Origin: an uncultured Bacteroidota bacterium
Lineage (GTDB): Bacteria; Bacteroidota; Bacteroidia; B-17B0; Aurantibacillaceae
Reading direction: 5' to 3'
NCBI GenBank assembly: GCA_903893815.1
Contig: CAITNS010000048.1
Location: forward strand, 1 to 64,000
DNA: 64,000 nt
Numbering within the stretch: position 1 is the first letter of the stretch; each line of letters opens with the position of its first letter. A program made the position numbers and the translations under genes. The notes under the pieces are model-generated. The model did no database searches. It saw nothing but the letters and a program-made list of their open reading frames with translations, and had not been told where the DNA came from. This document shows, piece after piece, positions 1 to 64,000 of the stretch.

Positions 1-3000
1 ACAAACACAGCCGTATCAAATGTATCTGTAACACCACTTCCAACAGTTACCGTCAATTCCCCAACCATTTGTTCGGGTCAAACCGCATCGTTAACAGCTA
101 GCGGAGCGACTACTTATCTTTGGAATACCGGCTCTACAACAAATCCATTAACTGTATCACCAACATCTAATACGAATTTTACAGTAATAGGAATAACTAA
201 TGGTTGTACAAACACCGCCATATCAAACGTTGTTGTTAATTCAAACCCAACAGTTACAGTTAATCCACCAATTATTTGTTCAGGTCAAAGCGCGACATTA
301 ACAGCCAGTGGCGCCTCTAGTTATGTTTGGGATACAGGAGCAAGCACAAATACGATTGTTGTTTCACCAACTAGTACAACAAATTATACTGTATTAGGTG
401 CTTCAACAGGATGCACAAGCACTGTGGTTGCTAGCTTAACCGTTAACCCACTTCCTACAGTTACAGTCAATTCACTATCTATATGTATAGGTCAAACAGC
501 AACCATAACAGCTAACGGAGCAAATACTTACGTTTGGAATACTGGTTCCACAACAAACCCATTAATTGTATCTCCAACAACTAATACTAATTTTACTGTA
601 ACAGGAACAACTAATGGTTGCACAAATACTGCCGTTGCAATTATTTCTGTAACACCTTTACCATCGGTTTCTGTGAACTCTTCAACTATTTGTGCAGGTT
701 TAACCGCTACATTAACTGCCAATGGAGCAAGCACTTATACATGGAGTAATGGCGCTAATAATGGTTCGCTATCTGACAATCCATTAACAACAACTAATTA
801 CACAGTTACGGGTGAACAGTTGGGTTGTATAAATACAGCAACAGCGAACATTGTTATCAATTCTAATTTATCTTTATCGGTAAACGAGCCTACAATATGT
901 TCAGGCCAAACCGCAACTCTTACTTCAGCAGGAGCAATAACATATACATGGAGTAATGGCGCTATTGGAAATAGCATTATTGTTACGCCTACTACAACAA
1001 CTTCTTTCACTGTTGTTGGAAACAATGGGGCTTGTTTTGGCTCAACAGTTACGACGGTTTTTGTAAACCCTTTGCCAATTGTAACTGTTAATTCAAGTAC
1101 AATATGTTCAAGCCAAACATCCTCTTTAACAGCCAATGGTGCAACAGCGTATTTGTGGAACACTGGATCCACATCAAATTTAATATCAGTCTCGCCGTTA
1201 TCTAATACATCTTATACTGTAATAGGAATATCTTTAGGTTGTACAAATACTGCGATTGCTGATGTTTCGGTAACACCATTACCAACAGTTGTTGTAAACT
1301 CATCCACAATATGTTCAGGACAAACAGCAACAATAACAGCAAGCGGTGCAACTTCTTATTCTTGGAATACCGGTTCTTTGTTAAGTACACTAACTGATGC
1401 GCCAACAACAAATACAACATATACGGTAACAGGCGCGGCGTTAGGTTGCACAAGTACAGCAATAGCAAATGTATCAGTAACACCATTACCAACGGTAACA
1501 GTAACTTCCTCAACAATTTGTATAGGACAAACAGCAACAATAACAGCTAGCGGTGCAAGCACCTATGTTTGGAATACTGGCTCTTTGTCAAACACAATAA
1601 CAGATGCGCCTTCAGCAAATACATCCTATACTGTATTAGGCTCAAGTTCAAATTGTACAAATAGTGCTATTGCAAATGTGTCTGTAACGCCTTTGCCAGC
1701 AGTTACAGTGAACTCTTCAACAATATGTTCAGGGCAAACAACTACATTAACTGCAAATGGTGCTAGCGCGTATTTGTGGAACACGGGCGCAACAGGAAGT
1801 GCGCTAGTAATTTCTCCAACGGTTAATACCTCTTTTTCAGTAGTAGGAACAAATGCAGGATGTTCAAATACTGTTTCTACAATCGTAAATGTGGTTTCCT
1901 CTCCAAGTCTTTCTGTAAATTCAGCAACTATTTGTTCAGGGCAAACAACAACTTTATCGGTAAGCGGAGCCTCATTTTATATTTGGAATAATGGAACAAC
2001 AACGAATACAGCAGTAGTAAGCCCGGTTGCTACAACAATATTTAGTGTTGTAGGAAGTATTGGAACTTGTAGTACCACAACAACAGTAAGTGTAGTAGTA
2101 AATCCAATGCCAATAATATCAGTTCCAAGTATAACGATTTGTGCGGGACAAAGTGCCACATTAACTGCTGTTGGAGCCTCGGTTTATAATTGGAACACTA
2201 ATTCTAATCTTAATCCTTTAGTTGTTTCGCCTAATGCCACAACCACATATAGTGTTACAGGTACAAACCTTAATTGTACATCGTCAACAACAGCAACTGT
2301 ATTTGTTGAAAATAGTCCAACCGTTGCCTTTAACTCAATTAATATTGCTGGATGTGCACCACTTTGTTCACAATTTAGTGATTTAAGCACTGTTGTTAGT
2401 GGTACAATTTCAAATTGGAATTGGTCGTTTGGAGATGGTTATTCTTCAACTTCACAAAATCCATCACACTGTTTCGATAACTCTGGATTATATGACGTAA
2501 GCCTAACAGTTACCAGTTCAAATGGCTGCTCAAAAACGTATACGAATTTGGATATGATACATGTTTATCCAAACCCAACGGCTGAGTTTATTAGTAATGT
2601 AGAAGAAACAGATATTTTAAATCCAATAGTTGATTTCACAAACCTTTCTTCAAATGCGAATAGTTACGAATGGAATTTTGGAAGTCTTACTACTTCAACA
2701 TTAACTAACCCGTCTTACACTTATAATCAAGAGGGGATATATTCAACAACACTAACTGCTACAAATCAGTATGGCTGTAAAGACGTTGCTATACATGATA
2801 TTATAGTAAAGGGAATATTTACTTTTTATGCTCCAAATACTTTTACTCCGAACGAAGATAATAAAAATGATATTTTTCTTCCTTTAGGCGTGGGTTGGGA
2901 TTCAGAAAAGTATCAACTAGATATTTTTGATCGGTGGGGAAATTATTGCTTCACCACAAAAGAAGTAGGTCAAGGTTGGGATGGTAAAGCAAATAAAGGT

Positions 3001-3102
3001 AGCGAGACCGCACAAATAGATACTTATACTTGGAAAGTAGACCTAACAGATGTTTTTGGAAAAAATCATAAGTATATAGGAAGAGTTACAATTATTAGAT
3101 AA
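1..3102 (+). CDS. Repeat-rich surface adhesin with PKD and CHU_C C-terminal domain (5' end outside window)
   Basis: Reading frame 1 is open from the first base, so the 5' end and signal peptide lie outside the window; the first in-window ATG-like starts are not real starts. The product is Ser/Thr/Asn/Val-rich and built of about eleven modules of roughly 69 residues, each with an 'ICSGQT' core, an 'SxYxWNTG' strand and a 'GCTNTA' end. Each module carries a spaced Cys pair, as in Ig-like secreted modules. Two PKD-like domains follow (about bases 2340-2810, with 'WSFGDG' and 'WNFGS' cores). The end (2820-3099) is a CHU_C/gliding-motility-associated domain with 'FTPNEDNKNDIF', 'IFDRWGN' and 'GWDGKANKG', a known T9SS type B sorting signal. 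It is inferred to be a secreted cell-surface adhesin. Its ligand is unknown. Confidence 0.9.
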   Translation, partial: TNTAVSNVSVTPLPTVTVNSPTICSGQTASLTASGATTYLWNTGSTTNPLTVSPTSNTNFTVIGITNGCTNTAISNVVVNSNPTVTVNPPIICSGQSATLTASGASSYVWDTGASTNTIVVSPTSTTNYTVLGASTGCTSTVVASLTVNPLPTVTVNSLSICIGQTATITANGANTYVWNTGSTTNPLIVSPTTNTNFTVTGTTNGCTNTAVAIISVTPLPSVSVNSSTICAGLTATLTANGASTYTWSNGANNGSLSDNPLTTTNYTVTGEQLGCINTATANIVINSNLSLSVNEPTICSGQTATLTSAGAITYTWSNGAIGNSIIVTPTTTTSFTVVGNNGACFGSTVTTVFVNPLPIVTVNSSTICSSQTSSLTANGATAYLWNTGSTSNLISVSPLSNTSYTVIGISLGCTNTAIADVSVTPLPTVVVNSSTICSGQTATITASGATSYSWNTGSLLSTLTDAPTTNTTYTVTGAALGCTSTAIANVSVTPLPTVTVTSSTICIGQTATITASGASTYVWNTGSLSNTITDAPSANTSYTVLGSSSNCTNSAIANVSVTPLPAVTVNSSTICSGQTTTLTANGASAYLWNTGATGSALVISPTVNTSFSVVGTNAGCSNTVSTIVNVVSSPSLSVNSATICSGQTTTLSVSGASFYIWNNGTTTNTAVVSPVATTIFSVVGSIGTCSTTTTVSVVVNPMPIISVPSITICAGQSATLTAVGASVYNWNTNSNLNPLVVSPNATTTYSVTGTNLNCTSSTTATVFVENSPTVAFNSINIAGCAPLCSQFSDLSTVVSGTISNWNWSFGDGYSSTSQNPSHCFDNSGLYDVSLTVTSSNGCSKTYTNLDMIHVYPNPTAEFISNVEETDILNPIVDFTNLSSNANSYEWNFGSLTTSTLTNPSYTYNQEGIYSTTLTATNQYGCKDVAIHDIIVKGIFTFYAPNTFTPNEDNKNDIFLPLGVGWDSEKYQLDIFDRWGNYCFTTKEVGQGWDGKANKGSETAQIDTYTWKVDLTDVFGKNHKYIGRVTIIR
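49..2320 (+). repeat. Eleven in-frame ~207-bp tandem modules inside the adhesin
   Basis: The motif for V-T-V-N-S-S-T-I-C-S-G-Q recurs near bases 49, 250, 466, 670, 873, 1080, 1291, 1495, 1702, 1909 and 2116, with a pitch of about 204-210 bp. Copies diverge in sequence but keep the Cys, Gly and Trp positions. They are therefore diverged protein modules rather than a young DNA duplication, and the array probably continues upstream of the window. Confidence 0.85.
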
Positions 3103-3121
3103 TTTAATAAATAAAAGATAA

Positions 3122-3535
3122 ATGGTACAAGGTCAAATAACCTGGTTTGAAATACCAGTTGAAGATTTAGATAGAGCAATTACTTTTTATACGAATGTGT
3201 TGGTTATAAAAATTGAAAAAAACAAATTTCTGAACCAAGAGTATGGAGTATTTAACAGAGATATTAATACAATAAAAGGTGCTTTAGTAAAAAAGGAAAA
3301 TCATCAAGCGGGAACTGGAATAGTATTGTTTTTTTATGTCATAGATCTTTCAGAGAGTTTAAAAAATGTAGAACAATATGGTGGTAAGGTGTTAATTGAA
3401 AAAACACTTTTAAAGCAACAAACAGAAGAGGGGTTTTTAGCAATAAAACAAAATCTTATTGATGACAACATTGGCTATTATGCAGAGTTTATCGATTGTG
3501 AAGGAAATAAAATTTGTTTGTATTCTAATAGCTAG
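3122..3535 (+). CDS. VOC-family (glyoxalase/bleomycin resistance-like) protein
   Basis: The 137-residue length and the opening 'ITWFEIPVEDLDRAITFYTNVL' pattern are typical of a single vicinal-oxygen-chelate protein: a beta strand followed by the 'DldRA..FY' helix. The second half ends in 'AEFIDCEGNKICLYS', the usual closing strand with its 'D.EGN.i.L' signature. VOC proteins bind a divalent metal and act on or bind small molecules, but the substrate cannot be read from sequence. The gene starts 19 bp after the adhesin stop on the same strand, so it may be co-transcribed, though a functional link is unlikely. The family assignment is firm and the function open. Confidence 0.85.
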   Translation: MVQGQITWFEIPVEDLDRAITFYTNVLVIKIEKNKFLNQEYGVFNRDINTIKGALVKKENHQAGTGIVLFFYVIDLSESLKNVEQYGGKVLIEKTLLKQQTEEGFLAIKQNLIDDNIGYYAEFIDCEGNKICLYSNS

Positions 3536-3540
3536 TTGAT

Positions 3541-3726
3541 ATGAATTATGCAGATAAAAAAGGGCCTAAACTTTTTTCAAAAATTAGACCCGTTTCAATA
3601 ATTAAAAATTATAGTATGTTTAAAATTAACGATATAAGAGATTTCCAAATAGCATTATTTAAATGCTGTACCTTTATATTTTTTGTACTTTTGGCTACTT
3701 ATATTATTTTTTTATTACCTTTTTAG
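3541..3726 (+). CDS. Hypothetical 61-residue protein with one C-terminal membrane segment
   Basis: The frame starts 5 bp after the VOC stop. It has a basic N-terminal half and one hydrophobic stretch near its end (about residues 42-60, 'CTFIFFVLLATYIIFLLPF'). No family is recognised. Its 3' end overlaps the small Lys/Ala-rich gene on the opposite strand by 23 bp, so at least one of the two frames may be spurious. The tight spacing behind the VOC gene is the only support. Confidence 0.25.
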   Translation: MNYADKKGPKLFSKIRPVSIIKNYSMFKINDIRDFQIALFKCCTFIFFVLLATYIIFLLPF

Positions 3727-3877
3727 CTGCCTTTTTAGCGGGAGCTTTTTTTACAGGTGCAATTTTCTTTGGCTGTACTTTTACAACTTCCTTTACTAGT
3801 TCAATTTTTAAAGCCTTCATAATTAGTAATTGATTGCTAATAATTGTTTTTAGCATTTCTTTATTTTCTTTTTTCAT
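3704..3877 (-). CDS. Small Lys/Ala-rich basic protein (57 aa)
   Basis: This short minus-strand frame begins MKKENKEML and ends in a tail with repeated 'KKAPAKKAAKK' character. That tail resembles the histone H1-like or nucleic-acid-binding tails often seen on small Bacteroidota proteins. The first 30 residues look like an amphipathic helix (IISNQLLIMKALKIELVKEVVK). A TACCTTTA element, one base off the Bacteroidota -7 consensus TAnnTTTG, lies just over 20 bp upstream of the ATG and is followed by an A/T-only leader. This supports expression. The role is unknown; non-specific nucleic acid or polyanion binding is a guess from composition. Confidence 0.5.
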   Translation of the reverse strand: MKKENKEMLKTIISNQLLIMKALKIELVKEVVKVQPKKIAPVKKAPAKKAAKKVIKK

Positions 3878-4085
3878 AATATTAAAATTTATTTAATATA
3901 AAGGTACTAAGGAATTTCGTTAATCGTTTATTAAAGTTTACAAAACACATTAATAATTAACATAAACTTTACTTTAAAAGAAAATTTTCCTAAATTTCAT
4001 GTGAAAAAACCATAAGCTCTAGGTTTTTATGATAACAGTTTAATAACCCATTTTTTAAGGAATTAAACAATAATTGAATTTCTTT

Positions 4086-4358
4086 TTATCTTTTTTTCTC
4101 CATATATTTTATATGCGAAACAAATTCTTCAATTTCTCTTTTATTGTATAGATTGGTGTAAATGTCATCATATTCAAATGGGGTATCAAAAATTTGTTTG
4201 CTTTCAAGTATTCTTGATAAACCAAAACTCGCATTATTCTCTCGCAGTAATATGTTTATTTGCCTCCAACTTTCAACATATATAAACTCAGAATTATCTG
4301 CACTAAATTTTTCTCCAGAATAGCTGCAAATAGTTAAATAGGGAATAGCCATAGTCAT
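4086..4358 (-). CDS. Hypothetical protein, probably the 3' part of a frameshifted gene
   Basis: The 90-residue frame starts at an ATG preceded by an AAAGGA ribosome-binding-like stretch, and no known family is recognised. A neighbouring frame runs open from 4509 down to 4306. Its protein ('YEILFNYVQIEKS...ENHERGLKGQCN') flows naturally into 'AMTMAIPYLTIC' of this frame if one base is added or removed near 4360. The pattern suggests a longer gene broken by a frameshift, with this ORF as the remaining half. It could instead be an intact small gene started at the RBS-preceded ATG. Confidence 0.35.
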   Translation of the reverse strand: MTMAIPYLTICSYSGEKFSADNSEFIYVESWRQINILLRENNASFGLSRILESKQIFDTPFEYDDIYTNLYNKREIEEFVSHIKYMEKKR

Positions 4359-4610
4359 TGCATTGTCCTTTTAAACCCCTTTCATGATTTTCTTTGATTA
4401 GCCCGAATAATTTAGATGTAATAATACTTTTTTCAATTTGGACGTAATTAAATAGGATTTCATATAGCTTCTTTTTAAAGCTAAATTCATCGTTAAATTT
4501 TTTTAGAAATCAGAGCTTAATAAATGATTAAATATTATTTAATCTTTACTGCCAAAAACAGTACTAACCTTATCAATATCAATACCTATATGTATAACCA
4601 CTCTATTCAT
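4306..4610 (-). pseudogene. Decayed coding remnants upstream of the 4086-4358 frame
   Basis: Two short minus-strand frames lack an intact gene structure. One (4509-4306) is an open stretch of about 68 codons without a start, in protein-like sequence. The other (4610-4539) encodes MNRVVIHIGIDIDKVSTVFGSKD split from it by a stop; its 'IGID' start vaguely recalls IS110-type transposase N-termini, but it is too short to assign. The whole 4359-4743 interval has no intact gene. I read it as genetic debris from one or two decayed genes. Confidence 0.35.
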
Positions 4611-4743
4611 AAAATTAGTTATTAATTACTTTATGTTATTATAACAATAACGCCATAGTTTCTGACGCCGAGAGATACATGGAATTTACATCAAAAGTAA
4701 TCTGTAGTAGAAAGGTTATCGTTTTCCTTATATTATCTTTTAC

Positions 4744-5376
4744 TTAGGATATTTTTAAGATCAGTGCACTTATGCTGCTAATAATTAATTCTATTCCAAT
4801 TGCCAATACAATAAAACCCATAATTTTTGACATTGATTTTAAACCAGCTTGTCCCATATACGATAGTATTTTTGGAGCCAGTTTTAGTATGACAAAAATG
4901 CTAACACTGGCTAACAATATTGAAACAATAGCATAGGTAGAAAATTTAATATTATAATTTGTTTGGATTGATAAATTAATTAAAAAAGAAATTGATCCAG
5001 GACCAGATAGTAAAGGCATGGCTAATGGTGTAAAAGAAATATCTTCTTTTTGCAAAGATTCGCTTTGAATTTTTTTGCCGATATCTTTTTTATGTTTAGC
5101 GTTTAAAAGTTGAAATCCTGAACGACTAATAATAATGCCTCCAGCTATTTTTAAGGCATGAATGGAGATGCCAAAAAAATCTAGCACATAATTTCCAATT
5201 AAGAAAGAAACAACGCAAATAACGAAAACATTTAATGATGTTTTAAAAATTTGATTTTGTATCCATTTTTCAGGATGATTACTTGTTAGCGATAAAAAAA
5301 CAGGGATGGCCCCTAAAGGATTAATTAATGAAACTAATGAAACGTAATTACTAAATAAGAAGGAGAACATTGGCAC
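4744..5376 (-). CDS. MarC-family integral membrane protein
   Basis: This 210-residue protein has about six hydrophobic helices and the MarC/UPF0056 hallmarks: 'LINPLGAIPVFLSLT' near the N-terminus, 'GISIHALKIAGGIII' in the middle, and 'TPLAMPLLSGPGSIS' at about residue 117. The family sits in the inner membrane. It was once linked to multiple antibiotic resistance and is annotated as NAAT transporters, but its substrate is mostly unknown. It lies 56 bp downstream of the PstS-like gene on the same strand and may be read through from it. The ATG at 5376 gives MPMFSF; the next Met, two codons in, is an equally good start. Confidence 0.9.
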   Translation of the reverse strand: MPMFSFLFSNYVSLVSLINPLGAIPVFLSLTSNHPEKWIQNQIFKTSLNVFVICVVSFLIGNYVLDFFGISIHALKIAGGIIISRSGFQLLNAKHKKDIGKKIQSESLQKEDISFTPLAMPLLSGPGSISFLINLSIQTNYNIKFSTYAIVSILLASVSIFVILKLAPKILSYMGQAGLKSMSKIMGFIVLAIGIELIISSISALILKIS

Positions 5377-5432
5377 GAAAATGAGATAAAATATTCGTTA
5401 TGATTTGAGAAAACAGGAACTATGAACGCGGA

Positions 5433-6350
5433 TTAAAATCCATTTAATTTATTTATTTCGGCTTGGTAATCATTAATGGGAAAATAGCCGTGCATTTTAA
5501 TAATATCCTGTCCTATTAGGGTTAATTCCGACATAATAAAATCATAAATTTGTTGGCTGGGTTTGCCATTAATGTATTGATATAATGGTCGTGTTAAAAC
5601 ATAATCTCCTTTTTTTACAGCAGTAACTTCATAAGGAGAATAAGCGCAAGAACCTTTAATATAAATAGGCATGGCCCAAATAGAGCCATTTGGTTTCCCA
5701 TTTTCGTCCATTAAAAAACCAACTCCTGCATACCCAATACCTGATTTGTTGTTTTGCACTGCTTTCACTACATCTGCATTTCCATGAAGATGATTTGTTT
5801 TGGCTGCGTAAGGAGCTCTAATAAATTTGTCTTTTAAATAGGAATAGGTTCCTGAAGTACTATCTCTCCCATAAATTACAATAGATAAGTCGGGGCCGCC
5901 TAATTCTTTCCAATTCTTAATTTCTCCAGAAAAAATTTGTGTAAGTTGTTCGGTAGATAAACTATCAACTCCCAATTCTGAATGTGTGATAATAGCAAGT
6001 GCGTCAACAGAAAACATAATGGGAATTGGATTTACCCCATTTTTTTTAGCCCGTTCTATTTCCCAGGGCTTCATTTCTCTGGATGAATTTGCAATATCGG
6101 TTTCGTTATTAATTAAGGCCTCAATTCCAATACCACTTCCACCACCTGATATGTCAATCATAATATCTGTTCGTTCTTTTGAAAACGCTTTCGATAGATC
6201 TTTTACCATTGGTAGCTCTGTATCAGAACCCTTTATGACAATAGTACTTCGTTTAATAGTATCTTGTAATTCGGGATCTTGTGCTTTCTGTTCTTGTTTG
6301 CAACTTGAAAAAACAAAAGATGTTATAAACAATAAATAAATATATTTCAT
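5433..6350 (-). CDS. pstS: PstS-like phosphate-binding lipoprotein
   Basis: This is a periplasmic-binding-fold protein of 305 residues. A lipobox-type signal peptide ends in 'FSSC', so the mature protein is probably a lipoprotein. 'KGSDTELPMVKDLSKAF' is the PstS-family opening strand, 'SGGGSGIGIEALINNETDIANSSREM' carries the oxyanion-binding loop, and 'GRDSTSGTYSYLKD' is the second Ser/Thr/Arg phosphate loop. The homologues bind phosphate for the Pst ABC transporter; pstCAB are not visible here. Its position behind two secreted phosphatases supports phosphate as ligand, although the family also includes sensors of other oxyanions. A separate promoter element lies just upstream. Confidence 0.88.
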   Translation of the reverse strand: MKYIYLLFITSFVFSSCKQEQKAQDPELQDTIKRSTIVIKGSDTELPMVKDLSKAFSKERTDIMIDISGGGSGIGIEALINNETDIANSSREMKPWEIERAKKNGVNPIPIMFSVDALAIITHSELGVDSLSTEQLTQIFSGEIKNWKELGGPDLSIVIYGRDSTSGTYSYLKDKFIRAPYAAKTNHLHGNADVVKAVQNNKSGIGYAGVGFLMDENGKPNGSIWAMPIYIKGSCAYSPYEVTAVKKGDYVLTRPLYQYINGKPSQQIYDFIMSELTLIGQDIIKMHGYFPINDYQAEINKLNGF

Positions 6351-6375
6351 AGTATTTGCTTTAAAAATAGCGGCG

Positions 6376-6383
6376 CAAATATA
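6376..6383 (-). promoter_or_regulatory. -7 promoter element for the PstS-like gene
   Basis: The minus strand reads TATATTTG, an exact match to the Bacteroidota housekeeping -7 consensus TAnnTTTG, and sits 25 bp before the ATG. No clear TTG is seen 19-21 bp upstream. The element may be activator-dependent, as expected for a phosphate-starvation gene. Confidence 0.45.
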
Positions 6384-6461
6384 TTTTACTAATCTTATCT
6401 AGATATGAAATTAATGTTAGTTTAAATGTTATTAGATTAAACATATAAACTCGTCGATTAA

Positions 6462-8393
6462 TTAATATTCACCACCAATAATTCGATGATTTAATTTTTC
6501 ATCTTTAAAATGCGGAAGTCTTTTTGGCTTCCTTGTAAGGTTTGTTGTATCTGTTAAAGACAGCATAAATGCCTTTATATCTCTTATTTCTTGCTTAGTT
6601 AGCTGCAATGAATCAAATGGCAACGTTTGATGAGAAATATTTATTCCTATACCATTCCCTCCACCTTTATTATAGAAATCAATAACTTCTTCTAATGTTT
6701 TATAAATACCATTGTGCATATACGGAGGAGTTAAGTCTATGTTTCTAATGGTAGGAGTTTTAAACGCAAATTGGTGAATTCTATTTTTTGAAATTATTTT
6801 TCTTCCTTCATCTCCATCAATTTCTAAACTATTTTTTTCTTTTGGAACTCCAATCACCTCATACTCTGTATCATTGTATATAGGAGGAACAAGCCCATTA
6901 AATAAAGGAAAAAAGTGACAACTCCCGCACAATGCTTTTCCAGAAAACACGTTGTATCCGTTTATTTCATTCGTATTTAATTGGGTATAATCTCCCTCTA
7001 AATATTTGTCAAACTTGGTGTTTTTAGAAACCAAAGTTCTTTCATATTCGTGAATTGATTTTAAAACACCAAAATAACTTATTGAAGAGTCGGCGGTGCC
7101 AATAAATGCATTTTTAAAAAGAGCTTTGTATTCTTCGCTTTGATTTAGTTTTAAAATAATTTCCTCAATGGTCGTATTCATCTCCTGTTTGTTATGAAGC
7201 ACTTCATTAATTTGCTCTACCAATTGTCTAGAACGACCATCATGGAAAAAGTTTTTTTGATAAAACACGTTTAATAGAGTAGGCGTATTTCTGTTTAAGT
7301 TATTTTTTGTTTCAAATTCTAACGCTTTTTGTAAACCATCTGTAAACCCTAATTCTGGTTTATGACATGAAGCACAAGCCCTTTGGTTGTTACCTGATAA
7401 TACAGGATCAAAGAAGAGTAGTTTGCCTAATTCTACTTGCGGCTCTTTGTTTAAAGTATCATTAACTGTAACTGAAAAATAATTGTCATTAAAACTATTT
7501 AAGTTAAACGGATTTACCTTTTTTAAATCAACGGCGTAATTTACAGGAGTGTGAGGAAATAACTTATTTTGATGTAATTCACTAATTAATTTATATATGG
7601 GATTAAGATGCCGGGTAATGAAAAATAACCTATCAAACCTATCATAATCCTTATGTAATCTACAATAAGTTATTGCAGCGTTTATTGCTAGTATGGTTTT
7701 TTGATGTGTCCTGTTTGGGTATAAATTAGTAGGATAGTTTTTTTTAATATTATTTAAAAAGAGTTGGCTCCCCTTTAATGCCGAAATAGTTTCATCGATG
7801 TTCGTTTTAGTAAAAGTGGCATCGTATCCATTTAATGATAAACTCATTAACCTTATACATTCAAACTGAAGTGATTCTAATAGTTGTGAATCGCCGATAA
7901 ATGATCTTTCTATTTTTTTTATGTAGGCTTCAAAAGCCTGATTTAAAAATAAGTATTCGTTTTTTAGTTTTGCGAAATCAATAGTATCTCCACTAAACAA
8001 TAGTTCTTCGATTACTTGAAATCCATGAGGATCAAATGTTCTGCTCCCATATTCTAATTCTGCTTTTTTTACAAGTGGCCCATTTATAAAGTATTTAACA
8101 TCAAAGGGAGATTGGTATTCAATACAATTTTCAATTTCTTTATAGATAGCTCTCGCAGTGAAATAGGATGTTTTTAATTTCTTTAAATTACTAACATTAA
8201 GTGTATCAACACAATTAATGGAGTTTTTTAGTTCTTTAATGATATTTTTTGTGTGAGTGAAAACAAGAATGTAATTGGCAGAACTTGTATGATTCTCTTT
8301 TTTCTGAAAAAAGGAACACATTATGATAAAAATTAAAAAGCCTAACAAGATGTTAGACTTTTTAATTTGCCAAAAAGCATGTTTTTTAAACAT
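6462..8393 (-). CDS. Imelysin-like domain fused to di-haem cytochrome c peroxidase (MauG family)
   Basis: The protein has 643 residues. After a signal anchor (about 12-28), residues 30-290 form an all-helical domain with 'DPHGFQVIEELLF', resembling the GxHxxE motif of imelysin/IrpA iron-associated proteins. Residues 310-630 are a CcpA/MauG-type peroxidase with two haem c motifs, CASCH (about residue 341) and CGSCH (about 488). It also has 'RNTPTLLNVFYQKNFFHDGR', 'TPTIRNIDLTPPYMHNG' and the distal 'LPHF' end. It acts in the periplasm, reducing peroxide or oxidising a partner. Its start codon overlaps the PhoD-like stop (TAATG), showing translational coupling. The substrate and the reason for pairing with phosphatases are unknown. 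Confidence 0.88.
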   Translation of the reverse strand: MFKKHAFWQIKKSNILLGFLIFIIMCSFFQKKENHTSSANYILVFTHTKNIIKELKNSINCVDTLNVSNLKKLKTSYFTARAIYKEIENCIEYQSPFDVKYFINGPLVKKAELEYGSRTFDPHGFQVIEELLFSGDTIDFAKLKNEYLFLNQAFEAYIKKIERSFIGDSQLLESLQFECIRLMSLSLNGYDATFTKTNIDETISALKGSQLFLNNIKKNYPTNLYPNRTHQKTILAINAAITYCRLHKDYDRFDRLFFITRHLNPIYKLISELHQNKLFPHTPVNYAVDLKKVNPFNLNSFNDNYFSVTVNDTLNKEPQVELGKLLFFDPVLSGNNQRACASCHKPELGFTDGLQKALEFETKNNLNRNTPTLLNVFYQKNFFHDGRSRQLVEQINEVLHNKQEMNTTIEEIILKLNQSEEYKALFKNAFIGTADSSISYFGVLKSIHEYERTLVSKNTKFDKYLEGDYTQLNTNEINGYNVFSGKALCGSCHFFPLFNGLVPPIYNDTEYEVIGVPKEKNSLEIDGDEGRKIISKNRIHQFAFKTPTIRNIDLTPPYMHNGIYKTLEEVIDFYNKGGGNGIGINISHQTLPFDSLQLTKQEIRDIKAFMLSLTDTTNLTRKPKRLPHFKDEKLNHRIIGGEY

Positions 8394-10288
8394 TAGTTTG
8401 AGTTTTTTACAAATTTGAAAAATGTTAACTTTCCATTTCGTTTAACTGTACCGTTATATATACCATTATTCAATTCACTTATGTTTAATGTTAATTGACT
8501 GTTATACATGTCGCTTCCTGTAAAATTTAATTCATAAGCTTTCTGGCCTAATGAATTATATAAAGTTACTGTTCCGTTTTTAATGTCATTATTTAGGAAA
8601 CTTAATATAATTTGATTCTCGGCTGGATTTGGGAAAACATTTAATAATTTTAAATCGCTGTATTCAGCTATTCCAGCAGGATTAGGAGCAATAATTCTAG
8701 GACATATTGGCGCCAATGTACCAAAAACAGACTGTCTTGGTAAACTTGCAGAAGTTGTATTTCGCAAAAAACGTTCTAAGTGGTTTACATACATAGATTT
8801 TGCATGAGTATAAGCTAATGAAGAATTATCAATAGTTGTAACATAAAACCAATCGCATTGCGTGCGATTATTATTCACATCCAAAATATAAAAACCATGC
8901 TGAGATAAGTCGGCATACTTAATATGTGAATTGGAAAGCTGAATAGCAGATGCTCCACCAGGTAACGAAATTCCAGGCGAGGTAACACTTGGCCCAACAA
9001 ACTCAACGCCTGCAGAACCACTACCAGTTGAAGAGTTATAACTAGCGGTTGGGATATCGTTAGCCCAGGAAGAGTGAATGTCGCCAGTAATTACAACTAC
9101 ATCTGAAATGTTGTTATTTAAAATATGATTCATAACCCTTGTTCTTTCAGCAGGATAGCCGTCCCATTGATCGCCATTAACTGCTTGTCCTAATACTTTT
9201 AATGGAGCGAACATAACTTGTTGAGTTAATATTTTCCATCTCGTTGTTGAAGAGTCTAATCTGTTTCCTAACCATGAAAATTGATCAGTACCTAATAATT
9301 GTCTTGTAGAGGCGTTTACTACTGCACCTGTTGTTCCACTTTGTACATCTCTTCCATGTAAACGGGTATCCAACATAATTAAATCAACTAAATTTCCATA
9401 AGTTAATTTTCTGAATAGTTGGTATGGATCAGCAGCTCCTGCTGTTTGACGAATTGGTAACCACTCAAAGTAAGCTTGCTTAGCATTAGATTTTCTAACA
9501 GCAAAAGGGCCTTCAGTTGCTGAGGTATGATTTTCGGCACCATTCATCCAAGCATCATTTGCACTTTCGTGATCATCCCAAACGGTAATAAACGGAAACT
9601 GCTGGTGTAATCTTCTTAAATCTTCATCTAAATGGTAAGTTGAATAACGCTGTCTGTAATCTGATAAAGAAATGATTTCATTTGCAGGTAGCCATTGTCT
9701 ATTAACAGCAGGATTTGGAGAATACCCACCAGCTGCATATTCATAAATATAATCTCCTAAACAAATCACCGCATCAAAATCTGCTCTGTTTAGCATGACT
9801 TTATAGGCGTTAAAATACCCGGCCTCATAATTTGCACACGATACAATTGCAAATCGTAAACTATCAGCGTTACTTGCTGGCGTGGTTCTAGTTCTACCTC
9901 TTGGAGATTTTAAGCCATTTACCGTAAACTCATAATAATACCATGTGTTTGCTGTTAATCCTGTTACATCCACTTTTACTGTATAGTCAACATTATTATC
10001 AGTAATTTTGCTGCCATTTTGAACAATATTTGTCATACCGGTATCAGTTGCCATTTGCCAAGACACTAAAATTGGATTTGCAGAAACTGTATCAGGCGTA
10101 ACTCGTGTCCAAATAATCACTTTATTTGGCATTGGATCTCCAGAAGCAACTCCATGATAAAAAGGAGCTAAACAAGGCTCAAGGTTTGTTGTTCTTAGTG
10201 TTTGCGCAATAAAGTTATTACATAACGTTGCAAAAAGAAAAACAAATAATCTAGCTTTGAATTTACTGTTTAATAATTTTGTAATCAT
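8393..10288 (-). CDS. PhoD-like alkaline phosphatase, T9SS cargo
   Basis: This 631-residue secreted phosphoesterase has an N-terminal signal peptide (to about residue 28) and a PhoD N-domain ('FYHGVASGDPMPNKVIIWTRV'). The metallophosphatase core follows with 'CLGDYIYEY', 'TVWDDHESANDAW', 'LDTRLHGRD' and 'ITGDIHSSW', which carry the expected Asp, His and Asn metal ligands. The last 80 residues form a type A T9SS sorting domain ('LNVFPNPAENQ', ending 'FFKFVKNSN'). The family hydrolyses phosphomono- and diesters using Ca/Fe. Here it is probably anchored on or released from the outer surface. The start overlaps the stop of the Gly-rich gene by 26 bp, so the genes form one operon. Confidence 0.93.
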   Translation of the reverse strand: MITKLLNSKFKARLFVFLFATLCNNFIAQTLRTTNLEPCLAPFYHGVASGDPMPNKVIIWTRVTPDTVSANPILVSWQMATDTGMTNIVQNGSKITDNNVDYTVKVDVTGLTANTWYYYEFTVNGLKSPRGRTRTTPASNADSLRFAIVSCANYEAGYFNAYKVMLNRADFDAVICLGDYIYEYAAGGYSPNPAVNRQWLPANEIISLSDYRQRYSTYHLDEDLRRLHQQFPFITVWDDHESANDAWMNGAENHTSATEGPFAVRKSNAKQAYFEWLPIRQTAGAADPYQLFRKLTYGNLVDLIMLDTRLHGRDVQSGTTGAVVNASTRQLLGTDQFSWLGNRLDSSTTRWKILTQQVMFAPLKVLGQAVNGDQWDGYPAERTRVMNHILNNNISDVVVITGDIHSSWANDIPTASYNSSTGSGSAGVEFVGPSVTSPGISLPGGASAIQLSNSHIKYADLSQHGFYILDVNNNRTQCDWFYVTTIDNSSLAYTHAKSMYVNHLERFLRNTTSASLPRQSVFGTLAPICPRIIAPNPAGIAEYSDLKLLNVFPNPAENQIILSFLNNDIKNGTVTLYNSLGQKAYELNFTGSDMYNSQLTLNISELNNGIYNGTVKRNGKLTFFKFVKNSN

Positions 10289-11876
10289 ATGATAAGTGGT
10301 TAATGGTTGTTTTTATAAAATAAATACCTGCAGAAATATCAGATAAATCAAGCATAATAGAATTTGTGTTTTTTAATTCTTCCGAAGAAAACGTTTTTAC
10401 AGTTTCGCCAAGAGTATTTAAAATAGATATATCAGATATATTTTCAGGAGTTAAATCATATTTAAATTTAATCGTAACATAAGACAAGGCAGGATTTGGA
10501 AAAACGGTTAATGCGTATTGTTCTTTTTCATTCTCTTTAATACCGTTAGCTGTGCAAATTACTTCATAGGATCCAGGAGCAGCAGATGAAACGCTTGTTC
10601 CACCAGTCACAGAATATGTTGCAGAGATTGAAGAAGATGTGCAACTTGGAACAAATATTTTAATTCTACCGCCGCCGCCAGCACCACCTTTGTTACCAGC
10701 AAAACCATTACCACTTGTTATTGTTTCACTACCACAAAAAACGCTTCCCGAATAATTAGCGGTTGTTCCAATTCCGTTTATTCCACCGTTACCACCATTA
10801 CCGCCTTTGGTTTGTAAAGTTCCAGTTACAAGAGCAATGGTTTGTGTTTCAATATAAATACCACCACCTGATCCGCCACCTGAACCTGAACCAGCTCCAG
10901 CCCCGCAAGATAAGGTTGCCTCACCTGGATCATCACAGCCATCTGAACAACAGTTTGGAGAAATGCCTCCGTTGCCGGCATTACCACCGTTAGTGCCATT
11001 CTCTCCATTAACATATATTTTTCCTAATACTTTTACTGAATCTACAGCAACTAATTTCACTAGTCCGCCACCGTTACCACCTTTGCCTCCCGCTAATCCA
11101 ACATCATAAGATCGACCGCCGCCGCCAGCTCCAGCACCACCAGAACCTAAAGCAATATCAGTTGCATTTGCTGTTCCATAAACCGCACCAGCATTTCCGC
11201 CAGCTCCACCAGCACCTCCAACAACTACATAGCCTGTTGATACGTTAACGCCAGTTGCCGTATAAGTATTTGTTCCGTTGCCACCAGCTCCGCCTGATGT
11301 TCCAGCTCCACCGTAGCTTCCGCCGCCGCCGCCGCCAGCACCAGAGGCGCTACCAATCATACCACACTCATCGTCGTTATTTAAACATTGTTGTTTTGGC
11401 CCAGACCCAGTTTGTCCGTTTTGGCCCTGTAAACCAGCTCCAGTGCCAGCACCACTAGCTCCAAATTTTCCGCCCTCAATAAGTAACACCCCAGTGTTAT
11501 CTTTATTGCTGCAAGTGTTTATAGCGGATTGATCGCCAGTAATACTTGTTACCGCATTACCGCCCAAACCACCAGCTCCGCCAAGGTTTCCGGCAGAATT
11601 CCCATCTATAGCCCCATCAATAATTATTTTTTGAGCATAAATTTCTAATTTACCACAACCACCAGATGCAAAACCTTTTACATAAACGGTAACATTATTT
11701 GCTACTCTAAATGTGCCGGTTACACTATATGTTCCCGAAAGAATGATGTCGGATGATACTGTCCAATCTCCAGAGACAGGAGTAGTTGCACATTGTGCCT
11801 GAGCAAATTGTGAAGTAAAAATAGAGGCAAGACCAATAATAAATTTACTCAGCGTAAAGTTTGTATGTTTTTTCAT
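10263..11876 (-). CDS. Glycine-rich T9SS-secreted surface protein
   Basis: The protein has 537 residues, with a signal peptide ending near 'FAQAQC'. A middle of about 300 residues is dominated by Gly/Ala runs such as 'GGAGGAGGNAG' and 'GAGSGSGGGSGGG', interspersed with Cys-containing segments. The C-terminus is a T9SS type A domain ('LTVFPNPALSYVTIKF', 'GIYFIKTTI'). The Gly-rich part resembles the polyglycine cores of other secreted bacterial proteins, which can form polyglycine II-like helical bundles; no enzyme motif is visible. It overlaps the upstream phosphatase gene by 32 bp and the downstream one by 26 bp. Its role could be a scaffold or matrix for the two phosphatases, which is inference only. 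The Gly codons give a local rise in GC. Confidence 0.8.
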   Translation of the reverse strand: MKKHTNFTLSKFIIGLASIFTSQFAQAQCATTPVSGDWTVSSDIILSGTYSVTGTFRVANNVTVYVKGFASGGCGKLEIYAQKIIIDGAIDGNSAGNLGGAGGLGGNAVTSITGDQSAINTCSNKDNTGVLLIEGGKFGASGAGTGAGLQGQNGQTGSGPKQQCLNNDDECGMIGSASGAGGGGGGSYGGAGTSGGAGGNGTNTYTATGVNVSTGYVVVGGAGGAGGNAGAVYGTANATDIALGSGGAGAGGGGRSYDVGLAGGKGGNGGGLVKLVAVDSVKVLGKIYVNGENGTNGGNAGNGGISPNCCSDGCDDPGEATLSCGAGAGSGSGGGSGGGIYIETQTIALVTGTLQTKGGNGGNGGINGIGTTANYSGSVFCGSETITSGNGFAGNKGGAGGGGRIKIFVPSCTSSSISATYSVTGGTSVSSAAPGSYEVICTANGIKENEKEQYALTVFPNPALSYVTIKFKYDLTPENISDISILNTLGETVKTFSSEELKNTNSIMLDLSDISAGIYFIKTTINHLSYDYKIIKQ

Positions 11877-13632
11877 AGGTATCAGTTGTAATGTTAATAA
11901 AGTACATGCCAGTTGAAATTTTTACAGGAATATTTAATTTGTTTTTGCCTTCTTCTAAATCTATTTTTTCTGAAAACAGGTCTTTTCCATTTAAATCATA
12001 AAGTTTAATTTTTGAAGCCACACGGAAGCCACTTTCGATAACAATATAATTTGTTGACGCGCTCATATATGTAGGATACAGCTTGAAGGGGTTGGTGTTG
12101 ATATCCTCAATACCCGCGGGATTACAGTTTGGATTAGAAATAACTGAAATATTAAATGTATCTTTTATACAACCAGCTAAATCAGTAGCATAATAAACCG
12201 TACTAACAGGTGTGCTTATCGTAATTGAATCTGCCTGTTGAGAAGATGGAAACCAACTTACTTGATCAGGAAATGTAGATTTTAGAACAAAAGGCTCGTT
12301 TGGACAAACAGTATACGTTTTACTTCCACCAGCATTTTTAATGATAGTGAAAGAATCAAATACAGAACCTGTTGACGTGACAAATTTTCCTTGCAATTTA
12401 TTATCTTTAATGTCTATAGCCATTGAACCATAAAGTGTATTAGTGTAAGAATACATTGCTGGGTGTGGCCAGCCAGATGCGGGTGAAGAATCATTTTTGC
12501 CAGAACATCCACACACAACATAAACAGTTCCTTTATGAGAGCTGGTAGTTTGAGTTTGTTTATGATAAGCGCAACTTGCAGGGTAACTGCCAGAAGTATT
12601 ATCTAATTTCATAGCAGGAGTTAAAGAGCTAGAGTAACCATAATGTCCGTCTAATAAATATGACCTTTCGTAAACATGACTATGCCCGTTTAAAATCAAA
12701 TCAACTCCTTTAGCTTCTAAGATAGGAATAATATTTTGCCTCATGTCAACAAGCTCCCCATCTAAAAAATTGGAATTATCAGAATTATGGCTTCCTTTAG
12801 TGTATGGAGGATGGTGCCAGTATGCAATAACCCAAGGTTGTGTATTTGCATTTAAATCTGATTGCAGCCAAGTAGCCATCGTTCCGCTAGAAGACCTATT
12901 TTCATCAAAAGATTCTAAAACAATGAAGTGAATATTACCATAGTTGTATGAGTAAAATTTTTCTGATCCTGATGGTACTCCTCCGCACTCACCATTTGAT
13001 GGTAATGAAAAAATGCTCAAATAGGCAGGTGATGGTGAAAAAGGAATGTGATTGTTATAGTCGTGATTCCCTGCTGCTGGCCAAACTACCGTGTTTTTTA
13101 ATTGATTTTCATAGGTATTATTGGAAAATACATTTGATTGATACTCGCTATTAAAACCACCATCATAGGCATTATCTCCCAGCCAAAGCCATCCGTCAAT
13201 TGTATGGTTATTGTTGTAAGTTATGAAAGCGTTTCTTGCATCACGTTGATTGTTATCCCCAGTTCCTGCATCACCAATTACCCAGAAGCGATAGTCGCCT
13301 TTTTGTCCGTAATTAGGCATGGTTCTAAAAAATAAGTCAGAAGCAGAAGTAACCAAAGTTGAGGTAGTAGTGCCAATTGTATAATAGTATTTGGTATAAG
13401 GCTGTAGGCCTGTAATTTTTATTTCATGATTTGTTGAAGATACGGCATCTATAGTTGATTGGTTTATTGCAGCAAGTGAGGTTCCGTAATTTACCTTTGT
13501 GTTTGTGGCGCTACTGGTTTGCCATTTAATAATAATACTACTAGGAGTAGCTTGTTGTAGATAAGGACCACGAGATACGGTTTGCGCAATAATAGCCGTG
13601 GAAAGAAGTAATAAAGCGAGAATTTTTTTCAT
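11845..13632 (-). CDS. Purple acid phosphatase-like metallophosphoesterase, T9SS cargo
   Basis: This 595-residue protein has a short signal peptide, an Fn3-like purple acid phosphatase N-domain ('RGPYLQQATPSSIIIKWQT', 'LQPYTKYYYTIG') and a calcineurin-like core. The core reads 'VIGDAGTGD', 'LWLGDNAYDGG', 'AAGNHDYNN', 'IAYWHHPPYTKGSH' and 'ILNGHSHVYER', so all seven metal-ligand positions of the family appear present. It ends in a type A T9SS domain ('KLYPTYMSASTNYIVIES', 'GMYFINITTDTYEKTYKLY'). It releases phosphate from organic esters outside the cell. It is the first gene of the overlapping block and follows the two-component pair after a 140-bp gap holding a weak TACCTTTA promoter element (13699-13706). 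Confidence 0.93.
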   Translation of the reverse strand: MKKILALLLLSTAIIAQTVSRGPYLQQATPSSIIIKWQTSSATNTKVNYGTSLAAINQSTIDAVSSTNHEIKITGLQPYTKYYYTIGTTTSTLVTSASDLFFRTMPNYGQKGDYRFWVIGDAGTGDNNQRDARNAFITYNNNHTIDGWLWLGDNAYDGGFNSEYQSNVFSNNTYENQLKNTVVWPAAGNHDYNNHIPFSPSPAYLSIFSLPSNGECGGVPSGSEKFYSYNYGNIHFIVLESFDENRSSSGTMATWLQSDLNANTQPWVIAYWHHPPYTKGSHNSDNSNFLDGELVDMRQNIIPILEAKGVDLILNGHSHVYERSYLLDGHYGYSSSLTPAMKLDNTSGSYPASCAYHKQTQTTSSHKGTVYVVCGCSGKNDSSPASGWPHPAMYSYTNTLYGSMAIDIKDNKLQGKFVTSTGSVFDSFTIIKNAGGSKTYTVCPNEPFVLKSTFPDQVSWFPSSQQADSITISTPVSTVYYATDLAGCIKDTFNISVISNPNCNPAGIEDINTNPFKLYPTYMSASTNYIVIESGFRVASKIKLYDLNGKDLFSEKIDLEEGKNKLNIPVKISTGMYFINITTDTYEKTYKLYAE

Positions 13633-13772
13633 TACGCTAAATTATTTTATTGAATTAAGGTTATTATTAAATCAGTGATAAGAAAATAACATTAATCGTA
13701 AAGGTAAATTGAGATTAATTTAACGTCACCCTTAAAATGGTAACAATAATTATACATGCTTATATAAATAAA

Positions 13773-14447
13773 TTAAAATTCGCTGATATAGGATAACAAC
13801 TCTTTATTCTCGCTAATCCAAATTACTAAACTATTATTACGAGGAGGTAATTCTAATTTTTGGCAAATACGAGAGCGATAATTCTCCACTGTTTTTTCCG
13901 ATAAAAATAATAGTTCCGAAATTTCTTTAGAAGTTTTATTTTGACTTACTAGTTTTAGTGTTTTTAATTCAGCTTGGCTTAATGCTTTTAAACCTTCTAC
14001 TAATTGTTGTTTTTTCTTGTCTTCAATCGAAAGTTCACTATTGTAAGGCAACATTGCGGAACCAATATAGTTCTCACCGTTTGCTACTGTATTTACACAG
14101 TCCATAATTTCATCTACAGCGTTATCTTTTAAAATATAGCCCATAGCTCCTGATAAGATGGCGTTTTTAATCATTTCCTTTTCCTGATACATGGTAAGTA
14201 TGATGATTTTTGTAGTAGATTGTTCTTTAATAACATGCTTACAAACATCTAATCCATTTGCTTCGGGCATATTGATGTCTAAAATAGCAATGTCTGGTTT
14301 TTGTTTTAAAATACCATCAATGGCTTCTGCACCGTTATGACATTCAATAATTTTAACTTTCGGAAATGAGTGTTGCAATAAATCCATCAAACCTTTTCTA
14401 AAAATAGGATGATCATCTGCAATTAGTAGAGTTTTAATCGAGCTCAT
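13773..14447 (-). CDS. NarL/LuxR-family response regulator
   Basis: The protein is a receiver domain plus LuxR helix-turn-helix, 224 residues in total. The acidic pocket is D11/D12, the phospho-acceptor is D57 in 'AILDINMP', and the conserved Lys lies in 'YILKDN'. The DNA-binding part (about 150-212) reads 'LSQAELKTLKLVSQNKTSKEISELLFLSEKTVENYRSRICQKL'-like, a typical GerE domain. Its ATG abuts the stop codon of the histidine kinase, so the two are co-translated partners. Position directly upstream of the phosphatase operon suggests, but does not prove, that it controls those genes. Confidence 0.93.
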   Translation of the reverse strand: MSSIKTLLIADDHPIFRKGLMDLLQHSFPKVKIIECHNGAEAIDGILKQKPDIAILDINMPEANGLDVCKHVIKEQSTTKIIILTMYQEKEMIKNAILSGAMGYILKDNAVDEIMDCVNTVANGENYIGSAMLPYNSELSIEDKKKQQLVEGLKALSQAELKTLKLVSQNKTSKEISELLFLSEKTVENYRSRICQKLELPPRNNSLVIWISENKELLSYISEF

Positions 14448-16430
14448 TTAGGCGTTGAATTTTAGTGTTAATTTAAAACTTTTATTTGTTTTATCCTCAA
14501 ATGTAACGCTTCCGTTAATTATTTTTGCCCTTTCTTTTATAGACAATATGCCTAAGCCATTTTTTTGCTTCGAAGACATGCCAATTCCGTTGTCTTGGTA
14601 AACAACGACGTACTCATTATTTTTTTCAACGATAGAAGTTTTTAAAGCACTAGCTTTAGCGTGTTTGATAGTATTATTGGTGCATTCTTGTAAAATACGA
14701 TAGATATGAGTTTTTGTTTGGAGAGATAATTCTTCAACCTTTTCTGTTACATCAAAACTACATTCGATTTTTGTAGAAGACTGAATGTTTTCCATTAACC
14801 TAGCAACAGATCTTACGAGGCCAATTTTTTCTAAGTACGAAGGATATAGGTTTTTGGAAATTTTTCTGGTTTGTTCAATAACTCTAGCGAGTTCAGTTTC
14901 TAATACTTTATCTTCAGAATCTTGTTTTAAAACAGTTATTTTTGATTTAATCATTGACAACGATTGGCCAATATCATCGTGTAAGTCCATGGATATTCTT
15001 AAACGATCTTCTTCAATGTTTTCTATGAGTTGTCGGCTAAAAGAAGCTTGTTTTTCTCTAATTTTTATAGAATATAAATAGTAAACAGAACCGATAACTA
15101 AAATCAAAACGATGACCGCAATACCTATAGATAGCCACTTGAAAAAACGCTCATCTTGATGTTGTTGTTCTAATAATAAGTTTTTAGATTTTTCTTTTTC
15201 CAATTCCACTTCTTTTTTCTGGACATTATATTTTAATTGCAGTTCTTGTAAAAGCTTACCATTTAATGTTTTTTCAAGACTATCTTTAATGTTTTCGTAG
15301 GATAAGTAATAATTTAAAGCAGACTGATGTTTTCCTTCAGAGTTCTCAATAGTATATAGCAAATAATTATAGCTTGCTTGGTTATTCAAGTTATTCGTTT
15401 TTATAAATAATGCTTTTGCTAAATCAAGATTCTTTTTTGCTTCGTTGTTTTTCTTTAAGCTTATTAACACTTCTGCTTTTCCAAGATAGCCTTCCGTTAA
15501 TTCCGAATGTAATGCTGTTTTTTCTAAAATATTAATGGATGAATCAAGGTAAGCTAAAGCTAGTTCTGGTTTATTGGATCTATTAAACTCTGCACCAATA
15601 TTAATAAATGCGGCCGATAATTCTCTAGGATGATTATTTAATCGGGTATAATTAATAACATCATTAAAAATCTCTAAGGCTTCTTTTACACGATTTTTCT
15701 TAACGTAAATCAAACAAATATTAATTTGAATATGGCTAGCTAAATTTTTATCGTTTTCTTTTTTAGCAGATTCTAAACCCTTCTCAAAATCAATTAACGC
15801 ATCATCAGTTTGATTGGAATATAATTTAATTAAGCCAAGATTGTTTCTAAAAACAGATGGATAATGTGGTAAGCCGTGTGATTCAGAAAATGCCAACCCT
15901 TCTATATATAACTCTGCTGCGGCTTGTAATTCATTTTTCGATTCTTTTATGATTCCTAATAGGTTTAACAATTCTGCATGATTTTCGAAATCTTTAGTTT
16001 GTTTGGTTTCAAGCAGTAAATTAAGATAATCTTGCTCGGCACCTTCGTTTATTCCTAATTCGTAATCAATAAAAATTAATCGAATGTTAGCTAAAGTTTC
16101 GATGTGTTTATTTGAAAATGATTGGGCGTTTAATTTTGCTTTATTAAAATAAAACTTCGCGCGATCAATGTTACGAGTATAATAAAAATAATTTCCGTAA
16201 TAAATATAAACTTCTGCTTCTGCTCCTTTATATTTTGTTTGTGAGGTTTTAAGGATGGCTTGCTTTCCAGTTTTAAAAAGGTTCACTGAGTCACCAAAAG
16301 AAGCTTCTTTTACCTCTTTTAATAGTTTATTTATTTCATAGGGGTATTGAGCAAAAACAAAATTAGAATAACAAAAAACGAAACCTATTAACAGAAGTTT
16401 TTTTATGTTTAGGTATTTTTTAATTGTCAT
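14448..16430 (-). CDS. TPR-containing sensor histidine kinase (HisKA_3/NarX type)
   Basis: The 660 residues comprise a signal peptide (ending 'NFVFAQ'), about six to eight TPR units (residues 40-390) that would lie in the periplasm, a coiled linker, one membrane helix ('FFKWLSIGIAVIVLILVIGSVYYLY', about 427-450), a HisKA_3 domain and an ATPase domain. The phospho-acceptor His is in 'ISMDLHDDIGQSLS'. The kinase then shows 'ILQECTNNTIKHAKA' (N box) and 'YQDNGIGM' / 'GLGILSIKERA' (G boxes). The architecture is common in Bacteroidota, where the TPRs are thought to sense protein or peptide ligands. It partners the adjacent NarL-type regulator, and a strong promoter lies just upstream. Confidence 0.93.
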   Translation of the reverse strand: MTIKKYLNIKKLLLIGFVFCYSNFVFAQYPYEINKLLKEVKEASFGDSVNLFKTGKQAILKTSQTKYKGAEAEVYIYYGNYFYYTRNIDRAKFYFNKAKLNAQSFSNKHIETLANIRLIFIDYELGINEGAEQDYLNLLLETKQTKDFENHAELLNLLGIIKESKNELQAAAELYIEGLAFSESHGLPHYPSVFRNNLGLIKLYSNQTDDALIDFEKGLESAKKENDKNLASHIQINICLIYVKKNRVKEALEIFNDVINYTRLNNHPRELSAAFINIGAEFNRSNKPELALAYLDSSINILEKTALHSELTEGYLGKAEVLISLKKNNEAKKNLDLAKALFIKTNNLNNQASYNYLLYTIENSEGKHQSALNYYLSYENIKDSLEKTLNGKLLQELQLKYNVQKKEVELEKEKSKNLLLEQQHQDERFFKWLSIGIAVIVLILVIGSVYYLYSIKIREKQASFSRQLIENIEEDRLRISMDLHDDIGQSLSMIKSKITVLKQDSEDKVLETELARVIEQTRKISKNLYPSYLEKIGLVRSVARLMENIQSSTKIECSFDVTEKVEELSLQTKTHIYRILQECTNNTIKHAKASALKTSIVEKNNEYVVVYQDNGIGMSSKQKNGLGILSIKERAKIINGSVTFEDKTNKSFKLTLKFNA

Positions 16431-16455
16431 AAAAAGCGGATAGCAATTTTTCTAC

Positions 16456-16485
16456 CAAAGATATAATTTTTAGCATTAATTCCAA
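16456..16485 (-). promoter_or_regulatory. Housekeeping-type promoter of the two-component operon
   Basis: On the minus strand TTG (16485-16483), a 19-base spacer and TATCTTTG (16463-16456) match the Bacteroidota primary sigma factor consensus (TTG-N19-TAnnTTTG) exactly. It ends 25 bp before the kinase start codon. Confidence 0.75.
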
Positions 16486-16565
16486 TTAATTGTATCGTCA
16501 AAGGAAACACGTCTAGTAAACCTTAGAAGAGTTCTTGATTACAAAGTTTTAATTATTTGAGTTGA

Positions 16566-16601
16566 ATAAAAAAGCCTTCCTGATATTTCAGTGAGGCTTT
16601 T
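16566..16601 (-). terminator. Rho-independent terminator
   Basis: AAAAGCCT (16570-16577) pairs with AGGCTTTT (16594-16601), with an inner CTGA/TCAG extension. On the minus strand the hairpin is followed by a T-run. It closes the short minus-strand gene ending at 16605. Confidence 0.7.
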
Positions 16602-16604
16602 GTT

Positions 16605-16868
16605 TTATAGTTCTTCAATTATTGAATTCCCTTTTGATCTGTCACCAGATGTCCATTCCCAAGTTTTATGAAGTCTAATTTTCCCGTTGTTTAAAATCTC
16701 AGGTTTTGATTTACAAATACCAGTCATTAACTGATGATATTTCACATAAATATTTCCGTCTTTATCTTCTAAACCAATTAAATGTCCTGTTAAGATTTTC
16801 CCACCCGAATATTCGGAACTAAGAATATTACCAACTTGTTTGTAATGAAATTTAGTTTCGTTCGCCAT
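16605..16868 (-). CDS. Small 'N-acetylglutamate synthase'-labelled family protein, probably frameshifted
   Basis: The 87-residue frame contains 'FHYKQVGNILSSEYSGGKI', 'GHLIGLEDKDGNIYV' and 'LHKTWEWTSGD'. This is the core of a conserved Bacteroidota family of about 105-110 residues that databases label N-acetylglutamate synthase; the enzymatic label is doubtful. As I recall the family, members begin 'MINY.NK.FRPISN..NGE' and have about six residues between 'YHQ' and 'LMTG'. Here the start sequence is present in another frame (16917-16861: INYDNKIFRPISNTGNGE), its start codon reads ATT, and the six residues are missing. The gene is therefore probably a pseudogene, or has been re-started at this ATG. 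A good terminator follows. Confidence 0.6.
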   Translation of the reverse strand: MANETKFHYKQVGNILSSEYSGGKILTGHLIGLEDKDGNIYVKYHQLMTGICKSKPEILNNGKIRLHKTWEWTSGDRSKGNSIIEEL

Positions 16869-16937
16869 TTCCAGTATTGCTTATTGGTCGAAATATTTTA
16901 TTGTCGTAGTTTATAATAATTTTAAAAGCAATAAACC

Positions 16938-19172
16938 CTATCTCCTCTTCTTATATCTTTTAGGATTTCTAATTTCTACTTCTTTGGTAGAAGGAACACC
17001 TGATACAAATTCAAAGTCTAATTGTTTTTTTACTAAGTCGGCACGTCTTACCTTAATGGTTACTTTATCGCCTAATGTATAAATACGCCCTGTTTTACGG
17101 CCAACCACGCGGTAATTATCTTCATCAAACGAATATTGATCGTCTTTCATGTCGCGCATGCTTACACGGCCTTCACATTTGTTTTCGATAATCTCTACAA
17201 AAATTCCCCATTCGGTTACGCCACTAATTACGCCTTCAAACTCTTGTCCTATTTTATCTTCTAGGTATTCTACTTGCTTGTATTTAATCGAAGCGCGTTC
17301 AGCATCCGACGCTAGCTTCTCCATTTCAGAAGAATGTTTACATAATAATTCTAATTCATCGGCTTTTAAATAATGTGTATGATTTAATTTAGCTTCTAGT
17401 AAACGGTGCACCATTACATCAGGATAACGACGGATAGGAGAAGTAAAGTGCGTATAGTAATCAAAACCTAAACCATAATGCCCTACATTTTTAGTGGTGT
17501 AAACTGCCTTAGGCATGGAGCGAACCGCTAGTAGTTCAATCATGCTTTGTTCTTTTTTATTTTTTACATCTTGCAATAATTTATTTATAGACTGTGCGGT
17601 TTTCATTTTATTTCCCACGGCAACCGAATAGCCAAAACGCTCTACAAAATTATTTAACTCCATTAATTTCTCATCCTTTGGCACATCATGTATACGATAC
17701 ACCACGGCATCAGAACCTTTATCGTTTTTATCTTTCTTAGCTCTATTTTTCTGGTTTTGTTGGTTGTCGTCTTTAGTTTTCTTTCCTAAAAACTCCGCTA
17801 CTTTACGATTAGCCAATAACATAAAATCTTCAATTAATTTATGCGCGTCTTTTTGTGTTTTAAAGTAAACACCTGTTGGTGCACCAGCATCATCTAATTG
17901 AAACTTTACTTCGGCTTTATCAAAAAAGATAGAGCCTTTTGATGTACGTTCGGCACGTAATATTTTTGCTAAACGATCTAAAGTAAAAATCTCGTCTTTG
18001 TAAGGGCCTTCGCCTGTTTCTATAATCGTTTGTACTTCTTCGTATGAAAAACGGTGATCACTATAAATAACAGTTTTACCAAACCATTGATTTTGAATTT
18101 GCGCGTTATCATCTAATTCGAACACGGCACTAAAACAATATTTTTCTTCGTGCGGACGCAACGAACAAGCAAAGTTACTTAACACTTCAGGCAACATCGG
18201 TACACAACGGTCAACTAAATATACTGATGTGGCACGGCTTACCGCTTCATCATCTAAAATAGTATGTGGTTTTAAATAATGCGTCACATCGGCAATATGC
18301 ACACCAACTTCCCAATTGCCATTCTCTAACTTTTGTAAAGAAAGCGCATCATCAAAATCTTTCGCATCGTGTGGGTCAATTGTAAAAGTGGTAATACCTC
18401 TAAAGTCCCTACGTTTCGAAATTTCTTCAGGAGTAATTTCCGTTGCTAATTTTTTAGCCGCCGCTTCAACCTCAGGAGCAAAAACCATTGGTAAACCATA
18501 TTCCGCCATAATCGCGTGAATTTCGGTTTCGTGTTCGCCAGAGTTTCCCAATACATCAATAACTTTTCCGTTAGGATTATCAGAACCGCGTTTCCACTCG
18601 GTCATTTCTACCAATACTTTTTGTCCGTTTTTAGCACCATTTATATGCTCTAAAGGCACGAAAAAATCGACGTGTATTTTTGTGTAATCAGGAACAACGA
18701 ATGCAAATTTGGGATTGATTTGAATGCTACCAACAAATTTTGTTTTACGACGCTGAATCACTTCTACGACTTCGCCCTCTGCTTTGCCTCGCCCCTGTTG
18801 TGGATGCACAAATACTTTAACTAAATCGCCATGCAAGGCATCTTTGGTTCTTTTAAAAGGAATAAATACATCTGGTACATCTGGCGAGATAATTACAAAG
18901 GCAGTCCCTTGGGTTGTAAAATCAATGGTGCCAGTTTGATATGTTTTTGATTCTTTAGCGGCGTATTTCCCAATGTCGGTTTCAATCACAAAGCCTTGGT
19001 GTTTGAGTTCTTCTAAGGTTTCTAATAAGGAAAAGCGATCACTTTCATTATCAATTTCCATAGCAGCGCCAAGCTGTTTGTAGTTAAATGATTTGCCATC
19101 GTTATGTTTTAAAAACGCTAATACTTCTTCGAACAAATAGCGTTTTGGTTGTTTCTTTTTTGATTTTGCCAT
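16938..19172 (-). CDS. rnr: Ribonuclease R (RNase II/VacB family 3'-5' exoribonuclease)
   Basis: At 744 residues this is a full-length RNase R. It has an N-terminal winged-helix region (about 10-65), two cold-shock-type OB folds (70-230), the RNB catalytic domain starting at 'DFRGITTFTIDPHDAKDFDDALS' (about 255-275, with the catalytic Asp cluster), and a C-terminal S1 domain ('GQEFEGVISGVTEWGIFVEI', from about 640) with a basic tail. A Lys/Asn/Gln-rich insertion near residues 470-490 sits inside the RNB domain. It degrades structured RNA processively in the cytoplasm. It is transcribed alone, divergently from the propeller histidine kinase. Confidence 0.97.
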   Translation of the reverse strand: MAKSKKKQPKRYLFEEVLAFLKHNDGKSFNYKQLGAAMEIDNESDRFSLLETLEELKHQGFVIETDIGKYAAKESKTYQTGTIDFTTQGTAFVIISPDVPDVFIPFKRTKDALHGDLVKVFVHPQQGRGKAEGEVVEVIQRRKTKFVGSIQINPKFAFVVPDYTKIHVDFFVPLEHINGAKNGQKVLVEMTEWKRGSDNPNGKVIDVLGNSGEHETEIHAIMAEYGLPMVFAPEVEAAAKKLATEITPEEISKRRDFRGITTFTIDPHDAKDFDDALSLQKLENGNWEVGVHIADVTHYLKPHTILDDEAVSRATSVYLVDRCVPMLPEVLSNFACSLRPHEEKYCFSAVFELDDNAQIQNQWFGKTVIYSDHRFSYEEVQTIIETGEGPYKDEIFTLDRLAKILRAERTSKGSIFFDKAEVKFQLDDAGAPTGVYFKTQKDAHKLIEDFMLLANRKVAEFLGKKTKDDNQQNQKNRAKKDKNDKGSDAVVYRIHDVPKDEKLMELNNFVERFGYSVAVGNKMKTAQSINKLLQDVKNKKEQSMIELLAVRSMPKAVYTTKNVGHYGLGFDYYTHFTSPIRRYPDVMVHRLLEAKLNHTHYLKADELELLCKHSSEMEKLASDAERASIKYKQVEYLEDKIGQEFEGVISGVTEWGIFVEIIENKCEGRVSMRDMKDDQYSFDEDNYRVVGRKTGRIYTLGDKVTIKVRRADLVKKQLDFEFVSGVPSTKEVEIRNPKRYKKRR

Positions 19173-19358
19173 GATATAACAAGTACATTAAATTGCACCC
19201 TATGTAAAGATAATTCAATAAAAGGCATTTTTATTAAAAATTAAAAATAAATTATGTAACAAGGAGTTTATTACGGAATCGACTTGATTTCTTTTACAGT
19301 AAATATTAGGATAAATCATTGTTATTAGTAAACTTTGGTTGCTAGTAATAATTTTTAA

Positions 19359-22300
19359 TTGAAAAAATCGCTATTCTCCCAAATTTTTATTTTTCTCCTT
19401 TTCTTTTGGGGGTTGATACTTGTTAATACAAGTAATGCGCAAACTCATTCGTATTCCATAAAGAAAAGATTGTACACATATGCTGATGGTTTACCTGCAA
19501 GAGCAGTAAACTGCGGCGTTCAGGACAAATATGGTTTTTTATGGTTTGGAACAAGAAATGGCTTATGCAGATTTGATGGAAAAATTTTCCAAACATTTAA
19601 TCAAAATGTACATGGTTTACGTGGCAGAGAAATTACGGAACTTTACTTTGATAATAATGATGGGGTACTAATTATTTATAATCAAAAAAGTGCTAATAAT
19701 AAGGATACCTTAATGCACATTGACGTTATGAATATTAATACGCTAAAAGTAAAGCCTTTTGCAAGTTATTATCCAAATGCACCTTTTAAGGAAGGACAAA
19801 TCCATTCGGTTAAAAAGTCATTTAATAGCGAAGCAATTTACTTTTATCCAAAACCGTTTTATACTGTTTTTTTTGAATCTAAAGTGTCTATAAAATCATG
19901 GCTACTAAATAAAAGTTTAAATTTTATAAAAAAAGAAAATGCCGTTATTAAAACCGGAAAATTTAATAGCGACAAAACTGGTAACGCAATAGTTATTTCG
20001 CCGCATACATCATCTGTTGACATCACTAAAGAATCATTGCTCATATTTAACGATAGTACGATTGTTTTATATCCCGACCATTGGGCTTATTTTGTTTACA
20101 GAAACAAAAACGGCTACACCGTTTGTCAAAATAATTCAATAGGAAAAAAGCAATACTTTCAAGTAAGTTTTAATGGCGAGTTTAAAAAATTAGATTCCTT
20201 GACTAATAACTATTATCCTTTTTTATACCCTGAAAATTATATTTATAATCAGCATTTATTTTCAGAGACAGCTTTTAATATTAGCGAAAATGATATTTTA
20301 AAAATTGCATCTTCAAAAGAAAATCTTGAAGGCGGTGAAGAAAAAATAATGAGGTCTACTGTTATCTCAGCATTTAAGGATCAGTTAGAAAATTATTGGT
20401 TTTGCACTACAGAAGGAATAGTAAAAGTAGATTACAAAAAAGTAAACTTTAAAAAGGATTTTGTGCAAACGCAGTTTAAAGCATTAGCAGATTTGTCAAC
20501 CAGAGGTATTTATGCTTCAAGTGAATTGTTAATGGGATCGTTATTTGATTTTTTTGCAATTAAAAATAAAAACACAATTGAACAATTAAATTTAAAGGAG
20601 AACTTTGCTATTAAAAAAGTAAACAATGATTTTTGGTTAGGATCTTTTCGACTTCATAAATATAATGGGCTTACAAAAAAGTTGGAATATAAACTCGAAT
20701 CCAATAATCAAGAGATTTGGGCCATTGAAGAATTAAATAAAAATCAATTAGTGCTTGGTTGTACTTCCGGATTATCCATATATAATATATCCAGTAATAC
20801 TATTATAAAGGTAACATCAACAAAATTTACTATACCAAAATTAGTTTATCGCATTACAAAGATGAGTGCAAATCAATTACTAGTTATTGCTAGTAATGGC
20901 ATCTTTTTGATAAATGCTAAAGGCCAAATTTTAAATTGTTATGCGGATGTTGTTAAAGGTAATTTACCATTTGACGCCATCAACGATGTATTAGTAGATA
21001 GCGACAGTTTATTTTGGATTGCCACAGCTAACGACGGACTTTTTTCGTGGGATAAAAACAAGAATAAATTTGAGCAGTTTGGCTCCGAAAATGGATTTTT
21101 ATCGAATACAATGTACCGAATTGAGGAAGATGATTATGGTAAATTATGGATTAGTACAGATTTTGGATTAGCAAAATTTAATAAAGAAACTAAAACCGCA
21201 AAAGTATTTACAGAGGCAGATGGCATTACGCACAATGAGTTTAACCGGTCATCAAGCTTTAAAGCAAGCGATGGCAAATTATATTTTGGTGGTTTAAAAG
21301 GGATAACAAGTTTTAACCCTAAAGATTTTGCTATAGATGATATTCAAAAAAAGTATCCTTTTTTAGTTGATAAAGTGAGTCAGTACAATTTTAAATTAAA
21401 TAGGGAAGAAGACAATACCATCAATTTTAAAAAAAGTAATGCGCTGTTGTTATATGAAAATAATAATGTTAATCTGCTTATTAAACTATTAGATTTTGAA
21501 GAAGCGGGAAATTTATTTGCTTATCAAATTGAAGGACTTAATTCGGAATGGAATTTCCAGAAGGATGAATTGATTAAATTAAATAATTTACCTGCTGGAA
21601 ATTATACCCTCACGGTAAAAGCGCAATGTGTTGATGGGAGATGGAATAAAACTCAACTACACATTCCAATTGCTGTTATAAAACCTTTTTATAAATCGTG
21701 GTGGTTTATTATTAGCGTTGCCGTGCTAGCCATTTTATTAATTATTATTATTATAAATTATAGAACGCGTATTGTAAAAAGGCAAAATGATAAGTTAGAA
21801 GCCATTGTTTCTGATCGAACATCTGAATTAAAAAATTCTTTGTCCGAACAAGTAGCTTTAATGCAAGAGGTGCATCATCGGGTAAAAAATAATTTACAAT
21901 CTGTTGGTGCAATTATTCAAATGCAAATGAGGGCTACTAAAAACGAAAGCAACCAATCGGTTTTAAAAGACACCTATCGTCGATTAAACTCTATGACGAT
22001 GGTGCACGAAATGTTGTTAAATAAAGAAAAGATAGAATATATTGATGTAAATGTTTACATCAATGAAATGATAGTTAAGCTCAACGAATTATTTTTGGAC
22101 GAAGCGAGTCCTATAAAATTCAAATTAGATATTGAAGCTGTAAAGTTTAATATTAATAATTGCGTGGCTTTAGGAATGATTACATCTGAAATTATTAGTA
22201 ACGCTATTAAGTATGCCTTTCATAACATTCAATCACCTTTAATTACTATAACATTAAAGTATGTGAAAGAAGAAAAAACAATTTATTATTGTATTTCAGA

Positions 22301-22454
22301 CAATGGAATTGGCATTAACTTAGATAAAAAAAATGCAGGAATCGGCTTACGGTTGTTAGATATTTTTTCAAGACAAATTGAAGGAGAATATGAGTTAAAA
22401 AATAATCAGGGAACTAGTTATATATTTAAAATACCATTTACTAAAAATGAATAG
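19359..22454 (+). CDS. Two-component propeller sensor histidine kinase (Y_Y_Y, HisKA_2)
   Basis: The start codon is TTG at 19359; it gives a proper signal peptide (MKKSLFSQIFIFLLFFW...NAQ), and no in-frame ATG precedes the propeller. The 1031 residues comprise beta-propeller blades of the two-component regulator type ('GLPARAVNCGVQDKYGFLWFGTRNGLCRFDG', 'DDYGKLWISTDFGLAKFN'), a Y_Y_Y domain (about 690-775, 'YQIEGLNSEWN'), a membrane helix ('WWFIISVAVLAILLIIIII', about 785-805), HisKA_2 with 'QEVHHRVKNNLQ' (His839/840) and an ATPase domain ('NAIKYAF', 'DNGIGI', 'GIGLRLLD'). It should sense a periplasmic signal and phosphorylate the LytTR regulator whose start overlaps it by 8 bp. Confidence 0.93.
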   Translation: MKKSLFSQIFIFLLFFWGLILVNTSNAQTHSYSIKKRLYTYADGLPARAVNCGVQDKYGFLWFGTRNGLCRFDGKIFQTFNQNVHGLRGREITELYFDNNDGVLIIYNQKSANNKDTLMHIDVMNINTLKVKPFASYYPNAPFKEGQIHSVKKSFNSEAIYFYPKPFYTVFFESKVSIKSWLLNKSLNFIKKENAVIKTGKFNSDKTGNAIVISPHTSSVDITKESLLIFNDSTIVLYPDHWAYFVYRNKNGYTVCQNNSIGKKQYFQVSFNGEFKKLDSLTNNYYPFLYPENYIYNQHLFSETAFNISENDILKIASSKENLEGGEEKIMRSTVISAFKDQLENYWFCTTEGIVKVDYKKVNFKKDFVQTQFKALADLSTRGIYASSELLMGSLFDFFAIKNKNTIEQLNLKENFAIKKVNNDFWLGSFRLHKYNGLTKKLEYKLESNNQEIWAIEELNKNQLVLGCTSGLSIYNISSNTIIKVTSTKFTIPKLVYRITKMSANQLLVIASNGIFLINAKGQILNCYADVVKGNLPFDAINDVLVDSDSLFWIATANDGLFSWDKNKNKFEQFGSENGFLSNTMYRIEEDDYGKLWISTDFGLAKFNKETKTAKVFTEADGITHNEFNRSSSFKASDGKLYFGGLKGITSFNPKDFAIDDIQKKYPFLVDKVSQYNFKLNREEDNTINFKKSNALLLYENNNVNLLIKLLDFEEAGNLFAYQIEGLNSEWNFQKDELIKLNNLPAGNYTLTVKAQCVDGRWNKTQLHIPIAVIKPFYKSWWFIISVAVLAILLIIIIINYRTRIVKRQNDKLEAIVSDRTSELKNSLSEQVALMQEVHHRVKNNLQSVGAIIQMQMRATKNESNQSVLKDTYRRLNSMTMVHEMLLNKEKIEYIDVNVYINEMIVKLNELFLDEASPIKFKLDIEAVKFNINNCVALGMITSEIISNAIKYAFHNIQSPLITITLKYVKEEKTIYYCISDNGIGINLDKKNAGIGLRLLDIFSRQIEGEYELKNNQGTSYIFKIPFTKNE

Positions 22455-23124
22455 CAACTTAAAAATAGTAATTGTAGAGGACGAAGTTTTAATCGCAGAA
22501 TTTATGAAAGACATTCTTTTGTCTTTTAATTTTACTGAAGTGAAACTTGCGCATAATAAAAAGCAAGCCAGGGCGCTGCTTACCGATTTTTTTCCGGATG
22601 CCGTTTTGTTAGATATTAGAATGAAAGGTGAATTAGACGGCATTGTATTAGCTAACGAAATAAATGAAAAATATAAAATACCGTTTGTCTTTATTTCCGC
22701 ACATTCTGATAGAGAAATTATTGAAAAAGCCATTAACACAAAGCCCATAACCTATATTACAAAACCAATTAAAGAAGCGGATGTGTTTGCTGCAATTCAA
22801 TTAGTAAAACAAAAGCTAAAGGACGATGCCGCCCATTTTTTGCTAATAAAGAATGGTTACGAAAATATTAAACTGTTTTTTGATGATATCTTATATGTAA
22901 AAAGCGACGATAATTATATTCATATTTTTACAACGGATGATAAACATACGATTCGAAACTCACTGGAATGGTTTAAAGATAACATTAAAAGCAATTTGTT
23001 TCAACGCGCGCATCGCTCTTACATTGTAAACAAATCTAAAATAACTAAAACTAAATCTAAAAGTGTATTTATTGGAGATATCGAAATACCACTATCTAGA
23101 GGTCATCAGATAAAACTTGATTAA
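22447..23124 (+). CDS. LytTR-family response regulator
   Basis: The 225 residues comprise a receiver domain (E11/D12 pocket, phospho-acceptor D56 in 'VLLDIRMKGE', conserved Lys in 'ITKPIKEAD') and a C-terminal LytTR DNA-binding domain ('ILYVKSDDNYIHIFT', 'FQRAHRSYIVNKSKI', 'IEIPLSRGHQIKL'). The start overlaps the kinase gene by 8 bp, so the two are translationally coupled. Known LytTR regulators bind two 9-bp direct repeats about 12 bp apart. A repeat pair with exactly that spacing occurs 80 bp downstream in front of mqo and twice more within 6 kb, making those promoters likely targets. Confidence 0.93.
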   Translation: MNSNLKIVIVEDEVLIAEFMKDILLSFNFTEVKLAHNKKQARALLTDFFPDAVLLDIRMKGELDGIVLANEINEKYKIPFVFISAHSDREIIEKAINTKPITYITKPIKEADVFAAIQLVKQKLKDDAAHFLLIKNGYENIKLFFDDILYVKSDDNYIHIFTTDDKHTIRNSLEWFKDNIKSNLFQRAHRSYIVNKSKITKTKSKSVFIGDIEIPLSRGHQIKLD

Positions 23125-23204
23125 CACTATTTTTCAACGTTAGCATTTTTCATTCATTTGCAATCAACTAAAGCATTTTAAGCTTATCATTTAACGTGAA
23201 TCAT

Positions 23205-23255
23205 GTCATTCACATACAAAGTTAGGTTACTCACCCCAAAATGCTAAACAAATTG
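23205..23255 (+). promoter_or_regulatory. Direct-repeat regulatory site upstream of mqo (copy 1)
   Basis: GTCATTCAC (23205-23213) is followed 21 bp later by GTTACTCAC (23226-23234), then CCCC and, 27 bp after the second repeat, a TTG (23253). The same layout recurs at 27250 and 28896. The distance to the mqo start codon is 93 bp. This is the most diverged of the three copies. A role as an activator site for the LytTR regulator encoded just upstream is inferred. Confidence 0.7.
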
Positions 23256-23297
23256 TTATTTTATTTAAATTAGTTTTTTAAAGTATAATTCTTAAAC

Positions 23298-24722
23298 ATG
23301 AAGGAATCAAAATATAGCCATCTCAAAAAAACAGAAACCGATGCTTTTTTAATTGGTGCCGGAATCATGAGCACGACGCTTGCAACGCTTCTTGTTGAAC
23401 TATTTCCGGACTGGAAAATTCAAATAAGTGAGCGAAGAGAAAGCGGCGCCCAAGAAAGCTCTTCAAGCCTTAATAATGCTGGTACAGGGCACTCTGGCTA
23501 TTGCGAATTAAATTATACTCCCGAAGATGCAAATGGTAACATTGATATTTCTAAAGCTATTAATGTTCATAAAGCATTTTCAAAATCGGAAGAGTTTTGG
23601 CAGCACTTAATAGCTAGTGGAAAAATAAAGTCTGATATCTACACTATCTCAAAACACATCAGTTTTGTAACCGGTAAAAAAGATGTAGATTATTTGCGCA
23701 GAAGGTGGGAAACAATGGCGAAATCGGATGAATTTGCAGATTTAGAATACTACTCTACAAACGAGGATTTGTTAAAGCAAATACCATTAATGATGGAGGG
23801 CAGAAATAGTATTTACCCTAGCGCAATTACGGTGCATGATGGTTATGATATTGACTATGGTAAAATTACAAAGTATTTTATTGAGAATCTTCACCAACAT
23901 CATGTAGATGTAAACACCAATCACGAAATAGTTGATTTATATAAAATAGGCAATAAGTGGAACGTTATACAAAAAAATGTACTCACTAACGAACTAAGTA
24001 AAATTGAAACAAAATTTGTTTTTATTGGTGCAGGCGGTGCCGCTATTACTTTATTAGAAAAATCGGAAATCCCTGAAGCCAAAGGCTATGCCGGCTTTCC
24101 GGTTTCTGGCGAATGGTTAATTTGCGATAACCAAGAGGTTGTTGCAAAACATTTTTCTAAAGTATATGGTAGGCCAAGTGTGGGATCTCCTCCCATGTCA
24201 ACACCACATCTTGATTTGAGAACCATCAACGGAAAGCAATGTTTACTTTTTGGGCCGTATGCAGGCATGTCAACCAAATTTTTAAAACATGGCAGTTGGA
24301 CAGATTTTTTTAAATCAATTAGATTAAACAACATAGGTGTGTTGCTTGATGCGGGGGCTCGTAATTTAGGACTAACAAAATATTTAATGAAAGAATTATT
24401 TAAATCAAAAGCAGGAAGGTTTAATGTTTTAAAAGAATATTATCCAAATGCAAATCCAAAGGATTGGAAAACAGCTGTAGCAGGGCAGAGGGTGCAAGTG
24501 ATAAAAAGAGTGAATGGAAAAGGCGTGATTGAATTTGGCACTGAATTAGTTACTGCAAAAGACGGAAGCCTTGCTTGCTTGCTAGGCGCAAGTCCGGGAG
24601 CAGCAACTTCAGTAAAAGTGATGCTTGATGTTATAGAAACGTGTTTTACGTTGGATGCAGCTACGAAAGAAAAATTAGCGGCAATGATTCCAACTTACGG
24701 TAAAAAGGTGAATGTAAAATAG
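23298..24722 (+). CDS. mqo: Malate:quinone oxidoreductase
   Basis: The 474 residues have the Mqo signature throughout: FAD-binding 'FLIGAGIMSTTLATLL' (about 17-32), 'SGAQESSSSLNNAGTGHSG', 'VFIGAGGAAITLLEKS', 'GYAGFPVSGEWL', 'LLFGPYAGMSTKFL' and 'CLLGASPGAATSV' near the end. The length is typical. The enzyme is peripheral to the inner membrane and oxidises malate to oxaloacetate, passing electrons directly to the quinone pool in place of NAD-linked malate dehydrogenase. It lies downstream of the propeller kinase/LytTR pair and carries the repeat-type promoter shared with two surface-protein transcripts. That combination is unusual for a TCA cycle gene. Confidence 0.97.
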   Translation: MKESKYSHLKKTETDAFLIGAGIMSTTLATLLVELFPDWKIQISERRESGAQESSSSLNNAGTGHSGYCELNYTPEDANGNIDISKAINVHKAFSKSEEFWQHLIASGKIKSDIYTISKHISFVTGKKDVDYLRRRWETMAKSDEFADLEYYSTNEDLLKQIPLMMEGRNSIYPSAITVHDGYDIDYGKITKYFIENLHQHHVDVNTNHEIVDLYKIGNKWNVIQKNVLTNELSKIETKFVFIGAGGAAITLLEKSEIPEAKGYAGFPVSGEWLICDNQEVVAKHFSKVYGRPSVGSPPMSTPHLDLRTINGKQCLLFGPYAGMSTKFLKHGSWTDFFKSIRLNNIGVLLDAGARNLGLTKYLMKELFKSKAGRFNVLKEYYPNANPKDWKTAVAGQRVQVIKRVNGKGVIEFGTELVTAKDGSLACLLGASPGAATSVKVMLDVIETCFTLDAATKEKLAAMIPTYGKKVNVK

Positions 24723-24737
24723 TTGTTTTCCTTAACT

Positions 24738-24798
24738 GCTTCGTTGTAATGACGATGCTTTAAAAACGTTGCGTCATTGCGATGAGGGACGAAGAAGC
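24738..24798. repeat. REP-like inverted repeat
   Basis: GCTTCGTTGTAATGACG (24738-24754) faces CGTCATTGCGATGAGGG...ACGAAGAAGC (24772-24798), giving an imperfect stem. The right arm contains the 'GTCATTGCGA..GACGAAG..GCAATC' type motif that I know as a dispersed intergenic element in Bacteroidota and other phyla. It lies 16 bp after the mqo stop and could end its transcript. Confidence 0.6.
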
Positions 24799-24819
24799 AA
24801 TCTTGCCCATATCATGTCT

Positions 24820-25512
24820 AATCATAATAATCTGTGTTATCTGCGTTCTATTAAAATGATGAAACACCGCAACAAGTTTGGAATGAAAGAAACATCCTTA
24901 TTTAGTCATGCTGAACTTGATTCAGCATCTAAGTGTTTTACTTTTAATTGATATTCCTAATCCTTTCTGATCATAATAATCAGTGTTATCTGCGTTCCAT
25001 TAAAATCATGAAACTCCGCATCAAGTTCGAATAATCGATATCCCTAATCCTTTTTAATCATAATAATCAGCGTTATCTGCGTTCTATTAAAATGATGAAA
25101 CACCTCATCAAGTGCGGAATGGTAGAAACATCCTAAGTTAGTCATGCTGAACTTGATTCAGCATCTTAGTGTTTTACTTTCAATTGATATCCCTAATCAT
25201 TTCTAATCATAATAATCTGCGTTATCTGCGTTCCATTAAAATCATGAAACTCCGCATCAAGTTCGAATAATCGATATCCCTAATCCTTTTTAATCATAAT
25301 AATCAGTGTTATCTGCGTTCCATTAAAATCATGAAACACCGCAACAATTTTGGAATGGTAGAAACATTCTTAGTTAGTCATGCTGATACCGATAGCTATC
25401 GGTATGATTCAGCATCTTAGTGTTTTACGTTCAATTGATATCCCAAATCAGGTCTAATAATAATAATCTGTGGTATCTGCGTTCTATTAAAATGATGAAA
25501 CAATGCATAAAA
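24820..25512. repeat. 236-bp higher-order tandem repeat array (about 3 copies)
   Basis: The AATCATAATAATC start recurs at 24820, 25056 and 25292, exactly 236 bp apart, and the hairpin marker TCATG-CTGA recurs at 24906, 25142 and 25378, also exactly 236 bp apart. Each full unit holds two half-units containing ATCTGCGTTCyATTAAAATsATG, so six such cores are present (near 24838, 24986, 25074, 25222, 25310 and 25472). It also holds one TGCTGAA/TTCAGCA hairpin. In the third unit the hairpin loop is replaced by a longer palindrome centred on GATAGCTATC. The third unit is cut short. No coding role is seen; the 60-codon ORF inside is a by-product. The array fills most of the 796-bp mqo-glutamate synthase gap. 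Confidence 0.85.
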
Positions 25513-25518
25513 ACAGCC

Positions 25519-27120
25519 TTAACTATATTTTATAGCACTATCAAATGTATCTGCGCTACTTTGCATTAAATCAAATTCCCAACCTTGCGGATAGGGCGCT
25601 TCTAATAATGCACCTTTTAATACATAAGGATACATTTCGGCATAGGTTTGAATTTGATTAGCACTTACGCGTCTGTAAATATGCGAGCGGTGCAAATTAT
25701 CAGGATGCTCAATGCCGGCTGCCGACATTAATTCTACTGCTGCTTTCACGGTTTCGTGTTGAAAGTTTGCAACTCGTACTTTTTTTAAATCAACATCTAA
25801 TCCTTTATATAAATTTGGGTTTTGCGTGGCCACGCCTGTGGGGCAAGTATTTGTATTACACTCTAATGCTTGTATACAACCTAACGATAGCATCATGGAT
25901 CTTGCAGCACTACACATATCAGCGCCAAGCGAGAAATTTTTTACTAAATCAAATCCGGTATGCACTTTACCTGAAGCAATTATTTTAATATGTTTTTTTA
26001 AACCAAATCCGTTTAGTGCATCGTAAACAAACGCTAAACCTTCTCGCAATGGCATACCAACCGAATTACTAAATTCTAACGGAGCTGCACCAGTTCCGCC
26101 TTCTCCACCATCTACGGTAATAAAATCAGGCATAATTTTAGTTTGAATCATGGCTTTGCAAATGGCAATAAATTGACTTTTTTGCCCAATGCATAATTTA
26201 AAACCAATAGGTTTTCCGCCGCTTAAATCTCTTAATTGTTTTATAAAAGCAAGGAGTTCTAGTGGTGTACCAAATGCTTTATGATAGGAAGGCGAAAGCA
26301 CATCTTTTCCTTTTTCTACTAAACGAATTTTGGCAATCTCATCGGTAACTTTTGATGCTGGTAAAATGCCGCCATGCCCGGGTTTTGCACCTTGCGATAA
26401 TTTTATTTCAATCATTTTTACATTTGGCAAAACAGCGCGCTCCGCAAAGGCTGCTCCATTAAAAGTGCCATCTTGGTTTCTACAACCAAAATAGCCTGTT
26501 CCAATTTGCCAAATAACATCACCCTCAGGCAACAAATGGTAAGGACTCAAACCGCCCTCTCCGGTATTATGCGCAAAGCCACCAAGTTTAGCGCCGGCGT
26601 TTAATGCCATTATTGCATTTTTACTTAACGAACCAAAACTCATTGCCGAAATATTAAAAATACTTGCTGCATAAGGTTGCTTGCAATCGGGGCCGCCAAC
26701 TGTAACTCTTGGGTCGTGCACGCCTTTCTCTAAAGGTAAAGGTGATATAGAATGGTTTAGCCATTCGTAGCCTGTTTCATAAACATTTAATTGTGTACCA
26801 AAGGGTGTAGAGTCTGTTGCTTTTTTAGAACGTTGATAAATAACATTTCTGCTTAAGCGGTTAAATGGCGCACCATCGGTATCCGATTCAATAAAATACT
26901 GATATATTTTTGGACGCATCCACTCGGCCCACCAACGCATACGGCCCACCACCGGAAAATTACTGATTAAGCTATGCTTGGTTTGCATCATATCTTTTAT
27001 TCCTAGCAAACTAATAGGAATAATAATAACAAAGGCCCATAAAAAATTAGGATAAAAAATACTCATCGTGCCAACGCATAAGGTTGAGGCAATACATAGG
27101 TAAATAAATGTTTTTCTCAT
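25519..27120 (-). CDS. FMN-binding glutamate synthase family protein (GltB2-like), membrane-anchored
   Basis: The 533 residues start with two hydrophobic segments (about 4-38), which suggest a membrane anchor. The core is the GltB2/FMN-binding synthase domain: 'NISAMSFGSLSKNAIMALNAGAKLGGFAHNTGEGGLS' (about 150-190), 'KPGHGGILPASKV', 'DFITVDGGEGGTGAAPLEF' and 'ARSMMLSLGCIQALECNTNTCPTGVATQ', which holds the Cys cluster of this family. Such stand-alone proteins are common in Bacteroidota. They are related to the ammonia-transferring half of glutamate synthase, but the true reaction is not established. It is monocistronic, on the opposite strand to its neighbours. Confidence 0.92.
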   Translation of the reverse strand: MRKTFIYLCIASTLCVGTMSIFYPNFLWAFVIIIPISLLGIKDMMQTKHSLISNFPVVGRMRWWAEWMRPKIYQYFIESDTDGAPFNRLSRNVIYQRSKKATDSTPFGTQLNVYETGYEWLNHSISPLPLEKGVHDPRVTVGGPDCKQPYAASIFNISAMSFGSLSKNAIMALNAGAKLGGFAHNTGEGGLSPYHLLPEGDVIWQIGTGYFGCRNQDGTFNGAAFAERAVLPNVKMIEIKLSQGAKPGHGGILPASKVTDEIAKIRLVEKGKDVLSPSYHKAFGTPLELLAFIKQLRDLSGGKPIGFKLCIGQKSQFIAICKAMIQTKIMPDFITVDGGEGGTGAAPLEFSNSVGMPLREGLAFVYDALNGFGLKKHIKIIASGKVHTGFDLVKNFSLGADMCSAARSMMLSLGCIQALECNTNTCPTGVATQNPNLYKGLDVDLKKVRVANFQHETVKAAVELMSAAGIEHPDNLHRSHIYRRVSANQIQTYAEMYPYVLKGALLEAPYPQGWEFDLMQSSADTFDSAIKYS

Positions 27121-27249
27121 GGTGTTTGTTATTTTAAAAATATAAGTAAATGTAATCTTATATTTTTTACTTCAAAAAAACAAATTAAAGTAGGACACTA
27201 ATTTTCTGATCAAAAAAATTAAGTTGCGCTAGTTTTTTTAAAAAATGAT

Positions 27250-27300
27250 GTCATTCACATACAAACTAAGGTCATTCACCCCAAAATATAAAAGCTATTG
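27250..27300 (+). promoter_or_regulatory. Direct-repeat regulatory site (copy 2)
   Basis: Two perfect GTCATTCAC copies at 27250-27258 and 27271-27279 (21-bp pitch) are followed by a TTG 27 bp after the second (27298). The flanks are identical to copy 3 for about 45 bp. The site lies 99 bp before the ATG at 27349. A TTG-initiated reading of the gene at 27298 would start inside this element, so that start is rejected. Confidence 0.75.
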
Positions 27301-27348
27301 TTATTTAATGTACATTCATTTTTTATACAAAATTTAAATCTTAAATAT

Positions 27349-27933
27349 ATGAATAATAAAATTTTATTTTTTTTAATGAATGGAATAATAGGAAGATGGT
27401 TCTTTATTTTTCTAAATGCAATTACAGTGTTTTTTAGTTTTTATTGCGTTAAATATATTGTTTACTCAATAATGGATCATTTGGAAAACTCCCATAAAGA
27501 AACGCCTAGTTTTTTGAGCTCTATGTTACATCAAATAATGCATAACACCCCACACATTGAAGCCAACGGCCTTGATAAGGTAAACATTACCATTAACAGT
27601 GTTGGAGGAGTATTAATCTCACTTGGCGTATTAATGGAATCGAGAGAAACAATTGTTAAAATGACTAAAACAAAAATAACACCTTTGCAAGAACATCTTA
27701 ATGCAGTGTCTGAATATTGCGGTATGGGGCTTTTGCTAATTGGGTTATTTATCGAAATATTTACAGTTATTATTGAGGTGCCAAACGACCTTATTAATAC
27801 AGTTGGTATTGAAAATTATTTATATTCAGCATGTGTATTTTTTATTGCGCTTGCTGCCATCATTGAAATAGCGTTTATAAAAGAGTTTATTAAAACCTAT
27901 TTTAATAAAAGTTTAAATAATAACATAGATTAG
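27349..27933 (+). CDS. Hypothetical integral membrane protein (194 aa)
   Basis: The start chosen is the ATG at 27349 (MNNKILFFLM); an upstream TTG at 27298 belongs to the conserved promoter element. The protein has about four hydrophobic helices: residues 14-35 ('WFFIFLNAITVFFSFYCV'), about 75-95 ('NITINSVGGVLISLGVLM'), 118-140 ('GMGLLLIGLFIEIFTVII') and 155-175 ('YSACVFFIALAAIIEIAFI'). Between the first two is a loop with several His residues (H-L-E-N-S-H, L-H-Q-I-M-H-N). No family is recognised. It is followed at 35 bp by a predicted outer-membrane protein with which it probably forms an operon. Confidence 0.75.
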   Translation: MNNKILFFLMNGIIGRWFFIFLNAITVFFSFYCVKYIVYSIMDHLENSHKETPSFLSSMLHQIMHNTPHIEANGLDKVNITINSVGGVLISLGVLMESRETIVKMTKTKITPLQEHLNAVSEYCGMGLLLIGLFIEIFTVIIEVPNDLINTVGIENYLYSACVFFIALAAIIEIAFIKEFIKTYFNKSLNNNID

Positions 27934-27968
27934 TTTTTTAGGGACATTAATATAACCTCTAAAAAACG

Positions 27969-28865
27969 ATGTCTAATAAAAGAATATTAAAAACATATTT
28001 GGCATTATGTTTTTGTGTTTTTACTTTAAATGTTTTTCCTCAAAAAGTTACAAATAGTATCCATAAAAAAAACGAGTTTAGTAAACCTACATTAGACTCT
28101 TTAGTTTTAAAAACAGATTCTATTCGTTCAAACTTATCTTCATTTGAAGTTGGAATAAATGGTCAGCCACAAGTAGTTTATTGGGGACGAACATTTGGTT
28201 TAAAACAAAATGGCTTAGACCTTGCACTATTATTTACTTCAAAAAAAGGAGTTTTTATTTACACCACATTTTATTATTGGAGCATGGAGGCTACGCCAAA
28301 TACTATTGCTTTTGGCGATATTGGAATTGGATACGAAAAGGAGTTTAATAAAAATATTTACGCAAGTATAAGCTACGAAAAATGGCTAACCTTTAATGGC
28401 GAAGATTATGTAAACAAAGCACTCAATAATGCCATTACTTTACAAACCTCTTTTGATTTTAATTGGTTTAATTTTTCAGCTATTGCTTATAATATGTTTG
28501 GCATATATAATGTGCTTGAAAATGATTTTTTAATTAATAAAAAAATACTGCTTCATACATTTTCTAAAAAATGCGTACTATTTATTAAACCTGAAATTAG
28601 CAGTGTGTTTGCAAACAAAAACTTTTTACCAATTTATGGCGACTTTCCGCACACCTATGATAATCGCACAAATTATAAGTTGATTGATATAGAAACCAAT
28701 TTGCCGGTTAGGCTTTTACTAAACAATGCATACATAGAACCCGCTTTTCATTATGCATTTCCTGTTAATCAAGGTAACGAAAACTTAAAACCTTTTTTTT
28801 ATTTTACGTTTAAGCTGGCGGTTAAATTATATGTTAATCAAAAACTGCCAAAAACCCCTTTTTAA
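27969..28865 (+). CDS. Predicted outer-membrane beta-barrel protein, function unknown
   Basis: The 298 residues include a signal peptide (about 1-25, ending 'NVFPQ'). From residue 60 on there are alternating polar/aromatic strands rich in Tyr, Phe, Asn and Gly ('GVFIYTTFYYWSM', 'IGIGYEKEFNKNIYASISYEKWL', 'FKLAVKLYV'), and the C-terminal region is strand-like. These features suggest a small beta-barrel of 8-12 strands. I recognise no family. It shares a transcript with the membrane protein upstream and so falls under the repeat-type promoter. Confidence 0.7.
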   Translation: MSNKRILKTYLALCFCVFTLNVFPQKVTNSIHKKNEFSKPTLDSLVLKTDSIRSNLSSFEVGINGQPQVVYWGRTFGLKQNGLDLALLFTSKKGVFIYTTFYYWSMEATPNTIAFGDIGIGYEKEFNKNIYASISYEKWLTFNGEDYVNKALNNAITLQTSFDFNWFNFSAIAYNMFGIYNVLENDFLINKKILLHTFSKKCVLFIKPEISSVFANKNFLPIYGDFPHTYDNRTNYKLIDIETNLPVRLLLNNAYIEPAFHYAFPVNQGNENLKPFFYFTFKLAVKLYVNQKLPKTPF

Positions 28866-28895
28866 TTTTTTTAAGTGCTTTATAAAAATAATGAT

Positions 28896-28946
28896 GTCAT
28901 TCACATACAAACTAAGGTCATTCACCCCAAAATATAGAACCTATTG
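28896..28946 (+). promoter_or_regulatory. Direct-repeat regulatory site upstream of the giant T9SS protein (copy 3)
   Basis: Perfect GTCATTCAC copies lie at 28896-28904 and 28917-28925 (21-bp pitch). A TTG is 27 bp after the second repeat (28944), followed by the same TTG-N15-TAGTTTTT stretch as copy 1. The distance to the start codon is 95 bp. It is almost identical to copy 2. Confidence 0.75.
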
Positions 28947-28990
28947 TTTTTTATTGTACATTAGTTTTTTAAAATTAATGACACATTACC

Positions 28991-31900
28991 ATGATGCATA
29001 AAATTATACCTTCAAAGATGAAAAATTCAACTACAAAATTACTAGCCGCCTGTAAACTAAAAACAGCATTTTTTATTTTAGTATTGGCACTTGTTTCTAA
29101 AAACATTTTAGCCGATCCTATATACCCAACATCATGGTCTTACGATCCTTGTACTGGTAATATAACTATTTCATATTTACATTCGAATGTTTGGGGTTAT
29201 TGTGAGGATGATTATTTGTCAAGCGGAACTTTATCTTACAAAAATATTAGTGGCGTCAATGGAGGCTGGACTGTTTTTCATACTGGTGGTGGTACTTATG
29301 GTAGCAGTAATATGGCAACAAATAGTGCAGTTAGTGGTATGGATGGCACAACATATTCTTATGATGCGAGTGGCAACGAACAATATCGTAATAAAGTTAC
29401 TTTAACTGGCAGAAATAGTGACATGAAATATCCAATAGAGCTTAAGTTTGATTATGCATGGAATAATTGGTGTGGTCCGGATCAAACAGATTATGGTACA
29501 CATACTGCTCCTTTAATATACTACCAAACCATCGAAAAACCAACTAATTTAACTGCATCTAACGATGAGTGTGGTAAGGTTATTTTAGAGTGGGAAAACC
29601 CATTGCAAACATGGGAAATAACTACGAGTTGTACCAATCAATATTATGAATACGAAATTTACAAAAACAACAATTATCTTACCACAGTGCCTAGCAGTGC
29701 AGTAAGCTATACAGATAATTCTGTTGCAAATAACACTACCTATAATTATAAAATAAGAACTAAACTAAAAACAAATAATAATAGCGCTACAGGCTTTAAT
29801 ATTTATAGTTATTATTCATCCATAGCTAGCGGAGGCCCTCTGCCATCACCTTCCGCCCCAACAAACTTTAGCGCCTCCAATGATTTGTGTAATGGCAAGG
29901 TTGAGTTAAGGTGGGATTATAATTATAGTAATCCACAAGATTTTCTTTTAAGTAGGTCCTTGACTATAGCTGGCACTTATACTACCTTAGCTACTATAAT
30001 TGCCAATGACCGTTATTATTCAGATAATACCGGAAGAGGAACAACCTATTACTATAAGTTAGTTGCAAGAAACGCTTGTAATAGTGAATCGGGGATAGGG
30101 CAAGCAAATGGCTTTTCGCCGGTAGATCCGCCCGCAGCTACAAATTTAAACATGGTAGTTGATGGTATAAACAATCAACTGATTTTAAACTGGAGTGATA
30201 ATTCAACTAACGAAACAAAATTTCAAGTTGAACGCCAAGATGATTTAGGAAACACGGTGTTTTTTGATGTGAACCCAAATACAACTAGCTATACTGATAA
30301 TGGTGTGGCAGCTTGCCGAAGTTACAAATATTATGTAAAAGTATTTTCCGACTGTGTTTTAAGTGGCTTACGCTCATCAACCTTTGTAACTGGTATTTTA
30401 CCGCCCCCTAATTTAAATACTACTTTTGATGCAACTAAAAAGTTAACTGCCTCAAAAGGTTATTTTGGAAACAGAGTAGAGCTTAGCTGGAGTAATAATA
30501 ATGGTATTAATGTTGATTTATTTAAAATTTACCGTAAGGAATTAAATTCGGTAAACGATTCGGTGCAAATTGCATCCTTACCAGGTGTAAGTGCTTTTTA
30601 CATTGATAATACCTGCGATGCGCGTGTGTTTTATAGATACACCATTGTGGGAATAAAAAATTGTTTAAGTACCGAAATTTTAACAAATATATCTTCTGAT
30701 ATTGGCTTTAGAAGTCCTGCCGGCATAGTGAGCGGCCATATTGAATATACAGGTGGCGTAGCAGTGGGTGGCGCAAAAGTATTGGTACAACAAAATGGTG
30801 CATTAACAGGCAATTCGTTATACTTTATTCCGGGCTCAAGTTTAACGATTATTGATAATGCAAAATTAGAACCCGGTAATGAACTGCGATTAGAGTTTTG
30901 GCATAAACCTTTGTCTGTTACAACAACAGGAACAGTATCAATTGTTAAAAAAGCAAATGCCTTTGAATTTAGTTGTACGGCAACAAATTATGAGGCAATA
31001 ATTTATGCGGGAGGTGTGGCAAAAACATTAAGTATGCCTTCAAGTTCATTAGCAGTTGGTCAATGGAGCCATGTGTCGATGGTTTATAATGGAGCGGTGT
31101 TTAAATTATTTGCTAACGGCGTGCTAACTGCGTCAGTTTCTGCTACCGGAACCATTGACGATAATTCAAATAATTTAGTTATTGGAAATGCATCATCTAT
31201 TTTCTTAATGGATGAATTTCGTTTAATTGGAAAAGCTGCTACTGATTCGGTTATATTCGTAGAACAAAACAGAATTTTAAATGGCAACGAATCTGACTTT
31301 AAATGTAACTTACATTTTGATGAAGGGATGGGCAACTATGCGTATGATGTATCAAAAGTAGTAAACACCTTTAATGCCAATCATGCTGTTATGTCGGGGT
31401 CTGTTGTTGCAAGTTCTGATATTCCAAGCAATGCTCAGTTAGGTTATTTTGGAGTAACAGATGCCTTAGGTAATTATAATGTAACCGGTATTCGGTATGC
31501 TGGCTCAGGCGAAAACTTTAACATTGTTCCTTCTATTGCTACCCATTCATTTTCTCCAAACTCCAGAGTGGTTTATGTGGGCGATGCGTCTTATGTTTAT
31601 AATAACCAAGATTTTATAGATAATTCCTCTTTTTCGTTTACCGGTGAATTGCGCTATAAAAATCCTAATGGAAGCCCATCTTGCCCTGTACCAGGCGCTA
31701 CAGTTAAAATAGATGGTTTAGCAGTGGTAAAAAATGGTGCACAGGTATTAACCGATGCCACTGGATCTTTTTCAATTAGCGTGCCAATTGGTAACCACTA
31801 TGTGACGGTTGAAAAGTATGGCCACACTATGCAAGCCGGACGTTATCCTCCACTCTCAACTGGTATTACGCATGATTTTCAGGAGCCAGTTAATTCGGTG

Positions 31901-34900
31901 CAATTTATTGATAGTACTAAATTAAAATTAGTTGGTCGTGTTGTGGGTGGCACGGTTGAAGCTAACAAAGCACCTGGCATGGGCCGTTCTAAAAACAACA
32001 TTGGGAGTGCTAAAATATTTATAAAATCACAAGGTGTAGCTTGTTACAGAGATACTGTAATTACCGATAGCATTACTGGCGAATATGAGTTTAACGCACC
32101 GCCTTTAATTTATGAAATAGAAAATGCTTACGTCATCACTAATTCAGTAACCATTAATAAAACCAAATTATCAAATACTAATTCATTAATTGATTTAACT
32201 AATTCGTTTTTAAAAACAACCGTTATTGATACTTTATTTGATAGTAATGGTGGAGTTTTAGATATTGACTCTATAAAATACAATAAACGTTTGGATATGG
32301 TTTATCGTTCAGATCCAAACATTGATATGACCATGTTGGATGGCTCAAAATTTATTGGAGACGATTCGTTAAAAGTGGGTGCTACAAAAATAAGCATCAA
32401 GCCAATCGCCGGTAACATCGGAACTTATGGAAACTATGGTTGGGGACCATTAAACTGGCCGGTTTTTACACAAAACAAAACCTATAAAGCAAAAATAACG
32501 GCTAACGAATTATATACAAATGCTGACATTTCAACAGCCCCAGATAAAGACACTGTTTTATTAAGTGGTACTATTTTAGTAACTAACGATTTAGTAGATG
32601 GTATTGATCCAAATGCTGCCTTTAGTTTTCAAAACGGGGTTGGTACCTATTCGTTTGTATGCGGTTCTCCAAATATTGCAGCAACCACACCAGCTTCTAA
32701 TTTAGATTATACAAAAAATATTCAAGTAGTGGTTGTTCCCGACGGAGCAGCCTCAGTGCCATGGACACCAAATACGACAAATACAGCCGCTAATCCATTT
32801 TATCATGCTTTAGTAATAGGTAAGCGAATTACAGGAACAGGTATCTCCACACAAGGTCCCGAAAAAGTAGATTTTATTTTACGTGACCCTCCGGGTTCGG
32901 GTAGTTCTTCTAAATGGACATCCGGCAGTACAATCACAAAATCCACCTCATTAAGTAATGGAGATGGAAGTGATAAAGGTGTTTCGGTAGATATTTTATT
33001 TGGAAATAAATCCTTGATTGGTATAGGTGTTGCAACTGCAGTTGAACTTGAAAACACACTTTCGTTGGGATTAAGCACTAATATTAGTTCAAGTTCAGAT
33101 TCATCACTTACCGAGGTGATTACTTCTGCCAATTCAGTCGCAACGCGTGATGATGCGGATTATGTGGGTGCAGATGCTGATATTTTTATCGGACGTTCTC
33201 GTAATTGGTTAGTGGGTCCAACGGCTAATATTGAGTTAGCAGATGCGCAACAATGTCCTACATGTTTCGGACCAATATTGACTGTAGGAGGAGACCTTAA
33301 ACGGTTAGCATTAAAACTTGGTTACGCAGTAGCACCTGATAATGTACGGACTCGTTTTTCTTATACGCAAGAAGAAATTGAAAACACCGTGATTCCTCAG
33401 TTAGAAGCAATCAGAAATACCTTATTAATAAATAGTCCAGGTAAATATACATACACCCTTTCTCCAACAGATCCAAGGTTTGCTTCTAATAACGATGATC
33501 CATTGTGGGGTGCCTCTAAAACTTCAAGCACACCGGCGGTTTATGATCCAGCGGATAGTACTGGAAGTTCTTATACATTTAGAGGGTATTCTAATTTGGT
33601 AAATAAAGACACGGTTAGGATTTTAAATACTCAAATCGCTTTATGGAAGCAAGCCCTAGCACAAAATGAACGAGAAAAATTAGCCTGCGTCAATAATACT
33701 GGAGGCGTGTTAATTGATAATTTTACTCTAGGTTCTGCTATTGTAAACAACGTGTATCAAGCCGATAATGAAACAACTATAACAAGCGATTGGGAATTAC
33801 AAATTAATGAAGATATTGCAGGAGTGCTGGGTGGATCTGTTGCTGGAGCGGGAGTGCTTGTAAAACCTAGTCTTTCTTTTCATCAAACCTCAGGAGGTTC
33901 AACTAGCAATAGCACTAACTTAACTAATACCTTTGATTATACATTAACGGATGGAGATCCGGGCGATATCATGAGTATTGATGTGTATAAATCTCCGGAA
34001 GGAACTGGCAATATTTTTGTGACACGCGGTGGGCAAACTATGTGTCCATACGAAGATGCTGTGGTTTGTCATTACTATAATCCTGCCAATCCAAATGGCT
34101 ACATTGGTTCACATACTTTTAATGCAACTGGTTTTGCAACTATTGCGAATGCAACAGTTCAAAGAGAGATGCCAAACATTGCCATTACACCTTCCAATCA
34201 GTTTAACATACCATCTAACCAAGCAGCGGTTTATCAGTTGGTATTAACTAATCAAAGTCCGTTAACGATAAATAATAATATTGATTTACAGATTCGAATA
34301 GCTAGTCAAAGTAATCCGAATGGTGCAGTCTTAAAAATTGATGGGCAAAATGCGAACACGATACTTAATATACCTAGTGGTGGATCTGTAGTGAAAACAT
34401 TAACCATTGAGCGTGGTCCCATAGAAATAAACTATGATAGTTTAATGGTAATTTTTAGTTCGGCTTGTAGCACTGATATAGCTGATACAGCTTACGTGAC
34501 TGTACATTTTATTCCAACTTGTACCGATTTATCAATTACAGCTCCAGTAAATAATTTTGTAATTAATAAAAGCAATAACGACATCAGTAATATTGTTATG
34601 GAAGATTATAATTATAATTACGGCTCTGTTGCAAACACAACACAGGTTTCAACTGGAACTTATACATACATTGCTACAGCTACTAATACACTCTCTGGTG
34701 CTACTACCACAGCAGTAGCTACAGGAACTAATTATGCTAGTGTGCCTGTTGCTGCGCACCCTAACTATGGTTTTGAAAAAATCGGCTTTGAATATAAACC
34801 ATCAAATTCAAGCGCATGGTTACAAATTCAAGATTTTTATGTAAGCCCAACAGCTGCGCAAGCCGCAGGTACAAGCACGCTATATACAATTCCAAACGGG

Positions 34901-37900
34901 CAAGTATATACGCCGTATACCTGGACTGTAACACCAAGCAATTATCCTGATGGCAATTACGAAATTCGCGCAAAATCATTTTGTTATAATAAAGACGGAA
35001 GTTATGCAACGGTTTATTCTCCAGTATTAGCAGGTGTTATGGATCGTGTAAACCCAGCACCATTTGGCACACCAACACCGGGTGATGGTATTTTAGATCC
35101 TAACGATGATATCTCTATTCAATTTAACGAACCCATAGATTTAAGTAGTTTATCTACCCTAAACTTTGATATTAGAGGCGTTTTAAATGGCAGCACTATT
35201 CGCCATGCCGAGAGTTTAAACTTTGATGGTGTAGCAGATTATGCTGAGGTAACTGGTGGAGCTAGTTTACAAAAACGGAGTTTTACTGTAGAGTTTTGGG
35301 CTAAATTAAACGCGGTAGGTATTAACCAAACCGTTATAAGTCAAGGAACAGATCCAGTACAAAAAATGACGATCGGCTTTGATAATACAAACAAATTAAA
35401 ATTCACTTTAGGCAACCAAACCGCCACGTCAACATTTACAGTTCCAACACCAACCAACTGGCACCATTATGCCATTGTGTATGATTATGCAAATACGGAC
35501 GCTATTTTATATGTAGATGGAACATTAGCTGGGACAAATAATAGTTTCTTTATTGACTATACAGGTTCTGGTAAATTAGCTTTTGGTAAAACATTGCCAA
35601 CTAATACTAATTTCTTAAATGGTAATTTACAAGAAGTAAGACTATGGAATGATGTAAGAACAACTACCGAAATACTTATTACCATGAACAAAGTATTAAG
35701 CCGCAATCAATCTGGCTTAATGTATAATTGGAAAATGGATGAAGCAGATGGAGTAGTTTCAAACGATGATATCAGAAGTAGAAATGCCGATATTTATGGA
35801 GCCACTTGGCAAGTAAATCCAAATGGGTATGCTGCACAATTTGATGGTGTTGATGATAACGTGCAAGTATCTGCCGGCAACATTACCATTACTAAAGAAA
35901 TGGACTTTACCTTAGAATTTTGGTTTAACTCCACACAAAGCGGAGCAGCCACCTTATTTGCAAATGGCAAAGGAGATGGAGTAGGAGCAGATTCGTTAGA
36001 TTCATGGAACATACAAAAAGATGCAAGCGGTATGATACATGTGTATCATAAAGGGATAGATTTTGTTGCTACTAATACCAATAACTTTGATGGAAATTGG
36101 CATCATTTTGCTTTAATCATGAACCGTTCGGGTAATTTATCCTCTTACATAGATGGTAATTTACAAAACTCAGTGCAAGGTTTAGCGTTTAATAATTTAT
36201 CAGGAGCTTACTTATATTTAGGTGCCCGTGCTTATCAAACAGGAACAATTACAAATTATGATAATCATTTTGATGGTAAAATAGATGAGTTTAGATTGTG
36301 GAATACTGCCCGCAAAGCAGAGCAATTAAAACGCGACAAGCAAAACAGATTATTAGGAGATGAATACGGTTTGCAAGCATTTTTACCATTTGAGAATTAT
36401 GCTACAGTGATGGGTACACCATCCTTAACACCTACATTTAATAATCAATCTGTAAATACCTTAACCGTTAGTGCGCAAAATGGAGTTGTTACAACAAACC
36501 AAACGCCAACCATCAAATTACCTCGTCCTGTTCAGGCAATTAATTATACGTGGTTATTAAATAACGATAAAATTATTTTAACGCCAACAACAGCGCCCGA
36601 GTTATTAGAAAATGTAACCTTGGATGTAACAGTAAAAGATGCGTATGACTTGCATGCTAACAAAATGCAATCTCCAAAAACATGGATTGCTTATGTAAAT
36701 AAAAACCAAGTGAAATGGCAGGACGACATGTTTGATTTTGAAAAAACAGTTGATAGCGTCATAACTTTTACGGCGCCAATCATCAATACAGGTGGTGCCT
36801 TAAAAGCATTTACAATTGATGGTTTACCAAGTTGGATGACAGCTAATATCACGAGTGGCGTTATTGCTCCAAACAGTGTTCAAAATGTTGTATTTACAAT
36901 TCCTGCCGGAGGAACCATTGGAGATTTTAGTGCAGATGTTAGTGTAACTACTGATTTTAATTATGCGGAGATTTTGCAAATTAATTTAAAAGTAAAAGGA
37001 GTAAGTCCAACATGGGTTGTAAATCCTGCAAACTTCCAATATTCGATGAATATTTTTGGGCAACTAAAAATTGATAATGTAATTGCTACAAACTTAGAAA
37101 ACAAGATTGCAGCGTTTAGTAATGGTGTTATTTGTGGCGTTGCTAATTTACAATACTTGCCAGCGTATGATAGATATGAGGTTTTCTTGAATGTATATAG
37201 TAATTCAATTACAGGCGACTCTATTAACTTTAATATTTATGATGCAGCAAGCGGATTAACCTTTGTAAAAGTGACTCCTAATTTGATGTTTGTAGAAAAC
37301 GACGTAATTGGAACAGTTACAAACCCTATTACATTTGTAGCTAATACCGAAATTGAAATTAAAATACCATTGAACAATGGCTGGACGTGGTTTTCGTTAC
37401 CACTGAGATCAACTAAGTTAGCAACTAGTAATTTATTAATGAGTAACTTAAATTCAACTACAGGCGATGTTGTATTAAGCAATTCTAGTTTTGATCAGTA
37501 TGATTCAGGCTTGAGTTGGTTAGGAAATATTTCTCAAGGAGCAGGATTTTTTAATAATCAATCTTATAAAATAAAATCAGCTAACACAGATACGCTAGTG
37601 CATATTGGAACACGTATTTCTCCGGATTCATCCATTGCAACAATTAATGTTCAAGCTGGTTGGAATTGGATTGGTTATGTTTCTACAAAAAACACAAGCA
37701 TTTCTGAGGCCTTAGGAAACTATAATGCTGCAACTGGCGATTTAATTAAGAGTCAGTATGAGTTTGCGTATTATGATAACTTAATGGGTTGGACAGGAAG
37801 TTTAACGAACATGAAACCTGCTATGGGATACATGCTTAAGTCAGCCAGTGCAAGTACATTTAATTATCCTTTATCTACCTACATAGGAAGAATGACTAAT

Positions 37901-38563
37901 CCTCAGAACGTTAGTTCAAATCAAACACTATTTCCTTTTACTCCTGAGGCATATGATAATACCATGTCGGCTATAGTTACTGGAAACATTTGTAATGAAG
38001 CATTAGATCAAGGTAATGTATTACTTGGTGCTTTTGATGCTACAAATACCATGAGAGGTTTTGCCTATCCTATAAAAAACACAACCACTAATATCTACAA
38101 TTACTATTTAACACTTTATAGTAATACGGATGGAGATGTATTAAACTTAAAATACTTTAATACAACAGACGGTTCAGTGTTAAGCACAAATAGCAGTTTA
38201 ACATTTACAACCGATGCATTAGCCGGATTGCCATCAGCACCAGTTGTAAGTAATGTGGCGGATTCTGTATCGTGTAAAGTGGTTAATATTGCGACATCCT
38301 TAACTAATAGTACAAGTTCCGACTACGTTAGCATTTATCCAAATCCGTTTAGTGATAATTTAACCATAAGTTTTGGTAAACCTAGTTCTTGTAAAATTGA
38401 ATTAGTTGATTTGTTGGGCAAGGTACTTTATTCAACTAATGTTAAAGATAAAAAAGAACAAACTGTAATACAAACAGGGAATCTTAATTTGTCAGCCGGC
38501 ATGTATTACATTCGTTTAACAGGGGATGTTAATCAACAAATAAAAGTAGTTAAGACAAAATAA
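28991..38563 (+). CDS. Giant multidomain T9SS-secreted protein (3190 aa) with Fn3 and LamG-like domains
   Basis: The signal peptide ends near 'SKNILA' (about residue 41). Fn3-like modules lie at about 185-560 ('PTNLTASNDECGKVILEW', 'GNRVELSWSNN'). LamG/concanavalin-like domains lie at about 606-745, 2075-2230 and 2279-2450, each with an 'LEFW' strand and a 'DEFRLW'-type end. A carboxypeptidase-regulatory-like fold lies near 900-970, and a long middle part has no clear homology. A module at about 2671-2785 ('PTWVVNPANFQYSMN...') is also found at the start of the next gene. Two 'GWxW(F/I)' modules follow, and a type A T9SS sorting domain closes the protein ('VSIYPNPFSDNLTISF', 'AGMYYIRL'). LamG and Fn3 domains point to glycan or matrix binding at the cell surface. 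Two ATGs in a row open the gene; either may be used. Confidence 0.93.
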   Translation: MMHKIIPSKMKNSTTKLLAACKLKTAFFILVLALVSKNILADPIYPTSWSYDPCTGNITISYLHSNVWGYCEDDYLSSGTLSYKNISGVNGGWTVFHTGGGTYGSSNMATNSAVSGMDGTTYSYDASGNEQYRNKVTLTGRNSDMKYPIELKFDYAWNNWCGPDQTDYGTHTAPLIYYQTIEKPTNLTASNDECGKVILEWENPLQTWEITTSCTNQYYEYEIYKNNNYLTTVPSSAVSYTDNSVANNTTYNYKIRTKLKTNNNSATGFNIYSYYSSIASGGPLPSPSAPTNFSASNDLCNGKVELRWDYNYSNPQDFLLSRSLTIAGTYTTLATIIANDRYYSDNTGRGTTYYYKLVARNACNSESGIGQANGFSPVDPPAATNLNMVVDGINNQLILNWSDNSTNETKFQVERQDDLGNTVFFDVNPNTTSYTDNGVAACRSYKYYVKVFSDCVLSGLRSSTFVTGILPPPNLNTTFDATKKLTASKGYFGNRVELSWSNNNGINVDLFKIYRKELNSVNDSVQIASLPGVSAFYIDNTCDARVFYRYTIVGIKNCLSTEILTNISSDIGFRSPAGIVSGHIEYTGGVAVGGAKVLVQQNGALTGNSLYFIPGSSLTIIDNAKLEPGNELRLEFWHKPLSVTTTGTVSIVKKANAFEFSCTATNYEAIIYAGGVAKTLSMPSSSLAVGQWSHVSMVYNGAVFKLFANGVLTASVSATGTIDDNSNNLVIGNASSIFLMDEFRLIGKAATDSVIFVEQNRILNGNESDFKCNLHFDEGMGNYAYDVSKVVNTFNANHAVMSGSVVASSDIPSNAQLGYFGVTDALGNYNVTGIRYAGSGENFNIVPSIATHSFSPNSRVVYVGDASYVYNNQDFIDNSSFSFTGELRYKNPNGSPSCPVPGATVKIDGLAVVKNGAQVLTDATGSFSISVPIGNHYVTVEKYGHTMQAGRYPPLSTGITHDFQEPVNSVQFIDSTKLKLVGRVVGGTVEANKAPGMGRSKNNIGSAKIFIKSQGVACYRDTVITDSITGEYEFNAPPLIYEIENAYVITNSVTINKTKLSNTNSLIDLTNSFLKTTVIDTLFDSNGGVLDIDSIKYNKRLDMVYRSDPNIDMTMLDGSKFIGDDSLKVGATKISIKPIAGNIGTYGNYGWGPLNWPVFTQNKTYKAKITANELYTNADISTAPDKDTVLLSGTILVTNDLVDGIDPNAAFSFQNGVGTYSFVCGSPNIAATTPASNLDYTKNIQVVVVPDGAASVPWTPNTTNTAANPFYHALVIGKRITGTGISTQGPEKVDFILRDPPGSGSSSKWTSGSTITKSTSLSNGDGSDKGVSVDILFGNKSLIGIGVATAVELENTLSLGLSTNISSSSDSSLTEVITSANSVATRDDADYVGADADIFIGRSRNWLVGPTANIELADAQQCPTCFGPILTVGGDLKRLALKLGYAVAPDNVRTRFSYTQEEIENTVIPQLEAIRNTLLINSPGKYTYTLSPTDPRFASNNDDPLWGASKTSSTPAVYDPADSTGSSYTFRGYSNLVNKDTVRILNTQIALWKQALAQNEREKLACVNNTGGVLIDNFTLGSAIVNNVYQADNETTITSDWELQINEDIAGVLGGSVAGAGVLVKPSLSFHQTSGGSTSNSTNLTNTFDYTLTDGDPGDIMSIDVYKSPEGTGNIFVTRGGQTMCPYEDAVVCHYYNPANPNGYIGSHTFNATGFATIANATVQREMPNIAITPSNQFNIPSNQAAVYQLVLTNQSPLTINNNIDLQIRIASQSNPNGAVLKIDGQNANTILNIPSGGSVVKTLTIERGPIEINYDSLMVIFSSACSTDIADTAYVTVHFIPTCTDLSITAPVNNFVINKSNNDISNIVMEDYNYNYGSVANTTQVSTGTYTYIATATNTLSGATTTAVATGTNYASVPVAAHPNYGFEKIGFEYKPSNSSAWLQIQDFYVSPTAAQAAGTSTLYTIPNGQVYTPYTWTVTPSNYPDGNYEIRAKSFCYNKDGSYATVYSPVLAGVMDRVNPAPFGTPTPGDGILDPNDDISIQFNEPIDLSSLSTLNFDIRGVLNGSTIRHAESLNFDGVADYAEVTGGASLQKRSFTVEFWAKLNAVGINQTVISQGTDPVQKMTIGFDNTNKLKFTLGNQTATSTFTVPTPTNWHHYAIVYDYANTDAILYVDGTLAGTNNSFFIDYTGSGKLAFGKTLPTNTNFLNGNLQEVRLWNDVRTTTEILITMNKVLSRNQSGLMYNWKMDEADGVVSNDDIRSRNADIYGATWQVNPNGYAAQFDGVDDNVQVSAGNITITKEMDFTLEFWFNSTQSGAATLFANGKGDGVGADSLDSWNIQKDASGMIHVYHKGIDFVATNTNNFDGNWHHFALIMNRSGNLSSYIDGNLQNSVQGLAFNNLSGAYLYLGARAYQTGTITNYDNHFDGKIDEFRLWNTARKAEQLKRDKQNRLLGDEYGLQAFLPFENYATVMGTPSLTPTFNNQSVNTLTVSAQNGVVTTNQTPTIKLPRPVQAINYTWLLNNDKIILTPTTAPELLENVTLDVTVKDAYDLHANKMQSPKTWIAYVNKNQVKWQDDMFDFEKTVDSVITFTAPIINTGGALKAFTIDGLPSWMTANITSGVIAPNSVQNVVFTIPAGGTIGDFSADVSVTTDFNYAEILQINLKVKGVSPTWVVNPANFQYSMNIFGQLKIDNVIATNLENKIAAFSNGVICGVANLQYLPAYDRYEVFLNVYSNSITGDSINFNIYDAASGLTFVKVTPNLMFVENDVIGTVTNPITFVANTEIEIKIPLNNGWTWFSLPLRSTKLATSNLLMSNLNSTTGDVVLSNSSFDQYDSGLSWLGNISQGAGFFNNQSYKIKSANTDTLVHIGTRISPDSSIATINVQAGWNWIGYVSTKNTSISEALGNYNAATGDLIKSQYEFAYYDNLMGWTGSLTNMKPAMGYMLKSASASTFNYPLSTYIGRMTNPQNVSSNQTLFPFTPEAYDNTMSAIVTGNICNEALDQGNVLLGAFDATNTMRGFAYPIKNTTTNIYNYYLTLYSNTDGDVLNLKYFNTTDGSVLSTNSSLTFTTDALAGLPSAPVVSNVADSVSCKVVNIATSLTNSTSSDYVSIYPNPFSDNLTISFGKPSSCKIELVDLLGKVLYSTNVKDKKEQTVIQTGNLNLSAGMYYIRLTGDVNQQIKVVKTK

Positions 38564-38574
38564 TTTTTTAGAAT

Positions 38575-38609
38575 AAGGGAGTTCTTTTATCCATTAAAAG
38601 AACTCCCTT
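38575..38609 (+). terminator. Hairpin terminator or processing site after the giant gene
   Basis: A perfect 15-bp inverted repeat (38575-38589 with 38595-38609, arm AAGGGAGTTCTTTTA) has a 5-base loop. Only a weak T-rich tail follows, so partial read-through into the cadherin gene 23 bp later is likely. It could serve to lower expression of the downstream genes. Confidence 0.7.
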
Positions 38610-38631
38610 TAAATAAAATTCTCAATCCGAT

Positions 38632-40797
38632 ATGATGAAGAAAACAAAATATGTAGTATTAATTTTAGTTTTATTGCAACTCACAAAAATTTGTGTTGCA
38701 CAAGTGCCAGCTACTTGGACGGTTAATTTGGCAACATATCAATATCAAATGACAATGACCATAAAGGCCAATGAAGCTTGTATTGATTTGGCAGACACTA
38801 ACAATTACGTGGCTGCTTTTGTTGGCGCACAATGTAGAGGCGTTGTAAAAACCAGAACCACAGTTGGATTAAATAAATTAGCTTTACTAACTATAAAAAG
38901 TAATGCGGTTAGTGGCGAAAAAGTAAAATTTCAAATCTACAAAGCGTCGAATAATACGGTATTAAATGTATTAGATTCTACTGTTTTTGCTCAAGGTAGT
39001 CAGCAAGGTACACTTGCAAATCCAATTGTATTATATACTAATCATGTTCCAACAGACATTAGTATTAGCAATTATACCATAACAGAAAATTCAGCGTTAG
39101 CAACCCCTATTGCCACATTATCGGCTACCGACCAAGACGCAGGAACAGTATTTAATTACTCATTAACAACTGGTCAACCAGAAAATTCTCAATTTTCTAT
39201 TGTTGGAAATCAGTTAGTAGTAAATGCTAATTACGATTATGAAACTGATTCGGTTAAAGTAATAGAATTAAAAGTGGATGATAACGGAGGTTGCTCGTAT
39301 ATTGAAACATTTACGATTACCATTATTGATGGGAACGACGCGCCAACAGCTTTGAACTTAAGTTCGCCATTTATTAGTGATCATCAACAAGCAGGAAGCT
39401 TTATGGGAGAGTTTTCTACTATAGATCCCGACTTAAATGATTCACACACCTATAGTTTAGTGGCAGGTGTTGGCAGCGCAGATAACTCACAATTTTACAT
39501 TCAAAACGACACACTGTATAATGTTAGCATTTTAGATTACACTGCTCAATCTATTTATCTTATTAGAGCGCGCACTACTGATTTTGGAGGTTTGTTTATT
39601 GAAAACACATTTACATTAACTGTTTCAAATATAAATGATGCGCCAACGGATATTTTAATAAGCAATTTTATTATTGATGAAAATATGCCTTTGGCAACAC
39701 CAATAGGAACTTTAACCGTTATTGATTATGATTTGGCAGATACGCATACATTAACTGTAGAGTCTGGACTTGATAGTGCAAGTGTAACTATTGTTGGAAA
39801 TGTTCTCAGTACAAATGCATCTTATAATTTTGAGCAAAAAGACACGTTGTACGTTAATGTAAGAGGAACAGATCCATTTGCCGCGTATTACGTAAAAACA
39901 TTTACAATTGTAGTAAATGATGTCAATGATGTTCCAACAAATATTGCGCTATCAACTGATAGTGTTCAGGAATTGTCTCCTGTTAATACACTAATCGGTA
40001 ATTTTTCAACTACCGACGAAGATGCCGGAGCAACTCATAGTTATTCACTAACTTCAGGAACAGGCGATACAGATAATGGTTTATTTGTTATTTCAGGTAA
40101 TCAATTACAATCAAATCTTAGTTATACATATACTGGACAAACATATAGCTTGCGCGTAAAATCAACAGATAACGGTGGCTTGACAGTTGATAAAGTTTTT
40201 TTAATTAAAATTTATAATAGAAATGAAGTTCCTTTAAATATAATTATTGATACAACAGCAGTAACTGAAGATAATGAGCAAATGACTTATGTGAGTAAAA
40301 TACGCACTATTGATACAGATAATCCTGATTATTTTACGTATGATTTAGTTGCTGGTTCGGGCGCCGAAGATAATGCAGAGTTTATGCTTGATGGTGATAA
40401 ATTAATTATTCTTACTAAAACAAACTATGATGTAAAATCAGTGTATCATATCAGAGTTAAGAGCACCGATTATGAAGGATTAAGTTTAGAAAAAGCATTT
40501 GATATCACTATAACAGATATTGCTGGTAACACAATTCCATTACCATCTACCAATTATGTTTCTCCAAACGGCGATAACAAAAATGATTTTTGGAAAATAG
40601 AGAACGTTGATATTTATAAAGACTTTGCTTTACAAATTTTTGATCAGTTTGGTCATATAATTTACGAAGCACCTAATAATTATAATAACGAGTTTGATGG
40701 AAAATTAAATGGTAACCCACTGCCAACTGGCAATTACTATTATGTTTTTAAAAACGAAAAAATTACGTATAAAGGAAACATCACCATTGTAAACTAA
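38632..40797 (+). CDS. Cadherin-repeat surface protein with CHU_C C-terminal domain
   Basis: The 721 residues begin with a signal peptide (ending 'ICVAQ'). An N-terminal module (about 25-145, 'ATWTVNLATYQYQMTM', 'YVAAFVGAQCRG', 'KVKFQIYKA') is homologous to residues 2671-2785 of the preceding giant protein. About five cadherin-like repeats follow, each opening with 'DI.ISN..I.EN' and closing with 'TI.D.NDAPT', and carrying the Asp/Glu calcium positions. The end (from about 640) is a CHU_C domain ('YVSPNGDNKNDFWKI', 'IFDQFGHIIYEA', 'GNITIVN'), a type B T9SS signal. It is probably a calcium-stabilised adhesin partnering the giant protein. PorP/SprF follows directly. Confidence 0.93.
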   Translation: MMKKTKYVVLILVLLQLTKICVAQVPATWTVNLATYQYQMTMTIKANEACIDLADTNNYVAAFVGAQCRGVVKTRTTVGLNKLALLTIKSNAVSGEKVKFQIYKASNNTVLNVLDSTVFAQGSQQGTLANPIVLYTNHVPTDISISNYTITENSALATPIATLSATDQDAGTVFNYSLTTGQPENSQFSIVGNQLVVNANYDYETDSVKVIELKVDDNGGCSYIETFTITIIDGNDAPTALNLSSPFISDHQQAGSFMGEFSTIDPDLNDSHTYSLVAGVGSADNSQFYIQNDTLYNVSILDYTAQSIYLIRARTTDFGGLFIENTFTLTVSNINDAPTDILISNFIIDENMPLATPIGTLTVIDYDLADTHTLTVESGLDSASVTIVGNVLSTNASYNFEQKDTLYVNVRGTDPFAAYYVKTFTIVVNDVNDVPTNIALSTDSVQELSPVNTLIGNFSTTDEDAGATHSYSLTSGTGDTDNGLFVISGNQLQSNLSYTYTGQTYSLRVKSTDNGGLTVDKVFLIKIYNRNEVPLNIIIDTTAVTEDNEQMTYVSKIRTIDTDNPDYFTYDLVAGSGAEDNAEFMLDGDKLIILTKTNYDVKSVYHIRVKSTDYEGLSLEKAFDITITDIAGNTIPLPSTNYVSPNGDNKNDFWKIENVDIYKDFALQIFDQFGHIIYEAPNNYNNEFDGKLNGNPLPTGNYYYVFKNEKITYKGNITIVN

Positions 40798-40817
40798 TTT
40801 AACTAACACAACCTATT

Positions 40818-41717
40818 ATGAAGAACCTATTATATATTTTATTTATTATTACAACACTACAAGCAAAATCGCAAGTGTTATCTTATGATTTTTATTCGTT
40901 TAAGCTTAACAACATGTTTAATGTTAATCCTGCTTATACAGGAAGAGAAGAAGGCTTGAATATTATTTTAAGCGCACAAACTCAAAACAGAGGCGTAGCA
41001 TTTGCTAATAAAAATTATATGTTTGGTATGCACTCAAAAATATCTAAAAAACAAGCCTTAGGAACAAGAATCATATCTGACACACGTGGTGCCTTTCAGT
41101 TATTAAAAGCGGATTTATCTTATTCGTATTTAGCAAAAATTTCGGATGACATGAAATTTACATTAGGATTATCAGCAGGTTTATTAAAAAATAGTCTTTT
41201 AATAAACCGTATCGATAATTATCAGTCATTAGATCAATCAGATCCAACCTTAACAAAATCGTATTATAATACAAATCAGTTTGCTGCTGGTGTCGGGTTT
41301 TTATATAATTACAAAGGGTTAGATGTTAGTTTTTCAATGCCCCATATAATTGCAACAAGTCAGCCAATAAATAGTCATATTAACACCGCCGTATTTTATA
41401 CCATCAATGCAGGCGAAGATTTTAAAATTACTCCATGGTTGTGCTATCAAAACATGCCTATCACAAAAAACGTAGGGTCGTTATTTGTAAAGGGAATGTA
41501 TAAAGATGCTATTTGGGTACAAGGTGGTTATCAAACCAATAGAACGTTTTGTGCAATGTTTGGTGTTAATGTAGAGAATTTAAGTATCAGCTATGGTTAT
41601 AAATCAAGTAATAGTCAATTTAAAACAATTACCTCTGCATCACACGAAATAACCTTTGCTTTTAAAATTACTGAAACTCCTGCTATTTTAAAACGTTGGT
41701 TTTTGCCCCGAATGTAG
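40818..41717 (+). CDS. PorP/SprF-family T9SS outer-membrane protein
   Basis: The 299 residues carry the family hallmarks: a signal peptide (ending 'QAKSQ'), 'FNVNPAYTGREEGLNI' near residue 35, a barrel of beta strands with 'LSYSYLAKISDDMKFTLGLSAGL', 'AAGVGFLYNYKGLDVSFSMPHI', and 'WVQGGYQTNRTFCAMFGVNV'. PorP/SprF paralogues typically sit next to genes for CHU_C-ending cargo and are thought to help export or anchor that one cargo. This matches the 20-bp spacing behind the cadherin/CHU_C gene. It is likely part of the same transcript and dedicated to it. Confidence 0.95.
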   Translation: MKNLLYILFIITTLQAKSQVLSYDFYSFKLNNMFNVNPAYTGREEGLNIILSAQTQNRGVAFANKNYMFGMHSKISKKQALGTRIISDTRGAFQLLKADLSYSYLAKISDDMKFTLGLSAGLLKNSLLINRIDNYQSLDQSDPTLTKSYYNTNQFAAGVGFLYNYKGLDVSFSMPHIIATSQPINSHINTAVFYTINAGEDFKITPWLCYQNMPITKNVGSLFVKGMYKDAIWVQGGYQTNRTFCAMFGVNVENLSISYGYKSSNSQFKTITSASHEITFAFKITETPAILKRWFLPRM

Positions 41718-41723
41718 GTTAAC

Positions 41724-43523
41724 ATGAAGATTAACATTCAATTTAAAGCATTTTATTTACTAAAAAAAAGCTTCATTTTTTTAATTTTACTTATTAGCGA
41801 AAATCAATATGCGCAAAAAAATTTATTAAATGAATGTCAGAAACTTTATAAAGAAAATAAATTTAAAGACGTTGTTCCCCTTATAAATAAGGTAGTTAAA
41901 AACTCTGAAACGAAAAACAACTCTTTTGCTTTTAATCTCAGAGGAGCAACCTATTTTCAAATATTTAAATCGGAGACCGTATATAATTCCTCAAAAATAG
42001 ATTTGCTAGATAGCGCAATGAATTCTGTTTTAATGTCTGTTAATATAGATTCTATAGGCAATTATAAAACAAGTAATAATAGTCTATTAAAAAAAGGCGC
42101 TGATTCGTATTACAAAATTAGTTTGGGTTTATTAAAAGACTCATTGAACAGTGAAAAATCCCGGAGAGCTTTTCTAAATTATATAAAATTTACTTATTTG
42201 TATAATCCTAAATTTAATTTTAAAGACATAGAAATAGATTACTATAATAAACGCGGAACTTGTTTTTTAGATTTTTATTTAAAAAACGATCAGAGCGATA
42301 AATATGCAGATCTCGCAAAAATGGCGTTTATCCGCGTTTTCGAATTGGATAAAAACAATGTTTTGGCAAATTCAAACTTAGTAATTTTACAAAAACATCA
42401 AAATGAACTTTTAGAAAAAGAGAGAGAAAACCTACTCTCCTTAGAAATTAAAAAAGTTGAAAACTTAAACAAAAGCGAAATTCAAAACAAAGAGTTAGAA
42501 ATTGAATCCTTGCTTAAAGACAATGTTATTTATAATTCAGAATTAGAAAGTAAGCAAGTAGAGAATAAAAAACAAAAACAAAAAATAAAAAGTATATCTA
42601 AACAAAAAGAATTTTTTGAAACAGAAAATAAAAAAAACAGGGAAATAAGAAATTTAATTTTCATAGTACTTATTTTAGTAATCATTTTTACAATTTATAG
42701 TATTATTAATTTGATTAAAAATAAGAAAGCAAAAAAATTAATTTCAGCTCAAAAGCAAGAAATTGAAACCAAACAAAAAGAAATTTTAGAGAGTATTTCT
42801 TACGCTAAATATTTGCAAGAAGCGATTCTACCATCTCAAGAAGTTTTGAATCAAAATTTCCCAAATAATTTTGTTATTTATAAACCGAAAGATATTGTGG
42901 CCGGAGATTTCTATTGGTCTGAAAAAGTTAATGATTTATGTTTTCTTGCTGTTGCTGATAGCACCGGGCATGGAGTGCCAGGGGCAATGATTTCAATTGT
43001 TTGTAGTAATGCCTTAAACCGGGCTATAAAAGAATTTCATTTAATAAATACTGGTTTAATTTTGGATAAAACAAGGGAGTTAGTTATCGAAACGTTTGAA
43101 AAAAGTATCCGTGAAGTTAAAGATGGCATGGATATCTCGTTACTGAGTATTGATTATTTAAACAAAAAGATTACTTGGAGCGGCGCAAACAATCCACTAT
43201 GGTATATTCAAAACAACGAGCTAAAAGTTATAAAAGCCAATAAGCAACCTATTGGTAAGGTTGAAAAAACAATAAGCTTTATTTCTCATGAAATTGAATA
43301 TTTAGATAATACTACTTTTTATTTATTTACAGATGGATTTGCAGATCAGTTTGGTGGCGAAAAAGGCAAGAAATTTATGTATAAAAAATTTTCAGACTTA
43401 TTACTTCTAAACAGTGAAGCTCCGCTTAATCAACAAGCAATTATTATTAATGATGTTTTTGAAAAATGGAAAAGCAATGTTGAACAAGTTGATGATGTTT
43501 GTATAATGGCTGTAAAAATTTAA
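41724..43523 (+). CDS. SpoIIE-type serine phosphatase with membrane anchor and coiled coil
   Basis: The 599 residues begin with a signal peptide or first membrane segment (about 15-30, ending 'QYAQ'). A TPR-like helical region extends to about 235, followed by a long Lys/Glu coiled coil (about 235-300), a membrane helix ('NLIFIVLILVIIFTIYSIINLI', about 308-330) and a PP2C/SpoIIE domain. The metal motifs of that domain are 'IVAGDFYW', 'AVADSTGHGVPGAM', 'DGMDISLLSID' and 'FTDGFADQFGG', and it ends 'DDVCIMAV'. It should dephosphorylate a serine protein in the cytoplasm in response to a periplasmic signal. It starts 6 bp after PorP/SprF, so it is part of the surface-protein transcript and may regulate it. 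The family is firm; the partner is unknown. Confidence 0.92.
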   Translation: MKINIQFKAFYLLKKSFIFLILLISENQYAQKNLLNECQKLYKENKFKDVVPLINKVVKNSETKNNSFAFNLRGATYFQIFKSETVYNSSKIDLLDSAMNSVLMSVNIDSIGNYKTSNNSLLKKGADSYYKISLGLLKDSLNSEKSRRAFLNYIKFTYLYNPKFNFKDIEIDYYNKRGTCFLDFYLKNDQSDKYADLAKMAFIRVFELDKNNVLANSNLVILQKHQNELLEKERENLLSLEIKKVENLNKSEIQNKELEIESLLKDNVIYNSELESKQVENKKQKQKIKSISKQKEFFETENKKNREIRNLIFIVLILVIIFTIYSIINLIKNKKAKKLISAQKQEIETKQKEILESISYAKYLQEAILPSQEVLNQNFPNNFVIYKPKDIVAGDFYWSEKVNDLCFLAVADSTGHGVPGAMISIVCSNALNRAIKEFHLINTGLILDKTRELVIETFEKSIREVKDGMDISLLSIDYLNKKITWSGANNPLWYIQNNELKVIKANKQPIGKVEKTISFISHEIEYLDNTTFYLFTDGFADQFGGEKGKKFMYKKFSDLLLLNSEAPLNQQAIIINDVFEKWKSNVEQVDDVCIMAVKI

Positions 43524-43543
43524 TGGGCTAAGCGTAGTTTTAA

Positions 43544-44002
43544 TTAAACCCCAAACTGCGTAAAGTGATGATCGATGTGTTTGTAAAATTGATTACTCCA
43601 TTCTTTAGCCTTCATTATTCCAAATGCAGGATTTTCTCTTCTTTCAAAATAAGCAGCACCTTTAGCTTCGGTTTGTTTGACGTAATCAATAAAGATAGAT
43701 TTCTCTTTTACGAAATCACGTTCGTTGCTGATAATAAAATCATGGCCAGTTCGTGAGTTTTTTGGATACGGCTTTTCGCTTGTTACTATTCCTTTTACAA
43801 ACAGTTTCATCATTAACTTCGAAAAAAACGAATGATGAGCTATTGTTTTACTATAAGTTAAATCATACGTCACATTTAAATGCGCTAACATCTGTGCTAC
43901 ATTCATTTTGCCCCATTGAGGTTTGCTCATGTAGTTTAGTTTTTCTAAACGCTCAAATGTTTTTTCTGTTGTTTTAGGGTCGAAAGTGTTTAAAAGTAGC
44001 AT
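43544..44002 (-). CDS. DUF1569/DinB-like four-helix protein
   Basis: The 152-residue helical protein has 'PQWGKMNVAQMLAHLNVTYDL', the first His-containing helix of DUF1569/DinB folds, and the C-terminal 'KEWSNQFYKHIDHHFTQFGV', with the closing His motif. DinB-like proteins bind a metal through three His residues and include thiol-dependent transferases; the substrate here is unknown. It starts 3 bp after the lgt stop codon, at the end of the trmB-channel-lgt operon, and converges on the SpoIIE gene. Confidence 0.85.
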   Translation of the reverse strand: MLLLNTFDPKTTEKTFERLEKLNYMSKPQWGKMNVAQMLAHLNVTYDLTYSKTIAHHSFFSKLMMKLFVKGIVTSEKPYPKNSRTGHDFIISNERDFVKEKSIFIDYVKQTEAKGAAYFERRENPAFGIMKAKEWSNQFYKHIDHHFTQFGV

Positions 44003-44005
44003 CGT

Positions 44006-44836
44006 TTAAGAGTTTTGTGGCGCAACTGCCTCGCTAGGGTTAATGTGTTTACTTTCTTGTTTAGAACGGTACATCATATAAAGGCCAACTAATATAAAAG
44101 GAATACTTAAAATTTGTCCCATATTAATTGGTAACGAAGCTTCAAACGCTTCTTGATTTTCTTTCATAAACTCCATACCAAAACGGAAGCCGAACATTAA
44201 TATGCAAAATAACCCAAACATAAATCCTTTTCCAAAATCGTTTCGTTTGTTTTTCCAAAGCCAGTAAAATAACACGAACAAGAAGAAATAAAAAATGGCT
44301 TCATACAATTGTGTGGGGTGACGAGGTAATTCATCTACTTGATGAAACACAAAAGCCCAAGACACATTGGTTGGTTCACCAATAATTTCGGAGTTCATTA
44401 AATTCCCAAAACGAATCATAAATGAAGCAAAAGGAACCACCACAATTAACCGATCAAACAACCACAACCAACTTTCTTTTGTTTTTCGGCAGTATAACCA
44501 CATACCAATTAAAATCCCAATACCGCCACCGTGGCTTGCTAATCCGCCTTCCCACACTTTTAATATTTCGAGTGGGTGTTGCGAATAATATCCCCAACCA
44601 TAAAATAAACAATGACCAAGACGAGCGCCTAAAACAGTAGCAATTACAATGTATAACGTTAAAACGTCTAATTGAGCCTCTGTTCTGCCTTCCGCTTTAT
44701 AAATGCGATTCATAAAAAAATGACAACCTATAAAGGCCATGGCCCATGATAAACCATACCAACGCACAGGCCAATCAATGCCTGGTATTGTAAAAATATC
44801 TGGACTTGGATTCCAGTTTATAAAAAGTGATAGCAT
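44006..44836 (-). CDS. lgt: Prolipoprotein diacylglyceryl transferase
   Basis: The 276-residue membrane protein has seven hydrophobic segments and the Lgt signature 'FASFMIRFGNLMNSEIIGEP' (about residues 137-156) with the essential Arg and Asn. The family's 'WPVRWYGLSWAM' opening, 'GGLASHGGGIGI' and 'RHPTQLYEA' motifs are also present. It transfers a diacylglyceryl group from phosphatidylglycerol to the lipobox Cys of preprolipoproteins in the inner membrane. It lies in a tight minus-strand cluster with trmB, a channel-like gene and a DinB-like gene. Confidence 0.97.
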   Translation of the reverse strand: MLSLFINWNPSPDIFTIPGIDWPVRWYGLSWAMAFIGCHFFMNRIYKAEGRTEAQLDVLTLYIVIATVLGARLGHCLFYGWGYYSQHPLEILKVWEGGLASHGGGIGILIGMWLYCRKTKESWLWLFDRLIVVVPFASFMIRFGNLMNSEIIGEPTNVSWAFVFHQVDELPRHPTQLYEAIFYFFLFVLFYWLWKNKRNDFGKGFMFGLFCILMFGFRFGMEFMKENQEAFEASLPINMGQILSIPFILVGLYMMYRSKQESKHINPSEAVAPQNS

Positions 44837-44884
44837 CTTACAAGTTTAAGTTTTTTATTTTATAAAAGAGGTTAATTTCCTTAA

Positions 44885-45223
44885 TTATTCTTCCTCTATA
44901 TCTATTTTAAATTGATGTAAAAAGCGATGAACAATGGGTCCAAAAATTACAGCAACGCTTGTCAAAAAAGCGACACCACTGTAGATGGCGTATATTGAGG
45001 AAAACCATTTAGCGCCATCCGTTTCTGCCCTATCCACAGGCCCCATCCCTGTTAAAATCATGCTGGCATTTACCAAACTATCTAACCATGTGATATTAAA
45101 ATAATAGTGATAACCAACAACACCAATAGCTAGTGATACAATTAAAAAAATGGTTCCTAAAACAATACTCTTAATGAGCTTGTTATAAAAATGGGATTTA
45201 TGTGGTAATTGTTTTATTGCCAT
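44885..45223 (-). CDS. Two-helix pore protein related to potassium channels with a GMGP filter-like loop
   Basis: The 112-residue protein has a membrane helix (about 20-42), a re-entrant 'TWLDSLVNASMILTGMGPVD' segment (about 50-68) and a second helix ('FSSIYAIYSGVAFLTSVAVIFGPIVHRFL', about 77-105). This is the M1-P-M2 layout of the Ion_trans_2 pore, but the usual T-x-G-Y-G-D filter reads T-G-M-G-P-V-D. I recall similar short proteins in several phyla, annotated as hypothetical or two-pore channel family. Ion selectivity is unproven. The gene begins 1 bp after trmB stops. Confidence 0.7.
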   Translation of the reverse strand: MAIKQLPHKSHFYNKLIKSIVLGTIFLIVSLAIGVVGYHYYFNITWLDSLVNASMILTGMGPVDRAETDGAKWFSSIYAIYSGVAFLTSVAVIFGPIVHRFLHQFKIDIEEE

Positions 45224-45224
45224 G

Positions 45225-45896
45225 TTAATCTAATTGAAAACAACAGTATTTAATATCTTCGCCTCTTCCTGTAAATAAAGTTTCGTAATACGTTTTAATT
45301 CGGGTTAGTTCTTCTCTGCCTTCGGGACAATTTTTATATAGATCGTTTGTAGAAAACAACAAATTTAGTTTTCGTTCTTTAATCATGTCCATAGTATATT
45401 CATAAAAAAAGGTACTGTCAGTTTTTAAATGAACTAATCCACTAGGCTTTAATATTTTTTTGTAACGGTTCAAAAAGAAATCAGGATTGGTTAAACGCTT
45501 GCGAGCTCTGTTTTTTTGTGGTTGGGGGTCAGGAAAGGTAATCCATATTTCAGACACTTCGTTTTCAGCAAAACATTGGTCTATAAAATCAATGCGAGTT
45601 CTTAAAAAAGCTACATGGCTCATTTTATTTTGCATCGCTTTTTTTGCACCCGTCCAAATACGATTGCCTTTGACATCAACTCCAATAAAATTTTTAGAAG
45701 TATTGTTTTCTGATAAACCAATAGTGTATTCGCCCTGTCCACAACCTAACTCCAACACAATAGGATTTTGGTTTTTAAACATGTCTTCATGCCACTTTCC
45801 TTTTTTAGCAAAACCGTTAGGGATGTCAAAATGGTGAAAAGCAAGGGTATTAGAAAAGGTATTTAGTTCGGCAAATTTCTCGAGTTTGTTAGGCAT
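45225..45896 (-). CDS. trmB: tRNA (guanine-N7-)-methyltransferase
   Basis: The 223-residue protein has the TrmB motifs: 'VLELGCGQGEYTIGLS' (SAM motif I, about residues 49-64), 'NFIGVDVKGNRIWTGAKKA', 'EIWITFPDPQPQKNRARKRLTNPDFL'-like motif (about 118-142, with the catalytic Asp) and the C-terminal 'TYYETLFTGRGEDIKYCCF'. It methylates G46 in the variable loop of many tRNAs using SAM. It is the first gene of the minus-strand cluster; a TACCTTAG element about 16 bp before the start is close to the Bacteroidota -7 box. Confidence 0.96.
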   Translation of the reverse strand: MPNKLEKFAELNTFSNTLAFHHFDIPNGFAKKGKWHEDMFKNQNPIVLELGCGQGEYTIGLSENNTSKNFIGVDVKGNRIWTGAKKAMQNKMSHVAFLRTRIDFIDQCFAENEVSEIWITFPDPQPQKNRARKRLTNPDFFLNRYKKILKPSGLVHLKTDSTFFYEYTMDMIKERKLNLLFSTNDLYKNCPEGREELTRIKTYYETLFTGRGEDIKYCCFQLD

Positions 45897-45958
45897 AATG
45901 GTAATAAAAAGGGCTAAGGTACAAAATTTGATGATGATTTAATAGGTTGTTTTATTTT

Positions 45959-46220
45959 TTGGGCGTGTCCCGAAGGGTCGGGCTGTCGCTTCAATCTTTT
46001 GCCGAACTTCGGCTCCGCTCAGTTACCTGCAAAAGGATTTGTGCTCGCATCCCTCACGCAGATAAGTTTTGTTTACGCAACTGCATACGTTGGTAATAGT
46101 GCGGTTGGTTTTGGCGAAAGAGTGCAAACCGCCATTCAGCTGAGCCTTTGCGGGGCAAATGGGGGTTGGTCTTTCGCCTTGAATTTTTGTTTCTTTTTGT
46201 TCAAGCAAAAAGAAAAGAAG
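45959..46220. repeat. GC-rich intergenic element ending in a hairpin
   Basis: This stretch is near 50% GC, against about one third GC around it. It starts with nested small hairpins (CCCGA/TCGGG at about 45970; GCCGAA/TTCGGC at about 46002) and ends with the perfect 10-bp stem TTTCTTTTTG (46190-46199) / CAAAAAGAAA (46206-46215). An 80-codon ORF crosses it on the plus strand and a 61-codon ORF on the minus strand; both look like by-products. I recall closely similar dispersed intergenic elements in Bacteroidota genomes, so I call it a non-coding repeat. The full trmB-pyk gap (45897-46301) holds nothing else except a probable pyk promoter. Confidence 0.5.
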
Positions 46221-46301
46221 AAAAATTCACCTAATAGATAATGATTTAATAATGCCGTTTTTTGCCTCAAAATTATTACATTCGTGTGCCAATTTATCAC
46301 T

Positions 46302-47732
46302 ATGAGCTATACTTATAACAAAACAAAGATTGTGGCCACAATGGGCCCATCAACTGAAAACATTGCCGTACTAGAAGAATTATTTAATGCAGGATTAGAT
46401 ATTTGTCGTATTAATTTTTCGCATGGCGATTACGAACCGATTAAACATGTGATTGATAATATTAGAATTTTAAATAAAAAATTAAACCGTCACGTTGGTA
46501 TTTTAGGAGATTTACAAGGTCCTAAATTACGTATTGGTAAAGTAAAGGATAATGCCGTTGAATTAATTAATGGTCAGGAAATTATTATTACAACCAAAGA
46601 AAGCGAAGGAACGGCAGAAAGAATATTTATTACCTATCCTCAGTTTCCACAAGATGTAGCAGCTGGAGAACTGGTATTAATTGATGATGGAAAAATTACG
46701 TTAAAGGTTATTGAAACCAATCGTAAAGACGAAGTGCGTTGTACTATTATTGCAGGTGGAACCTTATCATCTAAAAAAGGAGTGAACTTGCCAAACACCA
46801 AAATATCTTTACCATGTTTAACTTTAAAAGATTTACGTGATTTAGATTTTGCCTTAGAAAATGATTTTGAATGGATTGGTTTATCCTTTGTAAGAAGTGT
46901 AACTGATATCGTTGAACTAAAAGACATTATTCGTTCAAAGAAAAAAAATGCTCGTGTAATTGCTAAGATTGAAAAACCAGAAGCTATTAAAGAGATTGAT
47001 AAAATTATTGAAGTGACTGATGGCGTGATGGTGGCTCGTGGAGATTTAGGTGTAGAGATGCCAATGGAACAAGTGCCATTATTACAAAAGATGATTGTAA
47101 ATAAATGTATTGCGGCTTCAAAACCTGTTATTATTGCTACGCAAATGATGGAGAGTATGATTACAGCATACACACCAACTCGTGCCGAAGTAAACGACGT
47201 AGCAAATGCTGTGTTAGATGGAGCAGATGCGGTAATGTTGAGTGCTGAAACATCGGTTGGTCGTTACCCAGTAAAAGTAATTGAATACATGCGTCGTATT
47301 ATTACGCAAATAGAAGAGAACGGCGCTATTTATTATAAAGAGCATGAGCCTGAATTAAAAACGGTTACTTATATTACTGATAGTATTTGTTATAACGCCA
47401 GTGTGATGGCTAAGCAAGCAAATGTATCTGCTATTATTTCTATGACACATAGTGGTTATACAGCCTTTAAATTAAGTAGCCACCGACCAAAAGCAAACAT
47501 TTATATTTTTACAGACAACAAATCTTTATTAAACGCTTTAAGTTTAGTGTGGGGCGTTAGAGGCTTTTATTATGACAAATATGAAAGCACCGATCAAACC
47601 ATTTCAGACTTAAAAGATTATATTAAAGAAGGTGGTTTTGTGAGAGCGGATGATTTGGTAATCAATTTAGCAAGTATGCCTATGAAAGAAAAAGGTCGTA
47701 CAAATATGTTGAAGCTGAGTTATATTCAGTAA
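46302..47732 (+). CDS. pyk: Pyruvate kinase
   Basis: The start chosen is the ATG at 46302 (MSYTYNKTKIVATMGPS). An in-frame GTG at 46284 is less likely because a TACATTCG near-consensus -7 box lies at 46276-46283. The 476-residue protein has 'MGPSTEN', 'ICRINFSHGD', 'GDLQGPKLRIG', 'ARVIAKIEKPEAI' (catalytic Lys), 'GVMVARGDLGVEMPMEQVP' (Mg site), 'TQMMESMI' and 'PTRAEVNDVANAVLDGADAVMLSAETSVG'. It makes ATP and pyruvate from phosphoenolpyruvate in the last step of glycolysis. A Fic gene follows after 14 bp and is probably co-transcribed. Confidence 0.97.
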   Translation: MSYTYNKTKIVATMGPSTENIAVLEELFNAGLDICRINFSHGDYEPIKHVIDNIRILNKKLNRHVGILGDLQGPKLRIGKVKDNAVELINGQEIIITTKESEGTAERIFITYPQFPQDVAAGELVLIDDGKITLKVIETNRKDEVRCTIIAGGTLSSKKGVNLPNTKISLPCLTLKDLRDLDFALENDFEWIGLSFVRSVTDIVELKDIIRSKKKNARVIAKIEKPEAIKEIDKIIEVTDGVMVARGDLGVEMPMEQVPLLQKMIVNKCIAASKPVIIATQMMESMITAYTPTRAEVNDVANAVLDGADAVMLSAETSVGRYPVKVIEYMRRIITQIEENGAIYYKEHEPELKTVTYITDSICYNASVMAKQANVSAIISMTHSGYTAFKLSSHRPKANIYIFTDNKSLLNALSLVWGVRGFYYDKYESTDQTISDLKDYIKEGGFVRADDLVINLASMPMKEKGRTNMLKLSYIQ

Positions 47733-47746
47733 TTAAAACAGGGACG

Positions 47747-48529
47747 ATGCAAGTGTTCAAAAAAATCGATTATTATAAAACATGGTTTTCCATGTTGGAT
47801 ATAGATATTCAAGCTGAATTTATTGCACTTCAACAAAAAGAATTAGATCCACATAGTTTTACGTTTTATACTTCTGTTTCTGTTATGAGTTCTTCAAAAA
47901 TTGAAGGAGAAGAAATGGAAGTAGATAGTTATGTGAAGCATAAAATGTTAAACGTTGAGTATCTTCCTGAATTAACTCAAAAACCAAACGATTTATATAA
48001 TGCCTATTTGTTTGCAAAAGATAATACATTAAGCGAATTAAATTTTAGTAAAGCGCATGCGTTAGTTTCAGAACACTTATTGCCTTTAAACCAAAGAGGT
48101 GTTTTGCGAAATACAGAAATGTTAGTGATGGAGCATAAAACTGGTAAAATTCAGTATGAGGCTACACCAAAAATCATTTTAAAAAAAGAATACATGAACT
48201 TTTGGAAGGAAGTTGCTGCTTTAATAAAACAAGACTTAACAATAGAGCAAGTGTTTTACTATGCAGCAATTATACATTTAGTTTTTGTGAATATTCATCC
48301 TTTTAATGATGGTAATGGCAGATCGGCAAGGTTATTAGAAAAGTGGTTTTTAGCTGAAAAATTAGGTGAGCGTGCTTGGTATTTACAAACAGAAAAATAC
48401 TATTACAAAAATGTAAACGAATATTATAAAAACTTATCTAGGTTAGGTTTGTTTTACGAAGTATTAGACTACGAAAAGGCACTACCTTTTCTTTTAATGA
48501 TTCCAAAATCATTGGTTTTTGATAAATAA
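47747..48529 (+). CDS. Fic-family protein (predicted AMP transferase)
   Basis: The 260-residue protein has the Fic active loop 'HPFNDGNGRSARLLEKW' (catalytic His184), complete with the Asp, Gly-Asn-Gly and Arg that bind ATP and metal. Near residue 47 it has 'SSSKIEGEEME', which fits the inhibitory (S/T)xxxE(G/N) motif placed N-terminal to the Fic core, so the enzyme is probably self-inhibited. Fic proteins attach AMP (rarely other groups) to Ser/Thr/Tyr of a target protein. No antitoxin-like partner gene is present, in line with built-in inhibition. It follows pyk by 14 bp. Confidence 0.93.
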   Translation: MQVFKKIDYYKTWFSMLDIDIQAEFIALQQKELDPHSFTFYTSVSVMSSSKIEGEEMEVDSYVKHKMLNVEYLPELTQKPNDLYNAYLFAKDNTLSELNFSKAHALVSEHLLPLNQRGVLRNTEMLVMEHKTGKIQYEATPKIILKKEYMNFWKEVAALIKQDLTIEQVFYYAAIIHLVFVNIHPFNDGNGRSARLLEKWFLAEKLGERAWYLQTEKYYYKNVNEYYKNLSRLGLFYEVLDYEKALPFLLMIPKSLVFDK

Positions 48530-48531
48530 CA

Positions 48532-48915
48532 TTAATCCCTCCTAAAATCATCCATATCTCGTTTATCTTTTTTTGTAGGACGGCCAGCGCCTCTGTCTCG
48601 CTGCATGTTGGGCATAAAAAATACGGATGGCATACGCTCTAGTTTTTCAATAGGTGGAGAGTGATCAATATAGTTGGCTTTGGCAATTTCAAAACTTTGG
48701 CGTTTATCCATAATGCCAGTCACTTCAATTATTTTTTTTACGCCTTGAGGATAAGATAAGGTATAACGTTCACCAATTTTTACAATATGAGCTGCTTTTA
48801 CAATCTCATCATTTAGTTTTACTTTATTACCCTTAATAGCATCGCTTGCCAACGAACGTGATTTATACATTCGTATGGCCCATAAATAACTGTCTAGTCG
48901 TATGCTTTTATCCAT
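48532..48915 (-). CDS. S4-domain RNA-binding protein (Hsp15 family)
   Basis: The 127-residue protein opens with an S4 domain ('RLDSYLWAIRMYKSRSLASDAIKGNKVKLND', about residues 6-36), followed by a strand-rich part and a basic tail ('GAGRPTKKDKRDMDDFRRD'), as in Hsp15/HslR. The E. coli homologue binds stalled 50S subunits carrying peptidyl-tRNA. It is the third gene behind an ECF sigma factor and its TM/TPR partner, and carries its own possible -7 box (TATCTTTG at 48930-48923). It converges on the Fic gene with a 2-bp gap. Confidence 0.9.
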   Translation of the reverse strand: MDKSIRLDSYLWAIRMYKSRSLASDAIKGNKVKLNDEIVKAAHIVKIGERYTLSYPQGVKKIIEVTGIMDKRQSFEIAKANYIDHSPPIEKLERMPSVFFMPNMQRDRGAGRPTKKDKRDMDDFRRD

Positions 48916-48934
48916 TGCAACTCAAAGATAAAAA

Positions 48935-49978
48935 CTATTTTGAATGTTTATGAATCGTTTCCTTAGCACGTTCGCTATAAAAACCCTTATTGTTGACAAT
49001 GGTTTGTAACTGTTTTATAGCCTCATCCGTTTGTTTTAAATTGAGAAAGCAAAGTGCTTGGTAAAATTCAGATTCTTGATGAAAAATATTATTGACGTTA
49101 TCTAAGTTTTTTTGAAAATAGGTTTCTGCGATACCGTATTTATTTAATTGATAGTAGCACATACCTAAATAAAACTGAGCGTTTGCATCGTCTTTATTGT
49201 ATTTATATAAAATAGCTAGCTCTTCTATACAGTTTACAATATGTTTTGAGTTAAATAAACGCATAGCTTGTGCAATGACTTTGTGAGCTAAATAGGTGTT
49301 TGAACTATTCATCATAGGTTTTTCAATTTCCGCTTTGCTGCCGTACTGGGCTGCTACTCCTGTATTAATCGATAAATCGATAGCTTCGCTTTGTCTAAAA
49401 TAATACATGCGGTAATTAGTTACCTTTAAATTACTGATAAAAACCACTGGAGCATTAGGAGTAAAGGCAAACACAATGTCTTCTTCTTTATCTTCGATAA
49501 CAGGTAAACTCACCGGCTTGCTTGGCAACATTTCTGGCATTTCGGAAATCGGCTCTTCTTCAATTTTTTCTGCAATAGTATTATAGTGTTCCACAACTTT
49601 ATGTTCAATTACTGGAAAAACGGTATCTGTTTCGGTAACGTTGTTGTTTAATTTTTTGGCGGCTTGTTCTTCTTCAATAGATTGGTATACCGAAGGATGA
49701 TTTTTGCTTTTTTGAAATATCACGAAAAATATAGAGATTCCAATTAATAAGCCACATAATAAACTAATAAAAATAGTATTGAATGAAGAATTACTACTAC
49801 CTTTTTTTTTGTCTAGTAAGCTATTTAATTTAGTAATTTCTGAATCAGAAACTTTAAATTGTTCGAAGGCAAGAGATGACAAATAACTTAAATCATCGTG
49901 TTGCATGTCTTTTTCTAAGGCCTGCTTCTCTGTTTTGCTTAGGTTATTATAGTTTGATATGTCTTGGGGGTTAAGCAT
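48935..49978 (-). CDS. Membrane-anchored TPR protein, probable ECF sigma partner
   Basis: The 347 residues comprise a cytoplasmic N-terminal helical part (1-65), one membrane helix ('TIFISLLCGLLIGISIFFVIF', about 67-88) and a Pro/Glu-rich periplasmic linker (about 130-165, with repeated E-E-P/M-P elements like TonB linkers). A short central region is followed by TPR units (about 225-345, 'DANAQFYLGMCYYQLNKYGIAETYF'). It starts 1 bp after the ECF sigma gene, so it may act as the anti-sigma factor, although no classical zinc motif is seen. Periplasmic TPRs could contact the plug protein encoded divergently. Confidence 0.75.
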   Translation of the reverse strand: MLNPQDISNYNNLSKTEKQALEKDMQHDDLSYLSSLAFEQFKVSDSEITKLNSLLDKKKGSSNSSFNTIFISLLCGLLIGISIFFVIFQKSKNHPSVYQSIEEEQAAKKLNNNVTETDTVFPVIEHKVVEHYNTIAEKIEEEPISEMPEMLPSKPVSLPVIEDKEEDIVFAFTPNAPVVFISNLKVTNYRMYYFRQSEAIDLSINTGVAAQYGSKAEIEKPMMNSSNTYLAHKVIAQAMRLFNSKHIVNCIEELAILYKYNKDDANAQFYLGMCYYQLNKYGIAETYFQKNLDNVNNIFHQESEFYQALCFLNLKQTDEAIKQLQTIVNNKGFYSERAKETIHKHSK

Positions 49979-49979
49979 T

Positions 49980-50567
49980 TTATTTATTTAATCGGGTTTG
50001 GTCTTCAAGTAACAGCTTCAAATTTCGTTTACCGTTTTGTATGTAACTTTTTACTTCGTTCAGTGTAAATCCTGTTTGGTTGGCAATATCTTGATAGCTT
50101 TTGTCGTTCAGGTAAAACAACTCTACACATAGACGTTGATTTTCTTTTAATTTAGGTAAGCATTGTTCCATGTTTTCTAACATCACATCATCGCTTACGG
50201 TATTTATTTTTTCTTCAGTTACGTAATTAGCATCCTCATATTCAAATTCGTAATAAGACTTTATATTCTTGCTTTGCGATTTATTCTTTCTGATAATCGA
50301 AATACAATGGTTTCTTACCACAAAACTTAACCAGCCTTTAAAATTGTCAATCTCTCGGTTATTTATATCTAGCATCAACTTTTCAAATAGTTGCATAGTA
50401 GCATCTTGAGCTTCATCTTTATCCTGCAAGTAGAACAAACAAGTCCCATATACAACCGACACGTGTTTTTTAAATAAGTCCGCAAACAAATCTTTGTTGC
50501 CACTTTGCTTATAGTGTTTCAACAATTCTTCGTCGCTGCTATATTCTTTTTTCTTAAAAAGCCACAT
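49980..50567 (-). CDS. ECF-type RNA polymerase sigma factor
   Basis: The 195-residue protein has sigma-70 region 2 (about 20-90, 'FADLFKKHVSVVYGTCLFYLQDKDEAQDATMQLFEKLM') and region 4 (about 130-185, 'LKENQRLCVELFYLNDKSYQDIANQTGFTLNEVKSYIQNGKRNL'). It lacks regions 1 and 3, as ECF factors do. It is divergent from a plug-domain protein, and the 141-bp region between them holds a 13-bp perfect inverted repeat. It probably directs transcription of this cluster in response to an envelope signal. Confidence 0.93.
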   Translation of the reverse strand: MWLFKKKEYSSDEELLKHYKQSGNKDLFADLFKKHVSVVYGTCLFYLQDKDEAQDATMQLFEKLMLDINNREIDNFKGWLSFVVRNHCISIIRKNKSQSKNIKSYYEFEYEDANYVTEEKINTVSDDVMLENMEQCLPKLKENQRLCVELFYLNDKSYQDIANQTGFTLNEVKSYIQNGKRNLKLLLEDQTRLNK

Positions 50568-50597
50568 ATCTGTTTAATAGACGCATCACTTCACCTA

Positions 50598-50633
50598 TTC
50601 CATAAAAAATCATTTTCATTATTTTTTATGGAA
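50598..50633. repeat. Perfect inverted repeat in the divergent ECF/plug promoter region
   Basis: TTCCATAAAAAAT (50598-50610) and ATTTTTTATGGAA (50621-50633) are exact reverse complements around a 10-base loop. They lie 31 bp from the sigma start and 75 bp from the plug start. It may be an operator for a dimeric regulator, or a hairpin in the plug mRNA leader. The T-run is within the stem, so a terminator is unlikely. Confidence 0.65.
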
Positions 50634-50708
50634 AGAATAATGCTTCACGTCTTAAAGTTAAAGAATGCATTCTGAATAAAATATAATTAACCATTAAAAA
50701 TAAGAAAT

Positions 50709-51551
50709 ATGAAAAATTTAAAACACAATTTAGCCGCTATTCTGATAGGAATCAGTAGCTTTTCGGCTTTAGCTCAAGGTTCAACGGGAGCTCTTAAAGG
50801 TCAAATATTAAATACCGACCATGAGCCCGTTTTTGGCGCTACCATTAAAATATTGCAAGGTGGCTCTTTGATAGGAGGAACTAGCACAGATGTGGATGGA
50901 ATGTATACCTATAAACCTTTAGATGCAGGTAGTTATGATGTATTGGTAAGTAGTGCGGAGACACAATCTAAAAAAGTGACTGATGTTAGAGTTAGTGCTG
51001 AAAGAACCACTTATCTTGATCTATCAGTATCTACAAACACACTTATTGAAGTAGAAGTGATAGCTTATAGAAAGCCTTTAGTTGATAAAACCTTTATGGA
51101 TATCAAGGAAATTTCCGGAGATGATTTAATTCATTCAGCTTATGATAGAAGTGATTTAGGCAGCGTTATTGTTAATATGACCTCAGAAGCGACAAGAGAC
51201 GAGAATGGTGATTTTCATGTAAGAGGGGGTAGAGGAGATGCAACAGCCTTTATTATCGATGGCGTAAAATCTCCTAACATTTCAGGAGTACCATCTTTAG
51301 CTGTAGAAAATATGGCGATAATAACGGGAGGGATTCCAGCTCAATATGGCGATAATACCAGTGGAGTGATTATTATTACAACCAAAGACTATTTTAGTAT
51401 GATGCAAGGTCAACGAATGAGACATAATTATATTATACAAAACAAAGAACGTGTGAAAAGAGAAAAAGATGCCATTCAGCATCAAAAGCTTCGTAAAAAA
51501 GAAATCGAAGAAGAACTTCAACGCGAAGAGCAAAGTAAAAATAAAGGTTAA
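50709..51551 (+). CDS. TonB-receptor plug-domain protein lacking a beta-barrel
   Basis: The 280 residues comprise a signal peptide (ending 'FSALAQ'), a carboxypeptidase-regulatory-like domain (about 28-112, 'GALKGQILNTDHEPVFGATI') and a TonB plug (about 125-235, with 'FHVRGGRGDATAFIIDGVK' and 'GGIPAQYGDNTSGVIIITT'). A charged helical tail (240-280, 'KREKDAIQHQKLRKKEIEEEL') completes the protein. Full receptors carry a barrel of 500 or more residues after the plug. Here the gene ends naturally and a strong terminator follows 2 bp later, so it is not a recent truncation. It is probably a periplasmic plug-like sensor or adaptor working with the divergent sigma/TPR pair. Confidence 0.88.
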   Translation: MKNLKHNLAAILIGISSFSALAQGSTGALKGQILNTDHEPVFGATIKILQGGSLIGGTSTDVDGMYTYKPLDAGSYDVLVSSAETQSKKVTDVRVSAERTTYLDLSVSTNTLIEVEVIAYRKPLVDKTFMDIKEISGDDLIHSAYDRSDLGSVIVNMTSEATRDENGDFHVRGGRGDATAFIIDGVKSPNISGVPSLAVENMAIITGGIPAQYGDNTSGVIIITTKDYFSMMQGQRMRHNYIIQNKERVKREKDAIQHQKLRKKEIEEELQREEQSKNKG

Positions 51552-51553
51552 TA

Positions 51554-51588
51554 AAAAAGCCCTAGTAGAAATCCTACTAGGGCTTTTT
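51554..51588. terminator. Bidirectional Rho-independent terminator
   Basis: A perfect 15-bp stem (51554-51568 with 51574-51588, arm AAAAAGCCCTAGTAG) has a 5-base loop and T-runs on both strands. It separates the plug gene from the convergent protease gene. Confidence 0.9.
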
Positions 51589-51603
51589 GTTGTTGTATGT
51601 TGT

Positions 51604-52698
51604 TTATTTTTTATAAACCATCACGTTAAATACAAATGGTTGAATTTTTTTAATTTGTTCGCTACGTTTTAATCCTTTTAAATTAGAACGTTTGGTTACT
51701 AAGCTTAAGTCTTTTTTCAACGAATCGTTTTCTAATTTTTCAATAGTTTGTTTAATGAAGGTAGATTTAATAGCAAAACCAGTAGCCTCTGCCGAACTTT
51801 GTTTACCACGAATCACACCAATAATGTTTCCTTGTTCGTCCATTAAAGGTCCACCGCTATTACCTGGATTTACAGGAATGGAAATTTGGTACATGGTTGT
51901 ATCATTATTAAATCCAGTCATTGCGCTTAATGCACCTTCGCCATAAACTGCATCTCTACGGGGATAACCTAATGTAAAAATTTTATCGCCAATTTCAGAA
52001 GTATTATCCTTAAATGAAAAAGGAAAAGTCAAATCTTTAATGGCATCTATATTATCTATTTTATAAATAGCAATATCTAAAGTTGGTTCGCTTGCTACTA
52101 ATTTTGCAGAAGCTCTATCTAATATACTATTTGTTACAAATACAGAATCTGCATTTTTAACCATGTGGTAACTTGTAATAAAATAACCTTTGTTGTTTAA
52201 AGCAAAACCAGTTCCCTCGATATTTGCTGGAGCATAATTTTTGTTACGTTTGTTTGTAGCACCCGTGATACCTTCAATAATGGCATCCTGAGAATATTTT
52301 AATTCAGTAACATCGCGTTTTAAATCGGTGATAGCATTGCTTTGTTGTTTTAATAAATACCCACCAGTACTTAAAATTGTTACCGTGCTAATAACAGCAA
52401 TTACGGCTACAGATGCAGCAACTGCAAATGTTTTACCATGCTTTTGAATGAAATTTTCCTCTTGTTTTATGGAAACGATTTTTGCGTCGCTACCAAATTC
52501 TTGTTTATGGATAGTCGATAAAATTTGTTTTAAGTTAGCGCGTTGTTCATGCTGATTGATGCTTTCAATAATTGTTTTGTGTTTATCAAACGCATTAGCA
52601 AATTCCGAATCTGTTTTGATTCGATTTTCAAACTCTTGTTTTTCTTCGGCGCTTAACCCTCCAAAAATGTAACTGTCAAATAATTCTGTTGCTCTCAT
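51604..52698 (-). CDS. Anti-sigma-like domain fused to a trypsin-like serine protease
   Basis: The start taken is the ATG at 52698; an in-frame GTG at 52707 adds three residues. The N-terminal 75 residues ('LFDSYIFGGLSAEEKQEFENRIKTDSEFANAFDKH') resemble cytoplasmic anti-sigma domains of Bacteroidota without zinc ligands. A membrane helix follows ('FAVAASVAVIAVISTVTIL', about 90-110). The periplasmic part is a DegP/trypsin-like protease with the full triad: His in 'TSYHMVKNAD', Asp in 'TLDIAIYKI' and Ser in 'VNPGNSGGPL'. No PDZ domain follows. The gene is 17 bp downstream of an ECF sigma gene. It may hold that sigma factor and use its protease part to sense or act on misfolded envelope proteins. 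Confidence 0.88.
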   Translation of the reverse strand: MRATELFDSYIFGGLSAEEKQEFENRIKTDSEFANAFDKHKTIIESINQHEQRANLKQILSTIHKQEFGSDAKIVSIKQEENFIQKHGKTFAVAASVAVIAVISTVTILSTGGYLLKQQSNAITDLKRDVTELKYSQDAIIEGITGATNKRNKNYAPANIEGTGFALNNKGYFITSYHMVKNADSVFVTNSILDRASAKLVASEPTLDIAIYKIDNIDAIKDLTFPFSFKDNTSEIGDKIFTLGYPRRDAVYGEGALSAMTGFNNDTTMYQISIPVNPGNSGGPLMDEQGNIIGVIRGKQSSAEATGFAIKSTFIKQTIEKLENDSLKKDLSLVTKRSNLKGLKRSEQIKKIQPFVFNVMVYKK

Positions 52699-52724
52699 GT
52701 CTCTCACTATTAATATACTCTCTC

Positions 52725-53285
52725 TTATTTATCTTCAAAAAAATAACGTTTTAAACGTTGTAAACATTTGTATTTCTGGGTCTTTGCATTGTCTGAATTT
52801 GTATATCCAAATTTCTCTGATATATCATCCATGCTTAATTTATAAACATAAAAATCTTTTAATAGGGTTTTGCAAGGCTCTCCTAAATTTTCCATGCTTG
52901 CATTCATCTTTTCAATATCAGATTCTTTTTTCAAATGATCCGATATTTCATCTGTTACGTCAACTACTTCTCCTTCTTCATCTTCTTTAAATCGGGTGAC
53001 TTGCCCATTGCCTCGTAATTGTTTTAGCCAAAGACGTTTTGAAATAGAAAAGATAAAGGTTTGTAATTGGCAATTTAGCTGAAAAGCAGGCTTTTGGACA
53101 TTTTCATATAAAACAATAATTGTTTCCTGATAAATGTCGGCGGCAGCTTCACTGTTACCACTATTGTTTACAACATATTTAAGAACGAGATTGTAGTACT
53201 TTTTGTATAAAGCGCGCAACACCGCATCGTTGTTATGCTTGAGCCCTTCAATAAATTCAAGGTCTGTGTACGCTACTTTAGCCAT
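52725..53285 (-). CDS. ECF-type RNA polymerase sigma factor (second)
   Basis: The 186-residue protein has region 2 (about 8-80, 'FIEGLKHNNDAVLRALYKKYYNLVLKYVVNNSGNSEAAADIYQETIIVLYENV') and region 4 (about 130-180, 'CKTLLKDFYVYKLSMDDISEKFGYTNSDNAKTQKYKCLQRL'). An acidic linker between them (residues 100-120) is rich in Glu/Asp. It is followed directly by the anti-sigma/protease fusion gene, a usual sigma/anti-sigma order. It is the second ECF unit within 3 kb and is unrelated at sequence level to the first. Confidence 0.9.
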   Translation of the reverse strand: MAKVAYTDLEFIEGLKHNNDAVLRALYKKYYNLVLKYVVNNSGNSEAAADIYQETIIVLYENVQKPAFQLNCQLQTFIFSISKRLWLKQLRGNGQVTRFKEDEEGEVVDVTDEISDHLKKESDIEKMNASMENLGEPCKTLLKDFYVYKLSMDDISEKFGYTNSDNAKTQKYKCLQRLKRYFFEDK

Positions 53286-53385
53286 AAAGCCACTGTTTGT
53301 ATTAATACCCTTTTGGGCTAAAGGTAACCCTGAAGCCCTTGTAAAATTACTAATTATTTGATTTTTAATAAGTTAGGCTAATGAT

Positions 53386-54675
53386 TTATTTAGCCATTAA
53401 AGCCTCTATTTCATCTGCTTCTAATGGTATGTTTTTCATTAAGTCATTATTTCCAGTTGCTGTAATGATGTAATTATTTTCTAAACGTATTCCTAAATTC
53501 TCTTCTGGAATGTAAATTCCAGGTTCAATTGTAAATGCCATTCCAACCTGCATTGGTTCTGCAAAAAAACCAACATCATGTACATCTAAGCCAATAAAGT
53601 GAGAAGTGCCATGCATAAAGTATTTTTTATAGGCAGGCCAAGCTGGATTTTGGTTTTTGACATCTTCCTCAGTAATCAATCCTAACTGAATAAGTTCTCT
53701 AGTCATCATATCGCCAACGGCTGCATTGTATTTTTCAAATGTATTGCCTGGTTTTAAAATAGCCGCAGCGCCTTTCATTACTCTCAATACGGCATCATAA
53801 ACTTCACGTTGACGTTTAGTAAATTTGCCACTTACTGGAATACAACGCGTCATATCACTTGCATAGTTTCCGTATTCAGCAGCTACATCTAATAATATCA
53901 CATCACCATTTTTACACTCTTTATTGTTTTCTACATAATGCAATACACAGGCATTGCCACCACTTGCGATAATTGGACCGTATGCAAAACCGCGGCTTCT
54001 GTTTCTCACAAATTCATGAATTAATTCTGCTTCAATTTCGTATTCCATCACTCCGGGTTTTGTAAAACTCAATAAGCGGCGAAATCCTTTTTCTGTAATA
54101 TTACAAGCTTGTTGCATCAATTCAATTTCAATTGGATGTTTAATGGAACGAATGCGGTGCATGATAGAAGCAGAGCGTTCAATATGATGTAATGGAAATT
54201 GAGCCATTATTTTTTTATTGAAACGCATTTCTGCAGTTTCCATATCAATGTATCTGCGAGTATGTTCATTGCTGTTTAAATAAAAGTGTTCCGCTTGAAA
54301 ACCAATGGCCTTAAAAGTTTTTTCAAACTCATGAAACCACATAATATTGATAATTCCACTGACATCTGTTGCTTGTTGTTTGGTTAATTTAGCGCCTTCC
54401 CAAATAGCAATTAACTCACTAGTTTCTTTAATAAATAATATTTCTTTTTGTTTTCCATCTTTTGCATCAGGATAAATCAGTAAAATAGTATCTTCCTGAT
54501 CAACGCCTGATAAATGAAGTAAATCACTATTTTGAATAAAACCCAATGAACCATCTCCATTTGTTGGAAGTATATCATTACTTACAAATAACGCTAATGA
54601 ATTTGGTTTTAAATGCTTTGAAAAATTTTTGCGATTATCAATGTATAAGTCTTTTTTGATAGCAGAGTACTTCAT
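53386..54675 (-). CDS. pepP: Xaa-Pro aminopeptidase (M24B, aminopeptidase P)
   Basis: The 429 residues comprise an N-terminal creatinase-like domain (1-170) and a pita-bread domain with the five metal ligands: Asp in 'LLDVAAEYGNY', Asp in 'ASDMTRCIPVSG', His in 'HGTSHFIGLDVHD', Glu in 'FTIEPGIYIP' and Glu in 'IRLENNYIIT'. It removes N-terminal residues that precede proline, using two Mn ions, in the cytoplasm. The length matches the family. It appears monocistronic. Confidence 0.95.
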   Translation of the reverse strand: MKYSAIKKDLYIDNRKNFSKHLKPNSLALFVSNDILPTNGDGSLGFIQNSDLLHLSGVDQEDTILLIYPDAKDGKQKEILFIKETSELIAIWEGAKLTKQQATDVSGIINIMWFHEFEKTFKAIGFQAEHFYLNSNEHTRRYIDMETAEMRFNKKIMAQFPLHHIERSASIMHRIRSIKHPIEIELMQQACNITEKGFRRLLSFTKPGVMEYEIEAELIHEFVRNRSRGFAYGPIIASGGNACVLHYVENNKECKNGDVILLDVAAEYGNYASDMTRCIPVSGKFTKRQREVYDAVLRVMKGAAAILKPGNTFEKYNAAVGDMMTRELIQLGLITEEDVKNQNPAWPAYKKYFMHGTSHFIGLDVHDVGFFAEPMQVGMAFTIEPGIYIPEENLGIRLENNYIITATGNNDLMKNIPLEADEIEALMAK

Positions 54676-54738
54676 ATTTCTAGTTTTTTAGATAAGGACT
54701 AAGGTATAAGTTTTTATGAAGATTAGCTAAAACAGCGC

Positions 54739-54767
54739 AAAAAAATAGCGAGAATACATCTCGCTAT
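54739..54767 (-). terminator. Rho-independent terminator after the endonuclease-fold gene
   Basis: A perfect 9-bp stem (ATAGCGAGA 54745-54753 with TCTCGCTAT 54759-54767) is followed on the minus strand by seven T. It lies 28 bp after the stop of the gene at 54795-55808. Confidence 0.9.
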
Positions 54768-54794
54768 AAATAGATGGTTTTATATGAAAAAGGA

Positions 54795-55808
54795 TTAGTC
54801 TAACGTTATATAAACTGATAAGTGGTCGCTGTAACCATTATAGTATTTTTCTCCGCTATATGTACGATTTGGTCTTTCCTCACCCGTTTTAGCGTTTTTA
54901 AACAACACAAAATCTTTCTTTAAAATAAAGGCATTTTTTGTATTAAACTTATAACCTTTTTTAGCGCCAATAAATCCTTGCGAAACAATAATTTGATCTA
55001 ACACTCTCCACTCTTTATCATAATAGTGTGTGCCTTGTTTAGCTACATCTAAAGTTTGATAAGCATTGTATAATTCACTTTTATCTTTTGGCTTATTGTT
55101 TGCTTTCAATGTATTTAAAATACTATTGTTATCAGGATGGTCGTTAAAATCGCCCATTACAATTACTTTAGCTTTTGCGTCTTTCTTTTGTAGTTCATTG
55201 ATTTTTGTACGAACTTGTTCGGCTGCATAAATACGACGAGGTTCTGATTCTTTTTCGCCTTCTCGTCTACTTGGCCAGTGGTTTACAAACACATATATTA
55301 CATCGCCATTGGTTGCTTTTAGTGTTGCGAATAACACGTTACGTGTTTTATAATCACCTAAAGAAGGATTTGTAGCATTTAATTCTTTGAATTCTACTAA
55401 ACTAAAAATAGATTTATCATATAATAAGCCAACATCAATACTGCGTTCATCAGGACTATCTGTACATAATACTCCGTATGATTTTTCTTTTAACTGAGAT
55501 TTAGAGATGAGCTCTTCTAACACGTCTTTATTTTCAACTTCTACTAAACCCACTAAATTAGGTAATCCAGGACCAGCAACTGTTGAATCTAGGACTTGCG
55601 CAATTTTAGTTAGTTTGTTCATAAAGCGCGTTTCATCCCATTTTAGCGGAGACTCAGGTAAAAACTCATCGTCTTTTTTATTAGGATCATCTTTGGTATC
55701 AAAAAAGTTTTCGCAGTTATATAAGGCAACTGTGATGGGTGCTTTTGTTTGAGCAAAACCATCAGTAATGCTTAATAATAATAAACTATAGGAAATAAAT
55801 TTACGCAT
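54795..55808 (-). CDS. Secreted endonuclease/exonuclease/phosphatase-family protein
   Basis: The 337 residues have a signal peptide (ending 'DGFAQ') and an EEP fold: 'VALYNCENFFDTKDDP' (catalytic Asn and metal Glu region), 'LVGLVEVENKDVL' (Glu), 'VFVNHWPSRREGE' (His), 'VMGDFNDHPDNNSIL' (Asp/Asn) and 'GYSDHLSVYITL' (Asp-His). All catalytic positions are present. Family members cleave phosphodiesters in DNA, RNA, lipids or inositol phosphates; the target here is unknown. The -7 box (TACCTTTG) ends only 4 bp before the ATG, so the mRNA may lack a leader. Confidence 0.92.
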   Translation of the reverse strand: MRKFISYSLLLLSITDGFAQTKAPITVALYNCENFFDTKDDPNKKDDEFLPESPLKWDETRFMNKLTKIAQVLDSTVAGPGLPNLVGLVEVENKDVLEELISKSQLKEKSYGVLCTDSPDERSIDVGLLYDKSIFSLVEFKELNATNPSLGDYKTRNVLFATLKATNGDVIYVFVNHWPSRREGEKESEPRRIYAAEQVRTKINELQKKDAKAKVIVMGDFNDHPDNNSILNTLKANNKPKDKSELYNAYQTLDVAKQGTHYYDKEWRVLDQIIVSQGFIGAKKGYKFNTKNAFILKKDFVLFKNAKTGEERPNRTYSGEKYYNGYSDHLSVYITLD

Positions 55809-55812
55809 AGAA

Positions 55813-55820
55813 CAAAGGTA
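55813..55820 (-). promoter_or_regulatory. -7 promoter element next to the start codon (possible leaderless mRNA)
   Basis: The minus strand reads TACCTTTG, an exact TAnnTTTG match, with 4 bases between it and the ATG at 55808. No TTG is found at the expected distance upstream. Confidence 0.45.
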
Positions 55821-55907
55821 ATTAAAAATATTTAGTTGCTTTAAAGGTAAGATTTAAAAAATAACACCATATTTACTTATTGTTATTATTTTATAATTTT
55901 TTAGAAC

Positions 55908-56393
55908 ATGAAGAAAAAGTTGACTCTCAAAAACATCGCTATCTTTTTAGTATTTCTTTTTTTAGCCATTCAATCTATTAGAATAGATAAAACAACAGAG
56001 CCAGTAAATCCTGCTGCTGATTTTATCGCACTAACTTCAGCAAATGCTGAGGTGGCTAACACCTTAAAAATCGCATGTTACGATTGTCATTCTAACCAAC
56101 CAACGTATCCTTGGTACACCAATATTGCACCTGTTTCTTGGTGGATTAAACATCATATCAACGAAGGAAGCCAGCATTTGAATTTTTCAATTTGGGGAAC
56201 TTATTCTGAAAAACGCAAACACCATAAATTAGAGGAGTGTATTGAAATGGTGGAAGAAGGAGAAATGCCGATGAGCTCATACACCTTGATGCATGGTGAC
56301 GCTAAATTAACAGATGCACAAAAATTACAATTGGTGGAATTTTTTAAGGCACTTAAAAATACAATGCCTCAGCCAGAAGAAGAACAACACTAA
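55908..56393 (+). CDS. Haem-binding domain protein (single CxxCH)
   Basis: The 161-residue protein has an N-terminal membrane anchor or signal ('NIAIFLVFLFLAIQSIRI') and the haem-binding domain typical of Bacteroidota (Haem_bd). It contains 'ACYDCHSNQPTYPWYTNIAPVSWW', with a C-x-x-C-H haem c motif near residue 58, followed by 'HHINEGSQHLNFS' and 'MPMSSYTLMHGDAKLT', where a Met may be the distal haem ligand. It is probably a periplasmic electron carrier or haem sensor. It overlaps the convergent OmpA-family gene by 4 bp. Confidence 0.9.
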   Translation: MKKKLTLKNIAIFLVFLFLAIQSIRIDKTTEPVNPAADFIALTSANAEVANTLKIACYDCHSNQPTYPWYTNIAPVSWWIKHHINEGSQHLNFSIWGTYSEKRKHHKLEECIEMVEEGEMPMSSYTLMHGDAKLTDAQKLQLVEFFKALKNTMPQPEEEQH

Positions 56394-57589
56394 AAATCTA
56401 ACACCAAAATTTCTACTCTTCTATTTTGTTCTTGTTGATCTGCCGTTGTTGCTGCGGTCAGTTTAAATAACATTTCGTGATCGCCCTTTCCATCAATTTC
56501 TATTCGTTTTTCATCAATGCCTTGTATAGCTAAATAGTTGCGAATAGTAGTTGCTCGTCCTTTTGTAAAAGCAATAATCCCTTTTTCATCTTGCATATCT
56601 CTTCCGTTGGAGTGGCCAATAATTTTAATTCGCAAATTCGGGTTCTTCTTTAATAGCTTTGCTAAATTATTCATTGATGGAATTGCTCTTGGTAGGTATT
56701 GTAAAGAGCCTCCCACAAAATTAATAGAGCCAATAGAATATTTGTTTCCTTTTCTGAGCTTTGGTAAAACAGTTTTTAGCGCCTTTAATTGTGTGGTATC
56801 GGCAAGCGTGATACTTTTGGTAAAACTAAAACTACTATCGTTATAAAAATTTAAATTATAGGATTGATTTTTTGTGAGAGGAGCAATAAAATTGTAACTA
56901 CCGTCGTCTGCTGTTTTTTCTAAAGAGATTGTATCACCTTTTTGATTCGTTAAAGCAATCTCTGTTTTAATAGCCTTACTATTATCATCTGTCACTGTTC
57001 CTTTAAATAAAATAGGCTGTGAAATCTCAAGTTCTAAGGTATGTCCATCCCCTTTTTCGTAAACATTATCTAATATTAAATAATAGATTTCTCCTTTTTT
57101 TACAGGTAGGCTTTTACAGTAGGCAGCACCAACACCGTGCTTTACCAGTTCTTTCGTTGATTTATAATTTAATCCTGTTTTGCCGTTTAATTCTTCTTTA
57201 TCCCTGCTAATGCAAGCTCGCACAGGGTTTATTTTATGTTTCTGTAAGCTATCACAAAAGTTATTTTTTGCCGACTTAAACAGCATAAAATCATAATCAT
57301 CATCTGCCTTGGTTGGAATAACATTCATGGTTAATTCGCCGCTTACATTTATAACGAGTTTATACCAAGACGAATTGTGTTCTTTTTCAAAAGCAAAAGT
57401 TGTTTTTTGTTTTGCGGGACTAATTTCTTTTATCTCTCCAAATCCTTTAGGTGCAATGGTTTTTCCGTATATGCTTTTACTATTAACAGGAATGACTTTG
57501 GCTTGATTACAATCACAAAAAACAGTATCTAGTTTTTTGGTTTGAGAAAACAACTGTATAGATAATAATAAAAGTAAGATTAGTCGCAT
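56390..57589 (-). CDS. OmpA-family cell-envelope protein
   Basis: The 399 residues comprise a signal peptide (ending 'LFSQ') and an N-terminal beta domain (about 45-200) with a 'SWYKLVINVSGELTMNVIPTKADDDYDFMLFK' jelly-roll-like part. A carboxypeptidase-regulatory-like domain follows (about 200-270, 'FKGTVTDDNSKAI'). The C-terminal OmpA peptidoglycan-binding domain has 'LRIKIIGHSNGRD', 'GRATTIRNYLAIQGI' and 'QEQNRRVEILV'. It should tether the outer membrane to peptidoglycan. No barrel is visible. Confidence 0.9.
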   Translation of the reverse strand: MRLILLLLLSIQLFSQTKKLDTVFCDCNQAKVIPVNSKSIYGKTIAPKGFGEIKEISPAKQKTTFAFEKEHNSSWYKLVINVSGELTMNVIPTKADDDYDFMLFKSAKNNFCDSLQKHKINPVRACISRDKEELNGKTGLNYKSTKELVKHGVGAAYCKSLPVKKGEIYYLILDNVYEKGDGHTLELEISQPILFKGTVTDDNSKAIKTEIALTNQKGDTISLEKTADDGSYNFIAPLTKNQSYNLNFYNDSSFSFTKSITLADTTQLKALKTVLPKLRKGNKYSIGSINFVGGSLQYLPRAIPSMNNLAKLLKKNPNLRIKIIGHSNGRDMQDEKGIIAFTKGRATTIRNYLAIQGIDEKRIEIDGKGDHEMLFKLTAATTADQQEQNRRVEILVLDF

Positions 57590-57622
57590 AGTATCATAAT
57601 ACAGAAGAGGATTAAAAGTAAC

Positions 57623-57652
57623 AAAAAACCCTCGATAATTTTACCGAGGGTT
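57623..57652 (-). terminator. Rho-independent terminator after sucB
   Basis: AACCCTCG (57627-57634) pairs with CGAGGGTT (57645-57652). On the minus strand the stem is followed by a T-run. It lies 23 bp past the sucB stop codon. Confidence 0.85.
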
Positions 57653-57674
57653 CTAGTTTCTATGTTTAGAAGAA

Positions 57675-58928
57675 TTATAGTCCTAATAAAATCTCTTCAG
57701 GAACCTTACCACCAAATAACATACGGCTTGGGTTCTCTAACATTTCTTTTACTTTTACTAAGAAACCAACAGATTCTCTTCCATCAATAATACGGTGATC
57801 GTAGCTTAAGGCGATGTACATCATAGGGCGAATTACAACTTGTCCGTTAACAGCCATTGGTCTGTCAACTACGTTGTGCATTCCTAAAATAGCGCTTTGT
57901 GGAGGATTAATAATTGGAGTACTCATCATACTACCAAATACTCCACCATTAGTGATGGTGAAAGTTCCGCCCGTCATATCTTCGATGGTTAATTTTCCAT
58001 CACGTGCTTTTATCGCTAAATCTTTAATTCCTTTTTCAATATCAGCAATGCTCATTAATTCTGCATTACGTAACACTGGAACCATTAATCCTTTTGGTGC
58101 GCTTACCGCAATACCAATATCGCAATATTTATTATACACTAACTCTTCGCCATCAATCATTCCGTTTACTGCTGGATAATGAAATAACGCTTCGGTTACT
58201 GCCTTTGTAAAGAAACTCATGAAACCAACATTAGTGCCATAAACCTCTTTAAATTTATCTTTGTATTTAGCACGTATCGCATAAATCTCGCTCATGTCAA
58301 CTTCGTTGAAAGTTGTTAACATCGCTGTTTCGTTTTTCACTGCTACTAAACGCTTAGCAACTGTTTTACGTAAAGATGTCATTTTAGCACGATCTTTATC
58401 TCTTCCTCCTTGCCAGCTGTTATTTAATACTTTAGCTGCTGTTGGTAAACCGTTAGATAAAGCCGCTAATACATCTTGCTTAGTAATACGACCATCTTTA
58501 CCAGTGCCATTCATTTGACCAGAAGAAATATTATTTTCTGCCATTATTTTAGCAGCAGCAACACTTGGTGTACCCGTTGCATAACTAGTTGTTTGAGATG
58601 AGTTATTAGTTGTTGGGGTTGCAACAAGGGGCTCAACTTTCTTCGCCTCTACCTTTGGGGCTTCAACAGCTGCTTTTGCTTCAGGTTTAAACGACGTATC
58701 AATTTTAACTACTACTTGTCCAACTTTAACTGTATCTCCTTCAGCAGCTAATACTTCAATTTTACCAGATTCTTCAGCATTTAAAGTTAAGGTTGCTTTA
58801 TCAGAATCTACTTCTGCTAATACCTCATCTTTTTCTACAATATCACCTGTGTTTTTTACCCAACGAGCAATAACTACTTCTGTGATAGATTCACCTGGAC
58901 TTGGTACTTTTAATTCTATAATTGCCAT
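57675..58928 (-). CDS. sucB: 2-oxoglutarate dehydrogenase E2 (dihydrolipoamide succinyltransferase)
   Basis: The 417 residues comprise an N-terminal lipoyl domain with the modified Lys in '[11 protein letters not shown]' (about residue 44), an Ala/Pro/Thr-rich linker, an E3-binding domain ('[15 protein letters not shown]...[10 protein letters not shown]', about 122-158) and the catalytic domain ending in '[17 protein letters not shown]' with the active His and Asp. It transfers the succinyl group from the E1 product to CoA. It lies 91 bp after sucA on the same strand and ends in a terminator. The E3 gene is not here. Confidence 0.96.
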
Positions 58929-59019
58929 AATTTATTTAAGATTTAAGATTTATGAATTAAGATTTTTATTTCATAAATCGGATTATTTACTTCTTATATC
59001 TACAATCTAATTTCTTAAT

Positions 59020-61740
59020 TTATTTAACTAATACTTTAGAAAAAATGTTTGTCATAATTTCTTCGTTCTCTGCCGCATGACGTTTTGCATAACCCGTTGC
59101 TGGACTTGCTGCTTCATGTCTGCCAATATATTTTAAATTCAATGAACGTAAGTTTTTATCTACAAAGCGCCAAGGCCCCATGTTTTCAGGCTCTTCCTGA
59201 ATAAATAAGTATTCTTTTGCATTGCTATATTTTTTCAAAATGGCATCTACTTGTTTTTGAGGGAAAGGATATAACTGCTCTAAACGAATAAATGTGATAT
59301 CATTTACGCCTTCTTTTTCTCTACGTTCAATTAAATCATAATATATTTTTCCTGAACAGAATGCGACGCGTGTTACATTTTTTGCATCAATCGTATCATC
59401 TAATACTTCTTCAAATTTAGCTTTAGTAAAATCTGTTAACTTACTTACACAAGTTGGGTAACGCAATAATTTTTTAGGAGTAAAGCATACCAATGGTTTA
59501 CGGAAATCACGTTTTAACTGACGACGTAATACATGGAATTGTTGTGCTGGTGTTGTAGCATTTACAATTTGCATATTGTTTTCAGCACAAGCTTGTAAAA
59601 AACGTTCCATACGAGCAGATGAATGCTCTGGACCTTGTCCTTCATAACCATGAGGCAATAATACAACTAATCCATTCATACGGCGCCATTTGTATTCTGC
59701 TGAGGTTAAATATTGGTCAACAATAATTTGTGCTCCGTTGAAGAAATCTCCAAACTGTGCTTCCCAAATAGTTAAGGTGTTTGGCGCTGCAAATGCATAA
59801 CCATATTCAAAACCTAAAACACCATACTCACTTAATAAAGAGTTATAGATTTCTAATTTTACTTTAGCATCAATATTATTTAATGGCGTATATTCTTCTT
59901 CGCTATCTTCTAACTTCACAATAGCATGGCGGTGAGAGAAAGTACCACGCTCTACATCTTGGCCGCTAAAACGAACAGGAAAGCCTTCCCTCATTAAACT
60001 ACCGTAAGCTAACAGTTCGCCCATTGCCCAATCATAATTATCATTGGTAATCATAGCTTTTCTATCTTCAAATAATTTTTGAATTTTATTGAAGAATTTT
60101 TTGTCTTTTGGTAACTCTGTTGATTTTTTAGCAATCTCTAAAAATAATTTTTCATCAATGGCTGTTTTTGGAGATTCATCAAAATCGCTTGCTGTAGCCA
60201 TTTTTACACCTTTCCAATTTCCTTCTAAGAAAGACGTAATTTTTGATTTCTCAGTCTTTTTAGCTTCATCTAAGTTAGAATCTAATTCGGCTTTAAAGGC
60301 AGTTTCAATTTCTTTTGCTTCAGTTGCTAACTCCGAATTTTCTGATTTTAGTTTTTCAACATAAATATCTTTTGGATTGGCATGAGCTGCAATTGCTTTA
60401 TATAATTGCGGCTGAGTAAAGCGAGGTTCATCACCTTCGTTGTGACCATATTTGCGGTAACATAACACATCTATAAACACATCTTTATGAAATGTTTGAC
60501 GGAATTCCATTGCTAGTTTTGAAATGAAACATAGTGCTTCCACATCATCTCCATTTACGTGAAATACCGGACTCAATACTACTTTTGCAACATCTGTACA
60601 ATAAGTAGAAGAACGCGCATCCATATAATTGGTTGTAAATCCAATTTGATTATTAATCACAAAATGAACAGTTCCACCAGTTTTGTAACCATCTAACTGA
60701 CTCATTTGCACTAATTCATACACTAAACCTTGTCCAGCAACTGCAGCGTCACCATGTAAACTAATAGCACACGCTTTTGTATTATCCCCATTATGGCGAC
60801 TATCAATTTTTGAACGAATAATTCCTTGAACAACCGCAGCAGAAGTTTCTAAATGCGATGGATTAGGCGTTAAACTGATATGTACATTTTTTCCTTCATC
60901 ACTTAATTGATCAGATGAATAACCCATGTGGTATTTCACGTCACCATCAAATAAAGAATCTTCACTTGGTCTGCCTTCAAACTCAGTAAATACATCTTTA
61001 TAAGTTTTATTCATGATGTTGGTTAACACATTTAAACGACCACGGTGAGCCATTCCAATCACATAATCTTGAATACCTAAATTTGCACCGTGCTCCATTA
61101 ATGCATTGATAGCTGGAATCACAGCTTCACCACCTTCTAATGAAAAACGTTTTTGACCAACGAATTTTGTATGTAAATAGTTTTCGAAAACAACCGCTTG
61201 CGTTAATTTTTTAAGAATCACCTTTTTCTCATCTTTAGTAAATGAAGGAGTATTCTTGTTTTTCTCCATGCGTTCTTGTAACCACTTCAGTACTTTTGGT
61301 TCACGCATGTATAAATATTCAACACCAATACTTTGGCAGTAAGTGCATTCTAAATGAGCTACTATATCTTTTAATTTGGCAGCGCCAATGCCAATTTCGT
61401 TACCAGCTTGAAAAACAGTTTCTAAATCTTTATCAGACAAGCCAAAATTTTCGAGCGCTAATGTTGGCTCGTAGTTGCGACGTTGACGAACAGGGTTTGT
61501 TTTAGTAAATAAATGCCCACGTTGACGATAACCAGTAATTAAGCTGATTACTTTAAATTCTTTGGTTACATTTTCGGGAATTGTGCCACCATCTGTATCA
61601 TAAGAAGTACGGCCAAATTCGAAACCTTTAAAGAAATCACGCCATGATGAGTCAACAGAATTAGGGTCTTGGGAATACTGCAAAAATAAACTCTCAATAG
61701 CGTTTACATCGCTTGTGCCAACATAGGAAAATTTGTCCAT
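59020..61740 (-). CDS. sucA: 2-oxoglutarate dehydrogenase E1 component
   Basis: The 906-residue thiamine diphosphate enzyme opens with the E1 N-terminal motif 'LFLQYSQDPNSVDSSWRDFF'. It has 'GMAHRGRLNVLTNIMNK' (about residue 230), 'SLHGDAAVAGQGLVYE' (ThDP/Mg site), 'INNQIGFTT', 'YRKYGHNEGDEPRFTQP' and 'LLPHGYEGQGPEHSSARMERFLQ'. It decarboxylates 2-oxoglutarate and passes the succinyl group to the lipoyl arm of SucB, encoded next. With mqo elsewhere in the window this indicates an oxidative TCA cycle. It is divergent from the SPOR-like gene. Confidence 0.97.
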   Translation of the reverse strand: MDKFSYVGTSDVNAIESLFLQYSQDPNSVDSSWRDFFKGFEFGRTSYDTDGGTIPENVTKEFKVISLITGYRQRGHLFTKTNPVRQRRNYEPTLALENFGLSDKDLETVFQAGNEIGIGAAKLKDIVAHLECTYCQSIGVEYLYMREPKVLKWLQERMEKNKNTPSFTKDEKKVILKKLTQAVVFENYLHTKFVGQKRFSLEGGEAVIPAINALMEHGANLGIQDYVIGMAHRGRLNVLTNIMNKTYKDVFTEFEGRPSEDSLFDGDVKYHMGYSSDQLSDEGKNVHISLTPNPSHLETSAAVVQGIIRSKIDSRHNGDNTKACAISLHGDAAVAGQGLVYELVQMSQLDGYKTGGTVHFVINNQIGFTTNYMDARSSTYCTDVAKVVLSPVFHVNGDDVEALCFISKLAMEFRQTFHKDVFIDVLCYRKYGHNEGDEPRFTQPQLYKAIAAHANPKDIYVEKLKSENSELATEAKEIETAFKAELDSNLDEAKKTEKSKITSFLEGNWKGVKMATASDFDESPKTAIDEKLFLEIAKKSTELPKDKKFFNKIQKLFEDRKAMITNDNYDWAMGELLAYGSLMREGFPVRFSGQDVERGTFSHRHAIVKLEDSEEEYTPLNNIDAKVKLEIYNSLLSEYGVLGFEYGYAFAAPNTLTIWEAQFGDFFNGAQIIVDQYLTSAEYKWRRMNGLVVLLPHGYEGQGPEHSSARMERFLQACAENNMQIVNATTPAQQFHVLRRQLKRDFRKPLVCFTPKKLLRYPTCVSKLTDFTKAKFEEVLDDTIDAKNVTRVAFCSGKIYYDLIERREKEGVNDITFIRLEQLYPFPQKQVDAILKKYSNAKEYLFIQEEPENMGPWRFVDKNLRSLNLKYIGRHEAASPATGYAKRHAAENEEIMTNIFSKVLVK

Positions 61741-61806
61741 TATAATTTTCGTTAAAAAACAGGCTAATTTAAGGAATTTAATGGAAATTTAGCTTACTTT
61801 TATACT

Positions 61807-62193
61807 GTGAAACACATATTATTTTTAATATTCGTTTTTTATCAATTATCGGCTTTGTTTTCGCAAGAAAATCAAACGCAAACGCTTTTAAAAGTAAAGG
61901 CATTACAGGAAAAAAAAGCCGAATATCATAAGCGAACAAATGGCGAAAGCGAAGGTTATAGAGTGAAAATTCACTTTAGTGCCGATAAAACCAAAGCTAG
62001 AGAAGTTCAAGCAAAATTTGCAGCAAAATATAACGATGTTAATTCATACGAAGAGTATCAACAACCAAATTTCGTGATTAATGTTGGAGATTTTAAAACC
62101 AAATTAGAAGCATATGAATTGCTTAAAAAGATTAAAGAAGATTACCCTTATGCTTTTATCGTAAAAAGTAAGGTTCGACCCACTAAATTATAG
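61807..62193 (+). CDS. Small secreted SPOR-domain-like protein
   Basis: The gene starts with GTG (MKHILFLIFVFYQLSALFSQ, a clear signal peptide) and encodes 128 residues. The rest matches the SPOR fold: 'YRVKIHFSADKTKAREVQAKFAAKY' and 'PNFVINVGDFKTKLEAYELLKKIKEDYPYAFIV', where the 'VGDF.T..EA' stretch is the common second half. SPOR domains bind glycan strands of peptidoglycan stripped of peptides, often at the division site. The start lies 4 bp after TACTTTTA, a near -7 box, so a leaderless transcript is possible. It is divergent from sucA. Confidence 0.82.
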   Translation: MKHILFLIFVFYQLSALFSQENQTQTLLKVKALQEKKAEYHKRTNGESEGYRVKIHFSADKTKAREVQAKFAAKYNDVNSYEEYQQPNFVINVGDFKTKLEAYELLKKIKEDYPYAFIVKSKVRPTKL

Positions 62194-62302
62194 GTTTTAG
62201 ACAGAAGATCCTCTCTGTTTTAAAAAATACATTATTTTTACGCACCTAAACTAAAATAACGGAATAGCTATGTCTATTTCGCAAGACAACTAAATTTTAT
62301 TT

Positions 62303-63496
62303 ATGAAAACAATCGACAGTTTAAATTTTGAAAACAAACGCGCTTTAATTCGTGTAGATTTTAATGTACCATTAAATGATGCTTTTGAAGTAACAGATGA
62401 TACTCGTATTAGAGCAGCGGCCCCTACCATTAAACAAATTTTGGAAAAAGGAGGCAGTGTTATTTTAATGTCCCATTTAGGTCGCCCAAAAGAAGGACCA
62501 ACTAATAAATATTCATTAAAACATATTGTTAGTACCGTTAGTAAATTAACTGGAGCAGAGGTTATGTTTGCAGATGATTGCGTTGGTGCAGATGCTTTTG
62601 CAAAATCGGCGGCCTTAAAGCCAGGGCAAGTGTTATTATTAGAAAATTTGCGTTTTTATAAAGAAGAAGAAAAAGGCGATGTTGCTTTTGCTGAAAAATT
62701 AAGTAAGCAAGGAGATATTTATGTAAACGACGCTTTTGGAACCGCTCACCGTGCGCATGCATCAACGGCAGTGATTGCACAGTTTTTTGCAGCAGATGCT
62801 AAATGCTTTGGTTATGTGATGGCAGGTGAAGTGGCGAGTATTGATAAAGTAATTAACGGGGCAGAAGAACCATTTACGGCTATTGTTGGCGGCGCTAAAG
62901 TGAGTGATAAAATTTTAATAATCGAGCAATTAATGAACAAAGCCAACAATATTTTAATTGGTGGTGGCATGGCTTTTACCTTTGTAAAAGCGATGGGTGG
63001 AACGATTGGTAAGTCGTTATGCGAAGACGATAAATTAGAGTTAGCAAAAGAGTTATTAGTAAAAGCAAAAGCAAGAGGGGTGAATTTATATATTCCTACA
63101 GATGCTGTGATTGCCGATAATTTCGCTAATGACGCTAACATCAAAGAAAGCAATATAAATTCTATTCCTGATGGTTGGATGGGATTAGACATAAGTGGCG
63201 AAACTGTTAAAACCTATAGCGATGTGATTAAAAACTCTAAAACCATTTTATGGAATGGACCAATGGGGGTTTTTGAAATGAGCAGCTTTGAAAATGGAAC
63301 CAAGCAAGTGGCATTAGCTATTGCCGAAGCAACAAAAAACGGCGCTTTTTCTTTAATAGGTGGCGGAGATAGTGTAGCTGCAATCAACAAATACCATCTA
63401 GCAGAGCAGGTGAGCTATGTGAGTACTGGTGGAGGAGCCTTGTTAGAGTACATTGAGCAAGGTAGTTTACCAGGGGTAAGAGCAGTAGAAGCTTAA
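62303..63496 (+). CDS. pgk: Phosphoglycerate kinase
   Basis: The 397-residue protein has the full PGK pattern: '[14 protein letters not shown]' (about 14-27), '[17 protein letters not shown]', '[16 protein letters not shown]', '[11 protein letters not shown]', '[16 protein letters not shown]', '[11 protein letters not shown]', '[12 protein letters not shown]' and '[15 protein letters not shown]'. It makes ATP from 1,3-bisphosphoglycerate in glycolysis and runs backwards in gluconeogenesis, in the cytoplasm. The transaldolase gene follows about 100 bp later with its own promoter. Confidence 0.97.
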
Positions 63497-63536
63497 AAAA
63501 CGCTTTAATCACACAATTAGCCGTTAATAAAATTAA

Positions 63537-63567
63537 TTGGGCTTTAAGCTCTTAACACTTATATTTG
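63537..63567 (+). promoter_or_regulatory. Housekeeping promoter of the transaldolase gene
   Basis: TTG (63537-63539), a 20-base spacer and TATATTTG (63560-63567) match the Bacteroidota consensus. The transaldolase ATG is 26 bp downstream. Confidence 0.7.
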
Positions 63568-63593
63568 AACATTACATAAATTAAAAAACAAAC

Positions 63594-64000
63594 ATGGAAT
63601 TATACTTAGATTCAGCAAACCTTAAAGAAATTGAAGAAGGTTTTAAATTAGGATTCTTAAATGGTCTTACAACTACTCCTACCTTCATGCAAAAAGAAGG
63701 GATTACAGATATTGATGGCACTATTGTAAAGTTAAGCAAAATTGTTCCTGTACTTCAAATTGAAGCTTTAGGAAACAGCGCAGAAGAAGTTTTAGCAGAA
63801 GCTGAGCGTCAGTTAGCATTAGGCTTAGACCCAAAGAAAACTGTATTTAAAATTCCTGTATCATTAGAAGGCGTTCGCGCTTGTAAAATGTTACGCGATA
63901 AGGGTTATTTAGTAAATGTACATTTAGTGTATACGTTACAACAAGCTTATATGGCTATGCAAGCTGGTGCAACGTATGTTTGCCCATTAGTTGGTCGTTT
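63594..64000 (+). CDS. tal: Transaldolase (small Fsa/TalC-like subfamily), 3' end outside window
   Basis: The frame opens with MELYLDSANLKEIEEG and runs off the window end after about 135 codons. It shows the family motifs 'GFLNGLTTTPTFMQKEG', 'VFKIPVSLEGVRACKML' (Lys in the K-I-P motif is the Schiff-base candidate) and 'VNVHLVYTLQQAYMAMQAGATYVCPLVGR'. Transaldolases move a three-carbon unit between sugar phosphates in the non-oxidative pentose phosphate pathway; the small subfamily also includes fructose-6-phosphate aldolases. The start is supported by the consensus promoter upstream. Confidence 0.93.
   Translation, partial: MELYLDSANLKEIEEGFKLGFLNGLTTTPTFMQKEGITDIDGTIVKLSKIVPVLQIEALGNSAEEVLAEAERQLALGLDPKKTVFKIPVSLEGVRACKMLRDKGYLVNVHLVYTLQQAYMAMQAGATYVCPLVGR

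Follow-up and report, generated by a model that had tools for sequence, protein, structure and literature searches.

Three predicted LytTR operator sites at a type IX-secreted surface protein locus of an uncultured Bacteroidota bacterium

Genes at the locus

The window, i.e., the whole stretch of 64,000 nt of DNA analysed, displays a sensor histidine kinase gene and a LytTR response regulator gene, followed by mqo, two genes for small membrane or exported proteins, and a run of surface protein genes (Table 1). The kinase and regulator genes share an overlap of 8 bp, a layout that would place the regulator in one operon with a cognate membrane kinase. The kinase has a signal-like hydrophobic N-terminal stretch, an HHRVKNN stretch and, by hydropathy, a single internal membrane span near residue 776. 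The regulator consists of a receiver and a LytTR domain, with D56, D12 and K106 intact and FQRAHRS in the LytTR domain. Across 8 aligned regulator orthologs, D12, D56, K106, F185, H189, R190 and S191 are invariant and R187 varies. A search of solved structures by sequence matched receiver domains among the best 60 of 155 entries, and a plasmid search gave 231 records with a relative of the regulator, all under 60% identity. A LuxR-type regulator is encoded at 13773-14447, and a LuxR-TPR kinase pair is found near the locus.

The mqo gene is the sole copy found in a search of the genome. No Pfam match above cut-off was found for the 194-aa protein; its TTG start at 27298 in the list of open reading frames is unlikely, and the ATG at 27349 is taken instead. 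Pfam and NCBIfam searches with the 298-aa protein gave no match, and since its structure model has a pLDDT of 28.6, "barrel" is only a possible assignment. The SpoIIE-domain phosphatase gene is the final gene of the apparent giant-protein operon.

Table 1. Genes and predicted operator sites (-7 box and ATG positions at the sites are counted from the first repeat).
Feature	Position	Strand	Basis or remarks
Sensor histidine kinase	19359..22454	+	Pfam: Reg_prop propeller, Y_Y_Y sensor, HisKA_2/HATPase_c
LytTR response regulator	22447..23124	+	Pfam: Response_reg 3.1e-21, LytTR 5.2e-17
Site 1	23205..23242	+	GTCATTCACATACAAA-N5-GTTACTCACCCCAAAAT; before mqo; -7 box TAAATTAG near +62; ATG +93
mqo, malate:quinone oxidoreductase	23298..24722	+	Pfam: Mqo
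Glu_synthase-domain protein	25519..27120	-	Domain match
Site 2	27250..27287	+	Before membrane/barrel pair; -7 box TACATTCA
194-aa protein, several hydrophobic spans	27349..27933	+	ATG 99 bp from site 2
298-aa probably exported protein, possibly barrel	27969..28865	+	Hydrophobic N-terminal stretch
Site 3	28896..28933	+	Before giant gene; -7 box TACATTAG; ATG +95
Giant 3190-aa surface protein	28991..38563	+	Pfam: Laminin_G_3 domains, T9SS C-terminal sorting domain
Cadherin-domain protein, T9SS type B (CHU_C) sorting domain	38632..40797	+	68 bp after giant gene
PorP/SprF-family T9SS membrane protein	40818..41717	+	Family match
SpoIIE-domain (PP2C-type) phosphatase	41724..43523	+	Below-cut-off SiaA match; 6-bp gap to preceding gene

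Three direct-repeat sites

The initial annotation described three direct repeats with a 21-bp pitch, and reading of the sequence confirms them at 23205/23226, 27250/27271 and 28896/28917, all on the + strand. Sites 2 and 3 have GTCATTCAC twice each, and the halves of site 1 are GTCATTCAC and GTTACTCAC. The distances given there from the first repeat to the start codon (93, 99 and 95 bp at sites 1, 2 and 3) hold, as does the position of the regulator gene, whose stop codon has its last base at 23124 and lies 80 bp upstream of site 1. Between sites 2 and 3 there is an unbroken identical run of ~47 bp by manual count, where about 45 had been noted. The 9-bp repeats with a 12-bp spacer before three genes, proposed as a LytTR format, agree with the sites described in PMC4847170, PMC6193735 and PMC4227749, and they are within the range of paired repeats upstream of target promoters in LytTR systems (9-11 nt repeats, 11-13 nt spacer; PMC4847170).

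A scan with GTYAYTCAC-N12-GTYAYTCAC, 3 mismatches allowed, finds exactly these three copies in the window, as had been claimed; shuffled windows give a mean of 0.29, and 3 matches in 1 of 100 shuffles. In the 3.69-Mb genome the degenerate repeat pattern has 3 exact matches, all at this locus, and a longer pattern of 33 nt, 3 mismatches allowed, returns the same 3 sites. The position-weighted model R2 likewise has three matches at E 1.2e-8 or better, the next being at E=0.17. All three genome copies precede genes, in one orientation. Upstream of the kinase-regulator operon (19172-19359) no R2 site is found, i.e., nothing there indicates an autoregulated operon, and a partial R2 match at 19362 is at chance level (E 0.97). 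Beside the start of the Glu_synthase-domain gene there is no minus-strand R2 match.

Operator and promoter layout

The recognised unit is predicted to be longer than the paired 9-bp repeats and to be asymmetric, composed of TTCACATACAAA, 5 bp, and then GnnnTTCACMMCA. Its distance from a TAnnTTTG-like -7 box, and likewise from the start codon, is nearly constant; a TAnnTT box at near-fixed distance is present in 38 of the 43 compared sites, against a shuffle maximum of 24. The reported TTG, counted here as 27 bp from where the second repeat starts, is indeed found at each of the three window sites, but with 7 occurrences in the 43 compared sites it is not a conserved element. As a candidate -33 element TTG was rejected, for among the 38 sites that have a TAnnTT box, it occurs 17-23 bp upstream of that box in just 2. 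A recognisable -33 element was not found upstream of the -7 box. This absence is weak evidence, because in Flavobacterium johnsoniae, as described in PMC7366714, a -33 motif was not found genome-wide either. A sigma-70 promoter scan was no richer than shuffles (27 vs a mean of 31.4).

Conservation at the orthologous locus

The site is kept in relatives that carry the same regulator: in 7 genomes with a LytTR ortholog 56-98% identical, a site adjoins the regulator. Together with the three of the window, 15 sites are found in 8 genomes, and the ATG lies 86-104 bp from repeat 1 in 13 of these. Searching 19 same-genus relatives with a 30-nt pattern, 2 mismatches allowed, gives 8 matches, 6 of them within ~5 kb of the LytTR ortholog. 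The site tracks this ortholog through rearrangements, including in genomes without mqo. In G035 a 55% LytTR ortholog has no site on the same contig, yet three sites are found elsewhere.

Judged from these comparisons, the core of the locus runs from the sensor kinase through the LytTR regulator and the site to the giant type IX-secreted protein, the giant gene being preceded by a site in G015, G014, G004, G010 and G016. Where mqo is at the locus it has its own conserved site (4/4 genomes), with counterparts of site 1 in G015, G014 and G004, and alignment of the regulator-mqo gap across these four shows conservation of the site and of its -7 box, most other sequence there having diverged. The membrane/barrel pair has its own site in 2/2 genomes; the G004 counterpart of site 2 has diverged. 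By the same comparisons mqo appears as a lineage-specific addition, mqo and the membrane/barrel pair both occurring in some lineages only. G015 displays an apparent deletion by recombination between sites 2 and 3.

Distribution in Bacteroidia

R2 was compared with a column-reversed control, R3. At E<=1e-4 there are 38 vs 0 matches in 87 genomes of the family, and 14 vs 1 in 395 genomes of the class. R2 places number 78 when the window's 3 are included, of which 71 in relatives were examined (G087:C8, G382:C28, G013:C8 and G079:C14 were left out). Among these 71, 25 follow a same-strand LytTR gene at a distance of -1 to 164 bp, and 12 of the 25 are outside the R2 training set; many training sites were chosen for adjoining LytTR genes, and the non-training counts avoid this bias only partly. 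The LytTR profile used for this count was built from those 16 of 30 regulator loci where the gene was cleanly found, and locus L137, an R1-only match, was omitted. Outside this locus, 13 non-training matches in the family reach E<=1e-4; 12 are before surface genes and one precedes the kinase gene of such a pair. A site before the kinase gene is found in G016, G013, G018, G026, G167, G007, G076 and G012. In other genera and some other Bacteroidia families, variants of the operator immediately follow more distant LytTR regulators and mostly precede LamG/T9SS surface-protein genes.

The pattern has exceptions. In G363, G136 and G144 the site is behind a LytTR gene, and what follows is not recognisable as a surface gene. 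Outside the family, three non-training matches reach E<=1e-4; one of them, in G176, is in front of a pseudouridine synthase gene, with no LytTR gene in the stretch examined. In the class search, R2 matches with E above 0.003 are mostly intragenic or without a fitting gene; one of these, a G434 match at E 0.0074, is 2 bp behind a LytTR gene. Downstream genes are cut by the contig end in L071, L131, L202 and L212, and those of L200 and L231 have their stop codon about 106-109 bp before it.

Variant sites were spotted by eye in 22 sequences behind LytTR genes and then model-tested, and because of this choice they count as training data only. An automatic 8-of-9 direct-repeat search behind 30 LytTR genes gave no excess of the 21-bp pitch (2 loci) over other pitches (18 in 3, 27 in 2). 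In 150 genomes, a plain 30-nt pattern with 2 mismatches gives mostly noise outside the genus, and the reversed pattern also matches often.

Proposed regulation and alternatives

Sites exclusive to the locus, their co-travel with the regulator ortholog, the kept start distance and the recurrence beside other LytTR genes support a local regulon. As a prediction, the local LytTR regulon of the initial annotation is strongly supported; its membership needs amending, in that the constant target is the giant operon, with mqo and the membrane/barrel pair limited to some lineages. It is quite likely that the kinase-LytTR pair switches on the giant T9SS operon, the membrane pair and mqo through the three predicted sites. 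The kinase would sense a periplasmic signal and phosphorylate the regulator, which would occupy, as a pair, the asymmetric repeat TTCACATACAAA-N5-GnnnTTCACMMCA. From this position just upstream of the TAnnTTTG-type -7 box, it would recruit RNA polymerase and switch on the surface operon, with the giant, cadherin/CHU_C, SprF-like and SpoIIE-type phosphatase genes presumably expressed together. The two further sites would bring the small membrane pair and mqo under the same regulator. The surface operon is probably the ancestral target, and in some lineages mqo and the membrane pair would have been added or lost. One sensor for both malate respiration and a surface programme, as suggested earlier, would fit the sites.

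The sign of regulation is not fixed by sequence, and repressing LytTR-type regulators are described, e.g., PlnD. The regulator might thus bind the predicted sites and repress, so that the kinase signal would either shut down both the surface operon and mqo or derepress them. We consider this unlikely, as the site keeps a nearly constant distance on the upstream side of the -7 box, the usual position of an activator, and repeats in LytTR systems are described upstream of -35 (PMC6193735, PMC4227749). The identity of the binding protein should also be considered. The genome has 19 LytTR-regulator relatives among the matches listed, and 35 candidates, so another LytTR protein could read the sites, or the LuxR-type regulator could, given the LuxR-TPR kinase pair nearby. 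The site, however, stays with the LytTR ortholog through rearrangements and sits right behind other LytTR genes, and a different reader is rather improbable. A reading in which the repeats do not regulate at all, being a small dispersed element or a sequence used in recombination, could be argued from the identical bases common to sites 2 and 3 and from the apparent G015 deletion. With only three genome copies, all before genes and in one orientation, and with distances to the -7 box and start codon that hardly change from genus to genus, this is very improbable.

Activation of the surface operon by the kinase-LytTR pair is the preferred reading. To our knowledge, it is largely unknown how the displayed giant surface proteins of Bacteroidota are chosen. 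With an explicit operator model, in which the distances to the -7 box and start codon are nearly fixed, a regulator can be predicted for surface genes located immediately behind a LytTR pair. The respiratory enzyme gene mqo appears to have entered a surface-protein regulon by gaining the same kind of promoter. There is perhaps an even chance that the module is widespread in Bacteroidia, with kinase-LytTR pairs that have one conserved asymmetric operator each and are dedicated to the control of T9SS-secreted, lectin-like (LamG) surface proteins. In this reading the operator-promoter cassette would be copied and recombined, and genes unrelated to the surface programme, mqo among them, could be pulled into it or leave it.

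Comparison with known systems

No report of this operator, or of a link from LytTR to T9SS cargo, was found in the parts of the literature searched, where bioRxiv preprints and most subscription papers were outside the scope; that literature includes PMC4847170, PMC6193735, PMC4227749, PMC7440613, PMC5395568, PMC10057207, PMC10197871, PMC2483708 and PMC7366714.

In E. coli, YpdA/YpdB is described with a single target promoter, yhjX, and a direct GGCATTTCAT repeat with a 21-bp pitch and half-sites unequal in affinity (PMC4847170). The window locus resembles it in having a kinase, a LytTR regulator and a direct repeat of the same pitch, and half-sites in several relatives of the locus read GCATTTCA. 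Unlike in YpdA/YpdB, the operator halves of the window differ in a conserved way, with ATACAAA behind the first TTCAC and MMCA behind the second, and the predicted targets are T9SS surface proteins and mqo. The LytS kinases of the YpdAB/BtsSR type are multi-span membrane kinases, whereas the window kinase has a propeller/Y_Y_Y sensor with HisKA_2 and one internal span, and is not of the LytS type.

AgrA of Staphylococcus aureus is described as using direct repeats upstream of a promoter with suboptimal core spacing (PMC4227749). It too is a LytTR regulator, and the FxRxHxS-type motif is also found in the window regulator, but phylum, promoter type and targets differ. The AgrA repeat sequence is probably different too.

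The LytTR Regulatory Systems (LRS, HdrRM/BrsRM) are described with paired repeats mostly 12 bp apart and a strong bias to a position 10 bp upstream of -35 (PMC6193735). The pairing and 12-bp separation are shared; an LRS, however, consists of a LytTR protein and a membrane protein, and the window locus, with a kinase and a receiver-domain regulator, is not one. The membrane partner in an LRS acts as an inhibitor.

Two-component control connected with T9SS is described for PorX/PorY/SigP of Porphyromonas gingivalis (PMC4800418). PorXY-SigP regulates T9SS component genes, whereas for the window module the predicted targets are individual cargo proteins.

Sites in the window and its genome

Direct reading of the sequence bears out the repeats of the initial annotation, with start codons 93, 99 and 95 bp from repeat 1 as claimed. 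A pattern scan of the window gives three copies only, also as claimed, and a genome-wide scan likewise finds three sites in 3,694,075 bases. The same sites alone match a longer pattern across the whole genome with 3 mismatches allowed, and a position-weighted model recovers them at E<=1.2e-8, the next match having E 0.17. Behind the giant gene lie, in order, genes for a cadherin/CHU_C protein, a PorP/SprF-family protein and a SpoIIE-domain phosphatase.

Features of the window at and near the regulator locus
Feature	Position	Strand	Description
Second two-component pair	13773-16430		LuxR-type response regulator and TPR histidine kinase
RNase R and flank	16524-19224		
Kinase	19359-22454	+	propeller/Y_Y_Y sensor and HisKA_2 kinase
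Regulator	22447-23124	+	receiver-LytTR protein
Site 1	23205	+	before mqo
mqo	23298-24722		
Tandem repeat	24819-25501		between mqo and Glu_synthase gene; about 2.8 copies of a 236-bp unit, inner 87-bp unit
Glu_synthase-domain protein	25519-27120	-	
Site 2	27250	+	before membrane pair
Membrane pair	27349-27933 and 27969-28865		two proteins, no Pfam match above cut-off
Site 3	28896	+	before giant gene
Giant protein	28991-38563		3190 aa; LamG domains and T9SS sorting tail
SpoIIE-domain phosphatase	41724-43523		last gene of surface operon; below-cut-off match to biofilm regulator SiaA

Regulator orthologs and their sites

Some regulator match was found in 149 of the 150 genomes searched. The closest are in genomes G015 (98% identity), G010 (77%), G014 (76%), G004 (71%) and G019 (58%), followed by G016 and G007 (56% each), G035 (55%) and G053 (53%). 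Gene order in G004 is that of the window. In G015 and G014 mqo and the Glu_synthase gene lie between the regulator and giant genes, and in G010 and G016 the order is kinase-regulator-giant-cadherin-SprF with none of the window's other genes intervening. Thus the partner that never changes across the six genomes compared (these five and that of the window) is the surface operon. Among ten genomes searched, mqo is single-copy and at this locus in the window's genome, G015, G014 and G004; it has no match in G003, G010, G016 and G019 (99, 99, 93 and 76% complete), and the relative in G005 and G007 (48-50%) lies elsewhere, its contigs having no match to the site model R2 (below).

A plain-pattern search of 19 same-genus relatives (at most 2 mismatches, run regardless of regulator position) gave 8 matches, six of them within about 5 kb of a regulator ortholog; the other two (G005:C40 and G014:C16) are without the ACAAA context. 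With a local scan the total is 15 sites in 8 genomes. A site precedes mqo in 4/4 genomes, the membrane pair in 2/2, and the giant gene in all six genomes where that gene follows. The genes behind the G007 and G019 sites differ from the giant gene and have LamG domains and a T9SS tail, respectively. At 13 of the 15 sites the distance from repeat 1 to the ATG is 86-104 bp; it is longer for the G014 giant gene (223) and the G016 kinase (259). When the regulator-mqo gap is aligned from four genomes, the site and the -7 box stand out as conserved.

Autoregulation of the kinase-regulator operon is not supported in the window, since the site-model scan found no site before the kinase there. In other genomes autoregulation is suggested; the kinase is the next gene behind the site in 8 cases, among them G016.

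Upstream of the G015 giant-gene site the DNA matches the window upstream of site 2, and downstream it matches that behind site 3; the membrane pair has no match in the fetched G015 stretch. This layout is what recombination between sites 2 and 3 would leave. As the membrane pair is present in G004, its loss in G015 would be the simplest reading. Judged by eye, the G014 giant gene also seems to sit behind a former membrane-pair promoter.

At the DNA level the window's RNase R and flank are closer to G019 (L140, G019:C418; 92% identity) than to G015 (83%), whereas the regulator shows the opposite trend (58% and 98%). Exchange of a kinase-regulator-surface cassette, or a binning artefact, is a possible cause.

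The wider site family

Variant sites were seen among the sequences behind 22 other LytTR genes. Position-weighted models R1 (14 sites) and the broader R2 (24 sites) were searched in 87 family and 395 class genomes, two overlapping sets. R2 and its column-reversed control R3 gave 38 vs 0 family matches at E<=1e-4 and 52 vs 10 at E<=0.01; for the class the counts were 14 vs 1 and 40 vs 11.

The 38 family matches comprise 20 R2 training sites, 5 more that belong to this locus or its orthologs, and 13 others. One of the 13 precedes a kinase and 12 precede a surface gene, ten of these with a T9SS sorting domain; of the remaining two, the G007:C89 gene has SprB/SBBP repeats and is cut by the contig end, and the G050 gene, which stops close to the end of its contig, has a partial LamG domain. 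In 3/13 the distance to the start codon is greater (154-227 bp). A kinase or LytTR gene is near six matches, and none is present in the fetched stretch for the other seven, some of which are short contigs; the predicted regulon is thus not always local. G035 has its LytTR ortholog on a contig without a site and three sites on other contigs (L133, L134, L141), two of them before T9SS-tailed genes, possibly a dispersed regulon.

Outside the family, three non-training matches reach E<=1e-4. Those of G406 and G326 lie at most 17 bp from a LytTR stop codon with large surface proteins behind (a 163-aa gene intervenes in G406); the G176 match does not fit this pattern.

Thirty downstream genes were scanned, training loci included; kinases, mqo, giant orthologs and sites inside or far from genes were left out. 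Por_Secre_tail or CHU_C is found in 22. Four with LamG or SprB/SBBP repeats are truncated by the end of their contig (L071, L131, L202, L212), two with LamG but no sorting domain have their stop close to a contig end (L200, L231), and two show neither feature (L221, L198). L221 (G045:C4) encodes a phage-collar domain protein, and the second gene after it is a SprB/T9SS gene; the order there is LytTR gene, site, two phage tail collar-domain proteins and the SprB-repeat/T9SS protein. Laminin_G_3 is above cut-off in 19/30; all these are raw shares. In G363, G136 and G144 a site lies behind a LytTR gene and the next gene is no recognised surface gene.

Site anatomy and comparison with known systems

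Key phosphorelay residues are present, and the phosphorylated regulator is predicted to act as an activator. In 41 aligned sites (43 less a near-identical G015 pair) information peaks at TTCACATACAAA (positions 5-16), G22, TTCAC (26-30), C33 and A34, with C13 and C33 kept in 41/41, and again at a T-A-n-n-T-T-n-G box around 63-70. TAnnTT occurs at 58-75 in 38/43 sites (shuffles: mean 13.9, maximum 24), and TAnnTTTG is the reported -7 consensus of Bacteroides and Flavobacterium (Flavobacterium: PMC7366714). The TTG of the initial annotation is not a conserved promoter element; a TTG lies at -33 spacing in only 2 of the 38 TAnnTT-bearing sites.

The site format and the protein family are already known; in the literature searched no report was found of the site sequence, its asymmetry or its tie to T9SS/LamG cargo. 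If the box is the -7 element, the second repeat would end about 10 bp above the -33 position, like many LytTR repeats reported (PMC6193735). The two half-sites differ consistently behind TTCAC, and the site therefore has a direction; unequal half-sites are also known for YpdB (PMC4847170).
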